In this document: positions 1 to 54,471 of the stretch, in pieces
How positions within the stretch are numbered: the stretch's first letter is position 1
How the letters are laid out: each line of letters starts with the position of its first letter
Origin: Wenzhouxiangella sp.
Lineage (GTDB): Bacteria; Pseudomonadota; Gammaproteobacteria; Xanthomonadales; Wenzhouxiangellaceae
Direction: 5' to 3'
DNA: 54,471 nucleotides
Assembly (NCBI GenBank): GCA_007134485.1
Contig: SLKT01000058.1
Coordinates: 1-54,471 of the forward strand
The notes under the pieces: generated by a model
What the model was told of the DNA's origin: nothing
Databases searched by the model: none
Seen by the model: only the letters and a program-made list of their open reading frames with translations
Program-made: the position numbers and the translations under genes

Positions 1-407
1 ACCCGCCCGGCGCCATTGACAGCCAGCTCGGCCAGACGCTCGCGCAAGGCCTCACGCGCCTGGTTGGTCGCCTGGCGGATTTCGGCTTCGGCAGCCGCCA
101 CATGGCGATCCCGTTCGGCCAGGGCATCCTGCTTGGCCTGTTCGACCAACTGGGTCCCGCGCTGGTTGGCCTGCTCGATGATTTCACCGGCCTTCTTGCG
201 CGCTTCACGGATGATCTCTTCGGCCTCGGAGTTTGCCCGGTCAAGCGCCTGCTCGGCCTCTTCGGACTGGGCCAGACCTTCGGCGATCTTCTGGCGACGC
301 TCTTCCATGGCCTGAACCAGGGGCGGCCAGACGAATTTCATGACCGCCCAGATGAAGACCAGGAAGGTACCGGCCTGTCCGATCAGTGTCCAGATACTCG
401 GTAGCAT
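1..407 (-). CDS. atpF: ATP synthase F0 subunit b (partial, 3' end off window)
   Basis: Subunit b forms the peripheral stalk that holds F1 against the membrane sector of the ATP synthase. The translated N-terminus (about 135 residues visible) begins [13 protein letters not shown], has one membrane helix at about residues 5-25, then the family motif KFVWPPL, then a long charged helix rich in Glu, Ala and Arg, as expected for the dimerising stalk. The start at 407 is preceded by an AAGG-type ribosome site. It follows atpE with a 51-nt gap, in the canonical order I-B-E-F. The C-terminal part that binds subunit delta lies outside the window. Confidence 0.95.
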
Positions 408-458
408 ATTGGAGCCTTGATTCTGTTGGTTTCAGGGGTGTCCAGGCAATTCGCCTGA

Positions 459-761
<303 letters not shown>

Positions 762-789
762 TTAAACAAGGTTTTACTTCAAACAATCA

Positions 790-1746
<957 letters not shown>

Positions 1747-2142
1747 TTATTCGTTTTCAGTGGTCGAACCCGGCAACCACGCCAGTTTGCGCATTGCCAG
1801 CCAGTAGGCCACCACCGTGGCCACGTAGCCCATCAAAACCGGCCCAAAATAGCCGGCAAACCATTTCGCGACGATGACGAACAGTATCACCGCCAGCACA
1901 AGCTTGAATGCCATCGCGCGGTAGAAGGCCGAAACCATCGCCTGCGGATCGCTGCCCATCGACAAGCCGACGCGTAGCGCCGAGACCGTCGTCAGCACGA
2001 CGCCGATGGCGCCGCCGATCAATGCGGCCAGCGCCTGCTCGACCCCGCCAATGAAGACGAATGCCAGTGCGACCACTCCGGCCAGCAGGGCTTGTACCCT
2101 CAACAGCCAGGCAACGGTCTTGGCGAACTGGGCTTCGGACAC
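1747..2142 (-). CDS. atpI: ATP synthase protein I (assembly factor)
   Basis: AtpI is a small membrane protein encoded first in most atp operons and thought to help c-ring assembly. The 131-residue product has four hydrophobic segments (about 14-35, 37-60, 72-92 and 98-118), the usual length and topology for the family. The sequence itself is poorly conserved, so the call rests on position directly upstream of atpB, size and membrane pattern. The leader upstream (2143-2366) carries dyads described separately, and transcription of the atp genes probably begins there. Confidence 0.88.
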   Translation of the reverse strand: MSEAQFAKTVAWLLRVQALLAGVVALAFVFIGGVEQALAALIGGAIGVVLTTVSALRVGLSMGSDPQAMVSAFYRAMAFKLVLAVILFVIVAKWFAGYFGPVLMGYVATVVAYWLAMRKLAWLPGSTTENE

Positions 2143-2201
2143 GGCCGGCTCTTCAATCGGATCGATGGATCATTCAGGCCCCGCCGAGTCAGATCATCCG
2201 A

Positions 2202-2216
2202 GCCCTGAATCAGGGC
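2202..2216. promoter_or_regulatory. 15-bp palindrome upstream of atpI
   Basis: GCCCTGA-A-TCAGGGC is a perfect 7-bp inverted repeat about a single central base, 60 nt upstream of the atpI start. It could be an operator or a small hairpin in the atp leader. No protein can be assigned to it from sequence alone. Confidence 0.35.
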
Positions 2217-2241
2217 AGACACCGCCTTGGCAAAGCAAATA

Positions 2242-2268
2242 CAGGACGCGCTTGTGAAGGGCGTCCTG
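2242..2268 (-). terminator. Hairpin between parB and atpI, possible terminator or leader structure
   Basis: The arms CAGGACGC and GCGTCCTG pair perfectly around an 11-nt loop. On the minus strand the stem is followed by TATTTGCTTTG, which is T-rich but not a true T-run. It may attenuate read-through from parB into atpI, or be a stability element in the atp leader. Confidence 0.4.
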
Positions 2269-2293
2269 CAAATCCGGGTAAGTTTAACATGGG

Positions 2294-2364
2294 CAGACGG
2301 GAGACGGAAGACGAAAAACGACCACGCCCCAACTCGTCTCCCGTCTCCCGTCTTCCGTCTCCCG
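2294..2364. repeat. Heptameric GGGAGAC/GGAAGAC repeats, inverted pair
   Basis: A purine-rich arm (2294-2313, units GGGAGAC and GGAAGAC) is followed about 20 nt later by its pyrimidine-rich complement (2334-2364). Together they could form a long imperfect hairpin just after the parB stop codon. Clusters of the same heptamer occur at 5789-5819, 7819-8023, 9893-9992 and 17833-17849. Confidence 0.85.
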
Positions 2365-2366
2365 GC

Positions 2367-3245
2367 CTATCGCCTGAACCGCTCCAGCAACCCGTCCAGC
2401 TCATCCAGGCTGGTGTAGCGAATCGTTACCTGGCCCTTGCCGGACGATGAATGCCTGACGCTGACCGGGGCGCACAGCGTTTCGGTCAGCTCCTGCTCCA
2501 GGCGTTCGATATCCGCGCTCTTCTCAGGCTTGGCGGCGGACTTTTTCTGCGGCTTGCCTTCCTTGATTCGACGCACCAGCGCCTCGGTCTGGCGGACCGA
2601 CAGCTCGAGATTGATGACCTGGCGAGCGGCCTGGATCTGTTCATGACCGGACAGCCCCAGCAGCGCCCGGGCATGACCCATGTCGATCAGACGCTGATCC
2701 ACCAGTTCGCGGACTTCCGGGGCCAGTTCGAGCAGACGCAGCAGGTTCGATACCGCCACCCGCGACCGGCCCACGCTCTCGGCGGCCTGTCCGTGGGTCA
2801 GTTCGAACTCCTCGATCAGGCGTCTGAGCGCACCAGCTTCCTCGAGCGGATTGAGGTTCTCGCGCTGGATGTTCTCGATCAGGGCCAGCGCCAGGGTGGC
2901 CTCGTCGGGCACATCGCGAATGATCGCCGGGATGGTGTCCTTGCCGGCCATGCGGGTCGCTCGCCATCGGCGCTCGCCGGCAATCAGTTCATACGTGCCC
3001 GGCTTGGCCAAGGGTCGCACCACCACCGGTTGAACCAGGCCCTGGGCACGAATCGACTCGGCCAGTTCCTCGAGCTTGTCGGGGTCCATGGCCGAGCGCG
3101 GCTGGTAGCGGCCCGGCTGAATGACATCCAGTGACAGTTCCGTCAGCGCGGATTTTTCACCTTCGGGATCCTTCTGTTCGGCCACCGCACGGGTCTTGCC
3201 GAGCAAGGCGTTGAGATTGCGGCCCAGGGGTTTCTTTTTCGCCAT
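2367..3245 (-). CDS. parB: Chromosome partitioning protein ParB
   Basis: ParB binds parS sites near the origin, spreads along DNA, and works with ParA to segregate the chromosome. The 292-residue protein opens with the basic MAKKKPLGRNLNALLG segment typical of chromosomal ParB. The ParB/Srx nuclease-fold domain contains GERRWRA at residues 90-96, which belongs to the CTP-binding core, and the Leu-rich helix-turn-helix region follows at about 125-185. The C-terminal dimerisation segment ends in LDELDGLLERFRR. The start codon overlaps the parA stop (TGATG), so the two are translationally coupled. No clear parS was found in the window. Confidence 0.96.
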   Translation of the reverse strand: MAKKKPLGRNLNALLGKTRAVAEQKDPEGEKSALTELSLDVIQPGRYQPRSAMDPDKLEELAESIRAQGLVQPVVVRPLAKPGTYELIAGERRWRATRMAGKDTIPAIIRDVPDEATLALALIENIQRENLNPLEEAGALRRLIEEFELTHGQAAESVGRSRVAVSNLLRLLELAPEVRELVDQRLIDMGHARALLGLSGHEQIQAARQVINLELSVRQTEALVRRIKEGKPQKKSAAKPEKSADIERLEQELTETLCAPVSVRHSSSGKGQVTIRYTSLDELDGLLERFRR

Positions 3246-4030
3246 CAGACCCGTACTCCGGAACGTCGCAGGAATTCTCCGGCCAGACCCATGTAGGCGA
3301 CCGCGCCGCGTGAATCACGATCATAGTGAATCACCGACTGACCATAGCTTGGCGCTTCGGCGACCCGCACGTTGCGCGGCACCACCGTACCGTAGAGCTT
3401 TTCGCCGAAATGCTCATGCAGCTGCCGGGATACGGCGCCGGAAAGGTTGTTGCGCAAATCGTACATGGTGCGCACCAGGCCCTCGATTTCAAGGTCCGGG
3501 TTGACCGACTCCTGGATCTGCTCGATGGTGCTGAGCAAGGCGGTCAGCCCCTCGAGCGCGTAGTACTCGCACTGCATGGGGATCAACACGCGGTCGGCAG
3601 CGGTCAGCGCATTGAGCGTCAGCACATTCAGCGCCGGAGGACAATCAATGATGATGTGATGATACTTACCATGCAGCTCGCCCAGCACCTCCTTGAGCAC
3701 CCCGGCACGATCGTCGCGTTCCATCAGGGCGACCTCGGCGGCGGTCAGGTCACCATTGGCCGGCAGCAGGTCAAAACCCATCGATTCGATGGCAACCACC
3801 ACCTCGCTGGCCCGGGCCTCGCCCAGCAACGTTTCGCAGATGGTGGCCTGACCGTCCTCGAGCTCAACGCCCGATCCAGTGGTGGCATTGCCCTGCGGGT
3901 CCATGTCCACCAGCAGCACGCGGCGGCGCAATTCCGCCAGCCCCGCGGCAAGATTGAGCGAGGTCGTGGTCTTGCCCACCCCGCCCTTCTGGTTGGCCAC
4001 GGCCACGATTCGGCATTTCCTGTCATTCAT
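3245..4030 (-). CDS. parA: Chromosome partitioning ATPase ParA (Soj)
   Basis: ParA is a deviant-Walker ATPase that binds DNA non-specifically in its ATP form and moves ParB-parS complexes. The 261-residue protein has the deviant Walker A motif KGGVGKTT at residues 15-22 with the signature first Lys15, a switch Asp in LVDMDPQGNAT, and the Walker B-like IIIDCPPAL. Length matches chromosomal Soj-type ParA, not longer plasmid forms with an N-terminal HTH. The start overlaps the rsmG stop by ATGA, so rsmG-parA-parB is one translationally coupled unit. Confidence 0.97.
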   Translation of the reverse strand: MNDRKCRIVAVANQKGGVGKTTTSLNLAAGLAELRRRVLLVDMDPQGNATTGSGVELEDGQATICETLLGEARASEVVVAIESMGFDLLPANGDLTAAEVALMERDDRAGVLKEVLGELHGKYHHIIIDCPPALNVLTLNALTAADRVLIPMQCEYYALEGLTALLSTIEQIQESVNPDLEIEGLVRTMYDLRNNLSGAVSRQLHEHFGEKLYGTVVPRNVRVAEAPSYGQSVIHYDRDSRGAVAYMGLAGEFLRRSGVRV

Positions 4031-4632
4031 TTCGCAGTGACGATTGCCAGGCAGCGACGTGTGTCGATCCCCGGCACCTCCAATTCAACAATCTCGACAT
4101 TGTACGCGTCCGGCACCTCGTCCAGTTCATTTTTGCGCAGCTCGCCCTTCATCGCCAGCAATCGCGCGCCGTGTTCCAGCCAGGGTGCATGCCAGCGGAT
4201 CAGTCGACCCAGCGGAGCCAGGGCCCTGGCGGTCACGGTTTCAGGCGCCGGATCGAGGCGCAATTCCTCCAGGCGCGCCTGTACCGGTTCGATATTGGCC
4301 AGCGACAAGGCACGGCGCACCTGGCGAAGGAAGCGAATCTTCTTGCCGTTACTGTCGACCAGGATGAAATGCCGCTCGGGACTGGCCACGGCCAGCACCA
4401 CCCCGGGCAGCCCCGCGCCGGTGCCCGAGTCCATGATCCGTTCACCGCCCAACCACGGCAGGATGCTCAGACTGTCGAGCAGATGGCGTGCTACCATCTG
4501 GCCGGGTTGGTCGACGGCGGTCAGGTTGTAAGCCTTGTTCCAGCGAGCCAGCAATGCCAGGTAGCCCAGCAGCTGGCCGCGTCGAGCATCGCTCAAGGCC
4601 GTTCCCATGGCCTTCAGTCCATCAGCCAGCAT
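4027..4632 (-). CDS. rsmG: 16S rRNA (guanine527-N7) methyltransferase RsmG
   Basis: RsmG methylates N7 of G527 in 16S rRNA using SAM. The 201-residue product has the family motif WNKAYNLTAV at 31-40, then HLLDSL, then the SAM-binding loop MDSGTGAGLPG near residues 67-77, and VDSNGKKIRFLRQ. I chose the start at 4632 because the protein then aligns with the usual N-terminus. Longer in-frame starts would run into the divergent gene at 4694. The customary upstream partner mnmG is absent; a divergent envelope gene sits there instead. Confidence 0.95.
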   Translation of the reverse strand: MLADGLKAMGTALSDARRGQLLGYLALLARWNKAYNLTAVDQPGQMVARHLLDSLSILPWLGGERIMDSGTGAGLPGVVLAVASPERHFILVDSNGKKIRFLRQVRRALSLANIEPVQARLEELRLDPAPETVTARALAPLGRLIRWHAPWLEHGARLLAMKGELRKNELDEVPDAYNVEIVELEVPGIDTRRCLAIVTAK

Positions 4633-4693
4633 GCCGTCATACTGTCTGAATTCGGATGCTGTGCCTGATTCCGTTTCCAAGTGACGATCGTCG

Positions 4694-5728
4694 ATGAAAA
4701 AGTTCTTCATTATATTGATGCTGTTATTGCTCGCGATCTGGCTGGTCGGCATGCCGGCCCTGGTCGGCCAGTACGTGCGCGCCTGGGTGCCGGAATGGCT
4801 GGCCGATATCGAAGCCACCGATGATAGCCATTTCGAGCCCGGCTGGTTTCGTTCAGACCTGGATTTTTCGCCGGGCAACGATGTTCATGCGCGTCTGAGC
4901 GCTCGCCACATGCCGCCCATCGGATTGTCATGGTTGCGCCTTGACGGAGAGATCACCACACCTCACAGCCGCCAACCGACACGCGTTCACGGACATCTCG
5001 ACCTCAATGGCCAGATTCGCATGCTGGCCGAGGGCAGCCAGCTTGCAGTCGGTGACCAGCCCCGATTCGAGGCCCAAGGGGTGGAAATCCGGTTGGACCA
5101 AAAGCGCGGTGGAACGACTCGATTGCAGTCCGATCTGACCGCGATCGCCTGGTCCGACCACTTCGGCAACCAGCTCGATTTTGCCGATGGCCAATTCACC
5201 ATGGACTGGCATGCGCTTGATGACGACCAGGTCGGCCTGGCATTGGCTGCACGCTTTAACCAGGTCGAACAATCACACCTGGAATTGTCGATCACGGCCT
5301 CGCCACTGAATGTCGAGGCCCTGGACCAGTTGATCGAAGGCTTTCGCCAGTTGACCGCGGCGGAGCCGGAGAGCATGGCCCAGCGAATGGCCTTTCTGAC
5401 CATCATGGGCGCCTGGCAGGACCTCAAGCAACACGGGCTGGAAATCAAACTTGAACGATTGATGATCGGGCCGGACACCAGGCTCGAAGGCCAATGGCTG
5501 ACCGCCACTGACCAAGCCCACCTGACCGGCAGCGGCCGGACCGACGACCTGATCGAAATGCTTGCCCCCATCATCGGCCTGGTCCGAACCGATCCCCCTG
5601 AGAATGCCCAGCGCCAGGCCCGGGACTGGATCGCTATCCTGGTCCAGGAGCGGGTGCTGATCCCCGAAAACGGTCAGTTTCGGCTTCACTATCAGTCCGG
5701 ACATGACCTGATTGACCGAGCGGAGTAA
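4694..5728 (+). CDS. YdgA/DUF945-like envelope protein
   Basis: The 344-residue product has an N-terminal hydrophobic helix (residues 3-27, after MKK) that is either a signal anchor or an uncleaved signal. A beta-rich periplasmic region with repeated short amphipathic strands follows (LxGxGRTDD, LEGQWLTA and similar). This layout resembles DUF945/YdgA and AsmA-like barrel-forming proteins, which are loosely linked to outer-membrane or lipid transport. No catalytic motif is evident. It is transcribed alone, divergent from rsmG with a 61-nt gap and convergent with the ABC importer. The DUF945 assignment is by overall resemblance only. Confidence 0.55.
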   Translation: MKKFFIILMLLLLAIWLVGMPALVGQYVRAWVPEWLADIEATDDSHFEPGWFRSDLDFSPGNDVHARLSARHMPPIGLSWLRLDGEITTPHSRQPTRVHGHLDLNGQIRMLAEGSQLAVGDQPRFEAQGVEIRLDQKRGGTTRLQSDLTAIAWSDHFGNQLDFADGQFTMDWHALDDDQVGLALAARFNQVEQSHLELSITASPLNVEALDQLIEGFRQLTAAEPESMAQRMAFLTIMGAWQDLKQHGLEIKLERLMIGPDTRLEGQWLTATDQAHLTGSGRTDDLIEMLAPIIGLVRTDPPENAQRQARDWIAILVQERVLIPENGQFRLHYQSGHDLIDRAE

Positions 5729-5772
5729 GCAGCCCATACGCCTCCAGCTCAGCCTCCGCGGGCGGGCCTGGC

Positions 5773-6810
5773 CTATCCGCTACCCGCCTCCGTCTCCCGT
5801 CTCCCGTCTCCCGTCTCCCCAACAATCTCACGATGCCGAATGCAGGCGACCTGGTTGCCGTTGTCCAGGGTTTCCAGGGCCGGCACCTCCCGGGCGCATT
5901 CGTCAATGGCATGTGGGCAGCGGGTGCGGAAGACACAGCCTGTCGGTGGGTTCAATGGCGAGGGCATGTCGCCTTCCAGGGAACGACGCGCCCGGTCCCG
6001 CTCCTTGACCGGATCTGGAATCGGCACCGATTCGATCAGGGCGCGCGTATACGGATGGCGTGGTTTGAGATAGATACTGTCACGGTCGGCCACCTCCATG
6101 ACCCGGCCGAGATACATCACCATGACCCGGTCGGACACATGCCGGACGACCGACAGGTCATGTGCAATGAATATCAGAGACAGCTGCAGCTTTTTCTGGA
6201 GATCCTTGAGCAGATTGACGATCTGCGCCTGGATGGAGACATCCAGCGCGCTGACCGGCTCGTCACACACCACCAGGCGCGGATTGACCACCAGCGCCCG
6301 GGCAATCCCGATACGCTGACATTGCCCGCCCGAAAATTCATGCGGATAACGATTGATCTGCTGCGGAGACAAACCCACCAGTTGCATGATGCCCTGGACG
6401 CGTTCGCGCACCTGCAACTTCGACATCGAAGGATAAAAGGTCCGCAATGGCTCGGCGACAATCTGACCGACGGTCATGCGCGGATCCAGTGAGCCGGACG
6501 GATCCTGAAAGATCAACTGGATCTCGCGGCGCTTGCCGCGCATCTCCTCCTCGCTCAACCCGAGAAGTTCCTTGCCCAGCCACTGGACCGAGCCACCGTG
6601 CGCCCGAACCAGTCCGAGAATCGCGCGCGCAAGGGTCGACTTCCCACACCCCGACTCACCGACGATTCCCAGGGTTTCGGCCGAGTGCACGTCAAAGCTG
6701 ACCTGATCCACCGCCCGGATGGTGTGGTAATCGTGACGAAACAGACGTCCGGTATCGACCCGAAAATGGACCGACAAATCACGAACCTCGAGCACGGGTG
6801 TGCGCATCAA
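5773..6810 (-). CDS. Peptide ABC transporter ATP-binding protein, OppF/DppF type
   Basis: This is one of two ATPases driving an oligopeptide/dipeptide-type importer. The 345-residue protein has Walker [10 protein letters not shown] at 51-59, the ABC signature [14 protein letters not shown], Walker B LVVCDEP, and the C-terminal oligo_HPY region with Cys residues in [10 protein letters not shown]. The first codons overlap the OppD stop by ATGA. Oddity: the last 15 or so residues ([13 protein letters not shown]) are encoded by the heptameric repeat at 5789-5819, so the reading frame continues through repeat DNA beyond the normal domain end. Substrate could be peptides or another solute of this family. 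Confidence 0.93.
5789..5819. repeat. Heptameric CGTCTCC-type tandem repeat
   Basis: Four or more units of the 7-mer (CGTCTCC on plus, GGAGACG on minus) run in tandem. They lie inside the 3' end of the OppF-like gene and encode its Gly-Asp-Gly-Arg-Arg-Glu-Thr tail. Unlike the other large clusters, no opposite-strand partner is close by. Confidence 0.85.
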
Positions 6811-7790
6811 ACGGCTTCCTCGCGATCACCCGGCAACCGCTCCAGATGGCAACGCCGGAAATGCCCCTCCTCCACTTCCTCGAATGCCGGTCTCTCGCGG
6901 CACTTCTCCCAGGCGTAGAGACAGCGCCCGGAAAACGGGCAGCCTTGCGGAATATCAAGCAGGCTGGGCGGATTGCCGGGAATGGCATTGAGAATTCCGG
7001 AGCGGACCTTGTCCAGACGCGGCACCGAATTGAGCAGTCCCTCGGTATAGGGGTGACGCGGGTCGGCGAACAGTTCGTTGACCCCGGCCATTTCCATTTC
7101 CTGGCCGGCATACATCACCATAATGCGACTGCATAGCCCGGCCACCACACCCAGATCATGGGTGATCAGGATGATGGCGGTCGATGACTTTTCCGACAGC
7201 TCGCCCATCAGGGTATTGATCTGCGATTGAACGGTCACGTCCAGGGCGGTGGTGGGCTCATCGGCAATCAGCAGATCGGGCTGGCACAACAGACCCATGG
7301 CAATCATCACGCGCTGACACATGCCTCCCGACAACTCGTGGGGAAACTGGCGCATGCGCTCGGCCGGATCGCTGATGCGCACCAGCCGCAGCATCTCCAT
7401 GGCACGTTCGCGCGCCTCGCGCCGCTTGAGGTTGCGATGATGCGTCAGCACCTCAATCAACTGATCACCAATCGGCATGTACGGATTGAGCGAGGAGACC
7501 GGGTCCTGAAAGATCATCGAAATCTTCGACCCCCGAATCCGGGTCAGCTCCGGCAGGGACATGCCGAGCAACTCCTGACCACGAAATTTCACCGAGCCGC
7601 TTGCACGACCATTCTCGGCCAGCAATCCCATGATCGCCAGCGCCGTCTGGGTCTTGCCCGACCCCGACTCCCCAACCAGCCCCAGCGTCTGACCCGGCTC
7701 CAGATCAAAGCTGATGCCATTGACAGCATGCACCACCCCGTCGGGGGTGTCGAAGGAAACGGTGAGGTCGCGAACTTCAAGCAGGGCCAT
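6807..7790 (-). CDS. Peptide ABC transporter ATP-binding protein, OppD/DppD type
   Basis: This is the second ATPase of the importer. The 327-residue protein has Walker A GESGSGKT at 40-47, a Q-loop in MIFQDP, the signature [15 protein letters not shown] and Walker [14 protein letters not shown] Cys-rich oligo_HPY tail ([14 protein letters not shown]) is typical of OppD/DppD, where it can hold an Fe-S cluster. It overlaps the OppF gene by 4 bp. A 237-bp repeat-bearing gap separates it from the upstream permease, so the ATPase pair might be uncoupled from the permeases in translation. Confidence 0.94.
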
Positions 7791-7818
7791 TAGAGGATCC
7801 TCCGCTGGCGCGTCGGAT

Positions 7819-8023
7819 GGGAGACGGGAGACGGGAGACGGGAGACCGAAGAGGGAAATTCAGGATCATCGGCGACCCTAAATTCCTTGAACGCATCAGG
7901 CGTACGAATCACCACAAAGCACCCGCACAATCGAGAGTCAAAGTCGGCAGAAAAGCAATCGGTCATGTTAGTTCCCAAGGTCTCCAGTCCACCCCGTCTT
8001 CCGTCTCCCGTCTTCCGTCTCCC
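7819..8023. repeat. Inverted pair of heptameric repeats between OppC and OppD genes
   Basis: A purine-rich tandem array (7819-7848, four GGGAGAC units) and a pyrimidine-rich array (about 7995-8023, CGTCTTC/CGTCTCC units) flank about 145 nt of unique sequence. The pair lies in the only real gap of the importer operon. The enclosed segment holds no convincing gene. Folded in RNA, the arms could form a stem that affects read-through between the permease and ATPase genes. Confidence 0.85.
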
Positions 8024-8027
8024 ACCC

Positions 8028-8933
8028 TCAAAACCTATCCTTCGGATCCAGCGCATCCCTCAACCCATCCCCCAGAAAATTGAACGCAAACAACGTCAAT
8101 GCCAGGAAACTGGCCGGGAACAGCAGGGACCACGGTGCGGTTTCGAGTTCCTGGGCGCCTTCGTTGACCAGTGCGCCCCAGGAGGTCAGCGGTTCCTGCA
8201 CACCCAGGCCGAGAAAGCTCAGGAAACTCTCGACCAGAATGACCTGGGGAATGGTCAGGGTCACATAGACAATGACCACGCCGAGCAGGTTGGGGACGAT
8301 ATGACGACGAATGATCTGCATTTCGGTCGCGCCGCATGCGCGCGCGGCTTCGACGAAATCCTTGTTCTTCAGACTCAGGGTCTGGCCGCGAACGATACGC
8401 GCCATGTCCAGCCAGTTGACCGCGCCGATGGCCACGAAAATCAGGAAGATATTGCGCCCGAAAATCACCATCAGGACAATCACGAAGAACATGAACGGCA
8501 TGGCGTAAATGCCATCGACAAACCGCATCATGATGTTGTCGACCCGTCCGCCGAAATAGCCGGCGACCGCACCATAGGAAATGCCGATTACCAGCGAGAC
8601 CAGGGTCGCGACCAGGCCGACCAGCAGCGAGATCTGTCCGCCGATCATGGTGCGCACGAACAGGTCACGTCCCAGTGCATCGGTGCCGAACAGATGACCG
8701 GTCTCCAGCGAGGGTGGAGTCGAGTAGTGATCCCAGTCCGGAATCTCGTGGTCCCAGTCCGACAGCATCGGGCCGACAATGACCATGATGATCATGATCG
8801 CCAACACCACCAGGGCGGCGACCGCGGCCTTGTTTTTCAGCAGTCGATGCCAGGCATCGACATACAACGAACGCCCGCGAATGACGCGGCGGTCCATGGC
8901 CTGCTCGAAAGCATCGCGCGTGGCTTCGCTCAT
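8028..8933 (-). CDS. Peptide ABC transporter permease, OppC/DppC type
   Basis: This is an inner-membrane permease half of the importer. The 301-residue protein has an N-terminal helix after a short cytosolic segment (OppC_N), about six membrane segments, and the EAA coupling motif in the cytoplasmic loop (EAARACGATEMQIIRRHIVPN). The C-terminus DGLRDALDPKDRF is the classic DppC/OppC ending. Its start overlaps the OppB stop by ATGA. Confidence 0.95.
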   Translation of the reverse strand: MSEATRDAFEQAMDRRVIRGRSLYVDAWHRLLKNKAAVAALVVLAIMIIMVIVGPMLSDWDHEIPDWDHYSTPPSLETGHLFGTDALGRDLFVRTMIGGQISLLVGLVATLVSLVIGISYGAVAGYFGGRVDNIMMRFVDGIYAMPFMFFVIVLMVIFGRNIFLIFVAIGAVNWLDMARIVRGQTLSLKNKDFVEAARACGATEMQIIRRHIVPNLLGVVIVYVTLTIPQVILVESFLSFLGLGVQEPLTSWGALVNEGAQELETAPWSLLFPASFLALTLFAFNFLGDGLRDALDPKDRF

Positions 8934-9868
8934 GACTCGGACTCCAGATCATCGTAGCGAATGCGCGGATCCAGCCAGGCATAGAGCAGGTCCACCAGGA
9001 AATTGAACACGATGATCAGAATGCCGTACAGGATCACCACACCCATGACCAGGGTGTAGTCACGGTTCAGTGCGCCCTGGACGAAGTAGGAACCAATGCC
9101 GGGAATGGTGAAAATACGCTCGACCACCACCGAACCGGTCAGAATGGCCGCGGCCGCCGGGCCGAGATAGGAAATCACCGGCAACAACGCCGGCTTGAGG
9201 GCGTGATTGATCAGTACTTCCTTTTCCGGCAGCCCCTTGGCGCGCGCGGTACGAATGAAGCTCGAGTGCAGCACCTCGATCATCGAGCCACGGGTGATTC
9301 TGGCCACGTAGGCGATCATCGGCAGGGCCAGGGTGATGACCGGCAAGACCATGCGGGAAAAACTGTACTCCCAGCCGCCGGCCGGCAACCAGCCCAGGGT
9401 GATGGCGAACAACAGGATCAACAGCGGGGCGAGGACAAAGTTGGGGATCGAGATCCCGATCATGGCAACGCCCATCACGGTGTAATCCGAGGGCCGATTC
9501 TGGCGCCAGGCCGCCCACACCCCAATCGGTATGCCGACCACCAGCGCCATGATCAAGGCCAGAATGCCAAGCGTGAACGAAACCGGCGCGCCCTGGATGA
9601 TCAGGTCGTTGACCGTCCAGTCCAGGTAATGAAACGACGGCCCGAAATCCAGCCGCACGATCTGCCAGATATAACGCCCGTACTGCATCACCAGCGGTTC
9701 ATCTAGATGATATTTGGCGGCCAGATTGGCCTCGATCTCCGCCGGCAGGGCGCGTTCGGAATCAAACGGCCCACCCGGGGCAATCCTGATAAGGAAGAAC
9801 GCCACGGTGATGAGCAGAAACAGCGTGGGAACCGCCGAGGCCAGGCGTTTGAGGGAGTATCTCAGCAT
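8930..9868 (-). CDS. Peptide ABC transporter permease, OppB/DppB type
   Basis: This is the partner permease. The 312-residue protein begins MLRYSLKRLASAVPTLF, the standard OppB/DppB start. It carries six membrane segments and an EAA-loop region with RTARAKGLPEKEV. The C-terminus LLYAWLDPRIRYDD is also diagnostic. It overlaps the substrate-binding-protein gene upstream by 7 bp and the OppC gene downstream by 4 bp. Confidence 0.95.
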   Translation of the reverse strand: MLRYSLKRLASAVPTLFLLITVAFFLIRIAPGGPFDSERALPAEIEANLAAKYHLDEPLVMQYGRYIWQIVRLDFGPSFHYLDWTVNDLIIQGAPVSFTLGILALIMALVVGIPIGVWAAWRQNRPSDYTVMGVAMIGISIPNFVLAPLLILLFAITLGWLPAGGWEYSFSRMVLPVITLALPMIAYVARITRGSMIEVLHSSFIRTARAKGLPEKEVLINHALKPALLPVISYLGPAAAAILTGSVVVERIFTIPGIGSYFVQGALNRDYTLVMGVVILYGILIIVFNFLVDLLYAWLDPRIRYDDLESES

Positions 9869-11709
9869 GGGGTGGCAATCCGGCGGATTGCCGGGGAGAC
9901 GGAAGACGGAAGACGGAAGACGACCGGAAAGGCATTAATTGGTCTGAGGCCAGCCTGTTCGTCCGTCTCCCGTCTCCCGTCTCCCGTCTCCCCGCCTTCA
10001 TCATCGACTTCGTCTGTCCGCTCTTCCGGCTCAACGCCTCTCTCTCTGACCAGATACATATAGCGGGTCAAATGATAGTCCATGATGTTTTCTTCCCAGC
10101 CTTTCAGGCGCGGGTCGACCAGGCGCTTGGAGACGTAGATGAAGGTCGGCAGGATGACCTGGTCGGCCAGCAGCATGCGTTCGGCCTCGCGCATCAGGTT
10201 GCGCCGCAGCGCGGGGATGCGTTCGGAGGCGATCTGCTCGAGCAGGCGGTCATAGCGCGGATTGTTGTAGCCGGCGTCATTGCGCCCGTGGCCGGAATGA
10301 AACAGTTCCAGGAAGGTAAAGGCATCCTGGTAATCGCCAATCCAGCCGGCCCGAAAGACTTGCGTGACCCGGCGCTGGGCGCGGTTTTGCAGGAACACCC
10401 TGAACTCCTCGTTGACCAGCCGGGTGCGCACGCCGAGGGTCTGCTTCCACATCGCCGCAACGGCCACGGCAATCTTGCGGTGATTTTCCGACGTGTTGTA
10501 GCGCAGCTCGACGGTCAACGGATCGGATTCGGAATACCCGGCCTGGCGGTAGAGTCGACGGGCTTCTTCTTCGCGCTCTTCCTGGGTCCACTCGGCATAT
10601 TCGGGTTTCGGCGGCTCGTAGTCCGGCAGACCGGGCGGGATGAGGTTGAAGGTCGGAATCTCGCCGAACTGACTGACCCGCTCGGTGATGATCTCGCGGT
10701 CGATGGCCAGGTTGAGCGCACGACGAAGCTCGAGATTGTCGCGAAACGGTTCGCGGGTCAGGTTGAACGAAAAGAAATAGGTCCCGAACCACGGGGCGAC
10801 CATCAGCGCCTCGTCCAGATTGCGCTCGAGCCAGCGAAACTGGCTGCTCGGCACCTGGTAGGTCCACTGCAGGTCACCGGCCCGGAATCGATTGAACTCG
10901 GTATTTTCGTCCTCGAATGGATAGTAGATGACCCGCTCGATGATGACGTTGTCGGCATCGCGAAAATGCAGGTTACGAGCCAGCTCGATGCGTGACCGGA
11001 CCTGCCAGTCCGTGAGCACATAGGCACCATTGGAAATCAGATTGCCGGGTCGCACGTGAGCACTGCCGTGAGTCTCGAAACTTTCGCGGTGGACCGGATA
11101 GGTCGTCGGATGCGTCAGCAAACCCAGAAAGTAGGGCGTGGGATCGTCCAGGCGCACCTGGAAAGTGGATTCATTGAGCGCGGTCACGCCAAGCTCTTCG
11201 GGGGGCAGCTCGCCGGAAAAGATCTGCTCGGCATTGACCACCGGCGCCAGCATGCGCCCGTAAGCCGCCGCCGTGTTCGGGTCGACCACGCGCCGCCAGG
11301 ACCAGACGAAATCATCGGCGGTCACCGGTTCGCCATTGCTCCAGGTGCCGGCCGGGTCCAGGTAAAAGGTATAGGTCAGGCCATCACGGCTGATGTCCCA
11401 GTGAATCGCGGCGCCGGGCACGATCCGCCCATCCGGCGCAGTCGTGGTCAAGCCCTCGAACAGATCGCGCAGGATATTGGCGGTCGGCACCCCCTCGGCC
11501 AGGTGCGGGTCCAGGGTCTGGGGCTCTTCGCCATTGCCGCGGTGCAGGGTTTGTTCAGAGGCCAGCACCTCCGGCAACGGCCGTCCTTCTGGATCGAATT
11601 CAACATTCACCGGCACCGGCAGGCGCGGCTTGGAGGGTTCGTCGACTTCATCATGCGGCTGGCAGGCCGCCAGCAGCATGGCCAACACCATGATCGCCCA
11701 GACTTTCAT
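9862..11709 (-). CDS. Peptide-binding lipoprotein, OppA/SBP family 5
   Basis: This is the periplasmic solute-binding component of the importer. With the start at 11709 the signal is MKVWAIMVLAMLLAAC, a lipobox (LLAAC) placing Cys16 as the lipidated residue. The SBP_bac_5 fold follows, with GNGEEPQTLDPHLAEG near the mature N-terminus, the motif VTADDFVWSWRRVVDPNTA, and the C-terminal FTFLELFHSGHGRNDAGYNNPRYD. In-frame codons upstream of 11709 lack a signal and were excluded. Oddity: the normal domain ends near YMYLVRERGVEPEE. The frame then runs through the heptamer repeat array ([12 protein letters not shown]) and overlaps the OppB start by 7 bp, adding a repeat-encoded tail of about 50 residues. 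Confidence 0.93.
   Translation of the reverse strand: MKVWAIMVLAMLLAACQPHDEVDEPSKPRLPVPVNVEFDPEGRPLPEVLASEQTLHRGNGEEPQTLDPHLAEGVPTANILRDLFEGLTTTAPDGRIVPGAAIHWDISRDGLTYTFYLDPAGTWSNGEPVTADDFVWSWRRVVDPNTAAAYGRMLAPVVNAEQIFSGELPPEELGVTALNESTFQVRLDDPTPYFLGLLTHPTTYPVHRESFETHGSAHVRPGNLISNGAYVLTDWQVRSRIELARNLHFRDADNVIIERVIYYPFEDENTEFNRFRAGDLQWTYQVPSSQFRWLERNLDEALMVAPWFGTYFFSFNLTREPFRDNLELRRALNLAIDREIITERVSQFGEIPTFNLIPPGLPDYEPPKPEYAEWTQEEREEEARRLYRQAGYSESDPLTVELRYNTSENHRKIAVAVAAMWKQTLGVRTRLVNEEFRVFLQNRAQRRVTQVFRAGWIGDYQDAFTFLELFHSGHGRNDAGYNNPRYDRLLEQIASERIPALRRNLMREAERMLLADQVILPTFIYVSKRLVDPRLKGWEENIMDYHLTRYMYLVRERGVEPEERTDEVDDEGGETGDGRRETDEQAGLRPINAFPVVFRLPSSVSPAIRRIATPC
9893..9992. repeat. Inverted pair of heptameric repeats in the OppA 3' end
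   Basis: Purine-rich GGAAGAC units (9893-9922) face pyrimidine-rich CGTCTCC units (9962-9992) across a spacer of about 40 nt. Both arms are inside the reading frame of the binding-protein tail. This is the tightest hairpin-capable pair after the one at 2294-2364. Confidence 0.85.
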
Positions 11710-11915
11710 GGCGCGGGCAGATCGCGGGTCGGACGGAACTCCATCGGATTGCTTGCTGAATCCTTGCACATCGGATTGAACCAGGTGTCTGCAACCATGG
11801 TAGTACATTGCACTAGTCCATCATGAGGACGCAGAGAAACGTCGCTTCGATTTTGACATGCAGCACACCGGCCATCGGGCGATAATTGGCACATATTCTA
11901 GCGTCGAGTACCACC

Positions 11916-13268
11916 GTGAACCCAGACCATCGCATCACCGACAAGCGTGAACTGACCGCCTGGCTGGAATCGGGATCACGACCTGAATCCGAATGGCGAA
12001 TCGGGACCGAGCATGAGAAATTCGGGTTTTGCACCGAATCCTTCCAACCCCTTCCGTATGCCGGAGAGCGCGGCATCAGAGCCATGCTCGAGGGGCTTTC
12101 GCGCCAGTTCGAATGGGAAATCATTAGCGAGGATGATCAGCCCATCGCCCTGAAAAAGGATGATTGCTCGATCACACTGGAACCCGGTGGCCAACTGGAA
12201 TTGTCCGGTGGCTTGCTCGACAACCTCCACCAGACCTGCAACGAAGTCAACACGCACCTGGCCGAGGTACGCGCCGTTGCCGAGCCATTGGGCATCGGTT
12301 TTATCGGCATGGGCTTTCACCCCACCGCGCGACGCGAAGACATCGAGTGGATGCCCAAGGCCCGCTACGTGATCATGCGCAATTACATGCCGAAAGTCGG
12401 CCAACTCGGTCACGACATGATGAAGCGCACCTGTACCGTGCAGGTCAACCTGGATTTTTCCAGCGAGGCCGACATGGTCGCCAAGTTCCGAGCCTCGCTG
12501 GCGCTCCAGCCGATTGCTACCGCGCTGTTCGCCAACTCGCCATTCGTCGAGGGCAAGCCCAGCGGCTTCCTGAGCTATCGCAGCCAGGTCTGGAACGACA
12601 CCGACCCGGACCGCACCGGCATGCTGCCCTGGGTGTTCGAATCCGGCATGGGTTTCGAGCGCTACGTCGACTGGATGCTGGATGTGCCGATGTACTTCGT
12701 GCGCCGACAAGGTCGCTACATCGACACTGCCGGTCAGTCCTTCCGCGACTTTCTCGCCGGTCGCCTGCCCGGCCTGGAAGGCGAGTTCCCGACCCTGGCC
12801 GACTGGGAAGACCACCTGACCACGGCCTTTCCCGAGGTGCGTCTGAAGCGGTTCCTGGAAATGCGCGGGGCCGATGGCGGTCCATGGCGGCGATTGTGCG
12901 CCCTGCCGGCTTTCTGGGTCGGCCTGCTCTACGATGCCGACAGCCTGGCCGAATGCCTGGAGATTTCCAAAAATTGGACCCTGGAAGAACGCCAGAAGCT
13001 TCGCGAGGATGTCGCCCGCCACGGGCTCAAGGCGAAGATCGGCACACGCTCGGTGCGTGATCTTGCCCGGCAATTGCTGACCACCGCGCGACGGGGCCTG
13101 GCCCGCCGGGCTCGCCTCAACGGCGCCGGCGACCACGAAGCCGGTTTTCTCAACTCGCTCGAAGAAATCGTCGATCGCGGCACCACCCCGGCCGAAGTCA
13201 AACTGGCCGCATACGAAACCCGCTGGAAAGGCGATATCAACCAACTCTTTCGCGAGTTCGCCTACTAA
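11916..13268 (+). CDS. gshA: Glutamate-cysteine ligase, plant-type
   Basis: This enzyme catalyses the first step of glutathione synthesis, joining glutamate and cysteine with ATP. The 450-residue protein is of the plant/proteobacterial class, not the E. coli GshA class. Supporting motifs are [10 protein letters not shown] near the N-terminus, [36 protein letters not shown] and [12 protein letters not shown] prefer the GTG at 11916; a TTG ten codons earlier is possible but lies in poorly conserved sequence. It is divergent from the peptide importer and is followed by a 467-bp gap. Confidence 0.93.
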
Positions 13269-13735
13269 AAAACTGACCCCTGATCCCTTAACCATCCTTC
13301 CACCTGCGGCTAAGAAGGATTGGCCGTTGACCTTGGAGATCTATCCGGCTCAGGATGGAGTTTACGGGGGCGGGGCGACGAGCGGCCTTGCCCGATGCCG
13401 GGCTCAAGGTGAACGGCGGGGTCGATTGGTTGAGTGCAGGGGCGTTTTGGTGCCGATCGAATTTCGTTTGTTCCAATCGGTACGGGCTTGCCGTTAGCAG
13501 GCTCTTTGGGTGCTTCGAGTACGGAAAGGCTCTGCCCGCTTCCGTCACCTCGAGCCCGGCCCCGGTCAAGCCCACTCGTCGCTTGTCGGGTGAGAGTAGA
13601 TTGATACGGGAGCCAGATCGGAGCCACCACCAGACTTTCAACCTCCTACCAACTGTCGCAGCCAACGCACCTCACCCACAGTCGATCGGTTACAGTCAAA
13701 CCCCAGACCAACGCCATTTCCAAGGAGCCCAACCG
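13269..13735. other. 467-bp intergenic region with dispersed repeat copies
   Basis: No convincing gene. It holds a 17-bp sequence CTGACCCCTGATCCCTT (13273-13289) that recurs exactly at 17892-17908, and a 53-bp element (13348-13400) that recurs with about 45 matches at 22299-22351. The last 60 bp form the leader of the PTPS-like gene and end with a clear AAGGAG ribosome site. The promoter was not resolved. Confidence 0.6.
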
Positions 13736-14134
13736 ATGTACACCCTGACCGTGCGTGATCACTTCATGATTGCCCACAGTTTCGATGGCGAGGTGTTCGG
13801 ACCGGCCCAGCGCATGCATGGGGCCACCTACGTGGTCGATGCCACTTTCCAGCGTCGGGAACTGGACGATGATGACCTGGTCGTTGACATCGGCCTGGCC
13901 AGCGAGGTGCTGGGCGACATTCTGGCCGAGTTCAACTACTCCAACCTCGACCAGGTCGAGGCATTCGCGGGCCGCAACACCACCACCGAGTTCATGGCCG
14001 GAGTGATTTTCAAGCGCATGGCCGAAGCCATCCGCGCCGGTCGTCTGGGCGAGACCGGCAAGGGCCTGACCCGCATGAAAGTCTCGCTCAAGGAATCACA
14101 CCTGGCCTGGGCCAGCTTCGAGGGTGATCTTTGA
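13736..14134 (+). CDS. 6-pyruvoyl-tetrahydropterin synthase-like protein lacking catalytic Cys
   Basis: This 132-residue protein has the T-fold layout of PTPS/QueD enzymes, which act on dihydroneopterin triphosphate. Family landmarks kept are His14 (IAHSF), His28, Asp51, the T-x-E-like pocket near Thr84-Glu85 and the pterin-anchoring Glu120 in LKES. Two key features are lost. The usual Cys-x3-His-Gly-His motif reads Ala24-Q-R-M-His28-Gly-Ala30, so the catalytic Cys and the third zinc-binding His are both Ala. The LDHxxLN catalytic region reads FNYSNLD. A normal QueD or sepiapterin-forming reaction is therefore unlikely; it may bind a pterin-like compound or do different chemistry. The ATG is preceded by AAGGAG. 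It is first of four genes overlapping by 4 bp each. Confidence 0.8.
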   Translation: MYTLTVRDHFMIAHSFDGEVFGPAQRMHGATYVVDATFQRRELDDDDLVVDIGLASEVLGDILAEFNYSNLDQVEAFAGRNTTTEFMAGVIFKRMAEAIRAGRLGETGKGLTRMKVSLKESHLAWASFEGDL

Positions 14135-15198
14135 GCCTCGAGCTGACCCTGATCGTACCGGGCGATCCGGCCCAGCGCACCGGCGGTTACCTCTACGATG
14201 CACGCATCGTTGCCGAACTGAAAGCACAGGGTTGGAGCGTCAAGGTCATTGGCCTGGATGGAGACTTTCCGCTCGCTGACGCACGCGCCCGCGAACACAT
14301 GAATCAGGCCCTGGAAAGCCTGGCTGATGGCGCCCGCGTGGTGATCGACGGGCTGGCGCTGGGCGGAGCGCCCGAGGTGCTTGACACGCATGCAAGTCGG
14401 CTGGACCTGACCGCCCTCGTCCACCATCCACTGACCGATGAAACTGGCCTGCCCGAAAATTTTCAGCGGCAATTGCTGGACAGTGAACGCAAGGCGCTTG
14501 CCCCCTGTCGCAGGATCATCGTGACCAGCGCTTTCACCGCCCGGCGCCTGGGCGAGCTTGAGCTGTGCCACCAGGATCCGGTCGTGATCGAACCCGGCGT
14601 CGATCCGGCCGGCTTGGCCGAGGCTGTCGCCAACCGTCTGCAGGGACGAAATACCGACTCAATCGAAAACCTGCTGTGCGTCGCCAGCCTGACACCGCGC
14701 AAGGGCCAGGATGTACTCGTCGAAGCACTGGCCGGCCTGAAAAATCGTCGCTGGCACTGCGTACTGGCCGGCTCGGATCAGCGCGATCCTGAATTTGCCG
14801 GCCGGGTGAGAGCACTGATCCGTGAGCATGGCCTTGAAGCGCGCATCGAACTGACCGGCGAGCTCGGTCAAGAACAACTCCAAGCCCGTTACCACCATGC
14901 GTCAATGTGCATCGTGCCTTCTCACTACGAGGGCTACGGCATGGTGGTGACCGAAGCGCTGGCCCGCGGCCTGCCGTTGCTGTCCACCACCGGTGGCGCG
15001 CTCGCCGATACCGTGCCGGAACAAGCCGCACTGATCATTCCACCGGGCGATGTCGATGCGATGCGCTCGGCTCTGGTGAACTGGCTGGATGATTCGGCTC
15101 TCAGGCATCGCTTGACCCGGCAGGCCGTGGCCGCGCGTGATCGGCTTTCGCGGTGGCCGGAATCCGGCAAACGCTTTGCCGAAGCGCTGATCTCATGA
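14131..15198 (+). CDS. Glycosyltransferase family 4
   Basis: This 355-residue enzyme probably transfers a sugar from a nucleotide-sugar donor to an unknown acceptor. It has two Rossmann-like lobes. The N-lobe holds an acceptor-side segment with GGYLYDARIVAEL. The C-lobe begins near LLCVASLTPRKGQDVLVEAL and includes the donor-site motif SHYEGYGMVVTEALARGLP with the E-x7-E pattern of GT4. The TTG start overlaps the stop of the PTPS-like gene (TTGA), so the pair is translationally coupled. The context suggests the acceptor is the product of the pterin/GTP-derived enzymes nearby; that is inference. Confidence 0.88.
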   Translation: MSLELTLIVPGDPAQRTGGYLYDARIVAELKAQGWSVKVIGLDGDFPLADARAREHMNQALESLADGARVVIDGLALGGAPEVLDTHASRLDLTALVHHPLTDETGLPENFQRQLLDSERKALAPCRRIIVTSAFTARRLGELELCHQDPVVIEPGVDPAGLAEAVANRLQGRNTDSIENLLCVASLTPRKGQDVLVEALAGLKNRRWHCVLAGSDQRDPEFAGRVRALIREHGLEARIELTGELGQEQLQARYHHASMCIVPSHYEGYGMVVTEALARGLPLLSTTGGALADTVPEQAALIIPPGDVDAMRSALVNWLDDSALRHRLTRQAVAARDRLSRWPESGKRFAEALIS

Positions 15199-16052
15199 GC
15201 CAGGATGGCGGTCATTTCAATGCCCACTGGCTGAGCCTGCGCGAGCCGGCCGATGCCGCCGCTCGCTCGCAATCCCTGGTCGAGCGCCTGGATGCCTGGC
15301 TGGCCGACAGGGATGCAATGTGCATTGTCGACCTGGGCGCCGGCCATGGCAGCAATCTGCGCTTCCTCGGCGCCCGTCTGCATGGACGCCAGCAATGGCT
15401 GCTGATCGATCACGACCCGGAATTGCTCGACCATGCCGCCCGACATTCACCGGACCAAAGCGCCGATGGCCTTGCGGTTTCGGTGAAGTGCCGCAGCGGT
15501 GATCTGAAGGATCTGGCCACCCTCGACCTGCCCAAACCGGATGTGCTGACCGCCAGCGCCCTGCTGGACCTGTGTTCGCGCCAGTGGATCGAAATGCTGG
15601 TTGAACACATGGCGAGGTGGCGCAGTGCCGGACTGTTCAGCCTCAATGTGAATGGCCAGCGTTTTTTCATCGACCAGCATGGGCAACAGATCGTCAGCCG
15701 TGATGATCAACGAATGGCCGCCTGGTTCAATGATCATCAGTGCCAGGCCAAGGGGCTGGGGCGGGCGCTGGGACCGGATGCCGTGACGGTGCTGGCCGAT
15801 GCACTCGAGCAGGTCGGATTCGAGGTTTTTCAGGAATCAACACCCTGGCATTGTCCAGCCGGCGATCCCGACCGATCGACACTGGCCGTTGAACTGGTCA
15901 ACGGCTGGCGGCAAGCGGCCCTGGAAATCGCGCCCGGGCACGGTGAGTTCATCGACACTTGGCATCAGGAGCGCATGGACTGGTTGAACCGAAACCAGGC
16001 CGGCCTGGTGATTGGCCATATCGATCTGCTGGCGATTCCGGCGCCGCCATGA
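15195..16052 (+). CDS. Class I SAM-dependent methyltransferase
   Basis: The 285-residue protein has motif I IVDLGAGHGSNLRFL (about residues 45-59), an acidic residue after strand 2 (LLIDHDPELL), and the post-motif segment PDVLTASALLDLCSRQW. These identify a Rossmann-fold methyltransferase but give no substrate. The start at 15195 overlaps the preceding stop by ATGA. It lies in the four-gene plus-strand operon and likely methylates the same small molecule or glycoconjugate. Confidence 0.85.
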   Translation: MSQDGGHFNAHWLSLREPADAAARSQSLVERLDAWLADRDAMCIVDLGAGHGSNLRFLGARLHGRQQWLLIDHDPELLDHAARHSPDQSADGLAVSVKCRSGDLKDLATLDLPKPDVLTASALLDLCSRQWIEMLVEHMARWRSAGLFSLNVNGQRFFIDQHGQQIVSRDDQRMAAWFNDHQCQAKGLGRALGPDAVTVLADALEQVGFEVFQESTPWHCPAGDPDRSTLAVELVNGWRQAALEIAPGHGEFIDTWHQERMDWLNRNQAGLVIGHIDLLAIPAPP

Positions 16053-16963
16053 ACCGCCTGAAACCCTGGCTGCGTTGGCTGTTCAGCCTGGCCGTGCTGG
16101 CCGCGTTGCTGGCCTGGCTGGACCCGAGGGCCGTTGCCGAACAGATCATTGCCATCGAGATTGGCTGGCTGCTGGCCGCGTTGCTGTTCAGCGTGATCCA
16201 GATTCTGCTCTCGGCCTGGCGCTGGCGGTTTACCGCTCGGCAACTCGAATTACCGCTGGGCTGGCGCCAGGCCGTTTCCGAATATTACCTGGCTGGGTTC
16301 GTCAACCAGGTTTTGCCCGGCGGCGTGCTCGGCGATGCCTGGCGCGCACATCGACATGCCCGGGCCAGCGACAGCACCGGTCCGGCCTGGCGGGCGGTGA
16401 TCATCGAACGCGCTTCGGGCCAGTTGGTGGTTGCCGTCGCCGCACTGGCGATCATCGTGCTCACTCCGACATGGCGAAACGCCCTGGCCGGAGTGTGGAC
16501 ATCCATCGGCCCTATACCGGCCATCATTGGCACGGCCTTGGTCGTCGTTGTCACCCTGCTGCTGACCTGGCGATTGCTGAGCCGTTTTCGACCGGATCTG
16601 ATTCAGGTCTTTCGCGAGGACATCGTGCGCGCCCTGCTCTCGCCGCGCGTGCTGCCGATCCAGTTGCTGTTGTCGATGTTGATCGTGTTCAGCTACATGC
16701 TGATCTTTGCGCTGACTGCTCGCGGCATCGGCATCGAACTGCCGTTCGGCTGGCTGCTGGCGGTGGCGCTTCCGGTATTGCTGGCCATGCTGATCCCAAT
16801 CACGGTGGCCGGCTGGGGCCTGCGTGAGGCCACCGCCGCCGCGGTCTGGATGGCGATGGGATTGCCCGCCGAGCAGGGCGTAGCCGTGGCCATGGCCTAC
16901 GGGGTGGTCATCTTCCTGGCCAGCCTGCCGGGGATTCTGGTGTTTGCAGGGCCGATTCGATGA
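16049..16963 (+). CDS. Flippase-like integral membrane protein (LPG synthase TM/UPF0104 family)
   Basis: The 304-residue protein has about eight hydrophobic segments and the family motif FVNQVLPGGVLGDAWRAHR at about residues 88-106. A Trp-Gly-Leu-Arg-Glu segment (AGWGLREATAA) lies near the C-terminus. This is the membrane domain found in MprF and AglD-like proteins, many of which move or use lipid-linked intermediates. It overlaps the methyltransferase gene by ATGA and is last in the operon. Its presence suggests that the pathway product is handled at the membrane, perhaps exported or lipid-linked. Confidence 0.85.
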   Translation: MNRLKPWLRWLFSLAVLAALLAWLDPRAVAEQIIAIEIGWLLAALLFSVIQILLSAWRWRFTARQLELPLGWRQAVSEYYLAGFVNQVLPGGVLGDAWRAHRHARASDSTGPAWRAVIIERASGQLVVAVAALAIIVLTPTWRNALAGVWTSIGPIPAIIGTALVVVVTLLLTWRLLSRFRPDLIQVFREDIVRALLSPRVLPIQLLLSMLIVFSYMLIFALTARGIGIELPFGWLLAVALPVLLAMLIPITVAGWGLREATAAAVWMAMGLPAEQGVAVAMAYGVVIFLASLPGILVFAGPIR

Positions 16964-16972
16964 TCTCAGATC

Positions 16973-17812
16973 TCACCTCTGATGCATCGCCATATCGACG
17001 ATCAGTTCGTCGCCGCAGGGGTAGGCCCGCATGGTCCGGCGCGGGACCTGGGACAAACGCTCGATCACTGGCAGATTGATGCCGGGGGGACCTGATCCGA
17101 TCAGCAAGGGTGCGATCAGCAGATGCAGTCGATCCAGCACCCCGGCCTCGATGAAGCGCGATACGGTGACGCCGCCGCCTTCAACCAGGATGCGACGATG
17201 GCCGAATTCTTCAAGAAGCCGAATCACGTTGGCCGGTTCGAAACCCTCTTCATTGGTCTCGATCACGACTCGGCGAACATGCTCACCGGCCCGGACCGGT
17301 TTCAACCCGGGCCCGACCAGGTGCAGCGTCGTGGGCGAGTCTCGACCATCCTCGAACAGCGGTCCTTTCATAGGTACCCGCCCGCTGGGGTCCAGAATGA
17401 CCCGGACCGGATTCGGAGCATTCACATGGCGAACGGTCAGTTGCGGCTGATCGGCAATCGCGGTACCGGCGCCGATGATCACGGCATCGACCAGGCCACG
17501 CAGTCGATGAAGATGCCGGCGAGTGACCTTGTCATTGATGAAATACGAATCACCACTGGCCGTGGCGATGCGTCCATCCAGGCTCTGGCCCAGTTGCGCC
17601 ATGCAGAATGAATCCGGTGCGGTCGCCAGCGGGCTGAGCAGGTCCAGGGCCCGGGACTGCTCCGTATCAAGTGGATGCGAACAGTGCCAGCGCCCACCGG
17701 AGAAAAACTCGATCCGCCCGCCGGATACTTCGCACGCCCAGCTTTCCATCCGCGTCCAGTCCTGGCGACTGGCGGCCAGAAGCGCTTTCCAAAGTTCGGG
17801 GCTGAGATCCAT
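16973..17812 (-). CDS. RibD-type pyrimidine reductase with unknown N-terminal segment
   Basis: The 279-residue protein carries the riboflavin-pathway reductase fold from about residue 70 onward. It contains SLDGRIA at 77-83, HRLRGLVDAVIIGAGTAIADQPQLTVR and the NADPH-site ILVEGGGVTVSRF. In riboflavin synthesis this domain reduces the ribosyl side chain of a deaminated pyrimidine to ribityl. The RibD deaminase domain with its zinc motif is absent; the first 70 residues are unrelated and unrecognised. It lies convergent with the flippase gene (9-nt gap) and downstream of the GTP cyclohydrolase II gene, so it probably acts on a GTP-derived pyrimidine. Confidence 0.85.
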   Translation of the reverse strand: MDLSPELWKALLAASRQDWTRMESWACEVSGGRIEFFSGGRWHCSHPLDTEQSRALDLLSPLATAPDSFCMAQLGQSLDGRIATASGDSYFINDKVTRRHLHRLRGLVDAVIIGAGTAIADQPQLTVRHVNAPNPVRVILDPSGRVPMKGPLFEDGRDSPTTLHLVGPGLKPVRAGEHVRRVVIETNEEGFEPANVIRLLEEFGHRRILVEGGGVTVSRFIEAGVLDRLHLLIAPLLIGSGPPGINLPVIERLSQVPRRTMRAYPCGDELIVDMAMHQR

Positions 17813-17946
17813 GACGGGAATTGTACGGGAGCGGGGAGACGGAAGACGGTGGTCGGTAGTCAGTGGTCAGTCATGATCCTTTCCCTGACCCCTGACCCCT
17901 GATCCCTTTCCATCCTCAGAGCGATCGGGCTTCTGCGGGGTGGCGA
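17813..17946. repeat. Short repeats between the RibD-like and RibA-like genes
   Basis: The 134-bp gap holds GGAGACGGAAGACGG (17833-17849), a copy of the heptamer family. It is followed by GGTCGGTAGTCAGTGGTCAG and then CTGACCCCTGACCCCTGATCCC (about 17885-17906), which is roughly the inverted counterpart of the GGTCAG units. The stretch 17892-17908 is identical to 13273-13289. Confidence 0.65.
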
Positions 17947-19053
17947 TCACGACTCGTCCAGCAACTCATCGAGCAAATGACCCGAGCGGCTGGCCTTGGC
18001 AGTGAGATAGCGGCGGTTGTGGTCGGTGACCCGACCATAGAGCCGGTCCTGGCGCGCGACTTCGATGCCGCCATTGGCCAGGGCGGCAACCTTGACCGGA
18101 TTATTGGTCAGCAGGTGAACGCGGCGAATATCGAGGTTGTTGAGCATATCCACCGCCACGCCATAGCGGCGTTCATCCTCGCCGAAACCGAGGATGCCGT
18201 CGGCCTCGACGGTGTCGTGCCCCTGATCCTGCAAGGCGTAGGCCCTGAGCTTGTTGGCCAGGCCGATGCCGCGGCCCTCCTGGGCCAGATACAGCAACAC
18301 CCCGCCGCCCAGGCCGGCGATGGTTTCGATGGCCGTGCGCAACTGCTCGCCGCAGTCGCAACGCAGGCTGGCGAACAGATCGCCGGTCAGGCAGGCCGAG
18401 TGCAGGCGCACCGGCACCGCTTCAGACCACTTTTCGCTTTGTCCGATGACCACGGCCAGGTGCTCACGCAAACCGTCGGGTTCGCGAAACAGCACGAATC
18501 GCGATTCGGCCGACTCGGCCAGCGGCACATCGGCCTCACTGACCCGGCGCAGCATGCCGCGAGCATGATCGAAACAATGCTCGGCCTCGCGCGCTTCGAC
18601 GGCCAGCAGCTCACCGGCTCGAATCCGTTGGTCCAGTTCCGGGCGCAACTTCGGATCGATCCGCGCGGTCACGGCAGCAGGAATCAGCAGGGCCCGGCGC
18701 ATCAACGCCAGCGCGGCGCGCTCACTCGGCCCGGCCGGACGCGGCGCATCGAACATCTCACTGTGCGCCGAACGGGCCGAAATCGCGGCCTCGATCAGTT
18801 CTGCGCTGTCGACCTCGCAGTTGCTCAATGGCAGACAAGCCGCCGCCACGCTGATCGGATAGCCCATGGCCTGCATGCGATGACGGCTGACCGTCAACGC
18901 CGGTTCACCACCAGCTTGCTCGACCAGTCGGGTGATGCCGGGATCGGTCAGGCATTCCAGTGGATAGACCAGCGCGCTCTCACCACCATGATCGTCAATG
19001 ATCACCGGCAGTCCGCGACGCAGATCAAAAATGGCTCGTTCGATCTGATGCAT
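17947..19053 (-). CDS. GTP cyclohydrolase II with degenerate RibB-like N-terminal domain
   Basis: GTP cyclohydrolase II opens the imidazole ring of GTP to give the diaminopyrimidine that starts riboflavin and related pathways. The C-terminal half of this 368-residue protein is intact: Cys221, Cys232 and Cys234 (SACLTGDLFASLRCDCG) bind zinc, and QEGRGIGLANKLRAY and LLTNNPVKVAAL are conserved. The N-terminal half has the outline of the RibB (DHBP synthase) fold (AIFDLRRGLPVIIDDHGGES), but the acidic DEDRENEGD-type active-site loop is missing. It is therefore probably not a DHBP synthase. The start at 19053 gives MHQIERAIFDLRRG, the usual domain start. It is likely a pathway-specific paralog beside a RibD-like reductase. 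Confidence 0.88.
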   Translation of the reverse strand: MHQIERAIFDLRRGLPVIIDDHGGESALVYPLECLTDPGITRLVEQAGGEPALTVSRHRMQAMGYPISVAAACLPLSNCEVDSAELIEAAISARSAHSEMFDAPRPAGPSERAALALMRRALLIPAAVTARIDPKLRPELDQRIRAGELLAVEAREAEHCFDHARGMLRRVSEADVPLAESAESRFVLFREPDGLREHLAVVIGQSEKWSEAVPVRLHSACLTGDLFASLRCDCGEQLRTAIETIAGLGGGVLLYLAQEGRGIGLANKLRAYALQDQGHDTVEADGILGFGEDERRYGVAVDMLNNLDIRRVHLLTNNPVKVAALANGGIEVARQDRLYGRVTDHNRRYLTAKASRSGHLLDELLDES

Positions 19054-19145
19054 GCAATTTCCCGGACAAACAACAACCCGCAAGCTAACCGAAGTGCGGG
19101 ACATTCATGTGAAACCTGCCCCGCACCGTAACAGATCAGCCCGAC

Positions 19146-19925
19146 TCAGGTCTGCCACCCGATTGCCATCTCTCCGGTCTCGGCCAACACCCGGGCCAGG
19201 ATATTGCCGTAGTGGGCCACCAGTCGCTCACCCAACTCGGCGCTGGCCAGACCGGCACGGCCGACCACGCCGTTCGGATTGAGATCTTCGGCCAGCCAGG
19301 CCCATGCGGCCGGATGTTCCGGACCAAGCACCTCGGATGGGTGATTTTCTACAACGGAGCGAAAATCCTGCACCTGGTCCATGCGCACCCGATCAGGCGC
19401 CAGGTGCAACATGATCGCCGTTTCGGCCTGACCACCATGCAGGCCGCGCCGAAGTTCTAGCGCTTCGATCAATCCTTCCGGCGGGTCAAAACGCAGGTAG
19501 CTGGCCTTGACCACCAGCAGGCCCAACCGACGACGCAACTCCAGCGCGGCCAGGGTCATGACGGCATGATTGCCGCCGTGGGCGTTGACCAGCACCAGTC
19601 GCTTGATGCCGGCGCGGTGAATGCCCTCGCCGACTGATCGAATCACGCCAACCGCCTGGTCCGGCGTCAGACTCAGGGTGCCGGCGAAATTGCCATGCTC
19701 CTGGCTGGCGCCGATGGCCAGCGACGGCAGCACCACGAAGGGTTGTCTCGGTGACAGGGACTTGAGGGCAGCATCGCGCAAACCCTCGGCAATGATCAGG
19801 TCGGTGGCCAGTGGCAGATGGGGGCCGTGCTGCTCGATCGCCCCCAGCGCCATCACCGCCACCGGGTCCTTCGCGGCCAGTGTCTCCAGTTCGGGCGAGG
19901 TCAGGTGATTCCAGTCAACAATCAT
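19146..19925 (-). CDS. Creatininase/ArfB-family amidohydrolase
   Basis: The 259-residue protein is a metal-dependent amide hydrolase of the creatininase family. All metal-site residues are visible: Glu31, His33 and Asp42 in GAIEQHGPHLPLATDL, His116 in NAHGGNH and Glu168 in HGGQAETAIM. Known relatives include creatininase, MftE of mycofactocin synthesis, and archaeal ArfB, which deformylates a GTP-derived pyrimidine in riboflavin/F420 synthesis. With a GTP cyclohydrolase II and RibD reductase next door, an ArfB-like deformylase or other C-N hydrolase role is an attractive inference. The start at 19925 overlaps the FkbM gene stop by ATGA. Confidence 0.88.
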   Translation of the reverse strand: MIVDWNHLTSPELETLAAKDPVAVMALGAIEQHGPHLPLATDLIIAEGLRDAALKSLSPRQPFVVLPSLAIGASQEHGNFAGTLSLTPDQAVGVIRSVGEGIHRAGIKRLVLVNAHGGNHAVMTLAALELRRRLGLLVVKASYLRFDPPEGLIEALELRRGLHGGQAETAIMLHLAPDRVRMDQVQDFRSVVENHPSEVLGPEHPAAWAWLAEDLNPNGVVGRAGLASAELGERLVAHYGNILARVLAETGEMAIGWQT

Positions 19926-20683
19926 GGGGGCAGTGTAGCGCGCCGGGCGTACAGGTCGCCGGAAGCGATGCCATCGGCGCCGGCAGCAAGCCAATCATTC
20001 ACCTGGTCCGCATTGCGCCAGTCGGACCAGAGCATGCGGCGTTGTTCACCGGCCACGGCGTTGTAAACATAAGTATCCAGTTGTTCGAGTCGTTCGACGC
20101 AGGTGCGCGTCATCTCCAGGGTGGACTGGACAAATTCCACCGACAAGGCCTTGATTGGCCGGCTCAATCCGGCCAGCACCTCGGCCTCGTGACCTTCGAC
20201 ATCGATCTTGCAGAAGTCCGGTAGCCCATGCTCGGCAATCAGCTCGTCCAGGGTGGTCACATCGACCTCGACTTCCTCGCTCCAGCGCACCCGCTCGAAG
20301 CCCGGGTTGTCCCGTCCGACCTGTTCCCGCCAGGCCCGATTGAGCGAGGCCACCGAAGGATGTGCGGCACTCAAGGCCAGACCGGCCCGGCCCGGTTGAG
20401 CGCCCAACGCCTTGTCAGTCAGCACCACCCCATCGTCGCGACCATGAAAACGCGCCAGCCACTTCATCATCTCAGGCTGCGGCTCGACGGCGATCACCCG
20501 GGCGCCGAGTCGCCGAAAGGCGCGGGTGCGATCGCCCAGGTGGGCGCCGATATCGAAGACCAGACCATTGTCCGGGACCAGGGGACGATACAGCCTGAGC
20601 AGCCCACGCAATCGCCCCGGCCGGCGGTAAATCCACAACGACCGGGCCAGCCCCAGCCAGCGCTCAAGGCCGGACACACTCAC
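19922..20683 (-). CDS. FkbM family methyltransferase
   Basis: The 253-residue protein has the FkbM-type SAM motif VFDIGAHLGDRTRAF (about 43-57), the acidic VIAVEPQPEMM, and the characteristic FCKIDVEGHEAEVLAGL near the middle. FkbM enzymes usually O-methylate sugars or natural products. The start is a GTG at 20683. It is the first gene of the minus-strand operon FkbM - creatininase-like - RibA-like - RibD-like and overlaps the next gene by 4 bp, so it is a second methyltransferase for the proposed pathway. Confidence 0.88.
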   Translation of the reverse strand: MSVSGLERWLGLARSLWIYRRPGRLRGLLRLYRPLVPDNGLVFDIGAHLGDRTRAFRRLGARVIAVEPQPEMMKWLARFHGRDDGVVLTDKALGAQPGRAGLALSAAHPSVASLNRAWREQVGRDNPGFERVRWSEEVEVDVTTLDELIAEHGLPDFCKIDVEGHEAEVLAGLSRPIKALSVEFVQSTLEMTRTCVERLEQLDTYVYNAVAGEQRRMLWSDWRNADQVNDWLAAGADGIASGDLYARRATLPP

Positions 20684-20730
20684 GCCGAATGTGTCAAGGT
20701 AGACATTTGTACTATTCTGCGTGATTTCGG

Positions 20731-22299
20731 GTGAACACCCAAACGTCCGCTTCTCAAGTATTGCCCAGGGTCTTGCTCGCCGGCCTGATACTGAACCTGG
20801 CGCTGATGCTGCCGGCCTGGTGGCGCGATGGCCAGTGGCTCAGTGTCCTGATCATCCCGGAAGCATGGTTGCTGGTCGCGCTTTTTGCGCTGCTGCCATC
20901 CAGGGCATCGACCCGGGCAGCCGCGTGGTTCATCGCCGCAACCTTTTCACTAATCGTCATTGCCGCATTCTTCGACGGCCTGCTGCGCCAGGTGCTGAGC
21001 CGCGAGTTGAACGTCCTGCTCGACCCGCTGATGCTTCAGGCCGGATTTCACCTGATCGACGGCAGCCTGGGCCGCTTGGCCGCAATCCTGGCATCGGTCC
21101 TGCTGGCCATCCTGTGCGGGTTGCTGGTCCTGGTCGTTCGCAAGAACCTGAGGCCAGGTCGGTCTTCCCATTCGGCGATGACGCTCGTAGTCATCGTCGC
21201 CACCGTGGTCACCGTCACCGCCTGGTTCAATGTGCTTTCCGGTACCCGCATCGTACCGGTCGCCACGCAACTGATCATCGCCCAGACCGAACAGGTCCGC
21301 CAGACCCTGCAATCGCAACGCCGGTTCCAGCGCGCCCTGGCCTCCGAGCAGATGGATGCCCGACCCATCGAGCGCCTGGCCGGACGCGATGTCTACCTGG
21401 TTTTCGTCGAATCGTACGGGGTCAGCCTGATCGATCAGGACCGCTATCGACAACACCTGCTGCCACTGCTCGATCAGGCCGAAGCCGACCTGCTTGAAGC
21501 CGGGCTGAGCGTACGCTCGGCCCGAATGGAAGCCCCGATTCGCGGCGGGCAATCCTGGCTGGCCCACGCCACCGTGCTGACCGGACAACGCATCGACAAT
21601 CAGTACACCTACCGACAGTTCATCGATGCCAACGCCGACACCCTGGCCAGTGACTTTCGCGCCACCGGCCATGCCGGCGTGAAAATCAGCCCGGCAATCA
21701 TCATGGACTGGCCCGAAGGCGATCGATTGGGTTTCGACCAGATCTACGCGGCCGCCGACCTCGACTACCGCGGCCCACCGCTGGGCTGGGTGACCATGCC
21801 CGACCAGTACACCCTGCATTACTTCAGCGAACACATTCGCCCCCGATACGAGCAACCGGTATTCGCCCAGATCGCCCTGATCAGCTCGCATGCGCCCTGG
21901 ACGCCGGTGATCGAACCGGTGGACTGGTCGGAAATTGACGATGGCCGGGTATTCCAGCGCTGGCGCGATGCCGGCGACAATCCACTGCGCCTGTGGACCC
22001 GGCCCGAACGTTTACGCGAGGCCTATCGCAACAGCATCGAGTATTCCCTGGCCGTCACCCTGGACTGGGCCCGGCATGCGCTATCCGACGATGGCCTGCT
22101 GATCCTACTGGGCGATCATCAGGCCGCCTCGCCGGTCACCGGTCGCGGCGTCAGCGCCGATGTGCCGGTTCACCTGATCAGCCGTGATGCAGAGTTGCTG
22201 AACTCATTCAAAGAATCAGGATTCACGGACGGCATGGTTCCCGCCAAACATCCATCGGCAGGCGCCATGGAAGACTTGCGGGCCATACTCCGGAAGTAG
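20731..22299 (+). CDS. Membrane-anchored sulfatase/alkaline-phosphatase superfamily protein
   Basis: The 522-residue protein has about five membrane helices in residues 10-175 and a soluble domain from about 215 onward. The soluble domain carries DVYLVFVESYGVS (metal-site strand with Glu), RGGQSWLAHATVLTG (position of the Ser/Thr nucleophile), and LLILLGDHQAASP (metal-binding Asp-His). The layout resembles LtaS/EptA-type phospho- or sulfo-transferases acting on envelope polymers. The start is a GTG at 20731, 48 nt from the divergent FkbM gene, so promoter elements may be shared. A role with the neighbouring pathway is possible but unproven. Confidence 0.75.
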   Translation: MNTQTSASQVLPRVLLAGLILNLALMLPAWWRDGQWLSVLIIPEAWLLVALFALLPSRASTRAAAWFIAATFSLIVIAAFFDGLLRQVLSRELNVLLDPLMLQAGFHLIDGSLGRLAAILASVLLAILCGLLVLVVRKNLRPGRSSHSAMTLVVIVATVVTVTAWFNVLSGTRIVPVATQLIIAQTEQVRQTLQSQRRFQRALASEQMDARPIERLAGRDVYLVFVESYGVSLIDQDRYRQHLLPLLDQAEADLLEAGLSVRSARMEAPIRGGQSWLAHATVLTGQRIDNQYTYRQFIDANADTLASDFRATGHAGVKISPAIIMDWPEGDRLGFDQIYAAADLDYRGPPLGWVTMPDQYTLHYFSEHIRPRYEQPVFAQIALISSHAPWTPVIEPVDWSEIDDGRVFQRWRDAGDNPLRLWTRPERLREAYRNSIEYSLAVTLDWARHALSDDGLLILLGDHQAASPVTGRGVSADVPVHLISRDAELLNSFKESGFTDGMVPAKHPSAGAMEDLRAILRK

Positions 22300-22351
22300 G
22301 CTCAGGCTGGAGTTTGTGGGGGCTGGGCGACGAGTCGCCTTGCCCGGGGCC
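22299..22351. repeat. Second copy of a 53-bp dispersed element
   Basis: It begins GGCTCAGGCTGGAGTTTG at the stop codon of the upstream gene and matches 13348-13400 at about 45 of 53 positions by hand alignment, sharing GGGCGACGAG and CCTTGCCCG. The rest of the 22300-22433 gap shows nothing else I can identify. Confidence 0.6.
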
Positions 22352-22433
22352 ACCAGACTGGAATTCACCGCCTCAGCCGATCACCCGGTCAGTCCGTGAT
22401 CGGTCGGATACCACCCGATGTTTACCCAAGCTC

Positions 22434-24653
22434 TCATCCTCCAAATCGGAATCGAACGCCGGTGTCAAAGCTACGCCCGATAATGGGGGCTTCATCCTTG
22501 AAAAAGCTTTGGTGACGACGACCGGCCTCATTGAGCAGATTGCGGCCGCGCAGGAAGACATGCATGTGCTCCATTCTTTCCGGGTACCAGAACAGGTCAA
22601 AGCCGAGCAGACGGTAGCTGCCCGTCTCGGTCTCGGCCTCGGCGGTCCGTCTCTGGCGCATCACCTGCTGAAGATCCACGGCGAGACTCCACTCATGGTA
22701 GGACACATCGAGCCCAACACCCAGACGGGTAGGCGTGATGCGAGGCAGATTGCCGCCATCTCGAAGTCGACCACGCACGTGATCGCCACTGAAACGCAAG
22801 CGGGTCGGTAGCGCGCCGTCGGACAAATGTACCGACCCAACCAGTTCGAGTCCGTAGAACTCTGCGTTGGCCTGTTCATTGAACACCAGCTGGTTGCGCA
22901 GACGGCACAGGCCACCATCGCCAGGCTCGCAACCGGCGTTCGCGCCCTCGCCGGCCCTGTTACCGATGTCGTTGACCGACACGGGATCCCCGGTGCCATC
23001 GTCCTCGGATGCGAGATAGATGAAATCGTTGGCCCGGTTATAGAATGCGGTTGCATCAAAGCGGAATGCTCCGGCATGTCGGTCAAGTCCGATCTCGAGA
23101 TTGGTGTAGGTTTCCTTTGATAGATTTTCATCCCCGACCTCGAATGTTCCCGCCGCAGTGTGTCTGCCGAAGGCGTAGAGCTGCTCCGCTGATGGTGCGC
23201 GCTGGGCACGCGTCAGGGCTGCCCGAAGATGGTATTCGGCACCTAAATCGACAATCGTGCCGGCCGACAGGCTCACGGGGCTGAAAGTCCGACTGTCCAG
23301 GCGTTCCGGAAGCGGTCGGAAACTGCCATCTTCCAGCGTGACGCCCTCGACGCGAGACCCAATCACATCATCGGCACTGGAGCGTTCCCTTTCGACCCGC
23401 GCGCCCAACTCGATGCGGCCGAAGTCGGTTGGCAACTCTTCCACCAGGAATAGCGAGGTGGTTCGTGTCGTGTTGGGACGAACATAGAATCCTCGTTCGA
23501 TGCCGCGCGGATCGTCGGCAATGAAATCACGGTCGCGGTACTGCAACCCGAAAACACCCCGCCAGTTACCGATCGGCTCATGAACCATTTCAAGCCGGGC
23601 ATCGAGTTCGTCATTGTCGAAAGTGGCCTCGACCACGCGCTCGTCCAGTACACCTCCGCCCGGAGTCCGCTCGAATTCGAATTCGACTTCGTCCATCTCG
23701 AACTCGGTGTAGGCCAGTTTGAATCGGGCTTCCGACATCCAGTCGAACGGCTGGATCAGTTGACCACGCATGTCAAGTCGGACGTACTCGGCGAAAATTC
23801 TTTCGAAATCGTCGGATTGCCCGCCAAGCTCGCGCGGACGAGCATCGAAATTTTCGGGAACACCGTACTCGGTCTCCCAACCACTCAACCCGATTCCGAC
23901 ATGGCCCCATTCGCCGCGCAACACCCCCGAGAGGGAGGCCGAATCACTGTCAAGGCTGCTATTGCGCAATCTGTTCCGGTTGCCCGCCGTCTGGTCAATC
24001 TGCTGAAATCCGTCGATTCTGAAATCGCCGGTGCGACGACCAGAATAGTCGGCACGCATCACGAAAGACTCGGCCAAGGGGACTTCAACACCGATCCGCC
24101 CCTGACGATCGCGACCATTGAAACCGTACGAGAGGGCGCCATCGACCCGCGCTGCCTCACCACTGTCAGGCGAAAAGCGGCGCGAGACGACGTTGACCAC
24201 GCCGCCCGCTGCTCCGCTGCCATACAGCAGCGTCGATGGACCACGAAAGACTTCGATCTGCCCGGCATGGGCCGGGTCCATGGCAATGGCATGATCGGCG
24301 CCTTCACCGGACACATCGGCCGTACCCAGTCCATCCTCCAGCACCTGAACTCGCGAACCCTGCAAACCACGCACCACGGGTCGGCCAACGCCAGGACCGA
24401 AATCGGCATTGGCCACGCCGGGCACACCATCCAGAATTTCTCCAAGAGTGGCGGCTCGGCGGCGTTCGAATTCCTCGCCTGTCAGCACACTGATGGGACG
24501 AATGATCTCATCCGGGGTCCGATCACCCAATGGATCCGCGGTGACCACGATGCGTGGAACTTCGGTTTCTTCATCCTGGGCCAGGGCCGGAATGACCAAC
24601 AAACCACCAAGGGCCAGCCCGATCATGCATGTCAGCGGATTCCTGCGAATCAT
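22434..24653 (-). CDS. TonB-dependent outer-membrane receptor, ZnuD-like
   Basis: The 739-residue protein is an active-transport receptor energised by TonB. A signal peptide spans residues 1-25 (cleavage near ALAQD), and a TonB-box-like segment RIVVTADP follows. The plug domain includes GEILDGVPGVANADFG, and the rest is a beta barrel ending in GRSFDTGVRFRFGG. A Cys-containing loop (CEPGDGGLC) and the HQSF...APIIGRSF ending resemble ZnuD zinc receptors. A Zur-box-like palindrome overlaps the predicted -10 upstream, supporting zinc-responsive control. An alternative substrate such as another metal or a siderophore cannot be excluded. Confidence 0.85.
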   Translation of the reverse strand: MIRRNPLTCMIGLALGGLLVIPALAQDEETEVPRIVVTADPLGDRTPDEIIRPISVLTGEEFERRRAATLGEILDGVPGVANADFGPGVGRPVVRGLQGSRVQVLEDGLGTADVSGEGADHAIAMDPAHAGQIEVFRGPSTLLYGSGAAGGVVNVVSRRFSPDSGEAARVDGALSYGFNGRDRQGRIGVEVPLAESFVMRADYSGRRTGDFRIDGFQQIDQTAGNRNRLRNSSLDSDSASLSGVLRGEWGHVGIGLSGWETEYGVPENFDARPRELGGQSDDFERIFAEYVRLDMRGQLIQPFDWMSEARFKLAYTEFEMDEVEFEFERTPGGGVLDERVVEATFDNDELDARLEMVHEPIGNWRGVFGLQYRDRDFIADDPRGIERGFYVRPNTTRTTSLFLVEELPTDFGRIELGARVERERSSADDVIGSRVEGVTLEDGSFRPLPERLDSRTFSPVSLSAGTIVDLGAEYHLRAALTRAQRAPSAEQLYAFGRHTAAGTFEVGDENLSKETYTNLEIGLDRHAGAFRFDATAFYNRANDFIYLASEDDGTGDPVSVNDIGNRAGEGANAGCEPGDGGLCRLRNQLVFNEQANAEFYGLELVGSVHLSDGALPTRLRFSGDHVRGRLRDGGNLPRITPTRLGVGLDVSYHEWSLAVDLQQVMRQRRTAEAETETGSYRLLGFDLFWYPERMEHMHVFLRGRNLLNEAGRRHQSFFKDEAPIIGRSFDTGVRFRFGG

Positions 24654-24714
24654 TGCAACCTCGTAATTGTCTCGAAAAGGGAACCGGCATCGGGATGGAT
24701 GCCGCGAATGTTAT

Positions 24715-24727
24715 GTTATATTATAAC
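24715..24727 (-). promoter_or_regulatory. Zur-box-like palindrome over the TonB-receptor promoter
   Basis: GTTATA-T-TATAAC is a perfect 13-bp dyad inside an AT-rich island in otherwise GC-rich DNA. It closely resembles the gammaproteobacterial Zur operator core. On the minus strand it overlaps a -10 TATAAT (24720-24725). A -35 TTGACT lies at 24745-24750; the spacer is 19 nt, or 18 nt to TTATAA. The receptor start is 62 nt downstream. The site could also affect the divergent DUF3617 gene. Confidence 0.7.
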
Positions 24728-24868
24728 GAGATTGCTCCGGGGGCAGTCAACTCCTTTTTCACCGGCACACGGCATGGTGAAGAACCTGGGGTTACAATGG
24801 CGAGTCATTGCGTTGAGGCTATTGGCTTTGCGCATCCTTTTCACGATGCTGACGAATGGAGATCCACC

Positions 24869-25297
24869 ATGATTGCACGCACCTGCGCCGTCGCCCTGTT
24901 TCTGGGCATGACTTTTTCGGTTGCCGCCGAAGAGGTGCCCAACCTGAATCCCGGCAAATGGGAAAACACCAGCCACATGACCTTTGACTCGGAATTCCCT
25001 ATCCCGGATCAGACCGAGACCCACACCGAATGCATGACCGAGGAAGATCTCAAGAGTGGTGATGCCTTCCTGGAGGACATGGAAGACTGCGAGATGACGC
25101 GCAAGGACATGCGGGCAGACGGCATGGATTACGCCATGACCTGCGTGGCCGAGGACGGCACCCGGGTCGACATGACCGCATCCATGCAGTTCAATGGTGA
25201 TACCGCCAGTGGAGTGATCTCCGGTGACATGGAAACGCCCATGGGCCCGATGAGCATGACCATCGAGATTGAAGGTCGCCGCATCGGCGATTGCTGA
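24869..25297 (+). CDS. DUF3617 family periplasmic protein
   Basis: The 142-residue product has a signal peptide (MIARTCAVALFLGMTFSVAA) and a small domain beginning NLNPGKWENTSHMTFDSEFPIP. Paired Cys residues (ECMT, DCEM, TCVA and the C-terminal DC) are typical of DUF3617 proteins, whose function is unknown. The start at 24869 has GGAG at the right distance, and in-frame codons upstream have no signal peptide. It is divergent from the TonB receptor and shares its AT-rich regulatory region. Confidence 0.8.
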   Translation: MIARTCAVALFLGMTFSVAAEEVPNLNPGKWENTSHMTFDSEFPIPDQTETHTECMTEEDLKSGDAFLEDMEDCEMTRKDMRADGMDYAMTCVAEDGTRVDMTASMQFNGDTASGVISGDMETPMGPMSMTIEIEGRRIGDC

Positions 25298-25336
25298 AGC
25301 CTCTCCAGGCAAGACCCGGCCGGCCACGGCCGGGTC

Positions 25337-26005
25337 TTACCGAATTCGCCTGAGCATGTGTTCGCGTCGCGCCAGGCGAGCCCAGAAACGCCCGCATACA
25401 AACCAGCATACATAGGCGGCTTCACGCACGCTGTGCCCGACATTGGCGAGATTCAAACGGCAACGGCGCTCGGCAGGAATCAGCTGCGCGCCCAGGCCCA
25501 GTTGGCGGGCGAAAATCCGCAAGCGCCCCAGGTGATAGCGACTGGACAACAGGTAAACCGGCTGTCCATCCGGAATCAGATCACGGGCCTGGCGCAGATT
25601 CTGCAGGCTGTCGGTCGATTCTTCCTCCAGTTCAATTCGGTCCGTGTCCATGCCGGCCTGCACGACCAGCCAGTCCCGGCCGGCAGCCGCTTCCGAGGGC
25701 TGTCCCCCGCCAAGCAGAATCAGGCGCACACCCGGTTGGTCGGCGGATAATTCAGCGGCTCTTTGCAACCGGTCCACGAAATCCGGCGAGGGCTTGCCAT
25801 CGATCAGTTGATGGCCGCATACCAATACCACGCCTTCGGTCGGCGCGCGGTTCCCGGCCAGCATCCAGCGGCCGACCCACAGCCAGGCCGCCACCCAGGT
25901 CAGTCCGGCACTGAGCACCAGCATGAGCAGTGAAACCAGCAACGATTCGCGCACCGCACGGTCGCGCATCACGCCGCCGGGAGAACGCGGTGTGCGCTCA
26001 TCCAT
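25337..26005 (-). CDS. YdcF/SanA-like DUF218 membrane protein
   Basis: The 222-residue product has one N-terminal membrane helix (about residues 23-45) and a DUF218 domain with VVLVCGHQLIDGKPS, RLILLGGGQPSEA, ESTDSLQNLRQA (the conserved Asn/Arg region) and VYLLSSRYHLGR. Relatives such as ElyC and SanA influence envelope and peptidoglycan-precursor metabolism. The ATG at 26005 is preferred; a TTG at 26044 would add 13 residues. It is divergent from the polyene ketosynthase. Confidence 0.8.
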   Translation of the reverse strand: MDERTPRSPGGVMRDRAVRESLLVSLLMLVLSAGLTWVAAWLWVGRWMLAGNRAPTEGVVLVCGHQLIDGKPSPDFVDRLQRAAELSADQPGVRLILLGGGQPSEAAAGRDWLVVQAGMDTDRIELEEESTDSLQNLRQARDLIPDGQPVYLLSSRYHLGRLRIFARQLGLGAQLIPAERRCRLNLANVGHSVREAAYVCWFVCGRFWARLARREHMLRRIR

Positions 26006-26058
26006 TCGGACCACCCCGCTCAGCACCCTGATTTTCGTATCCAAGACCCATTCGCGTT

Positions 26059-27273
26059 ATGATTCGTCAAGTTTTCAATGACCAAGATGATTTTTCCGTG
26101 CATGTAACTTCCATGACCCTGTCATGCGCCGCCGGCCGGGGTCTGAGTGCCGTTCGTCAAGCCCTTTCGGAGCGCCGCAGCGGGCTGCGCGCCAACGATT
26201 TTCCCGGATGCGAGCTCGACACCTGGATCGGACGGGTCGACGGCGTGGAGGATATCCGATTCGACCCGGGGCTTGCCGAATACGATTGTCGCAACAATCG
26301 CCTGGCCATGATCGGCCTGGAACACGATGATTTCACCACGGCCGCCGCCGAGCTGGTCAAGCGCCACGGCCGTGAACGGGTCGCCTGCGTGATCGGCACC
26401 AGTACCGCCGGCATCGGCACTACCGAGGCCGCCTATCGCGACCTGGGCGAGGCCGAGCACTTCGACCCGGCCTACCTCCTGCCGCGCGTGCATACGCCAC
26501 ACACCTCCGCGGCCTTTGTCGCCAGGGTGCTGGGACTGGGCGGCCCGGTCATCACCATTTCCACCGCCTGCTCCTCGAGCGCCAAGGTTTTCGCCACCGC
26601 TGCACGGCTGATCGATTCCGGCCTGGCCGATGCGGCCGTGGTCGGTGGCGTCGACAGCCTGTGCCTGTCGGTGTTGTACGGTTTTCACTCCCTCGAACTG
26701 GTTTCGGATCAGCCGTGTCGTCCCTTCGACCGGGCGCGTCGGGGCCTGAGCCTGGGTGAGGCGGCCGGTTTCGCCATCGTGGAAAAGTCCCCCCGCCAGT
26801 CCCTCGGACGCCTGATGGGCTGGGGCGAAAGTTCCGATGCCCATCACATGGCCTCGCCCCATCCCGAAGGCGCCGGCGCCGGCGCGGCCATGGCCGGCGC
26901 ACTTGAGCGCGCGGGCCTGCAGCCGGGCGCCATCGGCTACATCAATTGTCACGGCACGGCCACCCCGCTCAATGACCGGGTCGAGGCCATGGCCATTCGC
27001 AGCATTTTTCCCGACCCTCCGCCGGCGGCCTCGACCAAGGGCTGGACCGGCCATACCCTCGGCGCGGCCGGGATTGCCGAAGCGGTGTTCAGCCTGCTGG
27101 CGCTCAACGATGGCGAATTGCCGGCCGGTCTCAACCTGGAAGCACCCGAGTCCGAATGGGCCGATTTCATCCTGCTCGAACCGCTACAACGTCGGATCGA
27201 TGCGGTGTTGAGCAACTCGTTCGGCTTCGGCGGCAGCAATTGTGCTCTGATCTTCGGTCGGGAGGGCGCATGA
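26059..27273 (+). CDS. Beta-ketoacyl-ACP synthase of aryl polyene type
   Basis: This KAS-II-fold condensing enzyme probably extends the polyene chain on ACP. The 404-residue protein (from the ATG) has Cys171 in STACSSS, His298 in NCHGTATPLND and His332 in KGWTGHTLGAAG, the full Cys-His-His triad. A GTG at 26098 (MHVTSMTLSCAAG) matches the usual family start and may be the true one. It is first gene of the plus-strand set and overlaps the next gene by ATGA. It is ApeO/ApeR-like in role. Only one full ketosynthase is present, whereas the E. coli aryl polyene locus has two. Confidence 0.9.
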   Translation: MIRQVFNDQDDFSVHVTSMTLSCAAGRGLSAVRQALSERRSGLRANDFPGCELDTWIGRVDGVEDIRFDPGLAEYDCRNNRLAMIGLEHDDFTTAAAELVKRHGRERVACVIGTSTAGIGTTEAAYRDLGEAEHFDPAYLLPRVHTPHTSAAFVARVLGLGGPVITISTACSSSAKVFATAARLIDSGLADAAVVGGVDSLCLSVLYGFHSLELVSDQPCRPFDRARRGLSLGEAAGFAIVEKSPRQSLGRLMGWGESSDAHHMASPHPEGAGAGAAMAGALERAGLQPGAIGYINCHGTATPLNDRVEAMAIRSIFPDPPPAASTKGWTGHTLGAAGIAEAVFSLLALNDGELPAGLNLEAPESEWADFILLEPLQRRIDAVLSNSFGFGGSNCALIFGREGA

Positions 27274-28061
27274 AAATCGACATCGATGTGCTTGGCGCCG
27301 GTATCTGTGCGCCCGGCCTGCCGGACTGGGAGGCACTGCTCGATATCCTGGCCGGGAAGGGATTGAACGAGGATCGCAAACCACCCCGCTCGGCCCTGCT
27401 CTCGCCACGCGAGCGTCGCCGAGCACCGGCAGCCGTGAAACTCAGCTTTGCCGCCGCCGAACAGGCCTGCGCCATGGCCGAACTGGCGCCGGCCGACCCG
27501 GTCGCGGTATTCAGTTCGGGCATGGGCGATCTTCAGATCACCGACTACATGTGCCGCACCCTGGCCGAGCAACCCGACCTGCTCTCGCCGACGCGCTTTC
27601 ACAACTCCGTCCACAATGCCGCTTCCGGCTACTGGTCGATCGGCTCCGGGGCGACCGGCGATGTCACCGCGGTTTCGGGCTGGAAAGACAGCGCCGCGGC
27701 CGGCCTGCTCGAGGCACTGTCGAGAATTCAGTACGAACCGACCACGATCCTGCTGGTGATCTACGACGATGTCGCCTGCGGGCCCATGCGCGATCTGTGG
27801 CCGGCCGAATATCCATTCGGCGCCGCGCTGGTGCTGGCCCGACCCGGCCAGCGATCCGCCATGGCCCGCCTGGAAGCCCGAATCGACGGTGGTGAAGATC
27901 ATCACCCCGAAATGCCTGAAGTCCTCGAAGCGCGCATCATGGACAATCCGGCCGCTCGCATCCTGCCGCTGCTGGGCCAGATATCGGGTCGACTGCCGGG
28001 GCCGGTCACCATCGGCTCGGAGCAAGGGCCTGGATTGCAGTTCCGGGAACGCGAGAAATGA
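27270..28061 (+). CDS. Ketosynthase-like chain-length partner (ApeC-like)
   Basis: The 263-residue protein matches the short ketoacyl-synthase-like family that pairs with the active ketosynthase in aryl polyene synthesis. Visible are PVAVFSSGMGDLQ, the segment SPTRFHNSVHNAASGYWSI and a Ser-rich loop where the active ketosynthase would have its nucleophile Cys (AVSGWKDSAAAG). It therefore probably sets chain length or stabilises the partner and does not condense by itself. It is coupled by ATGA overlaps to the ketosynthase and to the glycosyltransferase. Confidence 0.85.
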   Translation: MKIDIDVLGAGICAPGLPDWEALLDILAGKGLNEDRKPPRSALLSPRERRRAPAAVKLSFAAAEQACAMAELAPADPVAVFSSGMGDLQITDYMCRTLAEQPDLLSPTRFHNSVHNAASGYWSIGSGATGDVTAVSGWKDSAAAGLLEALSRIQYEPTTILLVIYDDVACGPMRDLWPAEYPFGAALVLARPGQRSAMARLEARIDGGEDHHPEMPEVLEARIMDNPAARILPLLGQISGRLPGPVTIGSEQGPGLQFREREK

Positions 28062-28807
28062 AAACCGCGGCCGTGATTCCGGCGCGCAACGAACAGCGCA
28101 CCATTCGCGAAGTGGCCCAGGCCACGCTCGAGCAAGTCGACCGGGTCATCGTGGTCGATGACGGCTCGACCGATCAAACCGGCCAGTGCCTGGACGGACT
28201 CGGGATCGATCTGTTGCGCCACCGGCAATCGCGCGGCAAGGCCGCGGCCCTGGCCACCGGTTTCGAGCATGCGCTGGCCCACGATTGCGACTGGGTGGTC
28301 ACCCTCGATGGCGATGGCCAGCACGACCCGGCCGACATTGCCCGGCTGCTGGTTGCCGCCGAGGCCTGGCCCGGGCACCTGGTCATCGGCGCGCGCATTC
28401 GCCAGCGTCATCGCCAGCCGGGGATTCGGCGATTCGCCAACCGGTTTGCCGACTTCTGGATCTCCTGGGCCAGCGGCCAGCGCGTGCCCGACAGCCAGAC
28501 CGGTTTTCGCGCCTACCCGCGCCGATTGCTGGAAAAGATCCAGCCATCCACCCGCAAACGGCATGGTTTCGTGTTCGAAACCGCCATGCTTATCGATGGC
28601 GCCCGGGCCGGCCACCCCTGCGTGGCCGTGCCGATCGACAGCGTCTATCACGACGATGCCCGCCCCAGCTACTTCCGTCCGGGCAAGGACGTCTGGGAAA
28701 TCTTCTGGTTTGTATTTTGGCGAATCTTGTTGTGGGGCTTGTATCTGCCGGGCCTGTGGCGCATGCTGACCGGTGCGGCCCGATTGCACGACCCCGAATC
28801 ATCATGA
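28058..28807 (+). CDS. Glycosyltransferase family 2 (DPM1-like)
   Basis: The 249-residue protein has the GT-A start TAAVIPARNEQRTIREV, the DxD-like VVDDGSTD and LDGDGQHDP motifs, and a C-terminal hydrophobic segment (WFVFWRILLWGLYLPGLW) that anchors it to the membrane. Related enzymes make polyprenyl-phosphate sugars or decorate lipids, and many aryl polyene loci include one. It overlaps the chain-length-factor gene by 4 bp. The substrate is probably the aryl polyene lipid or its headgroup. Confidence 0.88.
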   Translation: MKTAAVIPARNEQRTIREVAQATLEQVDRVIVVDDGSTDQTGQCLDGLGIDLLRHRQSRGKAAALATGFEHALAHDCDWVVTLDGDGQHDPADIARLLVAAEAWPGHLVIGARIRQRHRQPGIRRFANRFADFWISWASGQRVPDSQTGFRAYPRRLLEKIQPSTRKRHGFVFETAMLIDGARAGHPCVAVPIDSVYHDDARPSYFRPGKDVWEIFWFVFWRILLWGLYLPGLWRMLTGAARLHDPESS

Positions 28808-28876
28808 AAGTGTCATCGTGAAGAAGACCTGGATGTCCGAACGATACAATGCCGTCCAATCAAGTTCACAACCCTG

Positions 28877-30511
28877 ATGCCCATGCAGTCTGACATTGTC
28901 ATCCTTGGTGGTGGCCTGGCCGGCATGACCCTTGCGCTTCAAATCCGTTCGCGCCATGCAGATGCCCGGATTTGCGTCATCGAGCGCCGCACCCACCCGG
29001 TCCCGATTTCCGCCCACAAGGTCGGCGAATCCACCGTCGAAATCGGCGCGCACTACCTGGCCGATGTCATCGGCCTGCGCGAACACCTCGAATCCTGCCA
29101 TCTGCGCAAGTACGGCCTGAGGCTGTTTTTCGATGCCGGCTCGACCAGCGATCTGGCCCAGGCCGGTGAGCTGGGCGCCAGCCACCTGTTGACACTGAGC
29201 AGCTACCAGATCGACCGCGGCGTGCTGGAAAACCACCTGGCCGAGCGCCTGGCCGACGAGGACATCGAGTTGATCGGCGGCGCCACGGTGCGCGCCATCG
29301 AACTGGCCGAGAGGGATGACGATCAGCACCAGGTCCGCTACCGTGTCGACGGTGAGACACACACCATCCACACGCGCTGGGTCATCGATGCCATGAGCCG
29401 CGGCTCGATCATCAAGCGACATCTCGACCTGGCCGAGGACAATGGCCACGAGTGCTCGTCGGTGTGGTTCCGTATTGCCGATCGCATCGACATCGGCCAA
29501 TGGAGCGAAAGCCCCGAATGGCAGCAGCGCTGCAACCAGCTTCCGCGCTGGCTATCGACCAATCACCTGGTCGGACCCGGCTACTGGGTCTGGCTGATTC
29601 CCCTGGCATCGGGCTCGACCAGCATCGGCATCGTGTTCGACAACCAGCTGCATGACTTCAACCGGCTCAAGACCTGGGAAGGCACGCTGGACTGGCTGGC
29701 CGAACATCAGCCCATGTGTCGGCAAGCCATCGAAGACTCCGACGGGCAACTGCAGGATTTTCTCTACCTGCGCAATTTCTCGCATGGCTGCAAGCAGGTA
29801 TTCTCGCCGCGCCGTTGGGCGCTGACCGGAGAAGCCGGGGTATTTCTGGACCCGTTCTATTCGCCAGGCAGCGATTTCATTGCCATCAGCAACACCTACA
29901 TCCCCGACCTGGTCTGCCGCGACCTGGCCGGCGAACCCTTTGCCCGCCGGGCACGCCTGTATGAGCGCAGCTTCTTTTCCTTCTACCAGTCCTCGTTGCA
30001 ACTCTATCGCGACCAGTACCCGCTGTTCGGTCATGCCCGTGCGATGAGCGCCAAGACCATCTGGGATTACGCCTACTACTGGGCAATCCTGGCATTGTTC
30101 GTTTTTTCCAACCGGCTCACCGACACCCGCTTGCTGGTCCGCAACGGTGTCATGCTTGACCAGGTGCGCGACTTGCACGCCCAGATGCAATCCATGTTTC
30201 GACACTGGGCGAAAGAGGAACCGGAGGTGGATGCGGCCGGGTTGTTCGTCAATCAGTCCGACCTGCCCTTGCTGGTCCGGCTCAATCGCGAACTGGCCGA
30301 AGTCGCCGATGATGACGATGCCAGGCTGGATGAACGCCTGGCCGACAATTGCCGAATGCTGCATGCCCTGGCCGATGAACTGCGTCAACTGGCGCCGGCC
30401 CAATCGGCCGAAGCCGTCACTCTGCACCGCGCCGACCCCACCCTGCACGAACCCCTGCTCAACGGCCTGCCCGAGCGCTTTACTCGCCCACCCGCGACGA
30501 GCGTGGCCTAA
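28877..30511 (+). CDS. Flavin-dependent halogenase-like monooxygenase 1
   Basis: The 544-residue protein has the FAD-binding GGGLAGM (11-17), the HKVGEST segment at 47-53, a Lys at residue 78 in LRKYGLRLFF where halogenases keep their catalytic lysine, and the WxWxIP signature at 237-242. These are hallmarks of flavin-dependent halogenases. A helical C-terminal extension of about 120 residues follows. Xanthomonadins are brominated aryl polyenes, so bromination or chlorination of the aryl headgroup is a reasonable inference. A plain hydroxylase cannot be excluded. It converges with the chorismatase gene, with a 4-bp overlap of stops. Confidence 0.82.
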   Translation: MPMQSDIVILGGGLAGMTLALQIRSRHADARICVIERRTHPVPISAHKVGESTVEIGAHYLADVIGLREHLESCHLRKYGLRLFFDAGSTSDLAQAGELGASHLLTLSSYQIDRGVLENHLAERLADEDIELIGGATVRAIELAERDDDQHQVRYRVDGETHTIHTRWVIDAMSRGSIIKRHLDLAEDNGHECSSVWFRIADRIDIGQWSESPEWQQRCNQLPRWLSTNHLVGPGYWVWLIPLASGSTSIGIVFDNQLHDFNRLKTWEGTLDWLAEHQPMCRQAIEDSDGQLQDFLYLRNFSHGCKQVFSPRRWALTGEAGVFLDPFYSPGSDFIAISNTYIPDLVCRDLAGEPFARRARLYERSFFSFYQSSLQLYRDQYPLFGHARAMSAKTIWDYAYYWAILALFVFSNRLTDTRLLVRNGVMLDQVRDLHAQMQSMFRHWAKEEPEVDAAGLFVNQSDLPLLVRLNRELAEVADDDDARLDERLADNCRMLHALADELRQLAPAQSAEAVTLHRADPTLHEPLLNGLPERFTRPPATSVA

Positions 30512-31401
30512 CCACTGGTCACCGCCTCGATTTCGACCAGCAGATCGGATCGGCACACATCGCCGCGCAGACCGATGACCGGGGTATCCGGCCAGGCCGC
30601 GCGCAGACGCTCACGAACCTCCGGCCAGTCCTCGGCGTGACGCACATAGGCGCGCATCAGGCTGTGTGAGCCGAAACTGCCCAGCCCCGAACGCCCCAGG
30701 CGCTGGACACTTTGCTGCAGCACCGTGCCCAGATTGACGATGATTTCCTCGGTCTGGGCGCCCAGGTCGCCCTCGTGCACAGTGCGATGACCGACCACGC
30801 TGGCCGTACCCGAAATCATCAGCAAAGTGCTGCCGTCGGGTTGACCGATGGCGGTTGCGCGCGCGAACGACGGGCTGCGCGGGCCGTAAATGCGTGGATA
30901 GCGATAGGCGCTGACCTGGCGTGGATTCTCGATGTTGATTCCGGCATGGCGACCCGTGAGCACCTGGATGCGCAAGTTCGGGTCATCCCCACCGATCGCC
31001 GTGCCTGCACACAGCTCCGGTTCACGGATATCGGCCGCTTCCAGCGCGCGCGCACGCCCCAGGCAAAAACGGCGATAGCGTTCCCGGTCGCCATCACCAC
31101 GATTGATCTCCGGCAAGAAATTCCAGGCACGCAGCAGGGTTGGACAACCGCGCGCCTTGGCCAGCGCCAGGATCTTGCCGTAAAGCAGCTCGGTCTGACC
31201 GGCAGGATCACCATGGCCATCGTCGGGAAGCTCGCAGGCGATATAGAGCAGCTCACCGGCCTGACGGAAGCGCAAGCCGTCTTCCTGGCCACTCTCGATC
31301 GGCCCGGCAATCCTCCAGTGCTCCTCGGCCTGATCTCCGCCGAGCCACTCGAGGCCAATGGAATCGAATCTTGATCGCGGCTCGTCAAAGGCCACGCGCA
31401 T
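30508..31401 (-). CDS. xanB2: XanB2-type chorismatase (hydroxybenzoate synthase)
   Basis: XanB2/Hyg5/FkbO enzymes split chorismate to pyruvate plus a hydroxybenzoate or dihydroxy acid. In Xanthomonas, 3-hydroxybenzoate primes the yellow pigment. The 297-residue product carries the family segments LLRAWNFLPEINRG, YRRFCLGRARAL, CAGTAIGG, NPRQVSAYRYPRIYGPRSPSFARA and LMISGTASVVGHRTVHEGD. The start at 31401 is tentative because no strong ribosome site is visible; the frame stays open upstream to 31509. It lies on the minus strand just after the second halogenase-like gene. Confidence 0.87.
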   Translation of the reverse strand: MRVAFDEPRSRFDSIGLEWLGGDQAEEHWRIAGPIESGQEDGLRFRQAGELLYIACELPDDGHGDPAGQTELLYGKILALAKARGCPTLLRAWNFLPEINRGDGDRERYRRFCLGRARALEAADIREPELCAGTAIGGDDPNLRIQVLTGRHAGINIENPRQVSAYRYPRIYGPRSPSFARATAIGQPDGSTLLMISGTASVVGHRTVHEGDLGAQTEEIIVNLGTVLQQSVQRLGRSGLGSFGSHSLMRAYVRHAEDWPEVRERLRAAWPDTPVIGLRGDVCRSDLLVEIEAVTSG

Positions 31402-31477
31402 CAACGTGCCGCTCGCTTCCAGGCTCGAGCGGCCGACCGTGATGCCGGCCCGGCTGGCGGTTCCGATTCGACCGGCT

Positions 31478-32812
31478 TCAGTGCCCACGATCGAACACCA
31501 CCCGGGCATTTTTCAGGCGCTGGCGTCGCGAGCGCAACGTGGCCGGCAGATCAACCAGACTGGCCACGTAAAACACCAGGCGGAAAGCGCGCAGCCGCCA
31601 ACGCACCCGCCAGTTGTCGTACAGGTCTCCGGCCAGTGCCGAAATCACCGCCGCCTTGATATTGAACACCGTTTGCGAACTGAGGAACAAGCGCCGCATG
31701 GCAGGCGTGGGAAAACGATAGATCAACCAGGCCAGCTCATTGACGCCGCGCCGGATACGCCTGCGAAACCGCTTGCGTGCCCGCCGGGCCCGGATCCGGT
31801 CACCGGCCAATTCGGCCAGCACCACTTCGGCGCCGAGCTCGGCGCTGTGCATGCCGAAATATACCCCCGAGGAAAACACCGGATCGATGAAGATTCCGGC
31901 ATCGCCGACCATCAACCAGCGCTCGCCGTCGAGTCGCCGCGAAAAGTACGAGTAATTGCCGGTCGCGGTGATCTCGGAAATCAGCTCACCTTCGGACAGG
32001 CGTTGCCAGGCGTGTGGGTTTCTCTGGACGGTCGCCTCGAAAAACCCTTCGACATCGCGACCACGCTGACGAAGATAATCAGGGTTACAGACCGCTCCCA
32101 CACTCATCACGCCATCCGGGAGCGGAATCATCCAGATCCAGCCCTGATCGAACCAGTAGATGCTGATGTTGCCCGCGGACTCGCCAGCACGCCGCGGCAC
32201 ATTGCGAAAATGGCCGTACAGGGCTGCTGTTGCATGGTCCCGATTACGCTCCTGGAGATTGAATCGCCGGGCCAGGAAACTGTCGCGGCCACTGGCGTCG
32301 ACCACGAAACGGGCCCGAATCGTGCGCGCTGCATCCTCATTTTCGACGGCCAGCTCAACCCATTCATCGTCATCGAAGTCCACGGAACGCACTCGCGTGT
32401 TCATCACCACGTGCGCGCCGCTGCGCCCGGCATGTTCGAACATCATGCGGTCGAAATCCGAACGCAGCACCTGGTAGGCATGGTCACAGCCCTCGACCGG
32501 ATCGAATGCATCACTGAAACGGATCTCGTGGGTGAATTCATCCTCGTCATCGGTGGTGAAATCCACCCCGGGTTTGCGCACGCCGATGGACTCGAGCGCC
32601 TCGATCAGCCCCAGGCGGCGAAAAATCGGCAGATTATGCGGCAGCAATGATTCACCTATATGAAAGCGCGGATGCTCGTCCTTTTCGAGCAGCAGCACGC
32701 GGTGACCCTGCTCGGCGACCAGGGCTGCCAGGGTCGAGCCGCTCGGCCCGCCGCCGATGACGGCGAGGTCGACCTGTTCGGTCAGCGGCGGATTGGCATT
32801 CGGCTCGGGCAA
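31478..32812 (-). CDS. Flavin-dependent halogenase-like monooxygenase 2
   Basis: The 444-residue protein has the FAD motif IGGGPSGST (19-27), RFHIGESLLP at about 49-58, Lys80 in VRKPGVDF at the halogenase lysine position, and WIWMIP (225-230), the WxWxIP signature. The C-terminal region has GDAGIFIDPVFSSGVYFGM, typical of carrier-protein or phenol-directed family members. It is only distantly similar to the enzyme at 28877, so the two probably act on different positions or substrates. It is divergent from the ACP operon across a 203-bp region containing a dyad, and is followed by the chorismatase on the same strand. Confidence 0.82.
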   Translation of the reverse strand: MPEPNANPPLTEQVDLAVIGGGPSGSTLAALVAEQGHRVLLLEKDEHPRFHIGESLLPHNLPIFRRLGLIEALESIGVRKPGVDFTTDDEDEFTHEIRFSDAFDPVEGCDHAYQVLRSDFDRMMFEHAGRSGAHVVMNTRVRSVDFDDDEWVELAVENEDAARTIRARFVVDASGRDSFLARRFNLQERNRDHATAALYGHFRNVPRRAGESAGNISIYWFDQGWIWMIPLPDGVMSVGAVCNPDYLRQRGRDVEGFFEATVQRNPHAWQRLSEGELISEITATGNYSYFSRRLDGERWLMVGDAGIFIDPVFSSGVYFGMHSAELGAEVVLAELAGDRIRARRARKRFRRRIRRGVNELAWLIYRFPTPAMRRLFLSSQTVFNIKAAVISALAGDLYDNWRVRWRLRAFRLVFYVASLVDLPATLRSRRQRLKNARVVFDRGH

Positions 32813-32833
32813 GGTGAAAGGACATCCATCAAG

Positions 32834-32851
32834 TACAATGTTGACCTTGTA
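32834..32851. promoter_or_regulatory. 18-bp dyad between divergent pigment operons
   Basis: TACAATGTTGACCTTGTA has symmetric arms (TACAAxGTxxACxTTGTA) and is followed by TATTATAAT. It lies 22 nt from the halogenase 2 start and 165 nt from the ACP start. The shape suits a homodimeric regulator controlling both arms of the pigment cluster. The TATAAT at 32853-32858 could serve as a -10 on the minus strand. Apart from the ACP ribosome site, the rest of the 203-bp gap shows nothing clear. Confidence 0.45.
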
Positions 32852-33015
32852 TTATAATCCACGGGTCATGCAAAGCAGTGTCACGGAATCCCGACGCACT
32901 GCGTATATAAGAGCAACCAGACCCCTTCACAAGCAACTGGTTTAAAACAGGCAGCATGACCCTCCTCCAAGGGGGAGGCAGCCTTCAGTCACAACGGTTT
33001 CCCGGAGGAACATCA

Positions 33016-33285
33016 ATGAGTGCCGAGCAGACGCCAAATGAGCGCAAACTGGCCGAGCTGATCGTCGAATCACTGAATCTGGAAGATATCGAGCCCGAGG
33101 AAATCGAGCCCGAAAAGCCCCTGTTCGGCGATGAGTACGGCCTGGATTCGATCGATGCGCTCGAGCTCGCGCTGGCCATTTCCAAGACCTATGGCGTGCA
33201 GCTCAAGGCCGATGACGAAAAGAATCGGCACGTGTTCGCCAATCTGCGGGCCCTCAACGCCCATATCGAATCGCTGCGAGGCTGA
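33016..33285 (+). CDS. Acyl carrier protein of the aryl polyene pathway
   Basis: The 89-residue acidic protein has the phosphopantetheine site GLDSIDALEL with Ser45. It carries the growing polyene as a thioester. The start at 33016 is set by GGAGGAA eight bases upstream; codons further upstream are not ACP-like. It is slightly longer than primary-metabolism ACP and resembles ApeE/ApeF-type carriers. Only one ACP is seen, whereas the E. coli aryl polyene locus encodes two. It opens the main biosynthetic operon. Confidence 0.92.
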   Translation: MSAEQTPNERKLAELIVESLNLEDIEPEEIEPEKPLFGDEYGLDSIDALELALAISKTYGVQLKADDEKNRHVFANLRALNAHIESLRG

Positions 33286-33291
33286 TAGCGC

Positions 33292-33930
33292 GTGACCGCC
33301 GCCAGTGCCCAGCCGCCCAACCCGGTTGCCCTGCGGCTTGCCGCGCTGCTGGCCTACCCGGCGCTGGTCATTCTTGCGCTCTGGCTGCAGGAACCCGGCT
33401 TGCGCGCCCTGGGCTTGCCGCTGTTGGCCGTGGCCCTGGTCGGCCTGTGGCCGCGGCACACGCCGGGCCGGGTGATATTGATCTCCAGCCTGGTACTGGC
33501 CCTGCTGGTTGTCAGTTTGCCCAGCCTTGCCCTGTGGCCGCCGGGACTGGCCTGCCTGGGCGTGGCCGTCTGGTTCGCATCGACGCTGAAACCGGGCACC
33601 GACCCGGCCATCAAGCGTTTCGCCACCGCGGTCCATGAAATCCTTGGCCGGACGCTGCCCGCCGAAACCGAAGCCTGGACCCGTGCCTGGACGGCAATCT
33701 GGACCCTGCTGCTGGTCATGATCGGCACCGTGGCCATCGGCCTGGCGGTGGCCGATATGACCGGCTGGTGGCTGGCCTGGATCATGGCCATCGCCCCGCT
33801 GATTGCCTTGTCGACACTGATGATCGAGCACTTCCTGCGTATCCGCCGATTTCCCGACCACGAGCCACTGTCCCTGAAGCAGTTTCTGCTCTTGCTCGGC
33901 CACATTCGACCGGAGCAACTGGGACGATGA
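33292..33930 (+). CDS. ApeG-like integral membrane protein
   Basis: The 212-residue protein has about five hydrophobic segments, at roughly 12-30, 32-48, 55-92, 135-152 and 155-175. It has charged ends but no catalytic motif. Its place between the ACP and the AMP ligase matches the ApeG/COG4648 membrane protein of aryl polyene loci, whose role is unknown. The start is a GTG at 33292, six bases after the ACP stop. It overlaps the ligase by ATGA. Confidence 0.78.
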   Translation: MTAASAQPPNPVALRLAALLAYPALVILALWLQEPGLRALGLPLLAVALVGLWPRHTPGRVILISSLVLALLVVSLPSLALWPPGLACLGVAVWFASTLKPGTDPAIKRFATAVHEILGRTLPAETEAWTRAWTAIWTLLLVMIGTVAIGLAVADMTGWWLAWIMAIAPLIALSTLMIEHFLRIRRFPDHEPLSLKQFLLLLGHIRPEQLGR

Positions 33931-35258
33931 GCAGATTGCCACTGATGCGCCGGGGACTCGATGCGGCGATTGCCAGGCGAAATGGTCAGACCATCACGGC
34001 CGCCGAGTTCATCCACCAGGCGCGCTGGCTGGCCGAGCGGCTGCGGCGCGAGCAACATGTCATCAACCTGTGCCAGGACCGCCACACCTTCAGTCTGGCA
34101 TTCGCGGGGGCCATTCTGGCCCATGCCACCACCTTGCTGCCGGCCAACCGTCTGCCCGACACCATCGATGCCCTGGTCAACCGCTATCCCGGCAGCCTGA
34201 TTCTCAGCGACCAGCCCATCGAGGGCCTGTACCACCGCCAGCTCGATCCCGGCGAAGCGCTGGAGCAGACCGGTCAGGCCGATCGCATTCCCGAGATCGA
34301 CGAATCGTTGCTGGCCGCCGTGGTGTTCACATCCGGAAGCACCGGACCGTCATCGGCGGTCAGAAAACCCTGGCGCACCCTGCATGATTCCAGCCTGATC
34401 AATGCCGCCGAGTACGGACCGCGCGAAATGACCGAGCTGGTCGCCACGGTGCCGCCGCAACACATGTGGGGCCTGGAAACCTCGGTGCTGTTGCCGTGGT
34501 TCGGACCGGCCATCATCTCCAGCGCGCAACCGTTTTATGCCGCCGACATCATTGCGCTGGTCGAACGGCTGCCGCGTCCGCGCGCGCTGATCTCGACTCC
34601 GGTTCACCTGCGCAACCTGGCCGAATCCGGTCTGGATCTGCCGGCCATGGACCGCGTCTACTCGGCCACCGCCCCGCTGGGCGCACAACTGGCCGGGCAA
34701 CTGGAACGGCTGACCTCGGCCGAGGTCACGGAAGTGTTCGGATGCTCCGAGGCCGGCTGCCTGGCCTGGCGACAGGCCGCCGATGATGAGCCGTGGCGAT
34801 TGTTCAAGGCTTTTGCACTGGACCAACATCGGGACCGCTTCCGGGTCCGGGCCGATCATCTGCCCGAACCGGTCGAACTGCTCGATCACCTGGAAATGCT
34901 GGCCGAGGATCGCTTCCGCCTGGCCGGACGACACGCTGACCTGGTCAACATCGCCGGCAAGCGCGCCTCGCTGTCCGAACTGACCCAGCGCCTGCTCGAT
35001 ATCCGCGGGGTGACCGATGGGGTGATCTTCCAGCCGCCGGCCAGCGGCGATGGCCGGGTCACGCGCCTGGCCGCCCTGGTGGTCGCGCCGCAACTGAGCG
35101 AACGCCAGATTCGCCAGGCCTTGTCACAACGCATTGATCCGGCCTTCATGCCACGCCCATTGCGGCGGGTGCCGGCCCTGCCCCGGGCCGAAAGCGGCAA
35201 GCTGCCGCAGCAGTCCTTGGTTCATTTCTATCGACAGGTCTGCGAGCCGGCTCGATGA
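33927..35258 (+). CDS. AMP-dependent acyl-ACP/CoA ligase (ApeH-like)
   Basis: The 443-residue adenylate-forming enzyme is shorter than a typical acyl-CoA synthetase. It has the phosphate-binding loop VVFTSGSTGPSSAVRK, a mid-domain SATAPLG, VFGCSEAGCLAWR (A5-like), a RLAGRHADLVNIAGKRAS hinge (A8-like) and a C-terminal PRAESGKLPQ with the usual Lys. In aryl polyene synthesis the ligase loads the aryl starter onto ACP, here presumably hydroxybenzoate from the XanB2-type enzyme. It is coupled by 4-bp overlaps on both sides. Confidence 0.87.
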   Translation: MSRLPLMRRGLDAAIARRNGQTITAAEFIHQARWLAERLRREQHVINLCQDRHTFSLAFAGAILAHATTLLPANRLPDTIDALVNRYPGSLILSDQPIEGLYHRQLDPGEALEQTGQADRIPEIDESLLAAVVFTSGSTGPSSAVRKPWRTLHDSSLINAAEYGPREMTELVATVPPQHMWGLETSVLLPWFGPAIISSAQPFYAADIIALVERLPRPRALISTPVHLRNLAESGLDLPAMDRVYSATAPLGAQLAGQLERLTSAEVTEVFGCSEAGCLAWRQAADDEPWRLFKAFALDQHRDRFRVRADHLPEPVELLDHLEMLAEDRFRLAGRHADLVNIAGKRASLSELTQRLLDIRGVTDGVIFQPPASGDGRVTRLAALVVAPQLSERQIRQALSQRIDPAFMPRPLRRVPALPRAESGKLPQQSLVHFYRQVCEPAR

Positions 35259-35563
35259 CCGAAGTCAGGGTCGACTTCACCGAGGCCGAGGATCACCCGG
35301 CCCTGCCCGGCCATTTTCCCGGCCAACCGGTCGTGCCCGGTGTAGTGTTGCTGGCGCGCGTTCATCAACTGGCCCGTCAGCGACTGGATTTCGCCCCGGG
35401 AGCCACGCGCTGGCAACGGATCAAGTTCCTCGGCCCGGTGCTGCCCGGCCAGCCCTGCAGCATGACGCTCACGGGTGATCGCGACGCCTTTTCCTTTGTC
35501 ATCACCACCAGTGACGACCGGCCGGTCGCGCGCGGACAGTGTCGACATGTCCCACTGGCGTGA
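35255..35563 (+). CDS. Hotdog-fold dehydratase (ApeI-like)
   Basis: The 102-residue protein carries the FabA/FabZ signature HFPGQPVVPGVVLLARVHQLA. Such single-hotdog proteins (ApeI) dehydrate 3-hydroxyacyl-ACP to the enoyl form during polyene extension, usually together with ApeP. The start at 35255 overlaps the ligase stop (ATGA), and the gene overlaps the acyltransferase downstream by 17 bp. Confidence 0.82.
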   Translation: MTEVRVDFTEAEDHPALPGHFPGQPVVPGVVLLARVHQLARQRLDFAPGATRWQRIKFLGPVLPGQPCSMTLTGDRDAFSFVITTSDDRPVARGQCRHVPLA

Positions 35564-36506
35564 CCGACCCGAAGGCGGCAACCGGTTCTGGCTGGCCCTG
35601 ATCCGCTGGGTCATCCTCAATGTCGGACGCGGTTTCGCCCAGGTGTTCATGGTCCCGACCGCGCTGTATTTCTTCCTGGTGCGCGGGGTCGAACGACGCG
35701 CCTCGAGACGCTGGCTGGAACGGGTTGAAGCACCGCGCCGGGGTTTTGTCGGCGTCATCACCCACATCTATACCTTTGCCATCACCATCGTCGACCGCGT
35801 GCTGTTGCTGTCCGGTCGCGAGGACGAACTCGACATTCGCGCAGAAGGCGTGGACGAGCTGATCGAAGTCCTGCGCCAGGGCAATGGCGCATTGTTGCTG
35901 GGTTCGCACCTGGGCAGTTTCGAGGCCATTCGGGTGTTCAGCCGCAAGGCGCCGCCGGAATGCCGCTACCTCAAGGTGGTCATGGATCGCCAGCAGAATT
36001 CCCTGATCACGCAGATGCTCGAGGAAATCAACCCGGATATTCGCGATACCGTGATCGATGCCCGCCAGCCCGGTCCCCAGATCATCCTGGAAGCATCCGA
36101 GGCGTTGTCCGACGGCGCCATGGTGGCCATGCTGGCCGATCGTATCTACCGTTCCGAGGCCTCGGTGCAGGTCCCTTTCGTTGGCCAGAGTGCGCCGCTT
36201 CCGGTCGCCCCGCTGGCCTTCGCCGCAGCCCTGGATGCGCCGGTGTTCCTGGTGTTCGGGCTGTACGAGGGCCGGCGGCGCTATCGCCTGGTGTTCGAGC
36301 CGCTGCCCCGGCCCGGACCGGCGCCCGAATCCCGGCGCGAGCGGCGCGCCCAATTGAACCAATGGGTGGCTGCCTATGCCCAACGTCTGGAATACCATGC
36401 ACGACAATATCCCTACAACTGGTTCAATTTCTATGATTTCAGTGCTGCTGATCAGTCTGCTGATGCTCAGCCCGGTGAACGGGGCACCGACCGACGCGTC
36501 GAATGA
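35547..36506 (+). CDS. LpxL-like lysophospholipid/lipid acyltransferase
   Basis: The 319-residue protein has an N-terminal membrane segment (about 18-45) and a HtrB/LpxL-like acyltransferase domain with LLLGSHLGSFEAIR as the catalytic His-x-Gly-x-x-x-Glu region. RIYRSEASVQVPFVGQ and the C-terminal PYNWFNFYDFS follow. It probably moves an acyl or aryl polyene group onto a lipid carrier. The start at 35547 lies inside the end of the ApeI-like gene. The 3' end overlaps the LolA-like gene by 74 bp, an unusually long overlap. Confidence 0.83.
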   Translation: MSHWRDRPEGGNRFWLALIRWVILNVGRGFAQVFMVPTALYFFLVRGVERRASRRWLERVEAPRRGFVGVITHIYTFAITIVDRVLLLSGREDELDIRAEGVDELIEVLRQGNGALLLGSHLGSFEAIRVFSRKAPPECRYLKVVMDRQQNSLITQMLEEINPDIRDTVIDARQPGPQIILEASEALSDGAMVAMLADRIYRSEASVQVPFVGQSAPLPVAPLAFAAALDAPVFLVFGLYEGRRRYRLVFEPLPRPGPAPESRRERRAQLNQWVAAYAQRLEYHARQYPYNWFNFYDFSAADQSADAQPGERGTDRRVE

Positions 36507-37005
36507 CGCGCTGGGCGCGCTGCTCGATCGTCTCGACATCCACGCCGAAAAGCGTATCGAATTCGTCGAGACCCGTCACTCGGACCTGCTCGACGAGCCG
36601 CTCGAAGTCCGTGGCGTGCTGTATCGCAAGGACAAGCAACTGGTCCGCGAAACCACCTCGCCACGCGAAGAGACCCACACCCTGAGCGAGCGCCATGTCG
36701 AAATCCGCAATCCGGCCGGGCACCGTCAGCGCTTCAGCCTGCGCCGGGCTCCGGAGCTCGGCGTGCTCCGCCAGGCGCTGCTGGCCATTCTGGAGCAGGA
36801 TCCCGAAGGGCTGGATCAGCACTTTTCCAGCACCATCACCGAGGAGGACGCAGACTGGACGCTGACACTGGTGCCCACGGACGAAGACCTGGGCAAACGG
36901 GTCGAGCGCCTGGAGCTGTTCGGCGCCGAACATCGCATCGAGGGCATGCGCATGGTGCTGGATGACGGCGAGGTCATCGAAACACACTTCAAATCCGATC
37001 CATGA
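36433..37005 (+). CDS. LolA-like periplasmic carrier
   Basis: The 190-residue product has a signal peptide (MISVLLISLLMLSPVNG) and a LolA-type beta-sheet domain with LEVRGVLYRKDKQLVRETTSP, SERHVEI and WTLTLVPTDEDLGKRVERL. Aryl polyene loci carry such a protein (ApeL) to move the lipid-linked pigment through the periplasm. The start at 36433 lies within the acyltransferase coding sequence in another frame; it is chosen because it begins the signal peptide. It overlaps the exporter gene by 4 bp. Confidence 0.82.
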   Translation: MISVLLISLLMLSPVNGAPTDASNDALGALLDRLDIHAEKRIEFVETRHSDLLDEPLEVRGVLYRKDKQLVRETTSPREETHTLSERHVEIRNPAGHRQRFSLRRAPELGVLRQALLAILEQDPEGLDQHFSSTITEEDADWTLTLVPTDEDLGKRVERLELFGAEHRIEGMRMVLDDGEVIETHFKSDP

Positions 37006-39272
37006 ACGGGCTGTGGCGGGCCCTGCTGGCGCTGGTCATCCTGGCCATTGCCGGACTGATCGCCAGCCGCCATCTCGATCTCGACTTTCGCCTCGACGCC
37101 TTCCTGCCGGCGCCGACCGATGCCGAGCAGGCCCTGGTGGTCGACCAGATTGGCGCCGGACCCGGCGGGCGACTGATCCTGGCGGCTGTCGAGGGCGGCC
37201 CGGTCGATGACCTGATCGAATTCAGCTCGGACCTGGCCGAGCGCTGGCGCGAGCTCGACGGTGTCGCGCGGGTCGACAATGGCGAGTTCGATCTCGATCC
37301 CGAAACCGAGGCGCTATTGATGCAGACCCGCTTTCTGCTGGTCGATGACATCGATGCGCGCGTCTCAGCCGAGGCCATCCAGGCCGGCCTGGATGACCGA
37401 CTGGCCGAACTGTCGCTGGCCGGGCGCCAGGCCGAGCGACTGATCCGGCGCGATCCGCTCGGTTTGCTGCCCGAACTGGCCGAACGACTGGCCGCGGCCG
37501 AGGCCGACGAAACGCTCGATGGCGTCTGGCTGGACGAGACGGGTGAACGCGCACTTCTGGCGGTGGTCAGCCAGTGGCCACCGTTTTCGATCAGCGAACA
37601 GAACGAACTGGTCGCGGCACTCGAGGCCGCCTTCGCCGCACTTGATGAAGACAATCAATGGCGCCTGACCCTGGGCGGGGCGCCGGTCATCGCGGTCGAC
37701 AGCGCCAGCCGCTCGCGATCCAACGCCATTGCATTGTCCATCGCCGGCAGTCTGTTCCTGCTGCTGGTCCTGAGTCTGGCGTGGCGCTCCCCGCAGCGGG
37801 TGATCGCCGGAGCATTGCCGCTGGCGGCCGGAGTGGTCTGCGGCACGATCGTCACTGCAGCGGTGTTCGACCAGGTTCACGGCCTGACCCTGGCGTTCGG
37901 ATTCACCCTGCTGGGCGTGGCCCTGGATTATCCCATCCACCTGTTCGGTCACGGCGCCGGAACCGGCCTGAAAACATCCGCCCGACGCATTCGCGCCCCA
38001 CTGCTGTTGGGTGCGGTCAGCACCCTGATTGCCTATCTGGCCATCTGGGCCTCGACCAGCCCGGGGCTCGCCCAGCTCGGCGCCTTTTCGGCCGCCGGCC
38101 TGGCCGGTGCCGCCCTGACCACACTGTTGTTGCCGGCCCTGGGTGTCAAAAGCTCCGCCAACAAGCCGGGCCGACCGGGCTGGACCCTGCACCTGCCCTG
38201 GCTGCCGGTGTTGCTGGCGCTGATGGCCCTGGCAGTATTCATCGGGCTGGGCCCAGAGCGATGGTCGGCGGACCTGACCCGGCTCAGTCCGGTCAACCTG
38301 GAATTGATGGAACACGACCGCGAGTTGCGCCAGGCCATCCGCGCAGGTGATGTCCGGCACCTTGTCGTGGTCCATGCCGATGAGCTCGAAGCGGTATTGC
38401 AGCAGACCGAAACGACCACCGAGGTCTTGGCCAGGGCGAAGAATCAAGGCGTTCTGGGCGGCTGGCAAAGCCCCACCGACCTGGTACCCAGTCGTGAACG
38501 CCAGCAGCAGCGCCGCGAGGACTGGCCGGATGTCGACACCCTGGCCCGCCGACTCGAACAGGCCGACACGCGATTCCGCGCCGATGCCTTCCAGGCGTTT
38601 CTGGACGACCGCGCCGAGCTGGACGAGCTGCCACCCATCGAGCCTCAAACCTGGCGCGGCAGCCCACTTGAACTGCGGGTCGATAGTCAATTGAGCCGCA
38701 TCGCGGATGGCTGGCGGGCGATCATCGTGCCCAGCGCGCTGCGCGATGCCGATGCCCTTGAAGCCTTGATGAACGAACACCAGGCCCCGGCCCGACTGGT
38801 GGATCTGCGCGCGACTTCAGAAGCCATGGTGGCCGCCTACCGCCGGGATGCCGGATCCAGCCTGGCCATCGCGCTGGGGCTGATCGTGGTGGTCTTGCTG
38901 GTCCGCCTGAGAAACATCGCCGTGACCCTGCGGGTTCTGGTGCCGCCACTGGCCGCGGTGATGTTCACGGCCGCGGTGTTTGCCGCGTTTGATCAGGGCC
39001 TGACCATTGTCCACCTGGTCGGCCTGTTGCTGGCCGCCGGCATCGGTCTGGATTTCGCCATATTCTCGACCACCCTGGCCGGCGATGATCGATCGCGGGC
39101 GCGCACCAACCAGGCCGTTTCCCTGTGCGCCCTGTCCAGCGGAGGTGTCTTTCTCATTCTCGGCCAATCCGACATCGGCCTGCTGCGCATGCTGGGTTTG
39201 ACGGTCGCTACGGGTATACTGCTGGCCTGGCTGTTCGCTCGCCTGTGCCAACCACCAACGAGGAGTGAATGA
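37002..39272 (+). CDS. MMPL/RND-type exporter of aryl polyene lipid
   Basis: The 756-residue inner-membrane protein shows the RND/MMPL duplicated layout: one helix at about 5-22, a large periplasmic loop at 23-245, five helices to about 385, a helix near 405-420, a second loop to about 620, and five more helices. Segments such as FGFTLLGVALDYPIHLFGH and AAGIGLDFAIFSTTLAG contain the acidic residues expected in the proton-relay helices. It matches ApeM-type exporters that pass the pigment lipid towards the outer membrane, probably to the LolA-like protein. It overlaps neighbours by 4 bp on both sides. Confidence 0.9.
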   Translation: MNGLWRALLALVILAIAGLIASRHLDLDFRLDAFLPAPTDAEQALVVDQIGAGPGGRLILAAVEGGPVDDLIEFSSDLAERWRELDGVARVDNGEFDLDPETEALLMQTRFLLVDDIDARVSAEAIQAGLDDRLAELSLAGRQAERLIRRDPLGLLPELAERLAAAEADETLDGVWLDETGERALLAVVSQWPPFSISEQNELVAALEAAFAALDEDNQWRLTLGGAPVIAVDSASRSRSNAIALSIAGSLFLLLVLSLAWRSPQRVIAGALPLAAGVVCGTIVTAAVFDQVHGLTLAFGFTLLGVALDYPIHLFGHGAGTGLKTSARRIRAPLLLGAVSTLIAYLAIWASTSPGLAQLGAFSAAGLAGAALTTLLLPALGVKSSANKPGRPGWTLHLPWLPVLLALMALAVFIGLGPERWSADLTRLSPVNLELMEHDRELRQAIRAGDVRHLVVVHADELEAVLQQTETTTEVLARAKNQGVLGGWQSPTDLVPSRERQQQRREDWPDVDTLARRLEQADTRFRADAFQAFLDDRAELDELPPIEPQTWRGSPLELRVDSQLSRIADGWRAIIVPSALRDADALEALMNEHQAPARLVDLRATSEAMVAAYRRDAGSSLAIALGLIVVVLLVRLRNIAVTLRVLVPPLAAVMFTAAVFAAFDQGLTIVHLVGLLLAAGIGLDFAIFSTTLAGDDRSRARTNQAVSLCALSSGGVFLILGQSDIGLLRMLGLTVATGILLAWLFARLCQPPTRSE

Positions 39273-39709
39273 AACGCGAGGACATCCACATCGCCGACCT
39301 GGTGCCGCACGCCGGAGCCATGGTGCTGCTCGATGAAGTCGTCGATTACGATACCGACCGCATTCACTGTCGCGCCACTATCGATCCGGCCGACGACCAT
39401 CCCCTGGCCGAACAACAGCGCCTGCCGGCCACCGCCCTGGCCGAATACGGCGCCCAGGCCATGGCCGTTCACGGTGGCCTGCTGAGCGCGCCGGGAACGG
39501 CACCGCGACCCGGACGTCTGGTCGCGCTGCGCCAGCTCGACCTGGCCGTCGATGGCCTGGATCACGCCATCGAGGTCGATGTATTCGGTCAGCGGCTGGG
39601 CGGTGACGAGTCCGGCAACCTGTACGAATTCCGGGTCAAGCACCACGAAACCCTGCTGGCCCATGGCAAGGCCACGGTCATGTTCATCAGCCAAGGAGAC
39701 GATGCGTGA
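39269..39709 (+). CDS. 3-hydroxyacyl-ACP dehydratase (ApeP-like)
   Basis: The 146-residue hotdog protein has LVPHAGAMVLLDEVVDYD and LAEYGAQAMAVHGGLL, the ApeP pattern in which His and Glu form the active site. In aryl polyene assembly ApeP pairs with the smaller ApeI-like subunit to make trans double bonds. It is coupled to the exporter upstream (ATGA) and to the reductase downstream (GTGA). Confidence 0.86.
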   Translation: MKREDIHIADLVPHAGAMVLLDEVVDYDTDRIHCRATIDPADDHPLAEQQRLPATALAEYGAQAMAVHGGLLSAPGTAPRPGRLVALRQLDLAVDGLDHAIEVDVFGQRLGGDESGNLYEFRVKHHETLLAHGKATVMFISQGDDA

Positions 39710-40464
39710 GCCGGCGAAGGAAATCCGCCCGTCCGGAAACCTGTCGCGCCCTGGTCACCGGCGGGTCCGGCGGTATCGGTCAGGCGATCTGTCAGATGCT
39801 GGCCGCCCAGGGCATGGAAGTCATCGTGCATGCATCCGGCAATCCCGGCAAGGCCGAGGAGACCGCGCGGGCCATCAGCGAGTCCGGCGGCCAAGCCCTG
39901 GCCGTACAATTCGACCTGACCGATGCCGAGGCGACCGAAAAGGCCATGGCCGATCTGGTCGACCCCGATCCGCTGGCGGTGGTGGTCCACAACGCCGGCA
40001 TTCATGACGATGCGCCCATGGCCGGCATGCAGGCCGTGCAGTGGCAGCGGGTCATGGAGATCAACCTGAATGGTTTTTACCGGGTGGTGCAACCGGCCCT
40101 GCTGGGCATGGCCCGGCTTCGCTGGGGCCGGGTCATCGCCATTTCCAGTGTGGCCGCGCGCCTGGGCAATCGCGGCCAGACCAACTACGCCGCCGCCAAG
40201 GCCGGACTGCACGGGGCGATCATCAGCCTGGCACGCGAAATGGCCAGCCGCGGAATTACCGCCAACACCATCGCCCCCGGGCTGATCGATACGGCCATGG
40301 TCGGGCAGGACGAAGCAGAGCGGGCGCTCGAGCTGATTCCGGCCGGGCGCATGGGAACCCCGGCCGAGGTCGCCACGCTGGTCGCATTCCTGTGTTCTGA
40401 GCCGGCCGGCTACATCAACGCCCAGATGATCGGGGTGGATGGCGGCATGGCGCCCGGCACATGA
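39706..40464 (+). CDS. 3-ketoacyl-ACP reductase (FabG/ApeQ-like)
   Basis: The 252-residue short-chain dehydrogenase has the cofactor loop VTGGSGGIGQ, HNAGIH, and the catalytic Ser-Tyr-Lys set in ISSVAARLG...NYAAAKAG. It reduces the beta-keto group during polyene chain extension, followed by the dehydratases. The GTG start overlaps the ApeP-like stop. The stop overlaps the GGDEF-EAL gene start by ATGA. Confidence 0.92.
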   Translation: MSRRRKSARPETCRALVTGGSGGIGQAICQMLAAQGMEVIVHASGNPGKAEETARAISESGGQALAVQFDLTDAEATEKAMADLVDPDPLAVVVHNAGIHDDAPMAGMQAVQWQRVMEINLNGFYRVVQPALLGMARLRWGRVIAISSVAARLGNRGQTNYAAAKAGLHGAIISLAREMASRGITANTIAPGLIDTAMVGQDEAERALELIPAGRMGTPAEVATLVAFLCSEPAGYINAQMIGVDGGMAPGT

Positions 40465-42968
40465 ACGCACCGTCGACAACCGAGGATCCGCGCGCCTGGC
40501 TGACCGAATCAACCCGTGCAGCCACGCTGGAGTCCCAGTTGTTTGGCGAGTTCTTCGAGGTCTCGCCCGATGCCATCATCCTGCTGGATACCTCCGACCG
40601 TGTCATCAAGGCCAATCCCGCCTTCCTGGACATGTTCGGTTACGACAACGGCGAGGTCGTCGGGAAAAAAATCAATGACCTGGTCGTGTCGCCGGACCAG
40701 CACGATGAAGCCAGCGTCATATCCATCGAGGCCCTGGAGCATCGCATCAACCGCCGCGAAACCGTTCGCTGCCGCAAGGATGGACAGCGGGTGGATGTCG
40801 AAATCTATGGCATGCCGGTCCATGTCGACGGTCGCCTGATCGGGATATACGGAATCTACCGTGACATCAGCAAGAAGTTGACCACGCTGCGCGCGCTCGA
40901 GGAAAGCCGGCACGCTTTTCAGACCATGGCCGAAAACACCGGGCAACTGGTCTATGACTACGATGTCATCAATGGCCGGATCCGCTGGCTCGGCGCAGTC
41001 GAGTCGGTACTCGGTTTCCCGCCGGATCAGGTGGGGAAGTTCAGCCTGGGCGACTGGGCCAGTCATATTCATCCCGACGACCGCGCCTCCTGCCTCGAGG
41101 CGCTCGAGGAATGTGACAAGTCCGGGGCTCGCTACCATGTTCAGTACCGTTTTCTGCGCCAGGACGGAGAATGGATTCCTGTTGAGGACATTGGCTCGTA
41201 CCTGCTCAATGACCAGGGAAAGCCGTATCGCAGCATCGGCACGATCGCCGATATCTCGCGCCGCAAGCAGCAGCAACTGGCGCTGTTCAATGCCCGCGAG
41301 CTGGCCGAGATTACCCTCAATGCGATCGCCGATGGTGTCATCCGCATCAACACGGCCGGCAGAATCGAATACATCAATGCCTCTGCCCGTAGATTGCTGG
41401 GCAGTGAAAACGGCGACGTGATCGGCGAGCCGATTGAATCCATCATCCAGCTTGACCCCAATGCCTCGGACCAGGAAACCGCCGAGCGGATCCGCCGCTG
41501 CCTGCACGGCCAGGAAATCCAGGTCGAGGATGGCCAGGCGTTCCTGCGCTCGCATGACGGGGCACGCCGCATCATCGACTTTTCAGCCGCTCCGGTGCGC
41601 GATTCCGATCAATCCATCATCGGTGCGGTCATTGCCTTCAGCGACATCAGCGAGCAGATCGAGATTCGCCAGCAACTGGCCTACCAGGCCGAACATGATG
41701 CCCTGACCGGCCTGGGCAATCGCTATCGCTTCGAATCGGAAGCCAATCGCCTGATTGCCGACAGCATGTCGGGTGAGCGAGAACACACGCTGTTGTACAT
41801 GGACCTCGACCAGTTCAAGATCGTCAACGACACCTGCGGACACCACGCAGGCGATGAACTGTTGCGCCGACTGTCGAAGCTGATCGGTGAACAGGTGCGT
41901 CGAGGCGACCTGCTGGCCCGACTGGGAGGCGATGAATTCGGGTTATTGCTGGCCGACTGCACGCCGGAAAAAGCGACCGACATCGCCGCGGGCATCATCC
42001 GCGAAGTCAATGACTTCCAATTAGTCTGGGACCAACAGCGTTTTTCCGTCGGCATCAGCATCGGGGTGGTTTCGCTGGCCGGCCAGAACGATTCGACCAG
42101 TCTGCTCAAGGCCGCCGATCAGGCCTGTTACGCAGCCAAGGACCAGGGCCGCAACCGCTATCACGTCTATTGCAGTGACGATCACGAGTTGCGGCGTCGC
42201 AGCAAGGAATTGCGCGCCGCGGCCGATGTCGATGCCGCCCTGGCCGACGGTCGCCTTGAATTGTTTTTCCAGCATATCAAGAATATTCAGGACGCAAGCG
42301 AGACCAGCCACTGTGAACTGCTGCTGCGCATGCGCAACCTGGCCGGCGAATTGGTTACGCCGGGAGACTTCATTCCCGGCGCCGAACGCTACGGCAAGAT
42401 GGCCGCCCTGGACGGCTGGGTGGTGGAAAAGGCCTTCACGACCATTACCGGATTGCAGGCAGCCAACCAGTTGCCGGTCAATTTCCGATGCTCGATCAAC
42501 CTGTCCGGCGCCACCGTCAACGATCCGGCCGTTCACGATCGAATCGGCCATCTGCTCGAGCAAACCGGGATCGATCCGGAGCTGATCTGCTTCGAAATCA
42601 CCGAGCACAGCGCCGTAACCCACTTCCGCAACGCGGCCCGCTTTCTGCAGAAAATGCGGGCGATGGGCTGCAAGATCATGCTCGATGATTTCGGCAGCGG
42701 GTTGAGTTCATTCACCTACCTGAAGATGCTGCCGGTCGACTACCTCAAGGTCGATGGCAACCTGATCACGGATATCGTCGCCAGCCCGTTCGATCTGGCC
42801 ATCGTGCAGGCCATCCAGACCGTGGCCCGTGCCTTCGACATTCCGGTCATCGCCGAACGAGTCGAATCAGTGGCTGTACTTGAAAAACTCCGGGAAATCG
42901 GCGTGGATTACGCGCAGGGCTATTACCTGCACCAGCCCGAACCATTTCCCGCGAACGAATCCGAATAA
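40461..42968 (+). CDS. PAS-PAS-PAS-GGDEF-EAL cyclic-di-GMP enzyme
   Basis: The 835-residue protein has three PAS domains (about 28-140, 150-270 and 280-400), then GGDEF and EAL domains. The GGDEF motif at about 489-493 is intact, and an RRGD inhibitory-site motif lies just upstream. The EAL motif reads Glu-Leu-Leu at about 619, but other catalytic residues remain: NLSG, EITEHS, DDFGSG (about 741), LKVDG and AERVES. It could therefore make or degrade c-di-GMP. No membrane segment is seen, so sensing is probably cytosolic. It is coupled by ATGA to the ketoreductase, which ties its expression to the pigment operon. Confidence 0.92.
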   Translation: MNAPSTTEDPRAWLTESTRAATLESQLFGEFFEVSPDAIILLDTSDRVIKANPAFLDMFGYDNGEVVGKKINDLVVSPDQHDEASVISIEALEHRINRRETVRCRKDGQRVDVEIYGMPVHVDGRLIGIYGIYRDISKKLTTLRALEESRHAFQTMAENTGQLVYDYDVINGRIRWLGAVESVLGFPPDQVGKFSLGDWASHIHPDDRASCLEALEECDKSGARYHVQYRFLRQDGEWIPVEDIGSYLLNDQGKPYRSIGTIADISRRKQQQLALFNARELAEITLNAIADGVIRINTAGRIEYINASARRLLGSENGDVIGEPIESIIQLDPNASDQETAERIRRCLHGQEIQVEDGQAFLRSHDGARRIIDFSAAPVRDSDQSIIGAVIAFSDISEQIEIRQQLAYQAEHDALTGLGNRYRFESEANRLIADSMSGEREHTLLYMDLDQFKIVNDTCGHHAGDELLRRLSKLIGEQVRRGDLLARLGGDEFGLLLADCTPEKATDIAAGIIREVNDFQLVWDQQRFSVGISIGVVSLAGQNDSTSLLKAADQACYAAKDQGRNRYHVYCSDDHELRRRSKELRAAADVDAALADGRLELFFQHIKNIQDASETSHCELLLRMRNLAGELVTPGDFIPGAERYGKMAALDGWVVEKAFTTITGLQAANQLPVNFRCSINLSGATVNDPAVHDRIGHLLEQTGIDPELICFEITEHSAVTHFRNAARFLQKMRAMGCKIMLDDFGSGLSSFTYLKMLPVDYLKVDGNLITDIVASPFDLAIVQAIQTVARAFDIPVIAERVESVAVLEKLREIGVDYAQGYYLHQPEPFPANESE

Positions 42969-43049
42969 CCATCCGCATGACTTTCGGCACTTCACCACAA
43001 TGGAGGCCTGTCGAATAATGGGTCCATCAAACGAGGGAGCGTTTGAATC

Positions 43050-44273
43050 ATGAAGGCCACGGCCTCACCATCTTCTAATCGGCTGGATCACCTGGATGTC
43101 TTGCGTGGGTTCGCGCTGTTCGGAATCCTGATCGTCAACTTCGAGTGGTTCGCCCGACCGTTGCAGGCCATCGTCATCGGCGCCGAACCGGGACTGTCCG
43201 GCGCCGACCTGGTGATCGACTGGCTGATCCAGACACTGGCCGAAGGCAAGTTCTACCCGCTGTTTTCCATGCTGTTCGGGGCCGGTTTCGCTTTGATGTT
43301 CGAGCGCGCCGTGCAACACCGAACGCCGTTCTGGGGGCTGTATCTTCGGCGCCTGTTCGTGTTGTTGCTGCTTGGTCTGGGTCACATGCTGCTGGTCTGG
43401 GCCGGAGACATCCTGGTGGTCTACTCTCTGTGCGCGTTCGTGATGGTGCTGCTGTTTCGCAACACGCCAATCAAGCGACTGTGGAAATGGGCGCTGTTCT
43501 TTTTCGTCCTGCCACTATCGTTCATGTGGATGAGCGCGGCATTCATTACCTTGAGCCAGTCCGATCCCGAATTGCATGCCCAGGTCATGGCCGAATTCGA
43601 AGGCGATGCCCAATCCATGCGCGAAGCCGTCGACCAGGCCATTCAGGTTCATGCCGAAGGCTCATGGGTGGACAATGTCGGCCAGCGCATTCGCGACGCT
43701 CAATTCACCCTGGGTAATGCATTGTTCTGGGTCCCGCCGATTCTGGGCTTCTTCTTGATCGGGCGCTGGTTGATCCAGACCGGGCGACTGACCCATCCGC
43801 ACGAGCATCGTATGTACTTCCGTCGCTGGCGAACACGCGGATTGGTGCTCGGGCTGCCGCTGGCCGTTGGCGCCACCACGCTGCTTTACAGGGCTGATTA
43901 CACCATTCCCACCTTGCCGGTGGCCACCGGAGCAACCTTGGCGATTGCCGCCGGCGTCTTGCTGTCGTTGTCCTACCTATCCATGATCACGCTGGGTAGC
44001 GAGCGGTTGAAGTTTCTGGCACCGGCCGGTCGCATGGCGTTGAGCAACTACCTGGCCCAATCCCTGTTCTGGACCTGGATGTTCTACGGCCACGGCCTGG
44101 GGCTGTGGGGCCAGGTGCCGCGCTGGTCACACTTGCTGCTGGCGCTGGGCTTTTTCGCCGTGCAGGTGTGGCTGTCGCACTGGTGGATGGCGCGTTTTCG
44201 CTTCGGCCCGGCCGAGTGGCTGTGGCGCAGCCTCACTTACTGGCAGGCACAGCCCATGCGCAGGTCAAACTGA
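43050..44273 (+). CDS. DUF418 (YeiB-like) membrane protein
   Basis: The 407-residue protein starts with the family motif RLDHLDVLRGFALFGILIVNF and has about ten membrane segments. LFSMLFGAGFALMFERA and the C-terminal DUF418 block AGRMALSNYLAQSLFWTWMFY are typical. Function is unknown; acyltransferase-3-like folds are distant relatives. It follows the c-di-GMP gene by 81 nt with its own GGGAG ribosome site and converges on the AsmA gene. Confidence 0.87.
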   Translation: MKATASPSSNRLDHLDVLRGFALFGILIVNFEWFARPLQAIVIGAEPGLSGADLVIDWLIQTLAEGKFYPLFSMLFGAGFALMFERAVQHRTPFWGLYLRRLFVLLLLGLGHMLLVWAGDILVVYSLCAFVMVLLFRNTPIKRLWKWALFFFVLPLSFMWMSAAFITLSQSDPELHAQVMAEFEGDAQSMREAVDQAIQVHAEGSWVDNVGQRIRDAQFTLGNALFWVPPILGFFLIGRWLIQTGRLTHPHEHRMYFRRWRTRGLVLGLPLAVGATTLLYRADYTIPTLPVATGATLAIAAGVLLSLSYLSMITLGSERLKFLAPAGRMALSNYLAQSLFWTWMFYGHGLGLWGQVPRWSHLLLALGFFAVQVWLSHWWMARFRFGPAEWLWRSLTYWQAQPMRRSN

Positions 44274-44274
44274 C

Positions 44275-46374
44275 TCAGGGATCGACCCGCAGCGGTTCCT
44301 CGTCTTCTTCCTCTTCTTCCTTCTCGACCCGCCTGAGCAGGCTTCGCAATAACAGTTCGCTGTCGCGGGGCCGGGTTTCCTCGCCATCTTCCCCGGCCGT
44401 CTCGGCGTCCTCTTCAGGCTCGCCTTCTTCATCCTCCGAGGCCTCGTGATCTGCATCCGGTTCCGGATCGTGATCAGAATCGGCGTCCGGTTCGGCATCC
44501 CTATCACGCCGTGGGCCCAATAGCCGCCGCTCGATCTGGTCGCGCACGGCCCGTTCGGCAATTCCGGCCACATCGACCATTACCGTCGGCTCACGAACCG
44601 GCCCGGCGATGGCCAGCGGAATGCGACCTTCGGTAGCCTGGCGCAGGCTGCGCGGCAACTGTGCCTTCAGCGCCTCGCCCAACTCGAGCTCAAGCCGATA
44701 GTCGACTTGCCCCGCACCCAGGTCAATCGTGCCGCGGCCACTCATGCCGTAGTCGGCGGCGACCAGGTTCAGATCGGGAATCTCGAGCACGCCCGAGCGT
44801 GCCGTCAGCGTGCCGCCGAAGGTGTCGAAGCGGGTCTCACCACCGAATGCCCGGGAAACATTGGCGAGATTGGACACGGTCAGCTCCTGGCTGATCATTT
44901 CACGGATATCCACGCCCAGCAGGGCGCCTTCGGCCACGCTGAAACGGCCAGAACCATCCAGCGAGGCAAGGATTTCATCAAGCTCGAACCCGCTGAAGGA
45001 CAGGTCCAGATTCATGTCGCCGCTGCCGCGTACCGGCGCGGGTTGTCCGGAAAGCGCGGCCACCTGGTCGATCAGAATTCCGCTGAGGCCGGGCTGGACG
45101 ACCACCCGCGGGGGCTCGGAGTTGAAATTGACCTCCACCCGGCCGTCGAATCGCCCGCCAAACAGTTGCGCTTCAAGTGGCGACATTTCCAGAATCCCGC
45201 CGTCCAGCCTGGCGCGGGCTACGACGCTGTTCAGTTCAAGGTCATCCGACACCACCAGGGAGCCCAGCTCCAGGCCCAGGCGCGCGGTGATCTCGCGCAG
45301 TGCGGCAAAGTCGGCCGGTGCTGCGTCCGCGTCGGGCGAGCGCTCACGTTCGGGCGCATCGCCCATCAAGGGGCGCAAGTCCAGTCGCTCGCCGGTTACA
45401 TCCAGTTCGGCATGGATGTCCGGGACCATTTGCAGATCACCCGAAGCGCTCAGGCGATCATCGTTGATTCCCACGGTGACCTGGTCGAATCGCGCCCGGG
45501 TCGTGGCGCCGGTTTCCAGTTCCACCGGCGAGGTGCTTTGCAATCGCAAGACCAGCTCGTCACGGTTCAGGCGCGCCTGCATATCCGAGATGCTTGCACG
45601 GGTTCGATCCGCGTCCAGATCGAGCCCGACATTGGCCTGGAAACGGCCATCGGCCAGGGCCGCGGGAAGAACATACTCGCCGACCAGACCGTGCAGCTTC
45701 AGGGAAGACAGGTCGGAAGCCACTTCGATAGTGCCACTGAACGATGACAGACGAACCATCTCGTCATCGCCATCCAGCAATGCAGCGGCCAGATCAAAGG
45801 CAACCGGCTGAGCGGCCCTGAAGGGGGCCAGGTTGAGGGTGTCGATGCGAAATGACTGACGCTGTCCACTGTGCTGGTCGAGGTTGACCAGGCGCACATC
45901 GCGAAGACGCACCTGGCCCAGCACAAGCGCGCCCAGATCCGGCTCGGTCCGCTCGACCTCCGGGTCGGGTTCGGCCAGCAGTCCGTCGAGGTTGGAACGC
46001 CCGTCACGATCGGTCACCAGGTGAAACTCGGCCTCTTCAAGCGTCACGGCGCCGAATTCCAGTTCACCATGGCGAATCAATGGCCAGACCCGCACCGAGG
46101 CAATCGCCGACCCGATTCGAGCCAGGTCGGGTGCCTCACCGAAATCAGGCGGATTACCCACCCCGACATCGCTGATCTCGATCGCCAGCCAGGGAAACAG
46201 CTTGAGCGACATCGGCCCGTCCAGGCGCACCTCGCGTCCCAGGCGATCGGAGGCACGCTCGGCAATATCGTCACGATAATCATCCGGATCAATGACCAGC
46301 ACGGCGATCACGGCCGCACCGACCAGCAGTGCAACCAGGGCGAAAATCACGATCAACAGCTTGCGCACCATCAC
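44275..46374 (-). CDS. AsmA family protein with acidic C-terminal tail
   Basis: AsmA-like proteins are anchored in the inner membrane and reach across the periplasm, with roles in lipid transport and outer-membrane assembly. The 699-residue product has an N-terminal membrane helix (about 5-27), an AsmA_N region (LGREVRLDGPMSLKLFPWLAIEISDVG) and the C-terminal AsmA block (DYGMSGRGTIDLGAGQVDYRLE). The last 75 or so residues are extremely rich in Asp, Glu and Pro, unusual for the family. Its start overlaps the stop of the upstream gene at 46371 (ATGA). Confidence 0.88.
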   Translation of the reverse strand: MMVRKLLIVIFALVALLVGAAVIAVLVIDPDDYRDDIAERASDRLGREVRLDGPMSLKLFPWLAIEISDVGVGNPPDFGEAPDLARIGSAIASVRVWPLIRHGELEFGAVTLEEAEFHLVTDRDGRSNLDGLLAEPDPEVERTEPDLGALVLGQVRLRDVRLVNLDQHSGQRQSFRIDTLNLAPFRAAQPVAFDLAAALLDGDDEMVRLSSFSGTIEVASDLSSLKLHGLVGEYVLPAALADGRFQANVGLDLDADRTRASISDMQARLNRDELVLRLQSTSPVELETGATTRARFDQVTVGINDDRLSASGDLQMVPDIHAELDVTGERLDLRPLMGDAPERERSPDADAAPADFAALREITARLGLELGSLVVSDDLELNSVVARARLDGGILEMSPLEAQLFGGRFDGRVEVNFNSEPPRVVVQPGLSGILIDQVAALSGQPAPVRGSGDMNLDLSFSGFELDEILASLDGSGRFSVAEGALLGVDIREMISQELTVSNLANVSRAFGGETRFDTFGGTLTARSGVLEIPDLNLVAADYGMSGRGTIDLGAGQVDYRLELELGEALKAQLPRSLRQATEGRIPLAIAGPVREPTVMVDVAGIAERAVRDQIERRLLGPRRDRDAEPDADSDHDPEPDADHEASEDEEGEPEEDAETAGEDGEETRPRDSELLLRSLLRRVEKEEEEEDEEPLRVDP

Positions 46375-48050
46375 TTCACTCGACTCGGATTCTTGCCTAG
46401 ATTACCGCAGGCGAAGTACCAGCACATGAAAACCAGCAGCAACCACCAGTAGCCGCCAAGCGGTACCGGCAAAGGCGGATCGTGGATACCCAGGTTGACC
46501 AGGTTGACGGTCTGTTCGATTTCACCGTCGACCAGTCTGACCGTCAACTCATGGGCGCCTGGGCGGCCATTGGCGCTGATCATCACCTGGATTTCTCCGG
46601 CATCATCGGTGACCCGTTCGATCACTGTCTGACCGCCTTCAAAAACAACCCCGGGCCCGAACTCCGACGTCTCCAGGCGCACGACTCGCCCCGCGATCGG
46701 CTGCCCCCACTGATCCTGGAGGCGAATCCGCAATGGCTCCGGGAAGTCCTGATCGACAGGGGTCTGCTGAGCAGCTCCGGAGAACACGTTCAGGGCCGCC
46801 GGACCCGGGCCGAAAAACCGGCGTGCAAAGATTCCGAAACCCGAGCCGTCCTGGCCTGCCGTTTCCCAGGCAACCATGAACCCGCCATCCGGCATACCGG
46901 TGACGGCCGGAAAATCCTGAAACGCTTCGACTTCCTGGCTGATCTTGAACTCATCGCCGACGAACTGGCCCTGTGCATTCACCCGCCGACCATAAATGCC
47001 CTGGTCTTCGAATTCCGGCATGAAGCTATGCCAGACCACCACGTAAACCCCATGACCATCAATGGCGATATCCGGCAGGTCCTGAATGCCCTCGTCGAAC
47101 TGATTGACCTGCAATTCGTCGGTCAGCGGCTGGCAGTGCTGGTCGTACAGGCGAATCATGGAGCGCTGATAGCTGACCGAACTCATGCCCATGTTGTCCT
47201 GCCAGACGATGGCAAAGCGTCCATCATCGGCCATGGCCACCCGCGGGCGGGCCTGGCCGCCCTCGGTGGTCTGGTTGACCAGGAATTCATCGCCCCCGTC
47301 ACCGGCGAAACTCATGCAGCGGGCAAAAATCCCCCAATCGCTGCCGTCCTGACCCGAGCTCTGCCAGGCGATGACCTGATCACCGCCATCGTTGACCGCG
47401 ACCGAGGCGCGACGCTGCGCGGAGGCGTCGAACTGGTTGATCTGGGTGACCGGGGTCAATGCCTGGCCATTGGCGTCGAAATGGCGCGCCAGGATATTGA
47501 AGGTTTCGTTGGTAACCCCGCGTGCTTCCCAGGCGACCACGTAACCGCCATCAGCCCGCACCGCACCGCGCGCGAGGATCTGGAGATTGTCCACGGTCTG
47601 TCCGACCTTCTGGTCGCCAACCTGCGGTTGACCGGCGGCATCGAATCGACGCTTGATGATTTCCGGTCGAGTCGTGACGCGTACCGGACCACTCCATGAG
47701 ACCCGGAACGCACCATCCGGCTGCATGCTGACATGCGGACCATCCTGGCTGCGCTCGTTGAATTCATTGAGCCGAAACTCCTCACCCACCGGTTCGGGCA
47801 CGGCATCGAACCGCTGGCCGTGAATGCCCCAGCCCGGGCCATCCTGGTTGCGCGATTGCCAGACCACCAGGCTGTTGCCCTGCGCATCGGCCCCGATCGA
47901 TGGAATGCGTTGATCATTGGGGGTGTGAGTGTTGACCTGAAACTCGCTGGTGGCCAGGTCACCAAACGGATCGGCCATGGCAAGGCCGGCCCAGGCCAGC
48001 AGCCCAAACGCAAAAAGGCCGGTCCGCCATGGCGGCGCCGGCCTGATCAT
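46371..48050 (-). CDS. Secreted repeat protein with Ig-like domain and C-terminal membrane anchor
   Basis: The 559-residue product has a signal peptide (MIRPAPPWRTGLFAFGLLAWAGLAMA). It contains about seven repeats of roughly 55 residues with the pattern VAWE/VVWQS...QDGSxxGIFxRRFDxxG, reminiscent of beta-propeller or FG-GAP-like modules. A Big1-like Ig domain follows (residues about 430-520). At the C-terminus PVPLGGYWWLLLVFMCWYF is a membrane helix followed by basic residues, similar to sorting tails such as IPTL-CTERM. The start at 48050 begins the signal. Function is unknown; it may be an exported surface protein. It is coupled to the AsmA gene. Confidence 0.75.
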   Translation of the reverse strand: MIRPAPPWRTGLFAFGLLAWAGLAMADPFGDLATSEFQVNTHTPNDQRIPSIGADAQGNSLVVWQSRNQDGPGWGIHGQRFDAVPEPVGEEFRLNEFNERSQDGPHVSMQPDGAFRVSWSGPVRVTTRPEIIKRRFDAAGQPQVGDQKVGQTVDNLQILARGAVRADGGYVVAWEARGVTNETFNILARHFDANGQALTPVTQINQFDASAQRRASVAVNDGGDQVIAWQSSGQDGSDWGIFARCMSFAGDGGDEFLVNQTTEGGQARPRVAMADDGRFAIVWQDNMGMSSVSYQRSMIRLYDQHCQPLTDELQVNQFDEGIQDLPDIAIDGHGVYVVVWHSFMPEFEDQGIYGRRVNAQGQFVGDEFKISQEVEAFQDFPAVTGMPDGGFMVAWETAGQDGSGFGIFARRFFGPGPAALNVFSGAAQQTPVDQDFPEPLRIRLQDQWGQPIAGRVVRLETSEFGPGVVFEGGQTVIERVTDDAGEIQVMISANGRPGAHELTVRLVDGEIEQTVNLVNLGIHDPPLPVPLGGYWWLLLVFMCWYFACGNLGKNPSRVK

Positions 48051-48149
48051 GCGCTCTGATTTGAATGGCCGGGCAGCGGGTCGTGATGTCCCGTATCTGC
48101 TCCGACGGGCCATGCAGCATGGCATGGACCCCTCCGATTGATGTTCTGG

Positions 48150-48776
48150 TCAGCCTATCTTACAGGCCGAACCAGGCAGGGCATAGCCCTCCATCAGTTC
48201 CTCACGGTGAGGCGAAACCATTTCAACAACCTCATCGGATACCCGGCGCTCGCGGGGCACATCGGCTTCGGAGCCGAATGCCACCACGGCGACCTCCTCA
48301 CCCAGGGCCTTGTAGACCTGCTGGCGAACCCAGGCATATTCTTCCAGGCTGAACTGGTAACGATTCAGTGCCTGGACCTGCTGGCGCTTGGCATCAAGCA
48401 TCAGGTCACCCAGGTCCCGATAAGCGGTGACGATCTCGGAAATGCTCGGGTCATCATCGCGCGCCCGGATATCGTCATCCATTTCCTTCCACTTTTCGTC
48501 AAGCTCTTCGAGGCGCTCTTCGAGTCCCGAGCGCATCTCGCGCTGGGCGACCAGAAAACGCTGGAACTGGTCGGGTGTCACCTGACCGTCTTCGGGCGGA
48601 GTGTAGTCGTCGGTCCGTTCGATACTCTTGTTGAGTTCCTCGAACTCACTGACAAAATGGCCCACATCGGAGGCGAAATCCCAGGCCGGCTTGATCACGA
48701 AAAAGTAGCCGGCGCCGCCACCGCCGACCACAACCACCACCAGCACCACCAGGCACCCTACAAGAATCTTTGGCAT
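48150..48776 (-). CDS. Membrane-anchored coiled-coil protein, unknown
   Basis: The 208-residue product has a Gly/Val-rich N-terminal membrane helix (about 5-28). A largely helical, acidic region follows with heptad-like Leu/Glu spacing (EERLEELDEKWKEMDDDI), and then a segment with conserved Tyr and Trp (RYQFSLEEYAWVRQQVYKAL). Nothing identifies an enzyme. It lies upstream of the repeat protein on the same strand with a 99-nt gap and may be co-transcribed. Confidence 0.65.
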   Translation of the reverse strand: MPKILVGCLVVLVVVVVGGGGAGYFFVIKPAWDFASDVGHFVSEFEELNKSIERTDDYTPPEDGQVTPDQFQRFLVAQREMRSGLEERLEELDEKWKEMDDDIRARDDDPSISEIVTAYRDLGDLMLDAKRQQVQALNRYQFSLEEYAWVRQQVYKALGEEVAVVAFGSEADVPRERRVSDEVVEMVSPHREELMEGYALPGSACKIG

Positions 48777-48851
48777 GACAACTTATCTCCCGTATGTATC
48801 GGCTTATGACCTGAGTTACGTAAAAAGTCTCGCTTTTCTGTCAGGTGCGAC

Positions 48852-48865
48852 TGATAAAATTATCA
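48852..48865. promoter_or_regulatory. AT-rich dyad upstream of the nucleotide phosphodiesterase gene
   Basis: TGATAA-AA-TTATCA is a symmetric 14-mer in an AT-rich patch 30 nt before the predicted start at 48896. It could be an operator or part of a promoter -10 region. No regulator can be named. Confidence 0.35.
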
Positions 48866-48895
48866 TGCGTTCGCCCAGCCCGGTCGGAAATCCCC

Positions 48896-50416
48896 ATGAT
48901 CTACGCCGTCTTTCAGTCCTGTAATGCCCGCTGCGGTTGGTTGCTGATTGCCCTGGCGATCGGATCGATAGCATCGCCGGGTCAGGCGGAAACAGGGTCG
49001 CCGCCGCTGGTCCTGATTTCCATCGACGGCTTTCGTCACGACTATTTCGAGGCCGCCGAGACCCCGGCGCTGGATCGGTTGATCGACGGGGGCCTCAAGG
49101 CCGAAAGCCTGTATCACGTCTTTCCGACCAAGACCTTTCCCACCCACTACAGCGCGGTGACCGGTCGCTACCCCGGCAGCCACGGGGTGGTCGCCAACAG
49201 CATGTGGGATCCGCGTGATCATCGCCGCTTTTCCCTGCGCGATCGCGATGCGGTCGGCGATGGTTACTGGTATCGCGACGGCGAGCCGATCTGGGTCACC
49301 GCCGAGCGCCAGGGCGTGCCGGCAGCCACCTATTTCTGGCCCGGCTCGGAGGCGCGGATCCACGGTATTCGACCCAGCGAATGGAAGTTGTACTCTGGGG
49401 CGGTTCCGCATGCCGAGCGCATCGAGCAAATTCTTGCCTGGATGGATATCGAGGGCGATGAGCGGCCCGGGCTTTACACGCTGTACTTCAGCCGGGTCGA
49501 CTCACTCGGACATCGTTACGGCCCTCTGGCTGACGAGGTCATCGAGGCGATCGAGGATGTCGACCACCACATCGGCGTCTTGCTCGACGGCATCGAGGCG
49601 CGCGATGGCCTGGACCAGGTCCATATCATCGTCATTTCCGATCACGGCATGTCCCGGATCGACGCCGAGCGCTACATCATGCTCGATGATTACCTGGACT
49701 TGGCCCGGGTCAGGGTCAGCGACTGGGGTCCGGCCGCGCAGATCTGGGCGACCGACATGAGCGTCGACGAAATCATGGCCGAGCTCGAACACGCCCACGA
49801 ACACATGCGGGTCTGGCGCCGCGATGACATTCCGGTGCGCTACCGCTTTGGCGACCATCGGCGGGTGCCCGATGTGCTGGCCGAAGCCGATCTGGGCTGG
49901 ATGATCAACAACCGCCCGTTCATGGCCGCGCGTGATCGCTTTCCGTTGCGCGGCATGCATGGCTGGGACCCGGCCTGGCTGGAGATGCACGGCATCCTGC
50001 TGGCTCACGGGCCGGCCTTCAACGCCGGCAGTCGCAGCCCGAGCATGCGCAGTATCGACTTGTACGAGCTGATGGCGCGGCTACTGGAATTGGTCCCGGC
50101 CGATAATGAAGGGCTGATCCATCCCTTCCTGCCCTTCCTGGACGCCAACCAGGCACGCGGATTCGAACGCCAGTGGTTTGAATGCAATCAGCCGGATAGC
50201 GAGGTCGTCGTCGATATCGCACCCAACCATCTGGGCCTGCATATCGACGAGATGGGCCTGGTACTCGATCGTCTCGCAGTGCCGGGTCTTCAGTTTTTCA
50301 TCGATGCCGAGAACTTCGCGCTGTTCGAAGACGACCGTATGGTACTCAGAGCCGAGGGCCGCCAATGGACCGACTGTAAGCGCACGGCCCACGAAACCAT
50401 CGCGCCGGGCTACTAA
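48896..50416 (+). CDS. Nucleotide pyrophosphatase/phosphodiesterase (NPP family)
   Basis: NPP enzymes hydrolyse phosphodiester or pyrophosphate bonds of nucleotides outside the cytoplasm with two zinc ions. The 506-residue product has a signal peptide (about 1-31). It has Asp44 in LISIDGFRHDY, nucleophile Thr80 in FPTKTFPTHYSAVTG, and Asn101, matching the spacing of the Thr/Asn pair in Xanthomonas NPP. Later metal sites are SRVDSLGHRYGP, ISDHGMSRID and RGMHGWDP. About 100 extra C-terminal residues with two Cys (FECN, TDCK) extend past the usual domain. The start at 48896 gives the signal peptide. Confidence 0.88.
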   Translation: MIYAVFQSCNARCGWLLIALAIGSIASPGQAETGSPPLVLISIDGFRHDYFEAAETPALDRLIDGGLKAESLYHVFPTKTFPTHYSAVTGRYPGSHGVVANSMWDPRDHRRFSLRDRDAVGDGYWYRDGEPIWVTAERQGVPAATYFWPGSEARIHGIRPSEWKLYSGAVPHAERIEQILAWMDIEGDERPGLYTLYFSRVDSLGHRYGPLADEVIEAIEDVDHHIGVLLDGIEARDGLDQVHIIVISDHGMSRIDAERYIMLDDYLDLARVRVSDWGPAAQIWATDMSVDEIMAELEHAHEHMRVWRRDDIPVRYRFGDHRRVPDVLAEADLGWMINNRPFMAARDRFPLRGMHGWDPAWLEMHGILLAHGPAFNAGSRSPSMRSIDLYELMARLLELVPADNEGLIHPFLPFLDANQARGFERQWFECNQPDSEVVVDIAPNHLGLHIDEMGLVLDRLAVPGLQFFIDAENFALFEDDRMVLRAEGRQWTDCKRTAHETIAPGY

Positions 50417-50637
50417 TCCAAGCCAAAGTCCAGACCGGAAATCCCTTCAAAGGCCTCCGGGTCGGCCTTGAGAATGGCGACCGCAACCTCGTATTGTTCA
50501 CAGCCACACTCGCACAGATGATGCATCAAGGTCAGCGCACTGACCGGGCTCTTGACCTCCACGTGGCGATCCCCCGTGCTGGCCGGAGTGGCCGAGGCGA
50601 CAAAGCCCTTGGGTCGCTTGATGACCTCGATGCTCAT
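50413..50637 (-). CDS. Small Cys-containing hypothetical protein
   Basis: The 74-residue product begins MSIEVIKRPKGFVASATPAS and contains HHLCECGCEQYEVAVAIL, with three Cys in Cys-x-Cys-x-x... spacing that could bind a metal. No family was recognised. Its stop overlaps that of the convergent NPP gene, and its start lies 17 nt downstream of the MAPEG stop, so it may be co-transcribed with MAPEG. The choice of start at 50637 is supported by the collinear small ORF only; a clear ribosome site is lacking. Confidence 0.55.
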   Translation of the reverse strand: MSIEVIKRPKGFVASATPASTGDRHVEVKSPVSALTLMHHLCECGCEQYEVAVAILKADPEAFEGISGLDFGLD

Positions 50638-50654
50638 GATGGTGATCGTAACCC

Positions 50655-51080
50655 TCAGCCGGCAGCATCGATCAACGCCATCAGCAGGGCACTCGCCCAG
50701 TACACGGCAATGACCAATTGAACGGCAAATGCCGAAAACCGCAGGGTGACCGCACTCGGACTGATCGAGTACAGATGAATGAGTGACTGCACGATGCGCG
50801 CCGCCAGAAATACATAGGCCAACGGATCGGTGAGATGAGTAAGATCGGCGACCACGGCAATCAGCAGCATGCCGCCGAAGATCGGCAATCCCTCGATGCA
50901 ATTGGCGTGCGCCCGTGCAAGCCGTTGCATGAACGGCGAAAGTCCGGCATTGTCGGGGCTGAAACCGTTGGCCGGAACCTTGCCTCGCATCACCAGGGTG
51001 CTTCGAATCACCTCCATGACAATCAGCAACAACAAGGTCCATGCAATGAACGCGGCCAGTACAACAAGACTCGATGACAT
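50655..51080 (-). CDS. MAPEG family membrane protein
   Basis: The 141-residue protein has four membrane segments and the MAPEG landmarks RLARAHANCIEGLPIF (helix 2, the glutathione-binding region in eukaryotic relatives) and a final ASALLMALI helix. MAPEG proteins in bacteria are of mixed and often unknown function, some with glutathione transferase activity. A glutathione synthesis gene occurs elsewhere in the window (gshA), but the two are not linked. Confidence 0.87.
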   Translation of the reverse strand: MSSSLVVLAAFIAWTLLLLIVMEVIRSTLVMRGKVPANGFSPDNAGLSPFMQRLARAHANCIEGLPIFGGMLLIAVVADLTHLTDPLAYVFLAARIVQSLIHLYSISPSAVTLRFSAFAVQLVIAVYWASALLMALIDAAG

Positions 51081-51152
51081 CAGATTGACTCCCTGTCAGA
51101 CATCCATATCCCCCACATGCCAAGGGGAAGTATAGCCGCTCTTCCAGACGCA

Positions 51153-51746
51153 TCATTCGTCTTGGGTAATGAGCTTGCTCATCAAGACCCAATCGCCGGC
51201 ATGGCCACAACCGGGAAACGGAACGATCGGCTTTCGCGCAACGTCCTGGTATCCCAGCTTCCAATACAGCCGCCTTGCACCCGCGTTCTCGTCAGCCACA
51301 ATCAGGCTAAGGGTATCGGCATGGGTTTGAACCGCATGATGCTCGGCCAATTGCATCAGTCTGGTGCCCACACCCTGTCCACGCCAGGCCGGTTCACTGG
51401 CGATCGCGTTGATATACCACGAACCCGGGACCAGGGCTTCGAGTTCGATCAGCGGGCGCACAACTGAAGGCAACTCGTCTAGTGGACCGGCATCGTATGG
51501 GTCCGGCAATCGGTAGCCAAGCAACATGCCGACCATTTCATTGTCGATCATGGCCACATCTGCATTGGTGTAGCTGAATCCGCCCTCGGTCTTGGCTACC
51601 CTGCGCGCGCCGACCGCCATGACATCCTCGCCCGGATCGGCCATTCGTTTCCATAGATAAGCGGGAAGACCCTCGCCTGCGGCATTCATCAGCTCCGCGA
51701 GCCTGGCCGCATCTTCCACACTTGCTTTACGAATCGTCAGTTTCAT
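51153..51746 (-). CDS. GNAT family N-acetyltransferase
   Basis: The 197-residue protein begins MKLTIRKASVEDAARLAELMN and has the acetyl-CoA loop SEPAWRGQGVGTRLMQLAEHHA (motif A, R/Q-x-x-G-x-G) and the C-terminal ENAGARRLYWKLGYQDVAR. Substrate is unknown. Start codons at 51755 or 51782 are also possible. With the start chosen it overlaps the EamA gene upstream by 20 bp. Confidence 0.87.
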   Translation of the reverse strand: MKLTIRKASVEDAARLAELMNAAGEGLPAYLWKRMADPGEDVMAVGARRVAKTEGGFSYTNADVAMIDNEMVGMLLGYRLPDPYDAGPLDELPSVVRPLIELEALVPGSWYINAIASEPAWRGQGVGTRLMQLAEHHAVQTHADTLSLIVADENAGARRLYWKLGYQDVARKPIVPFPGCGHAGDWVLMSKLITQDE

Positions 51747-52716
51747 TTCCGGCATCGCTTCCAGAGCCTTGGCGTCGTTCATGTAAATCATCATCGGTTT
51801 CGAGCAAGTCGGGCTCGACCATGATCGGGCGGTCCTGAAGCGATGAATGAACACTGAGCGCGGTCACCGTGAGCAGAATCAGTCCCATGCCGAAGATCTG
51901 CACCGCCGCGAGGCTTTGATCGAGAATGACAACGCCGAACAAGGAAGCAGTGACCGGTTCGACCATCGCCACGATCGAGGCAACCGCGGGCGCGGTGTGC
52001 TTCAGACCGACGATATAGAGGATGAATGACAAGCCGGCGCCTATGATCCCGAGGATGACAAAGTAAGGCCAAGATGGTGTGGTCAAGACTGCGGCGGTCT
52101 GCTCGGCATCCCCCAGCCAGAACAGCAGGGAGATAAGCACCGTGAATGCGATGACGAGAATGGCCTGTGGGCTGCCATGCGGCGCCGCATACTTGAACCC
52201 GAAGATGAAGACTGCATAGCTCAGTCCGGACATCAGTCCGGCACCGATGGCCAGCGGAGTCACATCGCCGGCCCCGATATCGTAAATGCCGGTCAGCAGG
52301 ACAACCCCGATCAGGACCATCGCGATCGCCGCCCACTTCAACAACGTAGGTTGCTCGAGCTTGAGGGTAAAGGAAACAAGAAAGACGAAAACTGGCGCGC
52401 AGTACATCAGGGTCGCGGCAACGGCGACACTGCCTTCGGCAATGCTGATGAAATAGAACGCAAAGTTGCCAGCCACACCAAGCCCGGCGACCGCCGACCA
52501 GAACCATAAGCGCCCACTGGCCAAACCGCTGCCCCGTGGCTTCACCAACAACCAGGCAAGGACAAACAGCAAACCGATGGCGCCCCGGTAAAAGGACACC
52601 ACCACGGGATCCCAGTCCTGGTCGGTCAGAATACCGCCAATGCCGCCTGACAAACCCCAGCACAGGGCTGCCAGCACGACAAACAGCGTGCCATGATTGG
52701 CGATCCGGTCAGTCAA
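51727..52716 (-). CDS. EamA/DMT family transporter
   Basis: The 329-residue protein has ten membrane segments in two EamA repeats: LCWGLSGGIGGIL...SFYRGAIGLLFVLAWLL in the first, and GLSFILYIVGLKHTAPAVASIVAMVEPV in the second. It ends in a polar C-terminal tail of about 35 residues. Such transporters export amino acids or other small metabolites. The start appears to be a TTG at 52716. The next 161 bp upstream (52717-52877) hold no gene, only a TATAAT-like sequence on the minus strand. Confidence 0.88.
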   Translation of the reverse strand: MTDRIANHGTLFVVLAALCWGLSGGIGGILTDQDWDPVVVSFYRGAIGLLFVLAWLLVKPRGSGLASGRLWFWSAVAGLGVAGNFAFYFISIAEGSVAVAATLMYCAPVFVFLVSFTLKLEQPTLLKWAAIAMVLIGVVLLTGIYDIGAGDVTPLAIGAGLMSGLSYAVFIFGFKYAAPHGSPQAILVIAFTVLISLLFWLGDAEQTAAVLTTPSWPYFVILGIIGAGLSFILYIVGLKHTAPAVASIVAMVEPVTASLFGVVILDQSLAAVQIFGMGLILLTVTALSVHSSLQDRPIMVEPDLLETDDDLHERRQGSGSDAGNETDDS

Positions 52717-52877
52717 GAGATTTCATTGTTATCTGGTTTAGCGTTGGATTATACAGCCTGCCTGTGAAGCTGGCCGGTTCCCTCCTGATCAGAAAGCGAG
52801 ACCTGCGAGCGGGTTTGGACACAACGACTCTTCACAGGGCGTGACAAGCCAACCCGACTTGCACCGCCCGGAGAATT

Positions 52878-53378
52878 TCAGCGCCCAGGTCCGTTGTCAC
52901 CCGCCTTTTGCCGCAAAAGGACCAGCCTGTAAACCCCCCCCAAAAGCAAAGTGGTCAGGACACCCAGAACGAGCAAGATGGTGAGTCCCATCCAGACCGT
53001 GCCTCGCCATCCGATGAAGTTCAAAGGCAGATTACCGGCGAGGATGATTGAAACTGGAAGCCAGGCCAGTGCAGCCCACAACATGGCCAGGCTTGCAACG
53101 CGCAGTTTCGTCTCGGAAGTGCTTATGAACAGGGCCAACGCGGCCGGCGACACCAAACCCAATGCTGCAAGCATGTTACCCACGGGAAGCCCACCAGGAA
53201 GAACCATACTGAGAACGCTCGCTCCTGACACCAAAGAAGCCACCGAAGCCAGAGCAATGATCAGTAGCAGAATAACGGTGAGTGTTTTCACGACAGGAAG
53301 AACTTGGTAAACACTGAGATCAACGCCCCCTTTAATGTAGGTTGGCCTTACACGGCCGACGGTCGAGAAGGAATCCAT
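52878..53378 (-). CDS. Four-helix hypothetical membrane protein
   Basis: The product (up to 166 residues) has four hydrophobic helices: LTVILLLIIALASVASLV, VGNMLAALGLVSPAALALFI, AMLWAALAWLPVSIIL and TVWMGLTILLVLGVLTTLLL. No motif identifies it. The start is uncertain. ATG at 53378 is used, but a GTG at 53291 would give the neat N-terminus MKTLTVILLLIIALAS and may be right. It is transcribed alone in the accessory-looking right end. Confidence 0.55.
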   Translation of the reverse strand: MDSFSTVGRVRPTYIKGGVDLSVYQVLPVVKTLTVILLLIIALASVASLVSGASVLSMVLPGGLPVGNMLAALGLVSPAALALFISTSETKLRVASLAMLWAALAWLPVSIILAGNLPLNFIGWRGTVWMGLTILLVLGVLTTLLLGGVYRLVLLRQKAGDNGPGR

Positions 53379-53548
53379 CGACAAGGCCGGGCTCACGCAA
53401 CGGAATTCAGCGGCAACTCAGTTAGACTCACTTTACGGCATATCGCTCTCTTGCCACCGATAACCAAAGGCTGGCTGCTTGCTAAAGTCACACGCAAGCT
53501 TCATGAATTACCGATCGCGAGCTTCAGTCTGCTCATTTTGTCTTCTTA

Positions 53549-53729
53549 GCCCGCCTTATTCACCAGCCTTCCGTAACGAGGTACCGCCAGGTGCCGTGGC
53601 TGGGGCGTTTCGGGACCGAGCGGGCCGGAGGCGTACTCGCCTGTAAGGTGAGGACCCGCGACCGAGCGAAACGCCGCAGATGCGGGGCCTGGCGGCGCCG
53701 CAGTAGGTAGGGTGGTGAATAAGGCGGGC
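53549..53729. mobile_element. 181-bp foldback/MITE-like element
   Basis: Perfect 17-bp terminal inverted repeats bound it: GCCCGCCTTATTCACCA at 53549-53565 and its complement at 53713-53729. Both ends are flanked by TTA (53546-53548 and 53730-53732), a likely 3-bp target duplication. Inside, 53584-53612 and 53667-53695 form a second, imperfect inverted repeat (CCGCCAGG ... CCTGGCGG and GGCGTTTCG ... CGAAACGCC). It encodes no transposase and would need one in trans. The parent insertion-sequence family was not assigned. Confidence 0.75.
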
Positions 53730-53868
53730 TTAGTTCATCCCTGATCTCAGACAACCGTGCAGCAATCTTATTCAATGAGATAGGCACAAGTGCAATCAGG
53801 TACACGATAAGCGCCAAAAAGAGCAGGCCGAGGATCTGGCCAATAAGCACGGCAACACTCATCTCCAT
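53560..53868 (-). CDS. Small membrane protein gene with 3' end replaced by the foldback element
   Basis: The N-terminal part is convincing: ATG at 53868 with GGAG upstream, then MEMSVAVLIGQILGLLFLALIV, one membrane helix, and a short amphipathic helix LNKIAARLSEIRDEL. After about residue 46 the frame enters the 181-bp element, and the remaining 55 or so residues (SPPYSPPYLLRRRQAPHL...) are element-encoded. The original C-terminus is lost or was very short. Function is unknown. An attC-like site lies 138 nt upstream. Confidence 0.5.
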   Translation of the reverse strand: MEMSVAVLIGQILGLLFLALIVYLIALVPISLNKIAARLSEIRDELSPPYSPPYLLRRRQAPHLRRFARSRVLTLQASTPPARSVPKRPSHGTWRYLVTEGW

Positions 53869-54005
53869 TGTAGTTCTCCATTGGGGTAAAGAGGAATCTT
53901 CGCACAATGCCTTGCCACTCAAACGCAGACAAAGCCGGCACGTGAGCACGTTGGCGCATACACATAATGTCGAGTGCCCATGATGTCTTAACTGCCACCA
54001 AACTC

Positions 54006-54060
54006 GCCCAACTTCGCCGGCCCGGAGCTTTCCGGGGTCCGGTTGAACGCATTGTTAGGG
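54006..54060 (-). repeat. Integron attC-like recombination site
   Basis: Read on the minus strand it runs CCCTAACAATGCGTTCAACC, then a stem CCCCGGA ... TCCGGG, then CCGGCGAAGTTGGGC. The outer core sites CCCTAAC and GTTGGGC and the inner CGTTCAAC/CGAAG region resemble a short (55-bp) attC folded as a hairpin. The first core deviates from the RYYYAAC consensus by one base. The site would place the small membrane protein as the next cassette. Confidence 0.5.
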
Positions 54061-54108
54061 GCGGCGAGGGGCGGTAGAATCTCCATGGTACCTATTTCTG
54101 GAGGCCCT

Positions 54109-54348
54109 ATGACCGCTGGACCGTTACAGCGCGTACGCTCCGAAGCCCTGGCGCTTTGCGAGGCTGAACGGGCGGAATTGGCCCATGACTTGATCCAAAG
54201 CCTCGATGCGCCCCGGGACAATGGGGTCGAGGATGCCTGGGAGCGAGAAATTTCCCGTCGAATCGGTGAGATCGATGCAGGACAGACTGAACTATTTGAG
54301 CGGACAGAGTTTCGGGAACGGATTCACGCAAAGCTAGAGCGGCAATAG
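54109..54348 (+). CDS. Addiction-module antitoxin-like protein (toxin not seen)
   Basis: The 79-residue protein begins MTAGPLQRVRSEALALCEAERAELAHDLIQSL and continues with WEREISRRIGEIDAG, the pattern of the putative addiction module component family that precedes RelE/ParE toxins. GGAGG lies eight bases before the ATG at 54109. No toxin gene follows: a hairpin occurs 12 nt after the stop, and the next frame is on the other strand. It may be an orphan antitoxin or the remnant of a cassette. Confidence 0.75.
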   Translation: MTAGPLQRVRSEALALCEAERAELAHDLIQSLDAPRDNGVEDAWEREISRRIGEIDAGQTELFERTEFRERIHAKLERQ

Positions 54349-54359
54349 ACTGTCAACAA

Positions 54360-54388
54360 CCACCGGCTAAAGCCGGTGGCTTGCTTTT
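54360..54388. terminator. Hairpin with T-run after the antitoxin gene
   Basis: CCACCGGCT and AGCCGGTGG form a 9-bp stem, followed by CTTGCTTTT on the plus strand. It fits a rho-independent terminator and would also serve the convergent gene at the window edge. The same kind of stem is common at the ends of IS200/IS605 elements and in REP sequences, an alternative reading. Confidence 0.6.
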
Positions 54389-54425
54389 ACGGCTCAAAGC
54401 CGGATCGATCGGCCGTTCGGCCGAT

Positions 54426-54471
54426 TTACACCACGCTGAAGTCATCATCCGGCTCCGGGGGCTGTTGCGTC
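54426..54471 (-). CDS. C-terminus of an unidentified protein (partial)
   Basis: A reading frame enters from the right edge and ends with TQQPPEPDDDFSVV and a TAA stop at 54426-54428. Only 14 residues are visible, so no family can be given. It is convergent with the antitoxin gene and shares the hairpin at 54360-54388. Confidence 0.35.
   Translation of the reverse strand, partial: TQQPPEPDDDFSVV

Follow-up and report, generated by a model that had tools for sequence, protein, structure and literature searches.

GTP, from which vitamin B2 and folate synthesis starts, is converted to pterins and flavins along only a few textbook routes. Steps of the GTP cyclohydrolase II (GCH II) and RibD type are also borrowed outside riboflavin synthesis, in toxoflavin biosynthesis; to our knowledge, that pathway has no PTPS-like, CDP-alcohol, GT4 or flippase-like partner, which sets it apart from the cluster described here. 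Phosphatidylinositol mannoside type synthesis pairs a CDP-alcohol phosphatidyltransferase with a GT4 enzyme but does so without GTP-derived headgroup enzymes, and the GT4 protein investigated here is only distantly similar. In Streptomyces coelicolor, the PTPS homolog SCO6650 and the GCH II paralog SCO6655 have, as far as we know, been studied singly, with no role assigned. The authors of the SCO6650 work reportedly found zinc, the catalytic triad and PTPS activity all absent and left the function open, and SCO6655 is said to carry a Tyr105-type change and to stop at the formylamino intermediate. No account of the cluster was found in the literature searched; the pathway is probably undescribed, and its product probably comes from GTP and is linked to the membrane.

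The locus lies in a window of 54,471 nucleotides (the whole stretch of DNA that was analysed) from Wenzhouxiangella sp. Eight intact open reading frames at 13736-20683 form two convergent arms, and all eight proteins score above curated Pfam cut-offs (PF01242, PF00534, PF13649, PF03706, PF01872, PF00925, PF02633 and PF05050), confirming the gene number, arrangement and families of the original prediction. Frequencies in the following list and below refer to 80 named loci that were selected solely by their PTPS-like protein, 64 of which are at least 20 kb long.

13736..14134, plus strand: PTPS-like protein, assigned to the SCO6650 family (Pfam, PDB 3d7j match; His14 and His28 kept, Ala30 at the third zinc ligand)
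14131..15198, plus strand: GT4 glycosyltransferase (Pfam; TTG start, 4-base overlap with the PTPS-like gene; 79/80 loci)
15195..16052, plus strand: class I SAM methyltransferase, no named NCBIfam family (Pfam; 79/80 loci)
16049..16963, plus strand: LPG_synthase_TM / flippase-like membrane protein (PF03706, TIGR00374 above cut-off; 64/80 loci)
16973..17812, minus strand: stand-alone RibD C-terminal type reductase without deaminase domain (Pfam RibD_C; 54/80 loci)
17947..19104, minus strand: GCH II (zinc cysteines, Tyr105 equivalent; N-terminal RibB remnant)
19146..19925, minus strand: creatininase-family amidohydrolase, proposed formamidase (Pfam; association with GCH II type)
19922..20683, minus strand: FkbM family methyltransferase, accessory (Pfam; 22/80 loci)
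20731..22299, plus strand: membrane protein with weak sulfatase-type domain, proposed accessory (23.8 bits, Pfam cut-off 25; 15/80 loci)

Each of the three junctions in the plus arm is a 4-base overlap, and 9 bases separate the ends of the two arms. In the minus arm the FkbM and creatininase genes are the sole overlapping pair and the remaining gaps measure 41 and 134 bases; thus, the description of the operons as tightly overlapping is true of the plus arm alone. The AlphaFold model of the SAM methyltransferase has a mean pLDDT of 95.5. The LPG_TM protein corresponds to the membrane part of LPG synthase only (MprF model 26.4 bits versus 600), and a role as LPG synthase was rejected. In many of the genus relatives examined the sulfatase-like gene likewise flanks FkbM on this side, and its protein gave no PDB match at E 0.01.

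The cluster genes, eight to twelve in number, are found together across several bacterial phyla. A BchC-like dehydrogenase gene is present in all 80 loci and a CDP-alcohol phosphatidyltransferase gene in 69, alongside creatininase in 51 and GCH II in 48. No RibD-type gene was detected in 26 of the 80 loci, mostly actinobacterial ones (21/64 among those of 20 kb or more), no GCH II in 32 (21/64) and no creatininase in 29 (20/64), showing that the GTP part of the cluster is not universal at the locus. The CDP-alcohol enzyme is absent from 11 loci (8/64) and LPG_TM from 16 (10/64). In a class sample of 274 genomes, PTPS-like protein and dehydrogenase occur in the identical 12 genomes, and the CDP-alcohol enzyme in these 12 plus two (G010 and G249) with a second cluster form. 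Among 31 hand-picked genomes the dehydrogenase and CDP-alcohol enzyme are present in the same 25, that is, in 25 of the 26 with a RibD-type gene and in none of the five without. In the Wenzhouxiangella genome both genes are located outside the window, on contig C158. The unit is therefore larger than the eight window genes and includes these two, which the original inventory had missed while naming the window families correctly.

A chance neighbourhood was rejected, since in the class sample the parts occur together, even when dispersed: in G068 all are present on three contigs, one with dehydrogenase and CDP-alcohol enzyme, one with PTPS, GT4 and methyltransferase, and one with the RibD-type gene. 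Homologs that do not co-occur in other genomes had been named as the observation that would speak against the pathway; the genes do occur together elsewhere, in the 80 loci as well as in the class sample. G293 (99% complete) contains the window-type block, but dehydrogenase and CDP-alcohol gene were not found in it. The first steps of the pathway are tied together by natural GCH II-RibD and creatininase-RibD fusions. Cluster copies are plasmid-borne in five records examined, and at least 573 stretches matching the PTPS-like gene were confirmed in genome_contigs. The core of the cluster consists of the BchC-like dehydrogenase, PTPS-like protein, GT4, SAM methyltransferase, CDP-alcohol phosphatidyltransferase, LPG_TM and RibD-type reductase; GCH II, the creatininase-type putative formamidase, FkbM, YceI, the sulfatase-like protein and MdoGH are partners in some loci.

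Of 97 loci with the CDP-alcohol gene, 96 showed the motif DGxxAR-x8-GxxxDxxxD in a six-frame scan, and the copy of this genome matches PF01066. Models for PgsA, archaetidylinositol phosphate synthase and PssA all remained below cut-off, and the alcohol substrate of this family is not assignable from sequence. For the dehydrogenase, BchC is the nearest NCBIfam model, likewise below cut-off, and the positions that we take to be the usual catalytic zinc ligands look replaced in the alignment. The presence of these two enzymes is a pointer to a lipid-linked product.

The original prediction of a PTPS-like protein holds with respect to the Pfam match, but the protein is not an ordinary PTPS or QueD. 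The alignment of the 80 loci and the window showed alanine at the third zinc ligand in 81/81 proteins, and likewise Ala24 in 81/81, four residues before the HGH position, where PTPS and QueD have Cys or Glu. Glu85 and Glu120 are kept. Both cases examined from the second cluster form have Glu and HxH. With the zinc ligand lost, an ordinary queuosine or folate PTPS was rejected; the window protein reaches 40.2 bits with the QueD model (cut-off 89.25). Comparison of the window-family profile with SCO6650 (PDB 3d7j) gave a full-length match (E 1.8e-59, 1-132 aligned) with the HGA motif in common, which places the protein in the SCO6650 family. The Streptomyces loci found here carry the gene block; SCO6650 itself is known as a single protein structure.

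The window GCH II has intact zinc cysteines and catalytic region and keeps Tyr at the E. coli Tyr105 equivalent. Its N-terminal RibB remnant does not reach the Pfam cut-off (PF00926, 15.3 bits versus 26.4), and translation may actually begin at the internal Met18, at about 19053. Many actinobacterial cluster GCH IIs have Met, His or Gln at the Tyr105 position, the kind of change reported for SCO6655, from which the window enzyme differs by its Tyr and its RibB remnant; a GCH II halting at the formylamino stage in all loci was therefore rejected. Creatininase is present in 21/21 loci whose GCH II lacks the Tyr105 equivalent, and all nine GCH II loci without detected creatininase are of the Tyr type (two of them, L066 and L083, on short contigs). 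The association has a Fisher p of 0.05 with or without two twice-counted contigs (L061 = L086, L068 = L085) and with kinship ignored; these duplicates inflate the count of 71 GCH II loci and that of the 97 motif loci by at most two each and leave the counts in the 80 loci unaffected. A Tyr-type GCH II should not need the creatininase, yet 41 of 50 such loci have one, so its job may differ. The original naming of this protein as creatininase/ArfB-like stood for the family (PF02633), but the ArfB model gave 29.6 bits against a cut-off of 180; MftE and creatininase models are nearer, both also below cut-off, and the matches included no BrbF model. BrbF, formerly annotated as a creatininase, deformylates the same intermediate (PMC9478397); the window protein is a putative formamidase.

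We give about an even chance to the reading that the window carries the greater part of a biosynthetic cluster, dedicated and in some cases plasmid-borne, for a GTP-derived, phospholipid-linked product. That the pathway is a dedicated one is well supported; we infer the lipid nature of its product. GTP would be opened by GCH II to the formylamino- or diamino-ribosylaminopyrimidinone 5'-phosphate, and in those cases where GCH II halts prematurely the creatininase-like enzyme would take off the formyl residue. The RibD-type reductase would then convert the ribosyl to a ribityl chain with the 2-amino group retained; with no deaminase, the compound would exit the riboflavin route and stay pterin-like. 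In a fourth step, the PTPS-like protein (zinc ligand lost, Glu85 and Glu120 kept) and the dehydrogenase might bind and reshape this compound, which GT4 and methyltransferase would decorate in the fifth. The CDP-alcohol phosphatidyltransferase might finally join it to a phospholipid via a polyol or polyol phosphate, and the LPG_TM protein would handle the lipid at the membrane. We infer these steps, the fourth and sixth most conjecturally, from gene content, co-occurrence, fusions and motifs. The predicted GTP-derived heterocycle pathway is partly supported: a conserved set joins enzymes of the GTP, pyrimidine and pterin type with glycosyltransferase, methyltransferases and membrane protein, and its product is putative. 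More tentatively, and at somewhat less than even probability, several phyla may share a route from GTP through a ribityl-pyrimidine or ribityl-pterin headgroup to a phospholipid that is glycosylated and methylated, which would be a membrane lipid derived from a nucleotide. The cluster appears to reuse opening pterin and flavin steps and to tie them to phospholipid headgroup chemistry. It would explain the missing roles of SCO6650 and SCO6655, a question testable in a model strain, and a lipid-linked product would be a new class of membrane lipid.

It is very unlikely that the GCH II and RibD-type genes are riboflavin supply genes standing by chance beside a glycolipid cluster. As originally noted, riboflavin-specific genes are missing here: Pfam detected no deaminase, RibE or RibH among ten window proteins scanned, and the RibB remnant is below cut-off. 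A riboflavin operon was rejected because the complete set, RibD with deaminase, RibE, RibBA and RibH, is encoded on contig C122 of the same genome. The question whether the window genes are the only riboflavin genes of the cell is thereby answered for RibD and less cleanly for GCH II: the RibBA on C122 lacks the zinc cysteines, so that the window GCH II, the only canonical zinc-cysteine copy found in the genome, may also feed riboflavin. It furthermore resembles the PRK08815 RibA model, below cut-off (330.6 versus 464 bits). However, three cluster-free genomes of the genus were found to have no RibBA other than the cysteine-less kind, and both the natural fusions and the plasmid-borne copies argue against mere supply. 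So do the missing deaminase of the RibD-type protein and its place in a separate, cluster-associated branch of the tree. In that tree frame length was the basis for counting 18 reference RibD rows as riboflavin genes, only L084 being verified individually; a further row, L031, is a G182 gene adjoining a second-form dehydrogenase and not a riboflavin RibD. 2,5-Diamino-6-ribosylaminopyrimidinone reductase (RED) is likewise a RibD_C protein without deaminase, and PDB 6p8c is among the best matches of the RibD-type profile, which includes one riboflavin RibD row; the window protein, a predicted reductase, differs from RED by its cluster-associated branch.

A soluble glycosylated, methylated pterin or pyrimidine (cofactor, pigment or excreted metabolite), with CDP-alcohol enzyme and flippase-like protein serving export or a separate lipid, is a minor but real possibility. 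Glycosylated pterins such as cyanopterin exist, and the commonest block is dehydrogenase, PTPS-like protein, GT4 and methyltransferase (80, 80, 79 and 79 loci), compared with which the CDP-alcohol enzyme (69) and LPG_TM (64) are less universal. On the other hand, 68 of the 80 loci have the CDP-alcohol gene next to that of the dehydrogenase, and none of the 12 PTPS genomes in the class sample lacks it; the two second-form genomes have it as well. Even if soluble, the product would be an undescribed GTP-derived metabolite of marine and soil bacteria, encoded on some plasmids. Donation of the headgroup to osmoregulated periplasmic glucans or another glycan is rather improbable; here the CDP-alcohol enzyme would make the lipid donor, the sulfatase-like protein would transfer the headgroup and MdoGH would build the acceptor. 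MdoG is found in 18 and MdoH in 16 of the 80 loci (halomonads, Marinobacter, a Gemmatimonadales bin, Defluviicoccus and others), Mdo genes are present in three genus relatives examined (one of them the same contig as a named locus), and mdoH adjoins the dehydrogenase in Methylosinus; the sulfatase-like gene, beside FkbM in the window and present in 15 loci, fits as well. Most of the 80 loci nevertheless have no Mdo or sulfatase-like gene nearby, the MdoGH adjacency may be inherited within few lineages, and we know of no osmoregulated periplasmic glucan synthesis in actinobacteria. A phospholipid-linked product is our preferred reading.

YceI is encoded beside the cluster in this genome and in 23 of the 80 loci, just one of them actinobacterial. 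Cytochrome b561 is found in two of the 80 and also beside the copies in L175 and two plasmid records, and these neighbours faintly hint at a possible redox role of the cluster product.

All eight genes predicted between 13736 and 20683 are open, and each protein belongs to the Pfam family originally named for it.

Eight-gene cluster, 13736..20683
Plus arm: PTPS-like protein, GT4, SAM methyltransferase (MT), LPG_synthase_TM protein (LPG)
Minus arm: RibD-type protein, GTP cyclohydrolase II (GCH II; 17947..19104), creatininase, FkbM

The arms are convergent as described, their ends being separated by 9 bases. Tight overlap was claimed for both arms; it holds for the plus arm, with 4-base overlaps at three junctions, but in the minus arm only the FkbM and creatininase genes overlap. 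For PTPS-like, GT4, MT, RibD-type and creatininase no NCBIfam equivalog scored above the cut-off.

Co-occurrence of the gene set in other genomes, as the original prediction requires, was found in relatives, in 80 loci chosen by the PTPS-like protein only and in a class sample of 274 genomes. Among 61 relatives (E up to 1e-25), the RibD-type gene is present in 18/30 genomes of the genus (own counted), 2/7 of the family and 1/24 of the order. Comparison of 29 fetched neighbourhoods of RibD-type matches with the window proteins by tblastn showed the same block in nearly all long-enough genus neighbourhoods and, beyond the genus, in several of the class's families. Many fetched genus relatives have the unbroken order YceI, CDP-alcohol phosphatidyltransferase, dehydrogenase (BchC-like), PTPS, GT4, MT, LPG, RibD-type, GCH II, creatininase, FkbM, in some MdoHG, and then a sulfatase-like gene. 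Compared with most of them (L055-L064), the window has GCH II in the opposite orientation at the same place, and RibD-type also differs in orientation in a few comparisons; despite these inversions the gene neighbours are unchanged.

Scanning genome_contigs with an alignment of PTPS-like proteins yielded at least 573 confirmed stretches. The 80 best were retained; their titles place them in Gamma-, Beta- and Alphaproteobacteria, Actinomycetota, Gemmatimonadota and one Acidobacteria bin.

Gene content of the 80 loci
Dehydrogenase, 80/80
PTPS-like, 80/80 (selection criterion)
GT4, 79/80
MT, 79/80
CDP-alcohol enzyme, 69/80
LPG, 64/80
RibD-type, 54/80
Creatininase, 51/80
GCH II, 48/80
YceI, 23/80
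FkbM, 22/80
MdoG, 18/80
MdoH, 16/80
Sulfatase-like, 15/80
Cytochrome b561, 2/80

Sixteen of these loci are shorter than 20 kb; in the 64 others, used for absence counts, the CDP-alcohol enzyme is absent from 8, LPG from 10, creatininase from 20, and RibD-type and GCH II from 21 each. The gene directly upstream of PTPS-like is the dehydrogenase in 78/80 loci, the CDP-alcohol gene adjoins the dehydrogenase in 68/80, and the RibD-type gene, where present, faces the plus-arm end in 50 of 54. Unrelated lineages repeatedly have MdoG or MdoH, genes for periplasmic glucans, next to the cluster (L057, L059, L061, L086, L094-L097, L124, L182; L061 and L086 are one contig). Thirteen plasmid records match the RibD-type protein, and the five examined (Rhizobium, Microbacterium, Methylosinus, Thiodictyon, Palleronia) all contain some version of the block. 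On the Microbacterium plasmid (L181 11872-17647), typed mobilizable, the core block is present but GCH II and creatininase are not.

Neither the dehydrogenase nor the CDP-alcohol phosphatidyltransferase is encoded in the window. In the own genome both lie together, in divergent arrangement, on another contig, C158, which also has a YceI gene beside them. On the relevant side both sites lie away from the contig ends, so the split of the cluster looks real and not an assembly edge. PTPS-like (E up to 1e-18) was detected in 12/274 class genomes spread over 11 genera. Exactly these 12 also have the dehydrogenase (E up to 1e-60), and the CDP-alcohol enzyme (E up to 1e-20) occurs in them and additionally in G010 and G249, which carry a second form of the cluster. 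Fisher p values for the two overlaps are 3e-21 and 3e-19, kinship ignored. Of 31 genomes picked by hand, 26 carry the RibD-type gene and 5 lack it; dehydrogenase and CDP-alcohol enzyme were found together in 25 of the 26 carriers and in none of the 5. The exceptional carrier is G293, a genus relative rated 99% complete, in whose genome neither gene was found. The genes from PTPS to the sulfatase-like one are on an 8.8 kb contig (L060), where the approximately 1.2 kb preceding the PTPS gene contain no dehydrogenase.

The RibA- and RibD-like genes might simply be the cell's only riboflavin genes. For RibD this is not so: contig C122 of the own genome encodes RibD (deaminase and reductase), RibE, RibBA, RibH and NusB consecutively and the window protein has no deaminase domain (Pfam), thus the window gene is not a riboflavin remnant. 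A single tree of 52 RibD_C domains places the window type apart from 18 reference RibD and the second-form sequences L175, L177 and L031, across a branch with support 0.999. For GCH II the answer is less clear-cut: the C122 RibBA (L002 871-1998) lacks the GCH II zinc cysteines, therefore the window copy is the sole canonical GCH II found in this approximately 95% complete genome. Each of three cluster-free genus members (G292, G300, G298; L214, L215, L217) has a single PF00925 match, likewise cysteine-less; judged from these sequences, the cluster GCH II appears not to be required for whatever riboflavin the genus makes. The other two cluster-free family members have one (G305) and two (G306) PF00925 matches.

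The best profile match of the PTPS-like protein is PDB 3d7j (SCO6650 of Streptomyces coelicolor; E 1.8e-59), far above PTPS and QueD-like entries, and His14, His28, Ala30, Glu85 and Glu120 are identical in 81/81 sequences. The protein thus has a pterin-enzyme fold minus one zinc ligand. The authors of the SCO6650 structure reportedly observed neither metal nor activity. Most Streptomyces loci have the order PTPS, GT4, MT, LPG, creatininase, GCH II, from which we infer a fit with the numbering SCO6650 to SCO6655. In G010 and G249, the second-form PTPS retains an HxH motif, preceded by Glu. By score, the dehydrogenases of G010, G249, G174 and G182 form one group, and each of these four genes is beside or within approximately 1.1 kb of a RibD-type gene. 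Cytochrome b561 and cytochrome c' genes (L175 81-1977) flank one second-form locus, and the Rhizobium and Thiodictyon plasmid copies also include a cytochrome b gene.

The GTP enzymes are linked by two natural fusions, GCH II-RibD-type in G249 and creatininase-RibD-type in L124, a Gemmatimonadales bin. The GCH II motif could be read in 71 loci, and in 21 of these the position of E. coli Tyr105 is Met, His, Gln or Ile; in SCO6655 a change there is said to stop the product at the formylamino stage. Creatininase is present in 21/21 of these non-Tyr loci, and all 9 GCH II loci without detected creatininase, of which L066 and L083 are short contigs, have Tyr (kinship ignored, p is 0.05 and unaffected by two contigs that entered the Tyr loci in duplicate). 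Because creatininase also occurs in 41 Tyr-type loci, the link is suggestive only. A published account describes a creatininase-family formamidase for this formylamino intermediate, BrbF (PMC9478397).

With the deaminase missing, established riboflavin chemistry implies that the 2-amino group would be kept on the pyrimidine intermediate. The CDP-alcohol motif is present in 96/97 loci with that gene. The CDP-alcohol enzyme argues for a lipid-linked product, as do GT4, the flippase-like protein and the sulfatase-like and Mdo genes that recur at the loci. The YceI and cytochrome b561 genes are weak hints that the product may have a redox role. It is a guess that the ring closes to a pterin, and so are the glycosylation site and the linkage to lipid. 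No description of the cluster was found in the literature searched, which covered few subscription papers. We know of no counterpart that joins GTP-derived headgroup chemistry to phospholipid synthesis; reading the product as such a headgroup on a phospholipid, we therefore regard the cluster as a new kind of system, a claim to novelty that would be smaller if the product proves soluble.

Elsewhere in the window, ParA- and ParB-type partition genes lie at 2367-4030, a stretch that may be close to the replication origin. Positions 26059-39272 encode a ketoacyl synthase, an MMPL-type exporter and a flavin enzyme that weakly matches Trp-halogenase and lycopene cyclase; we take this stretch to resemble a pigment cluster of the aryl polyene or xanthomonadin type.
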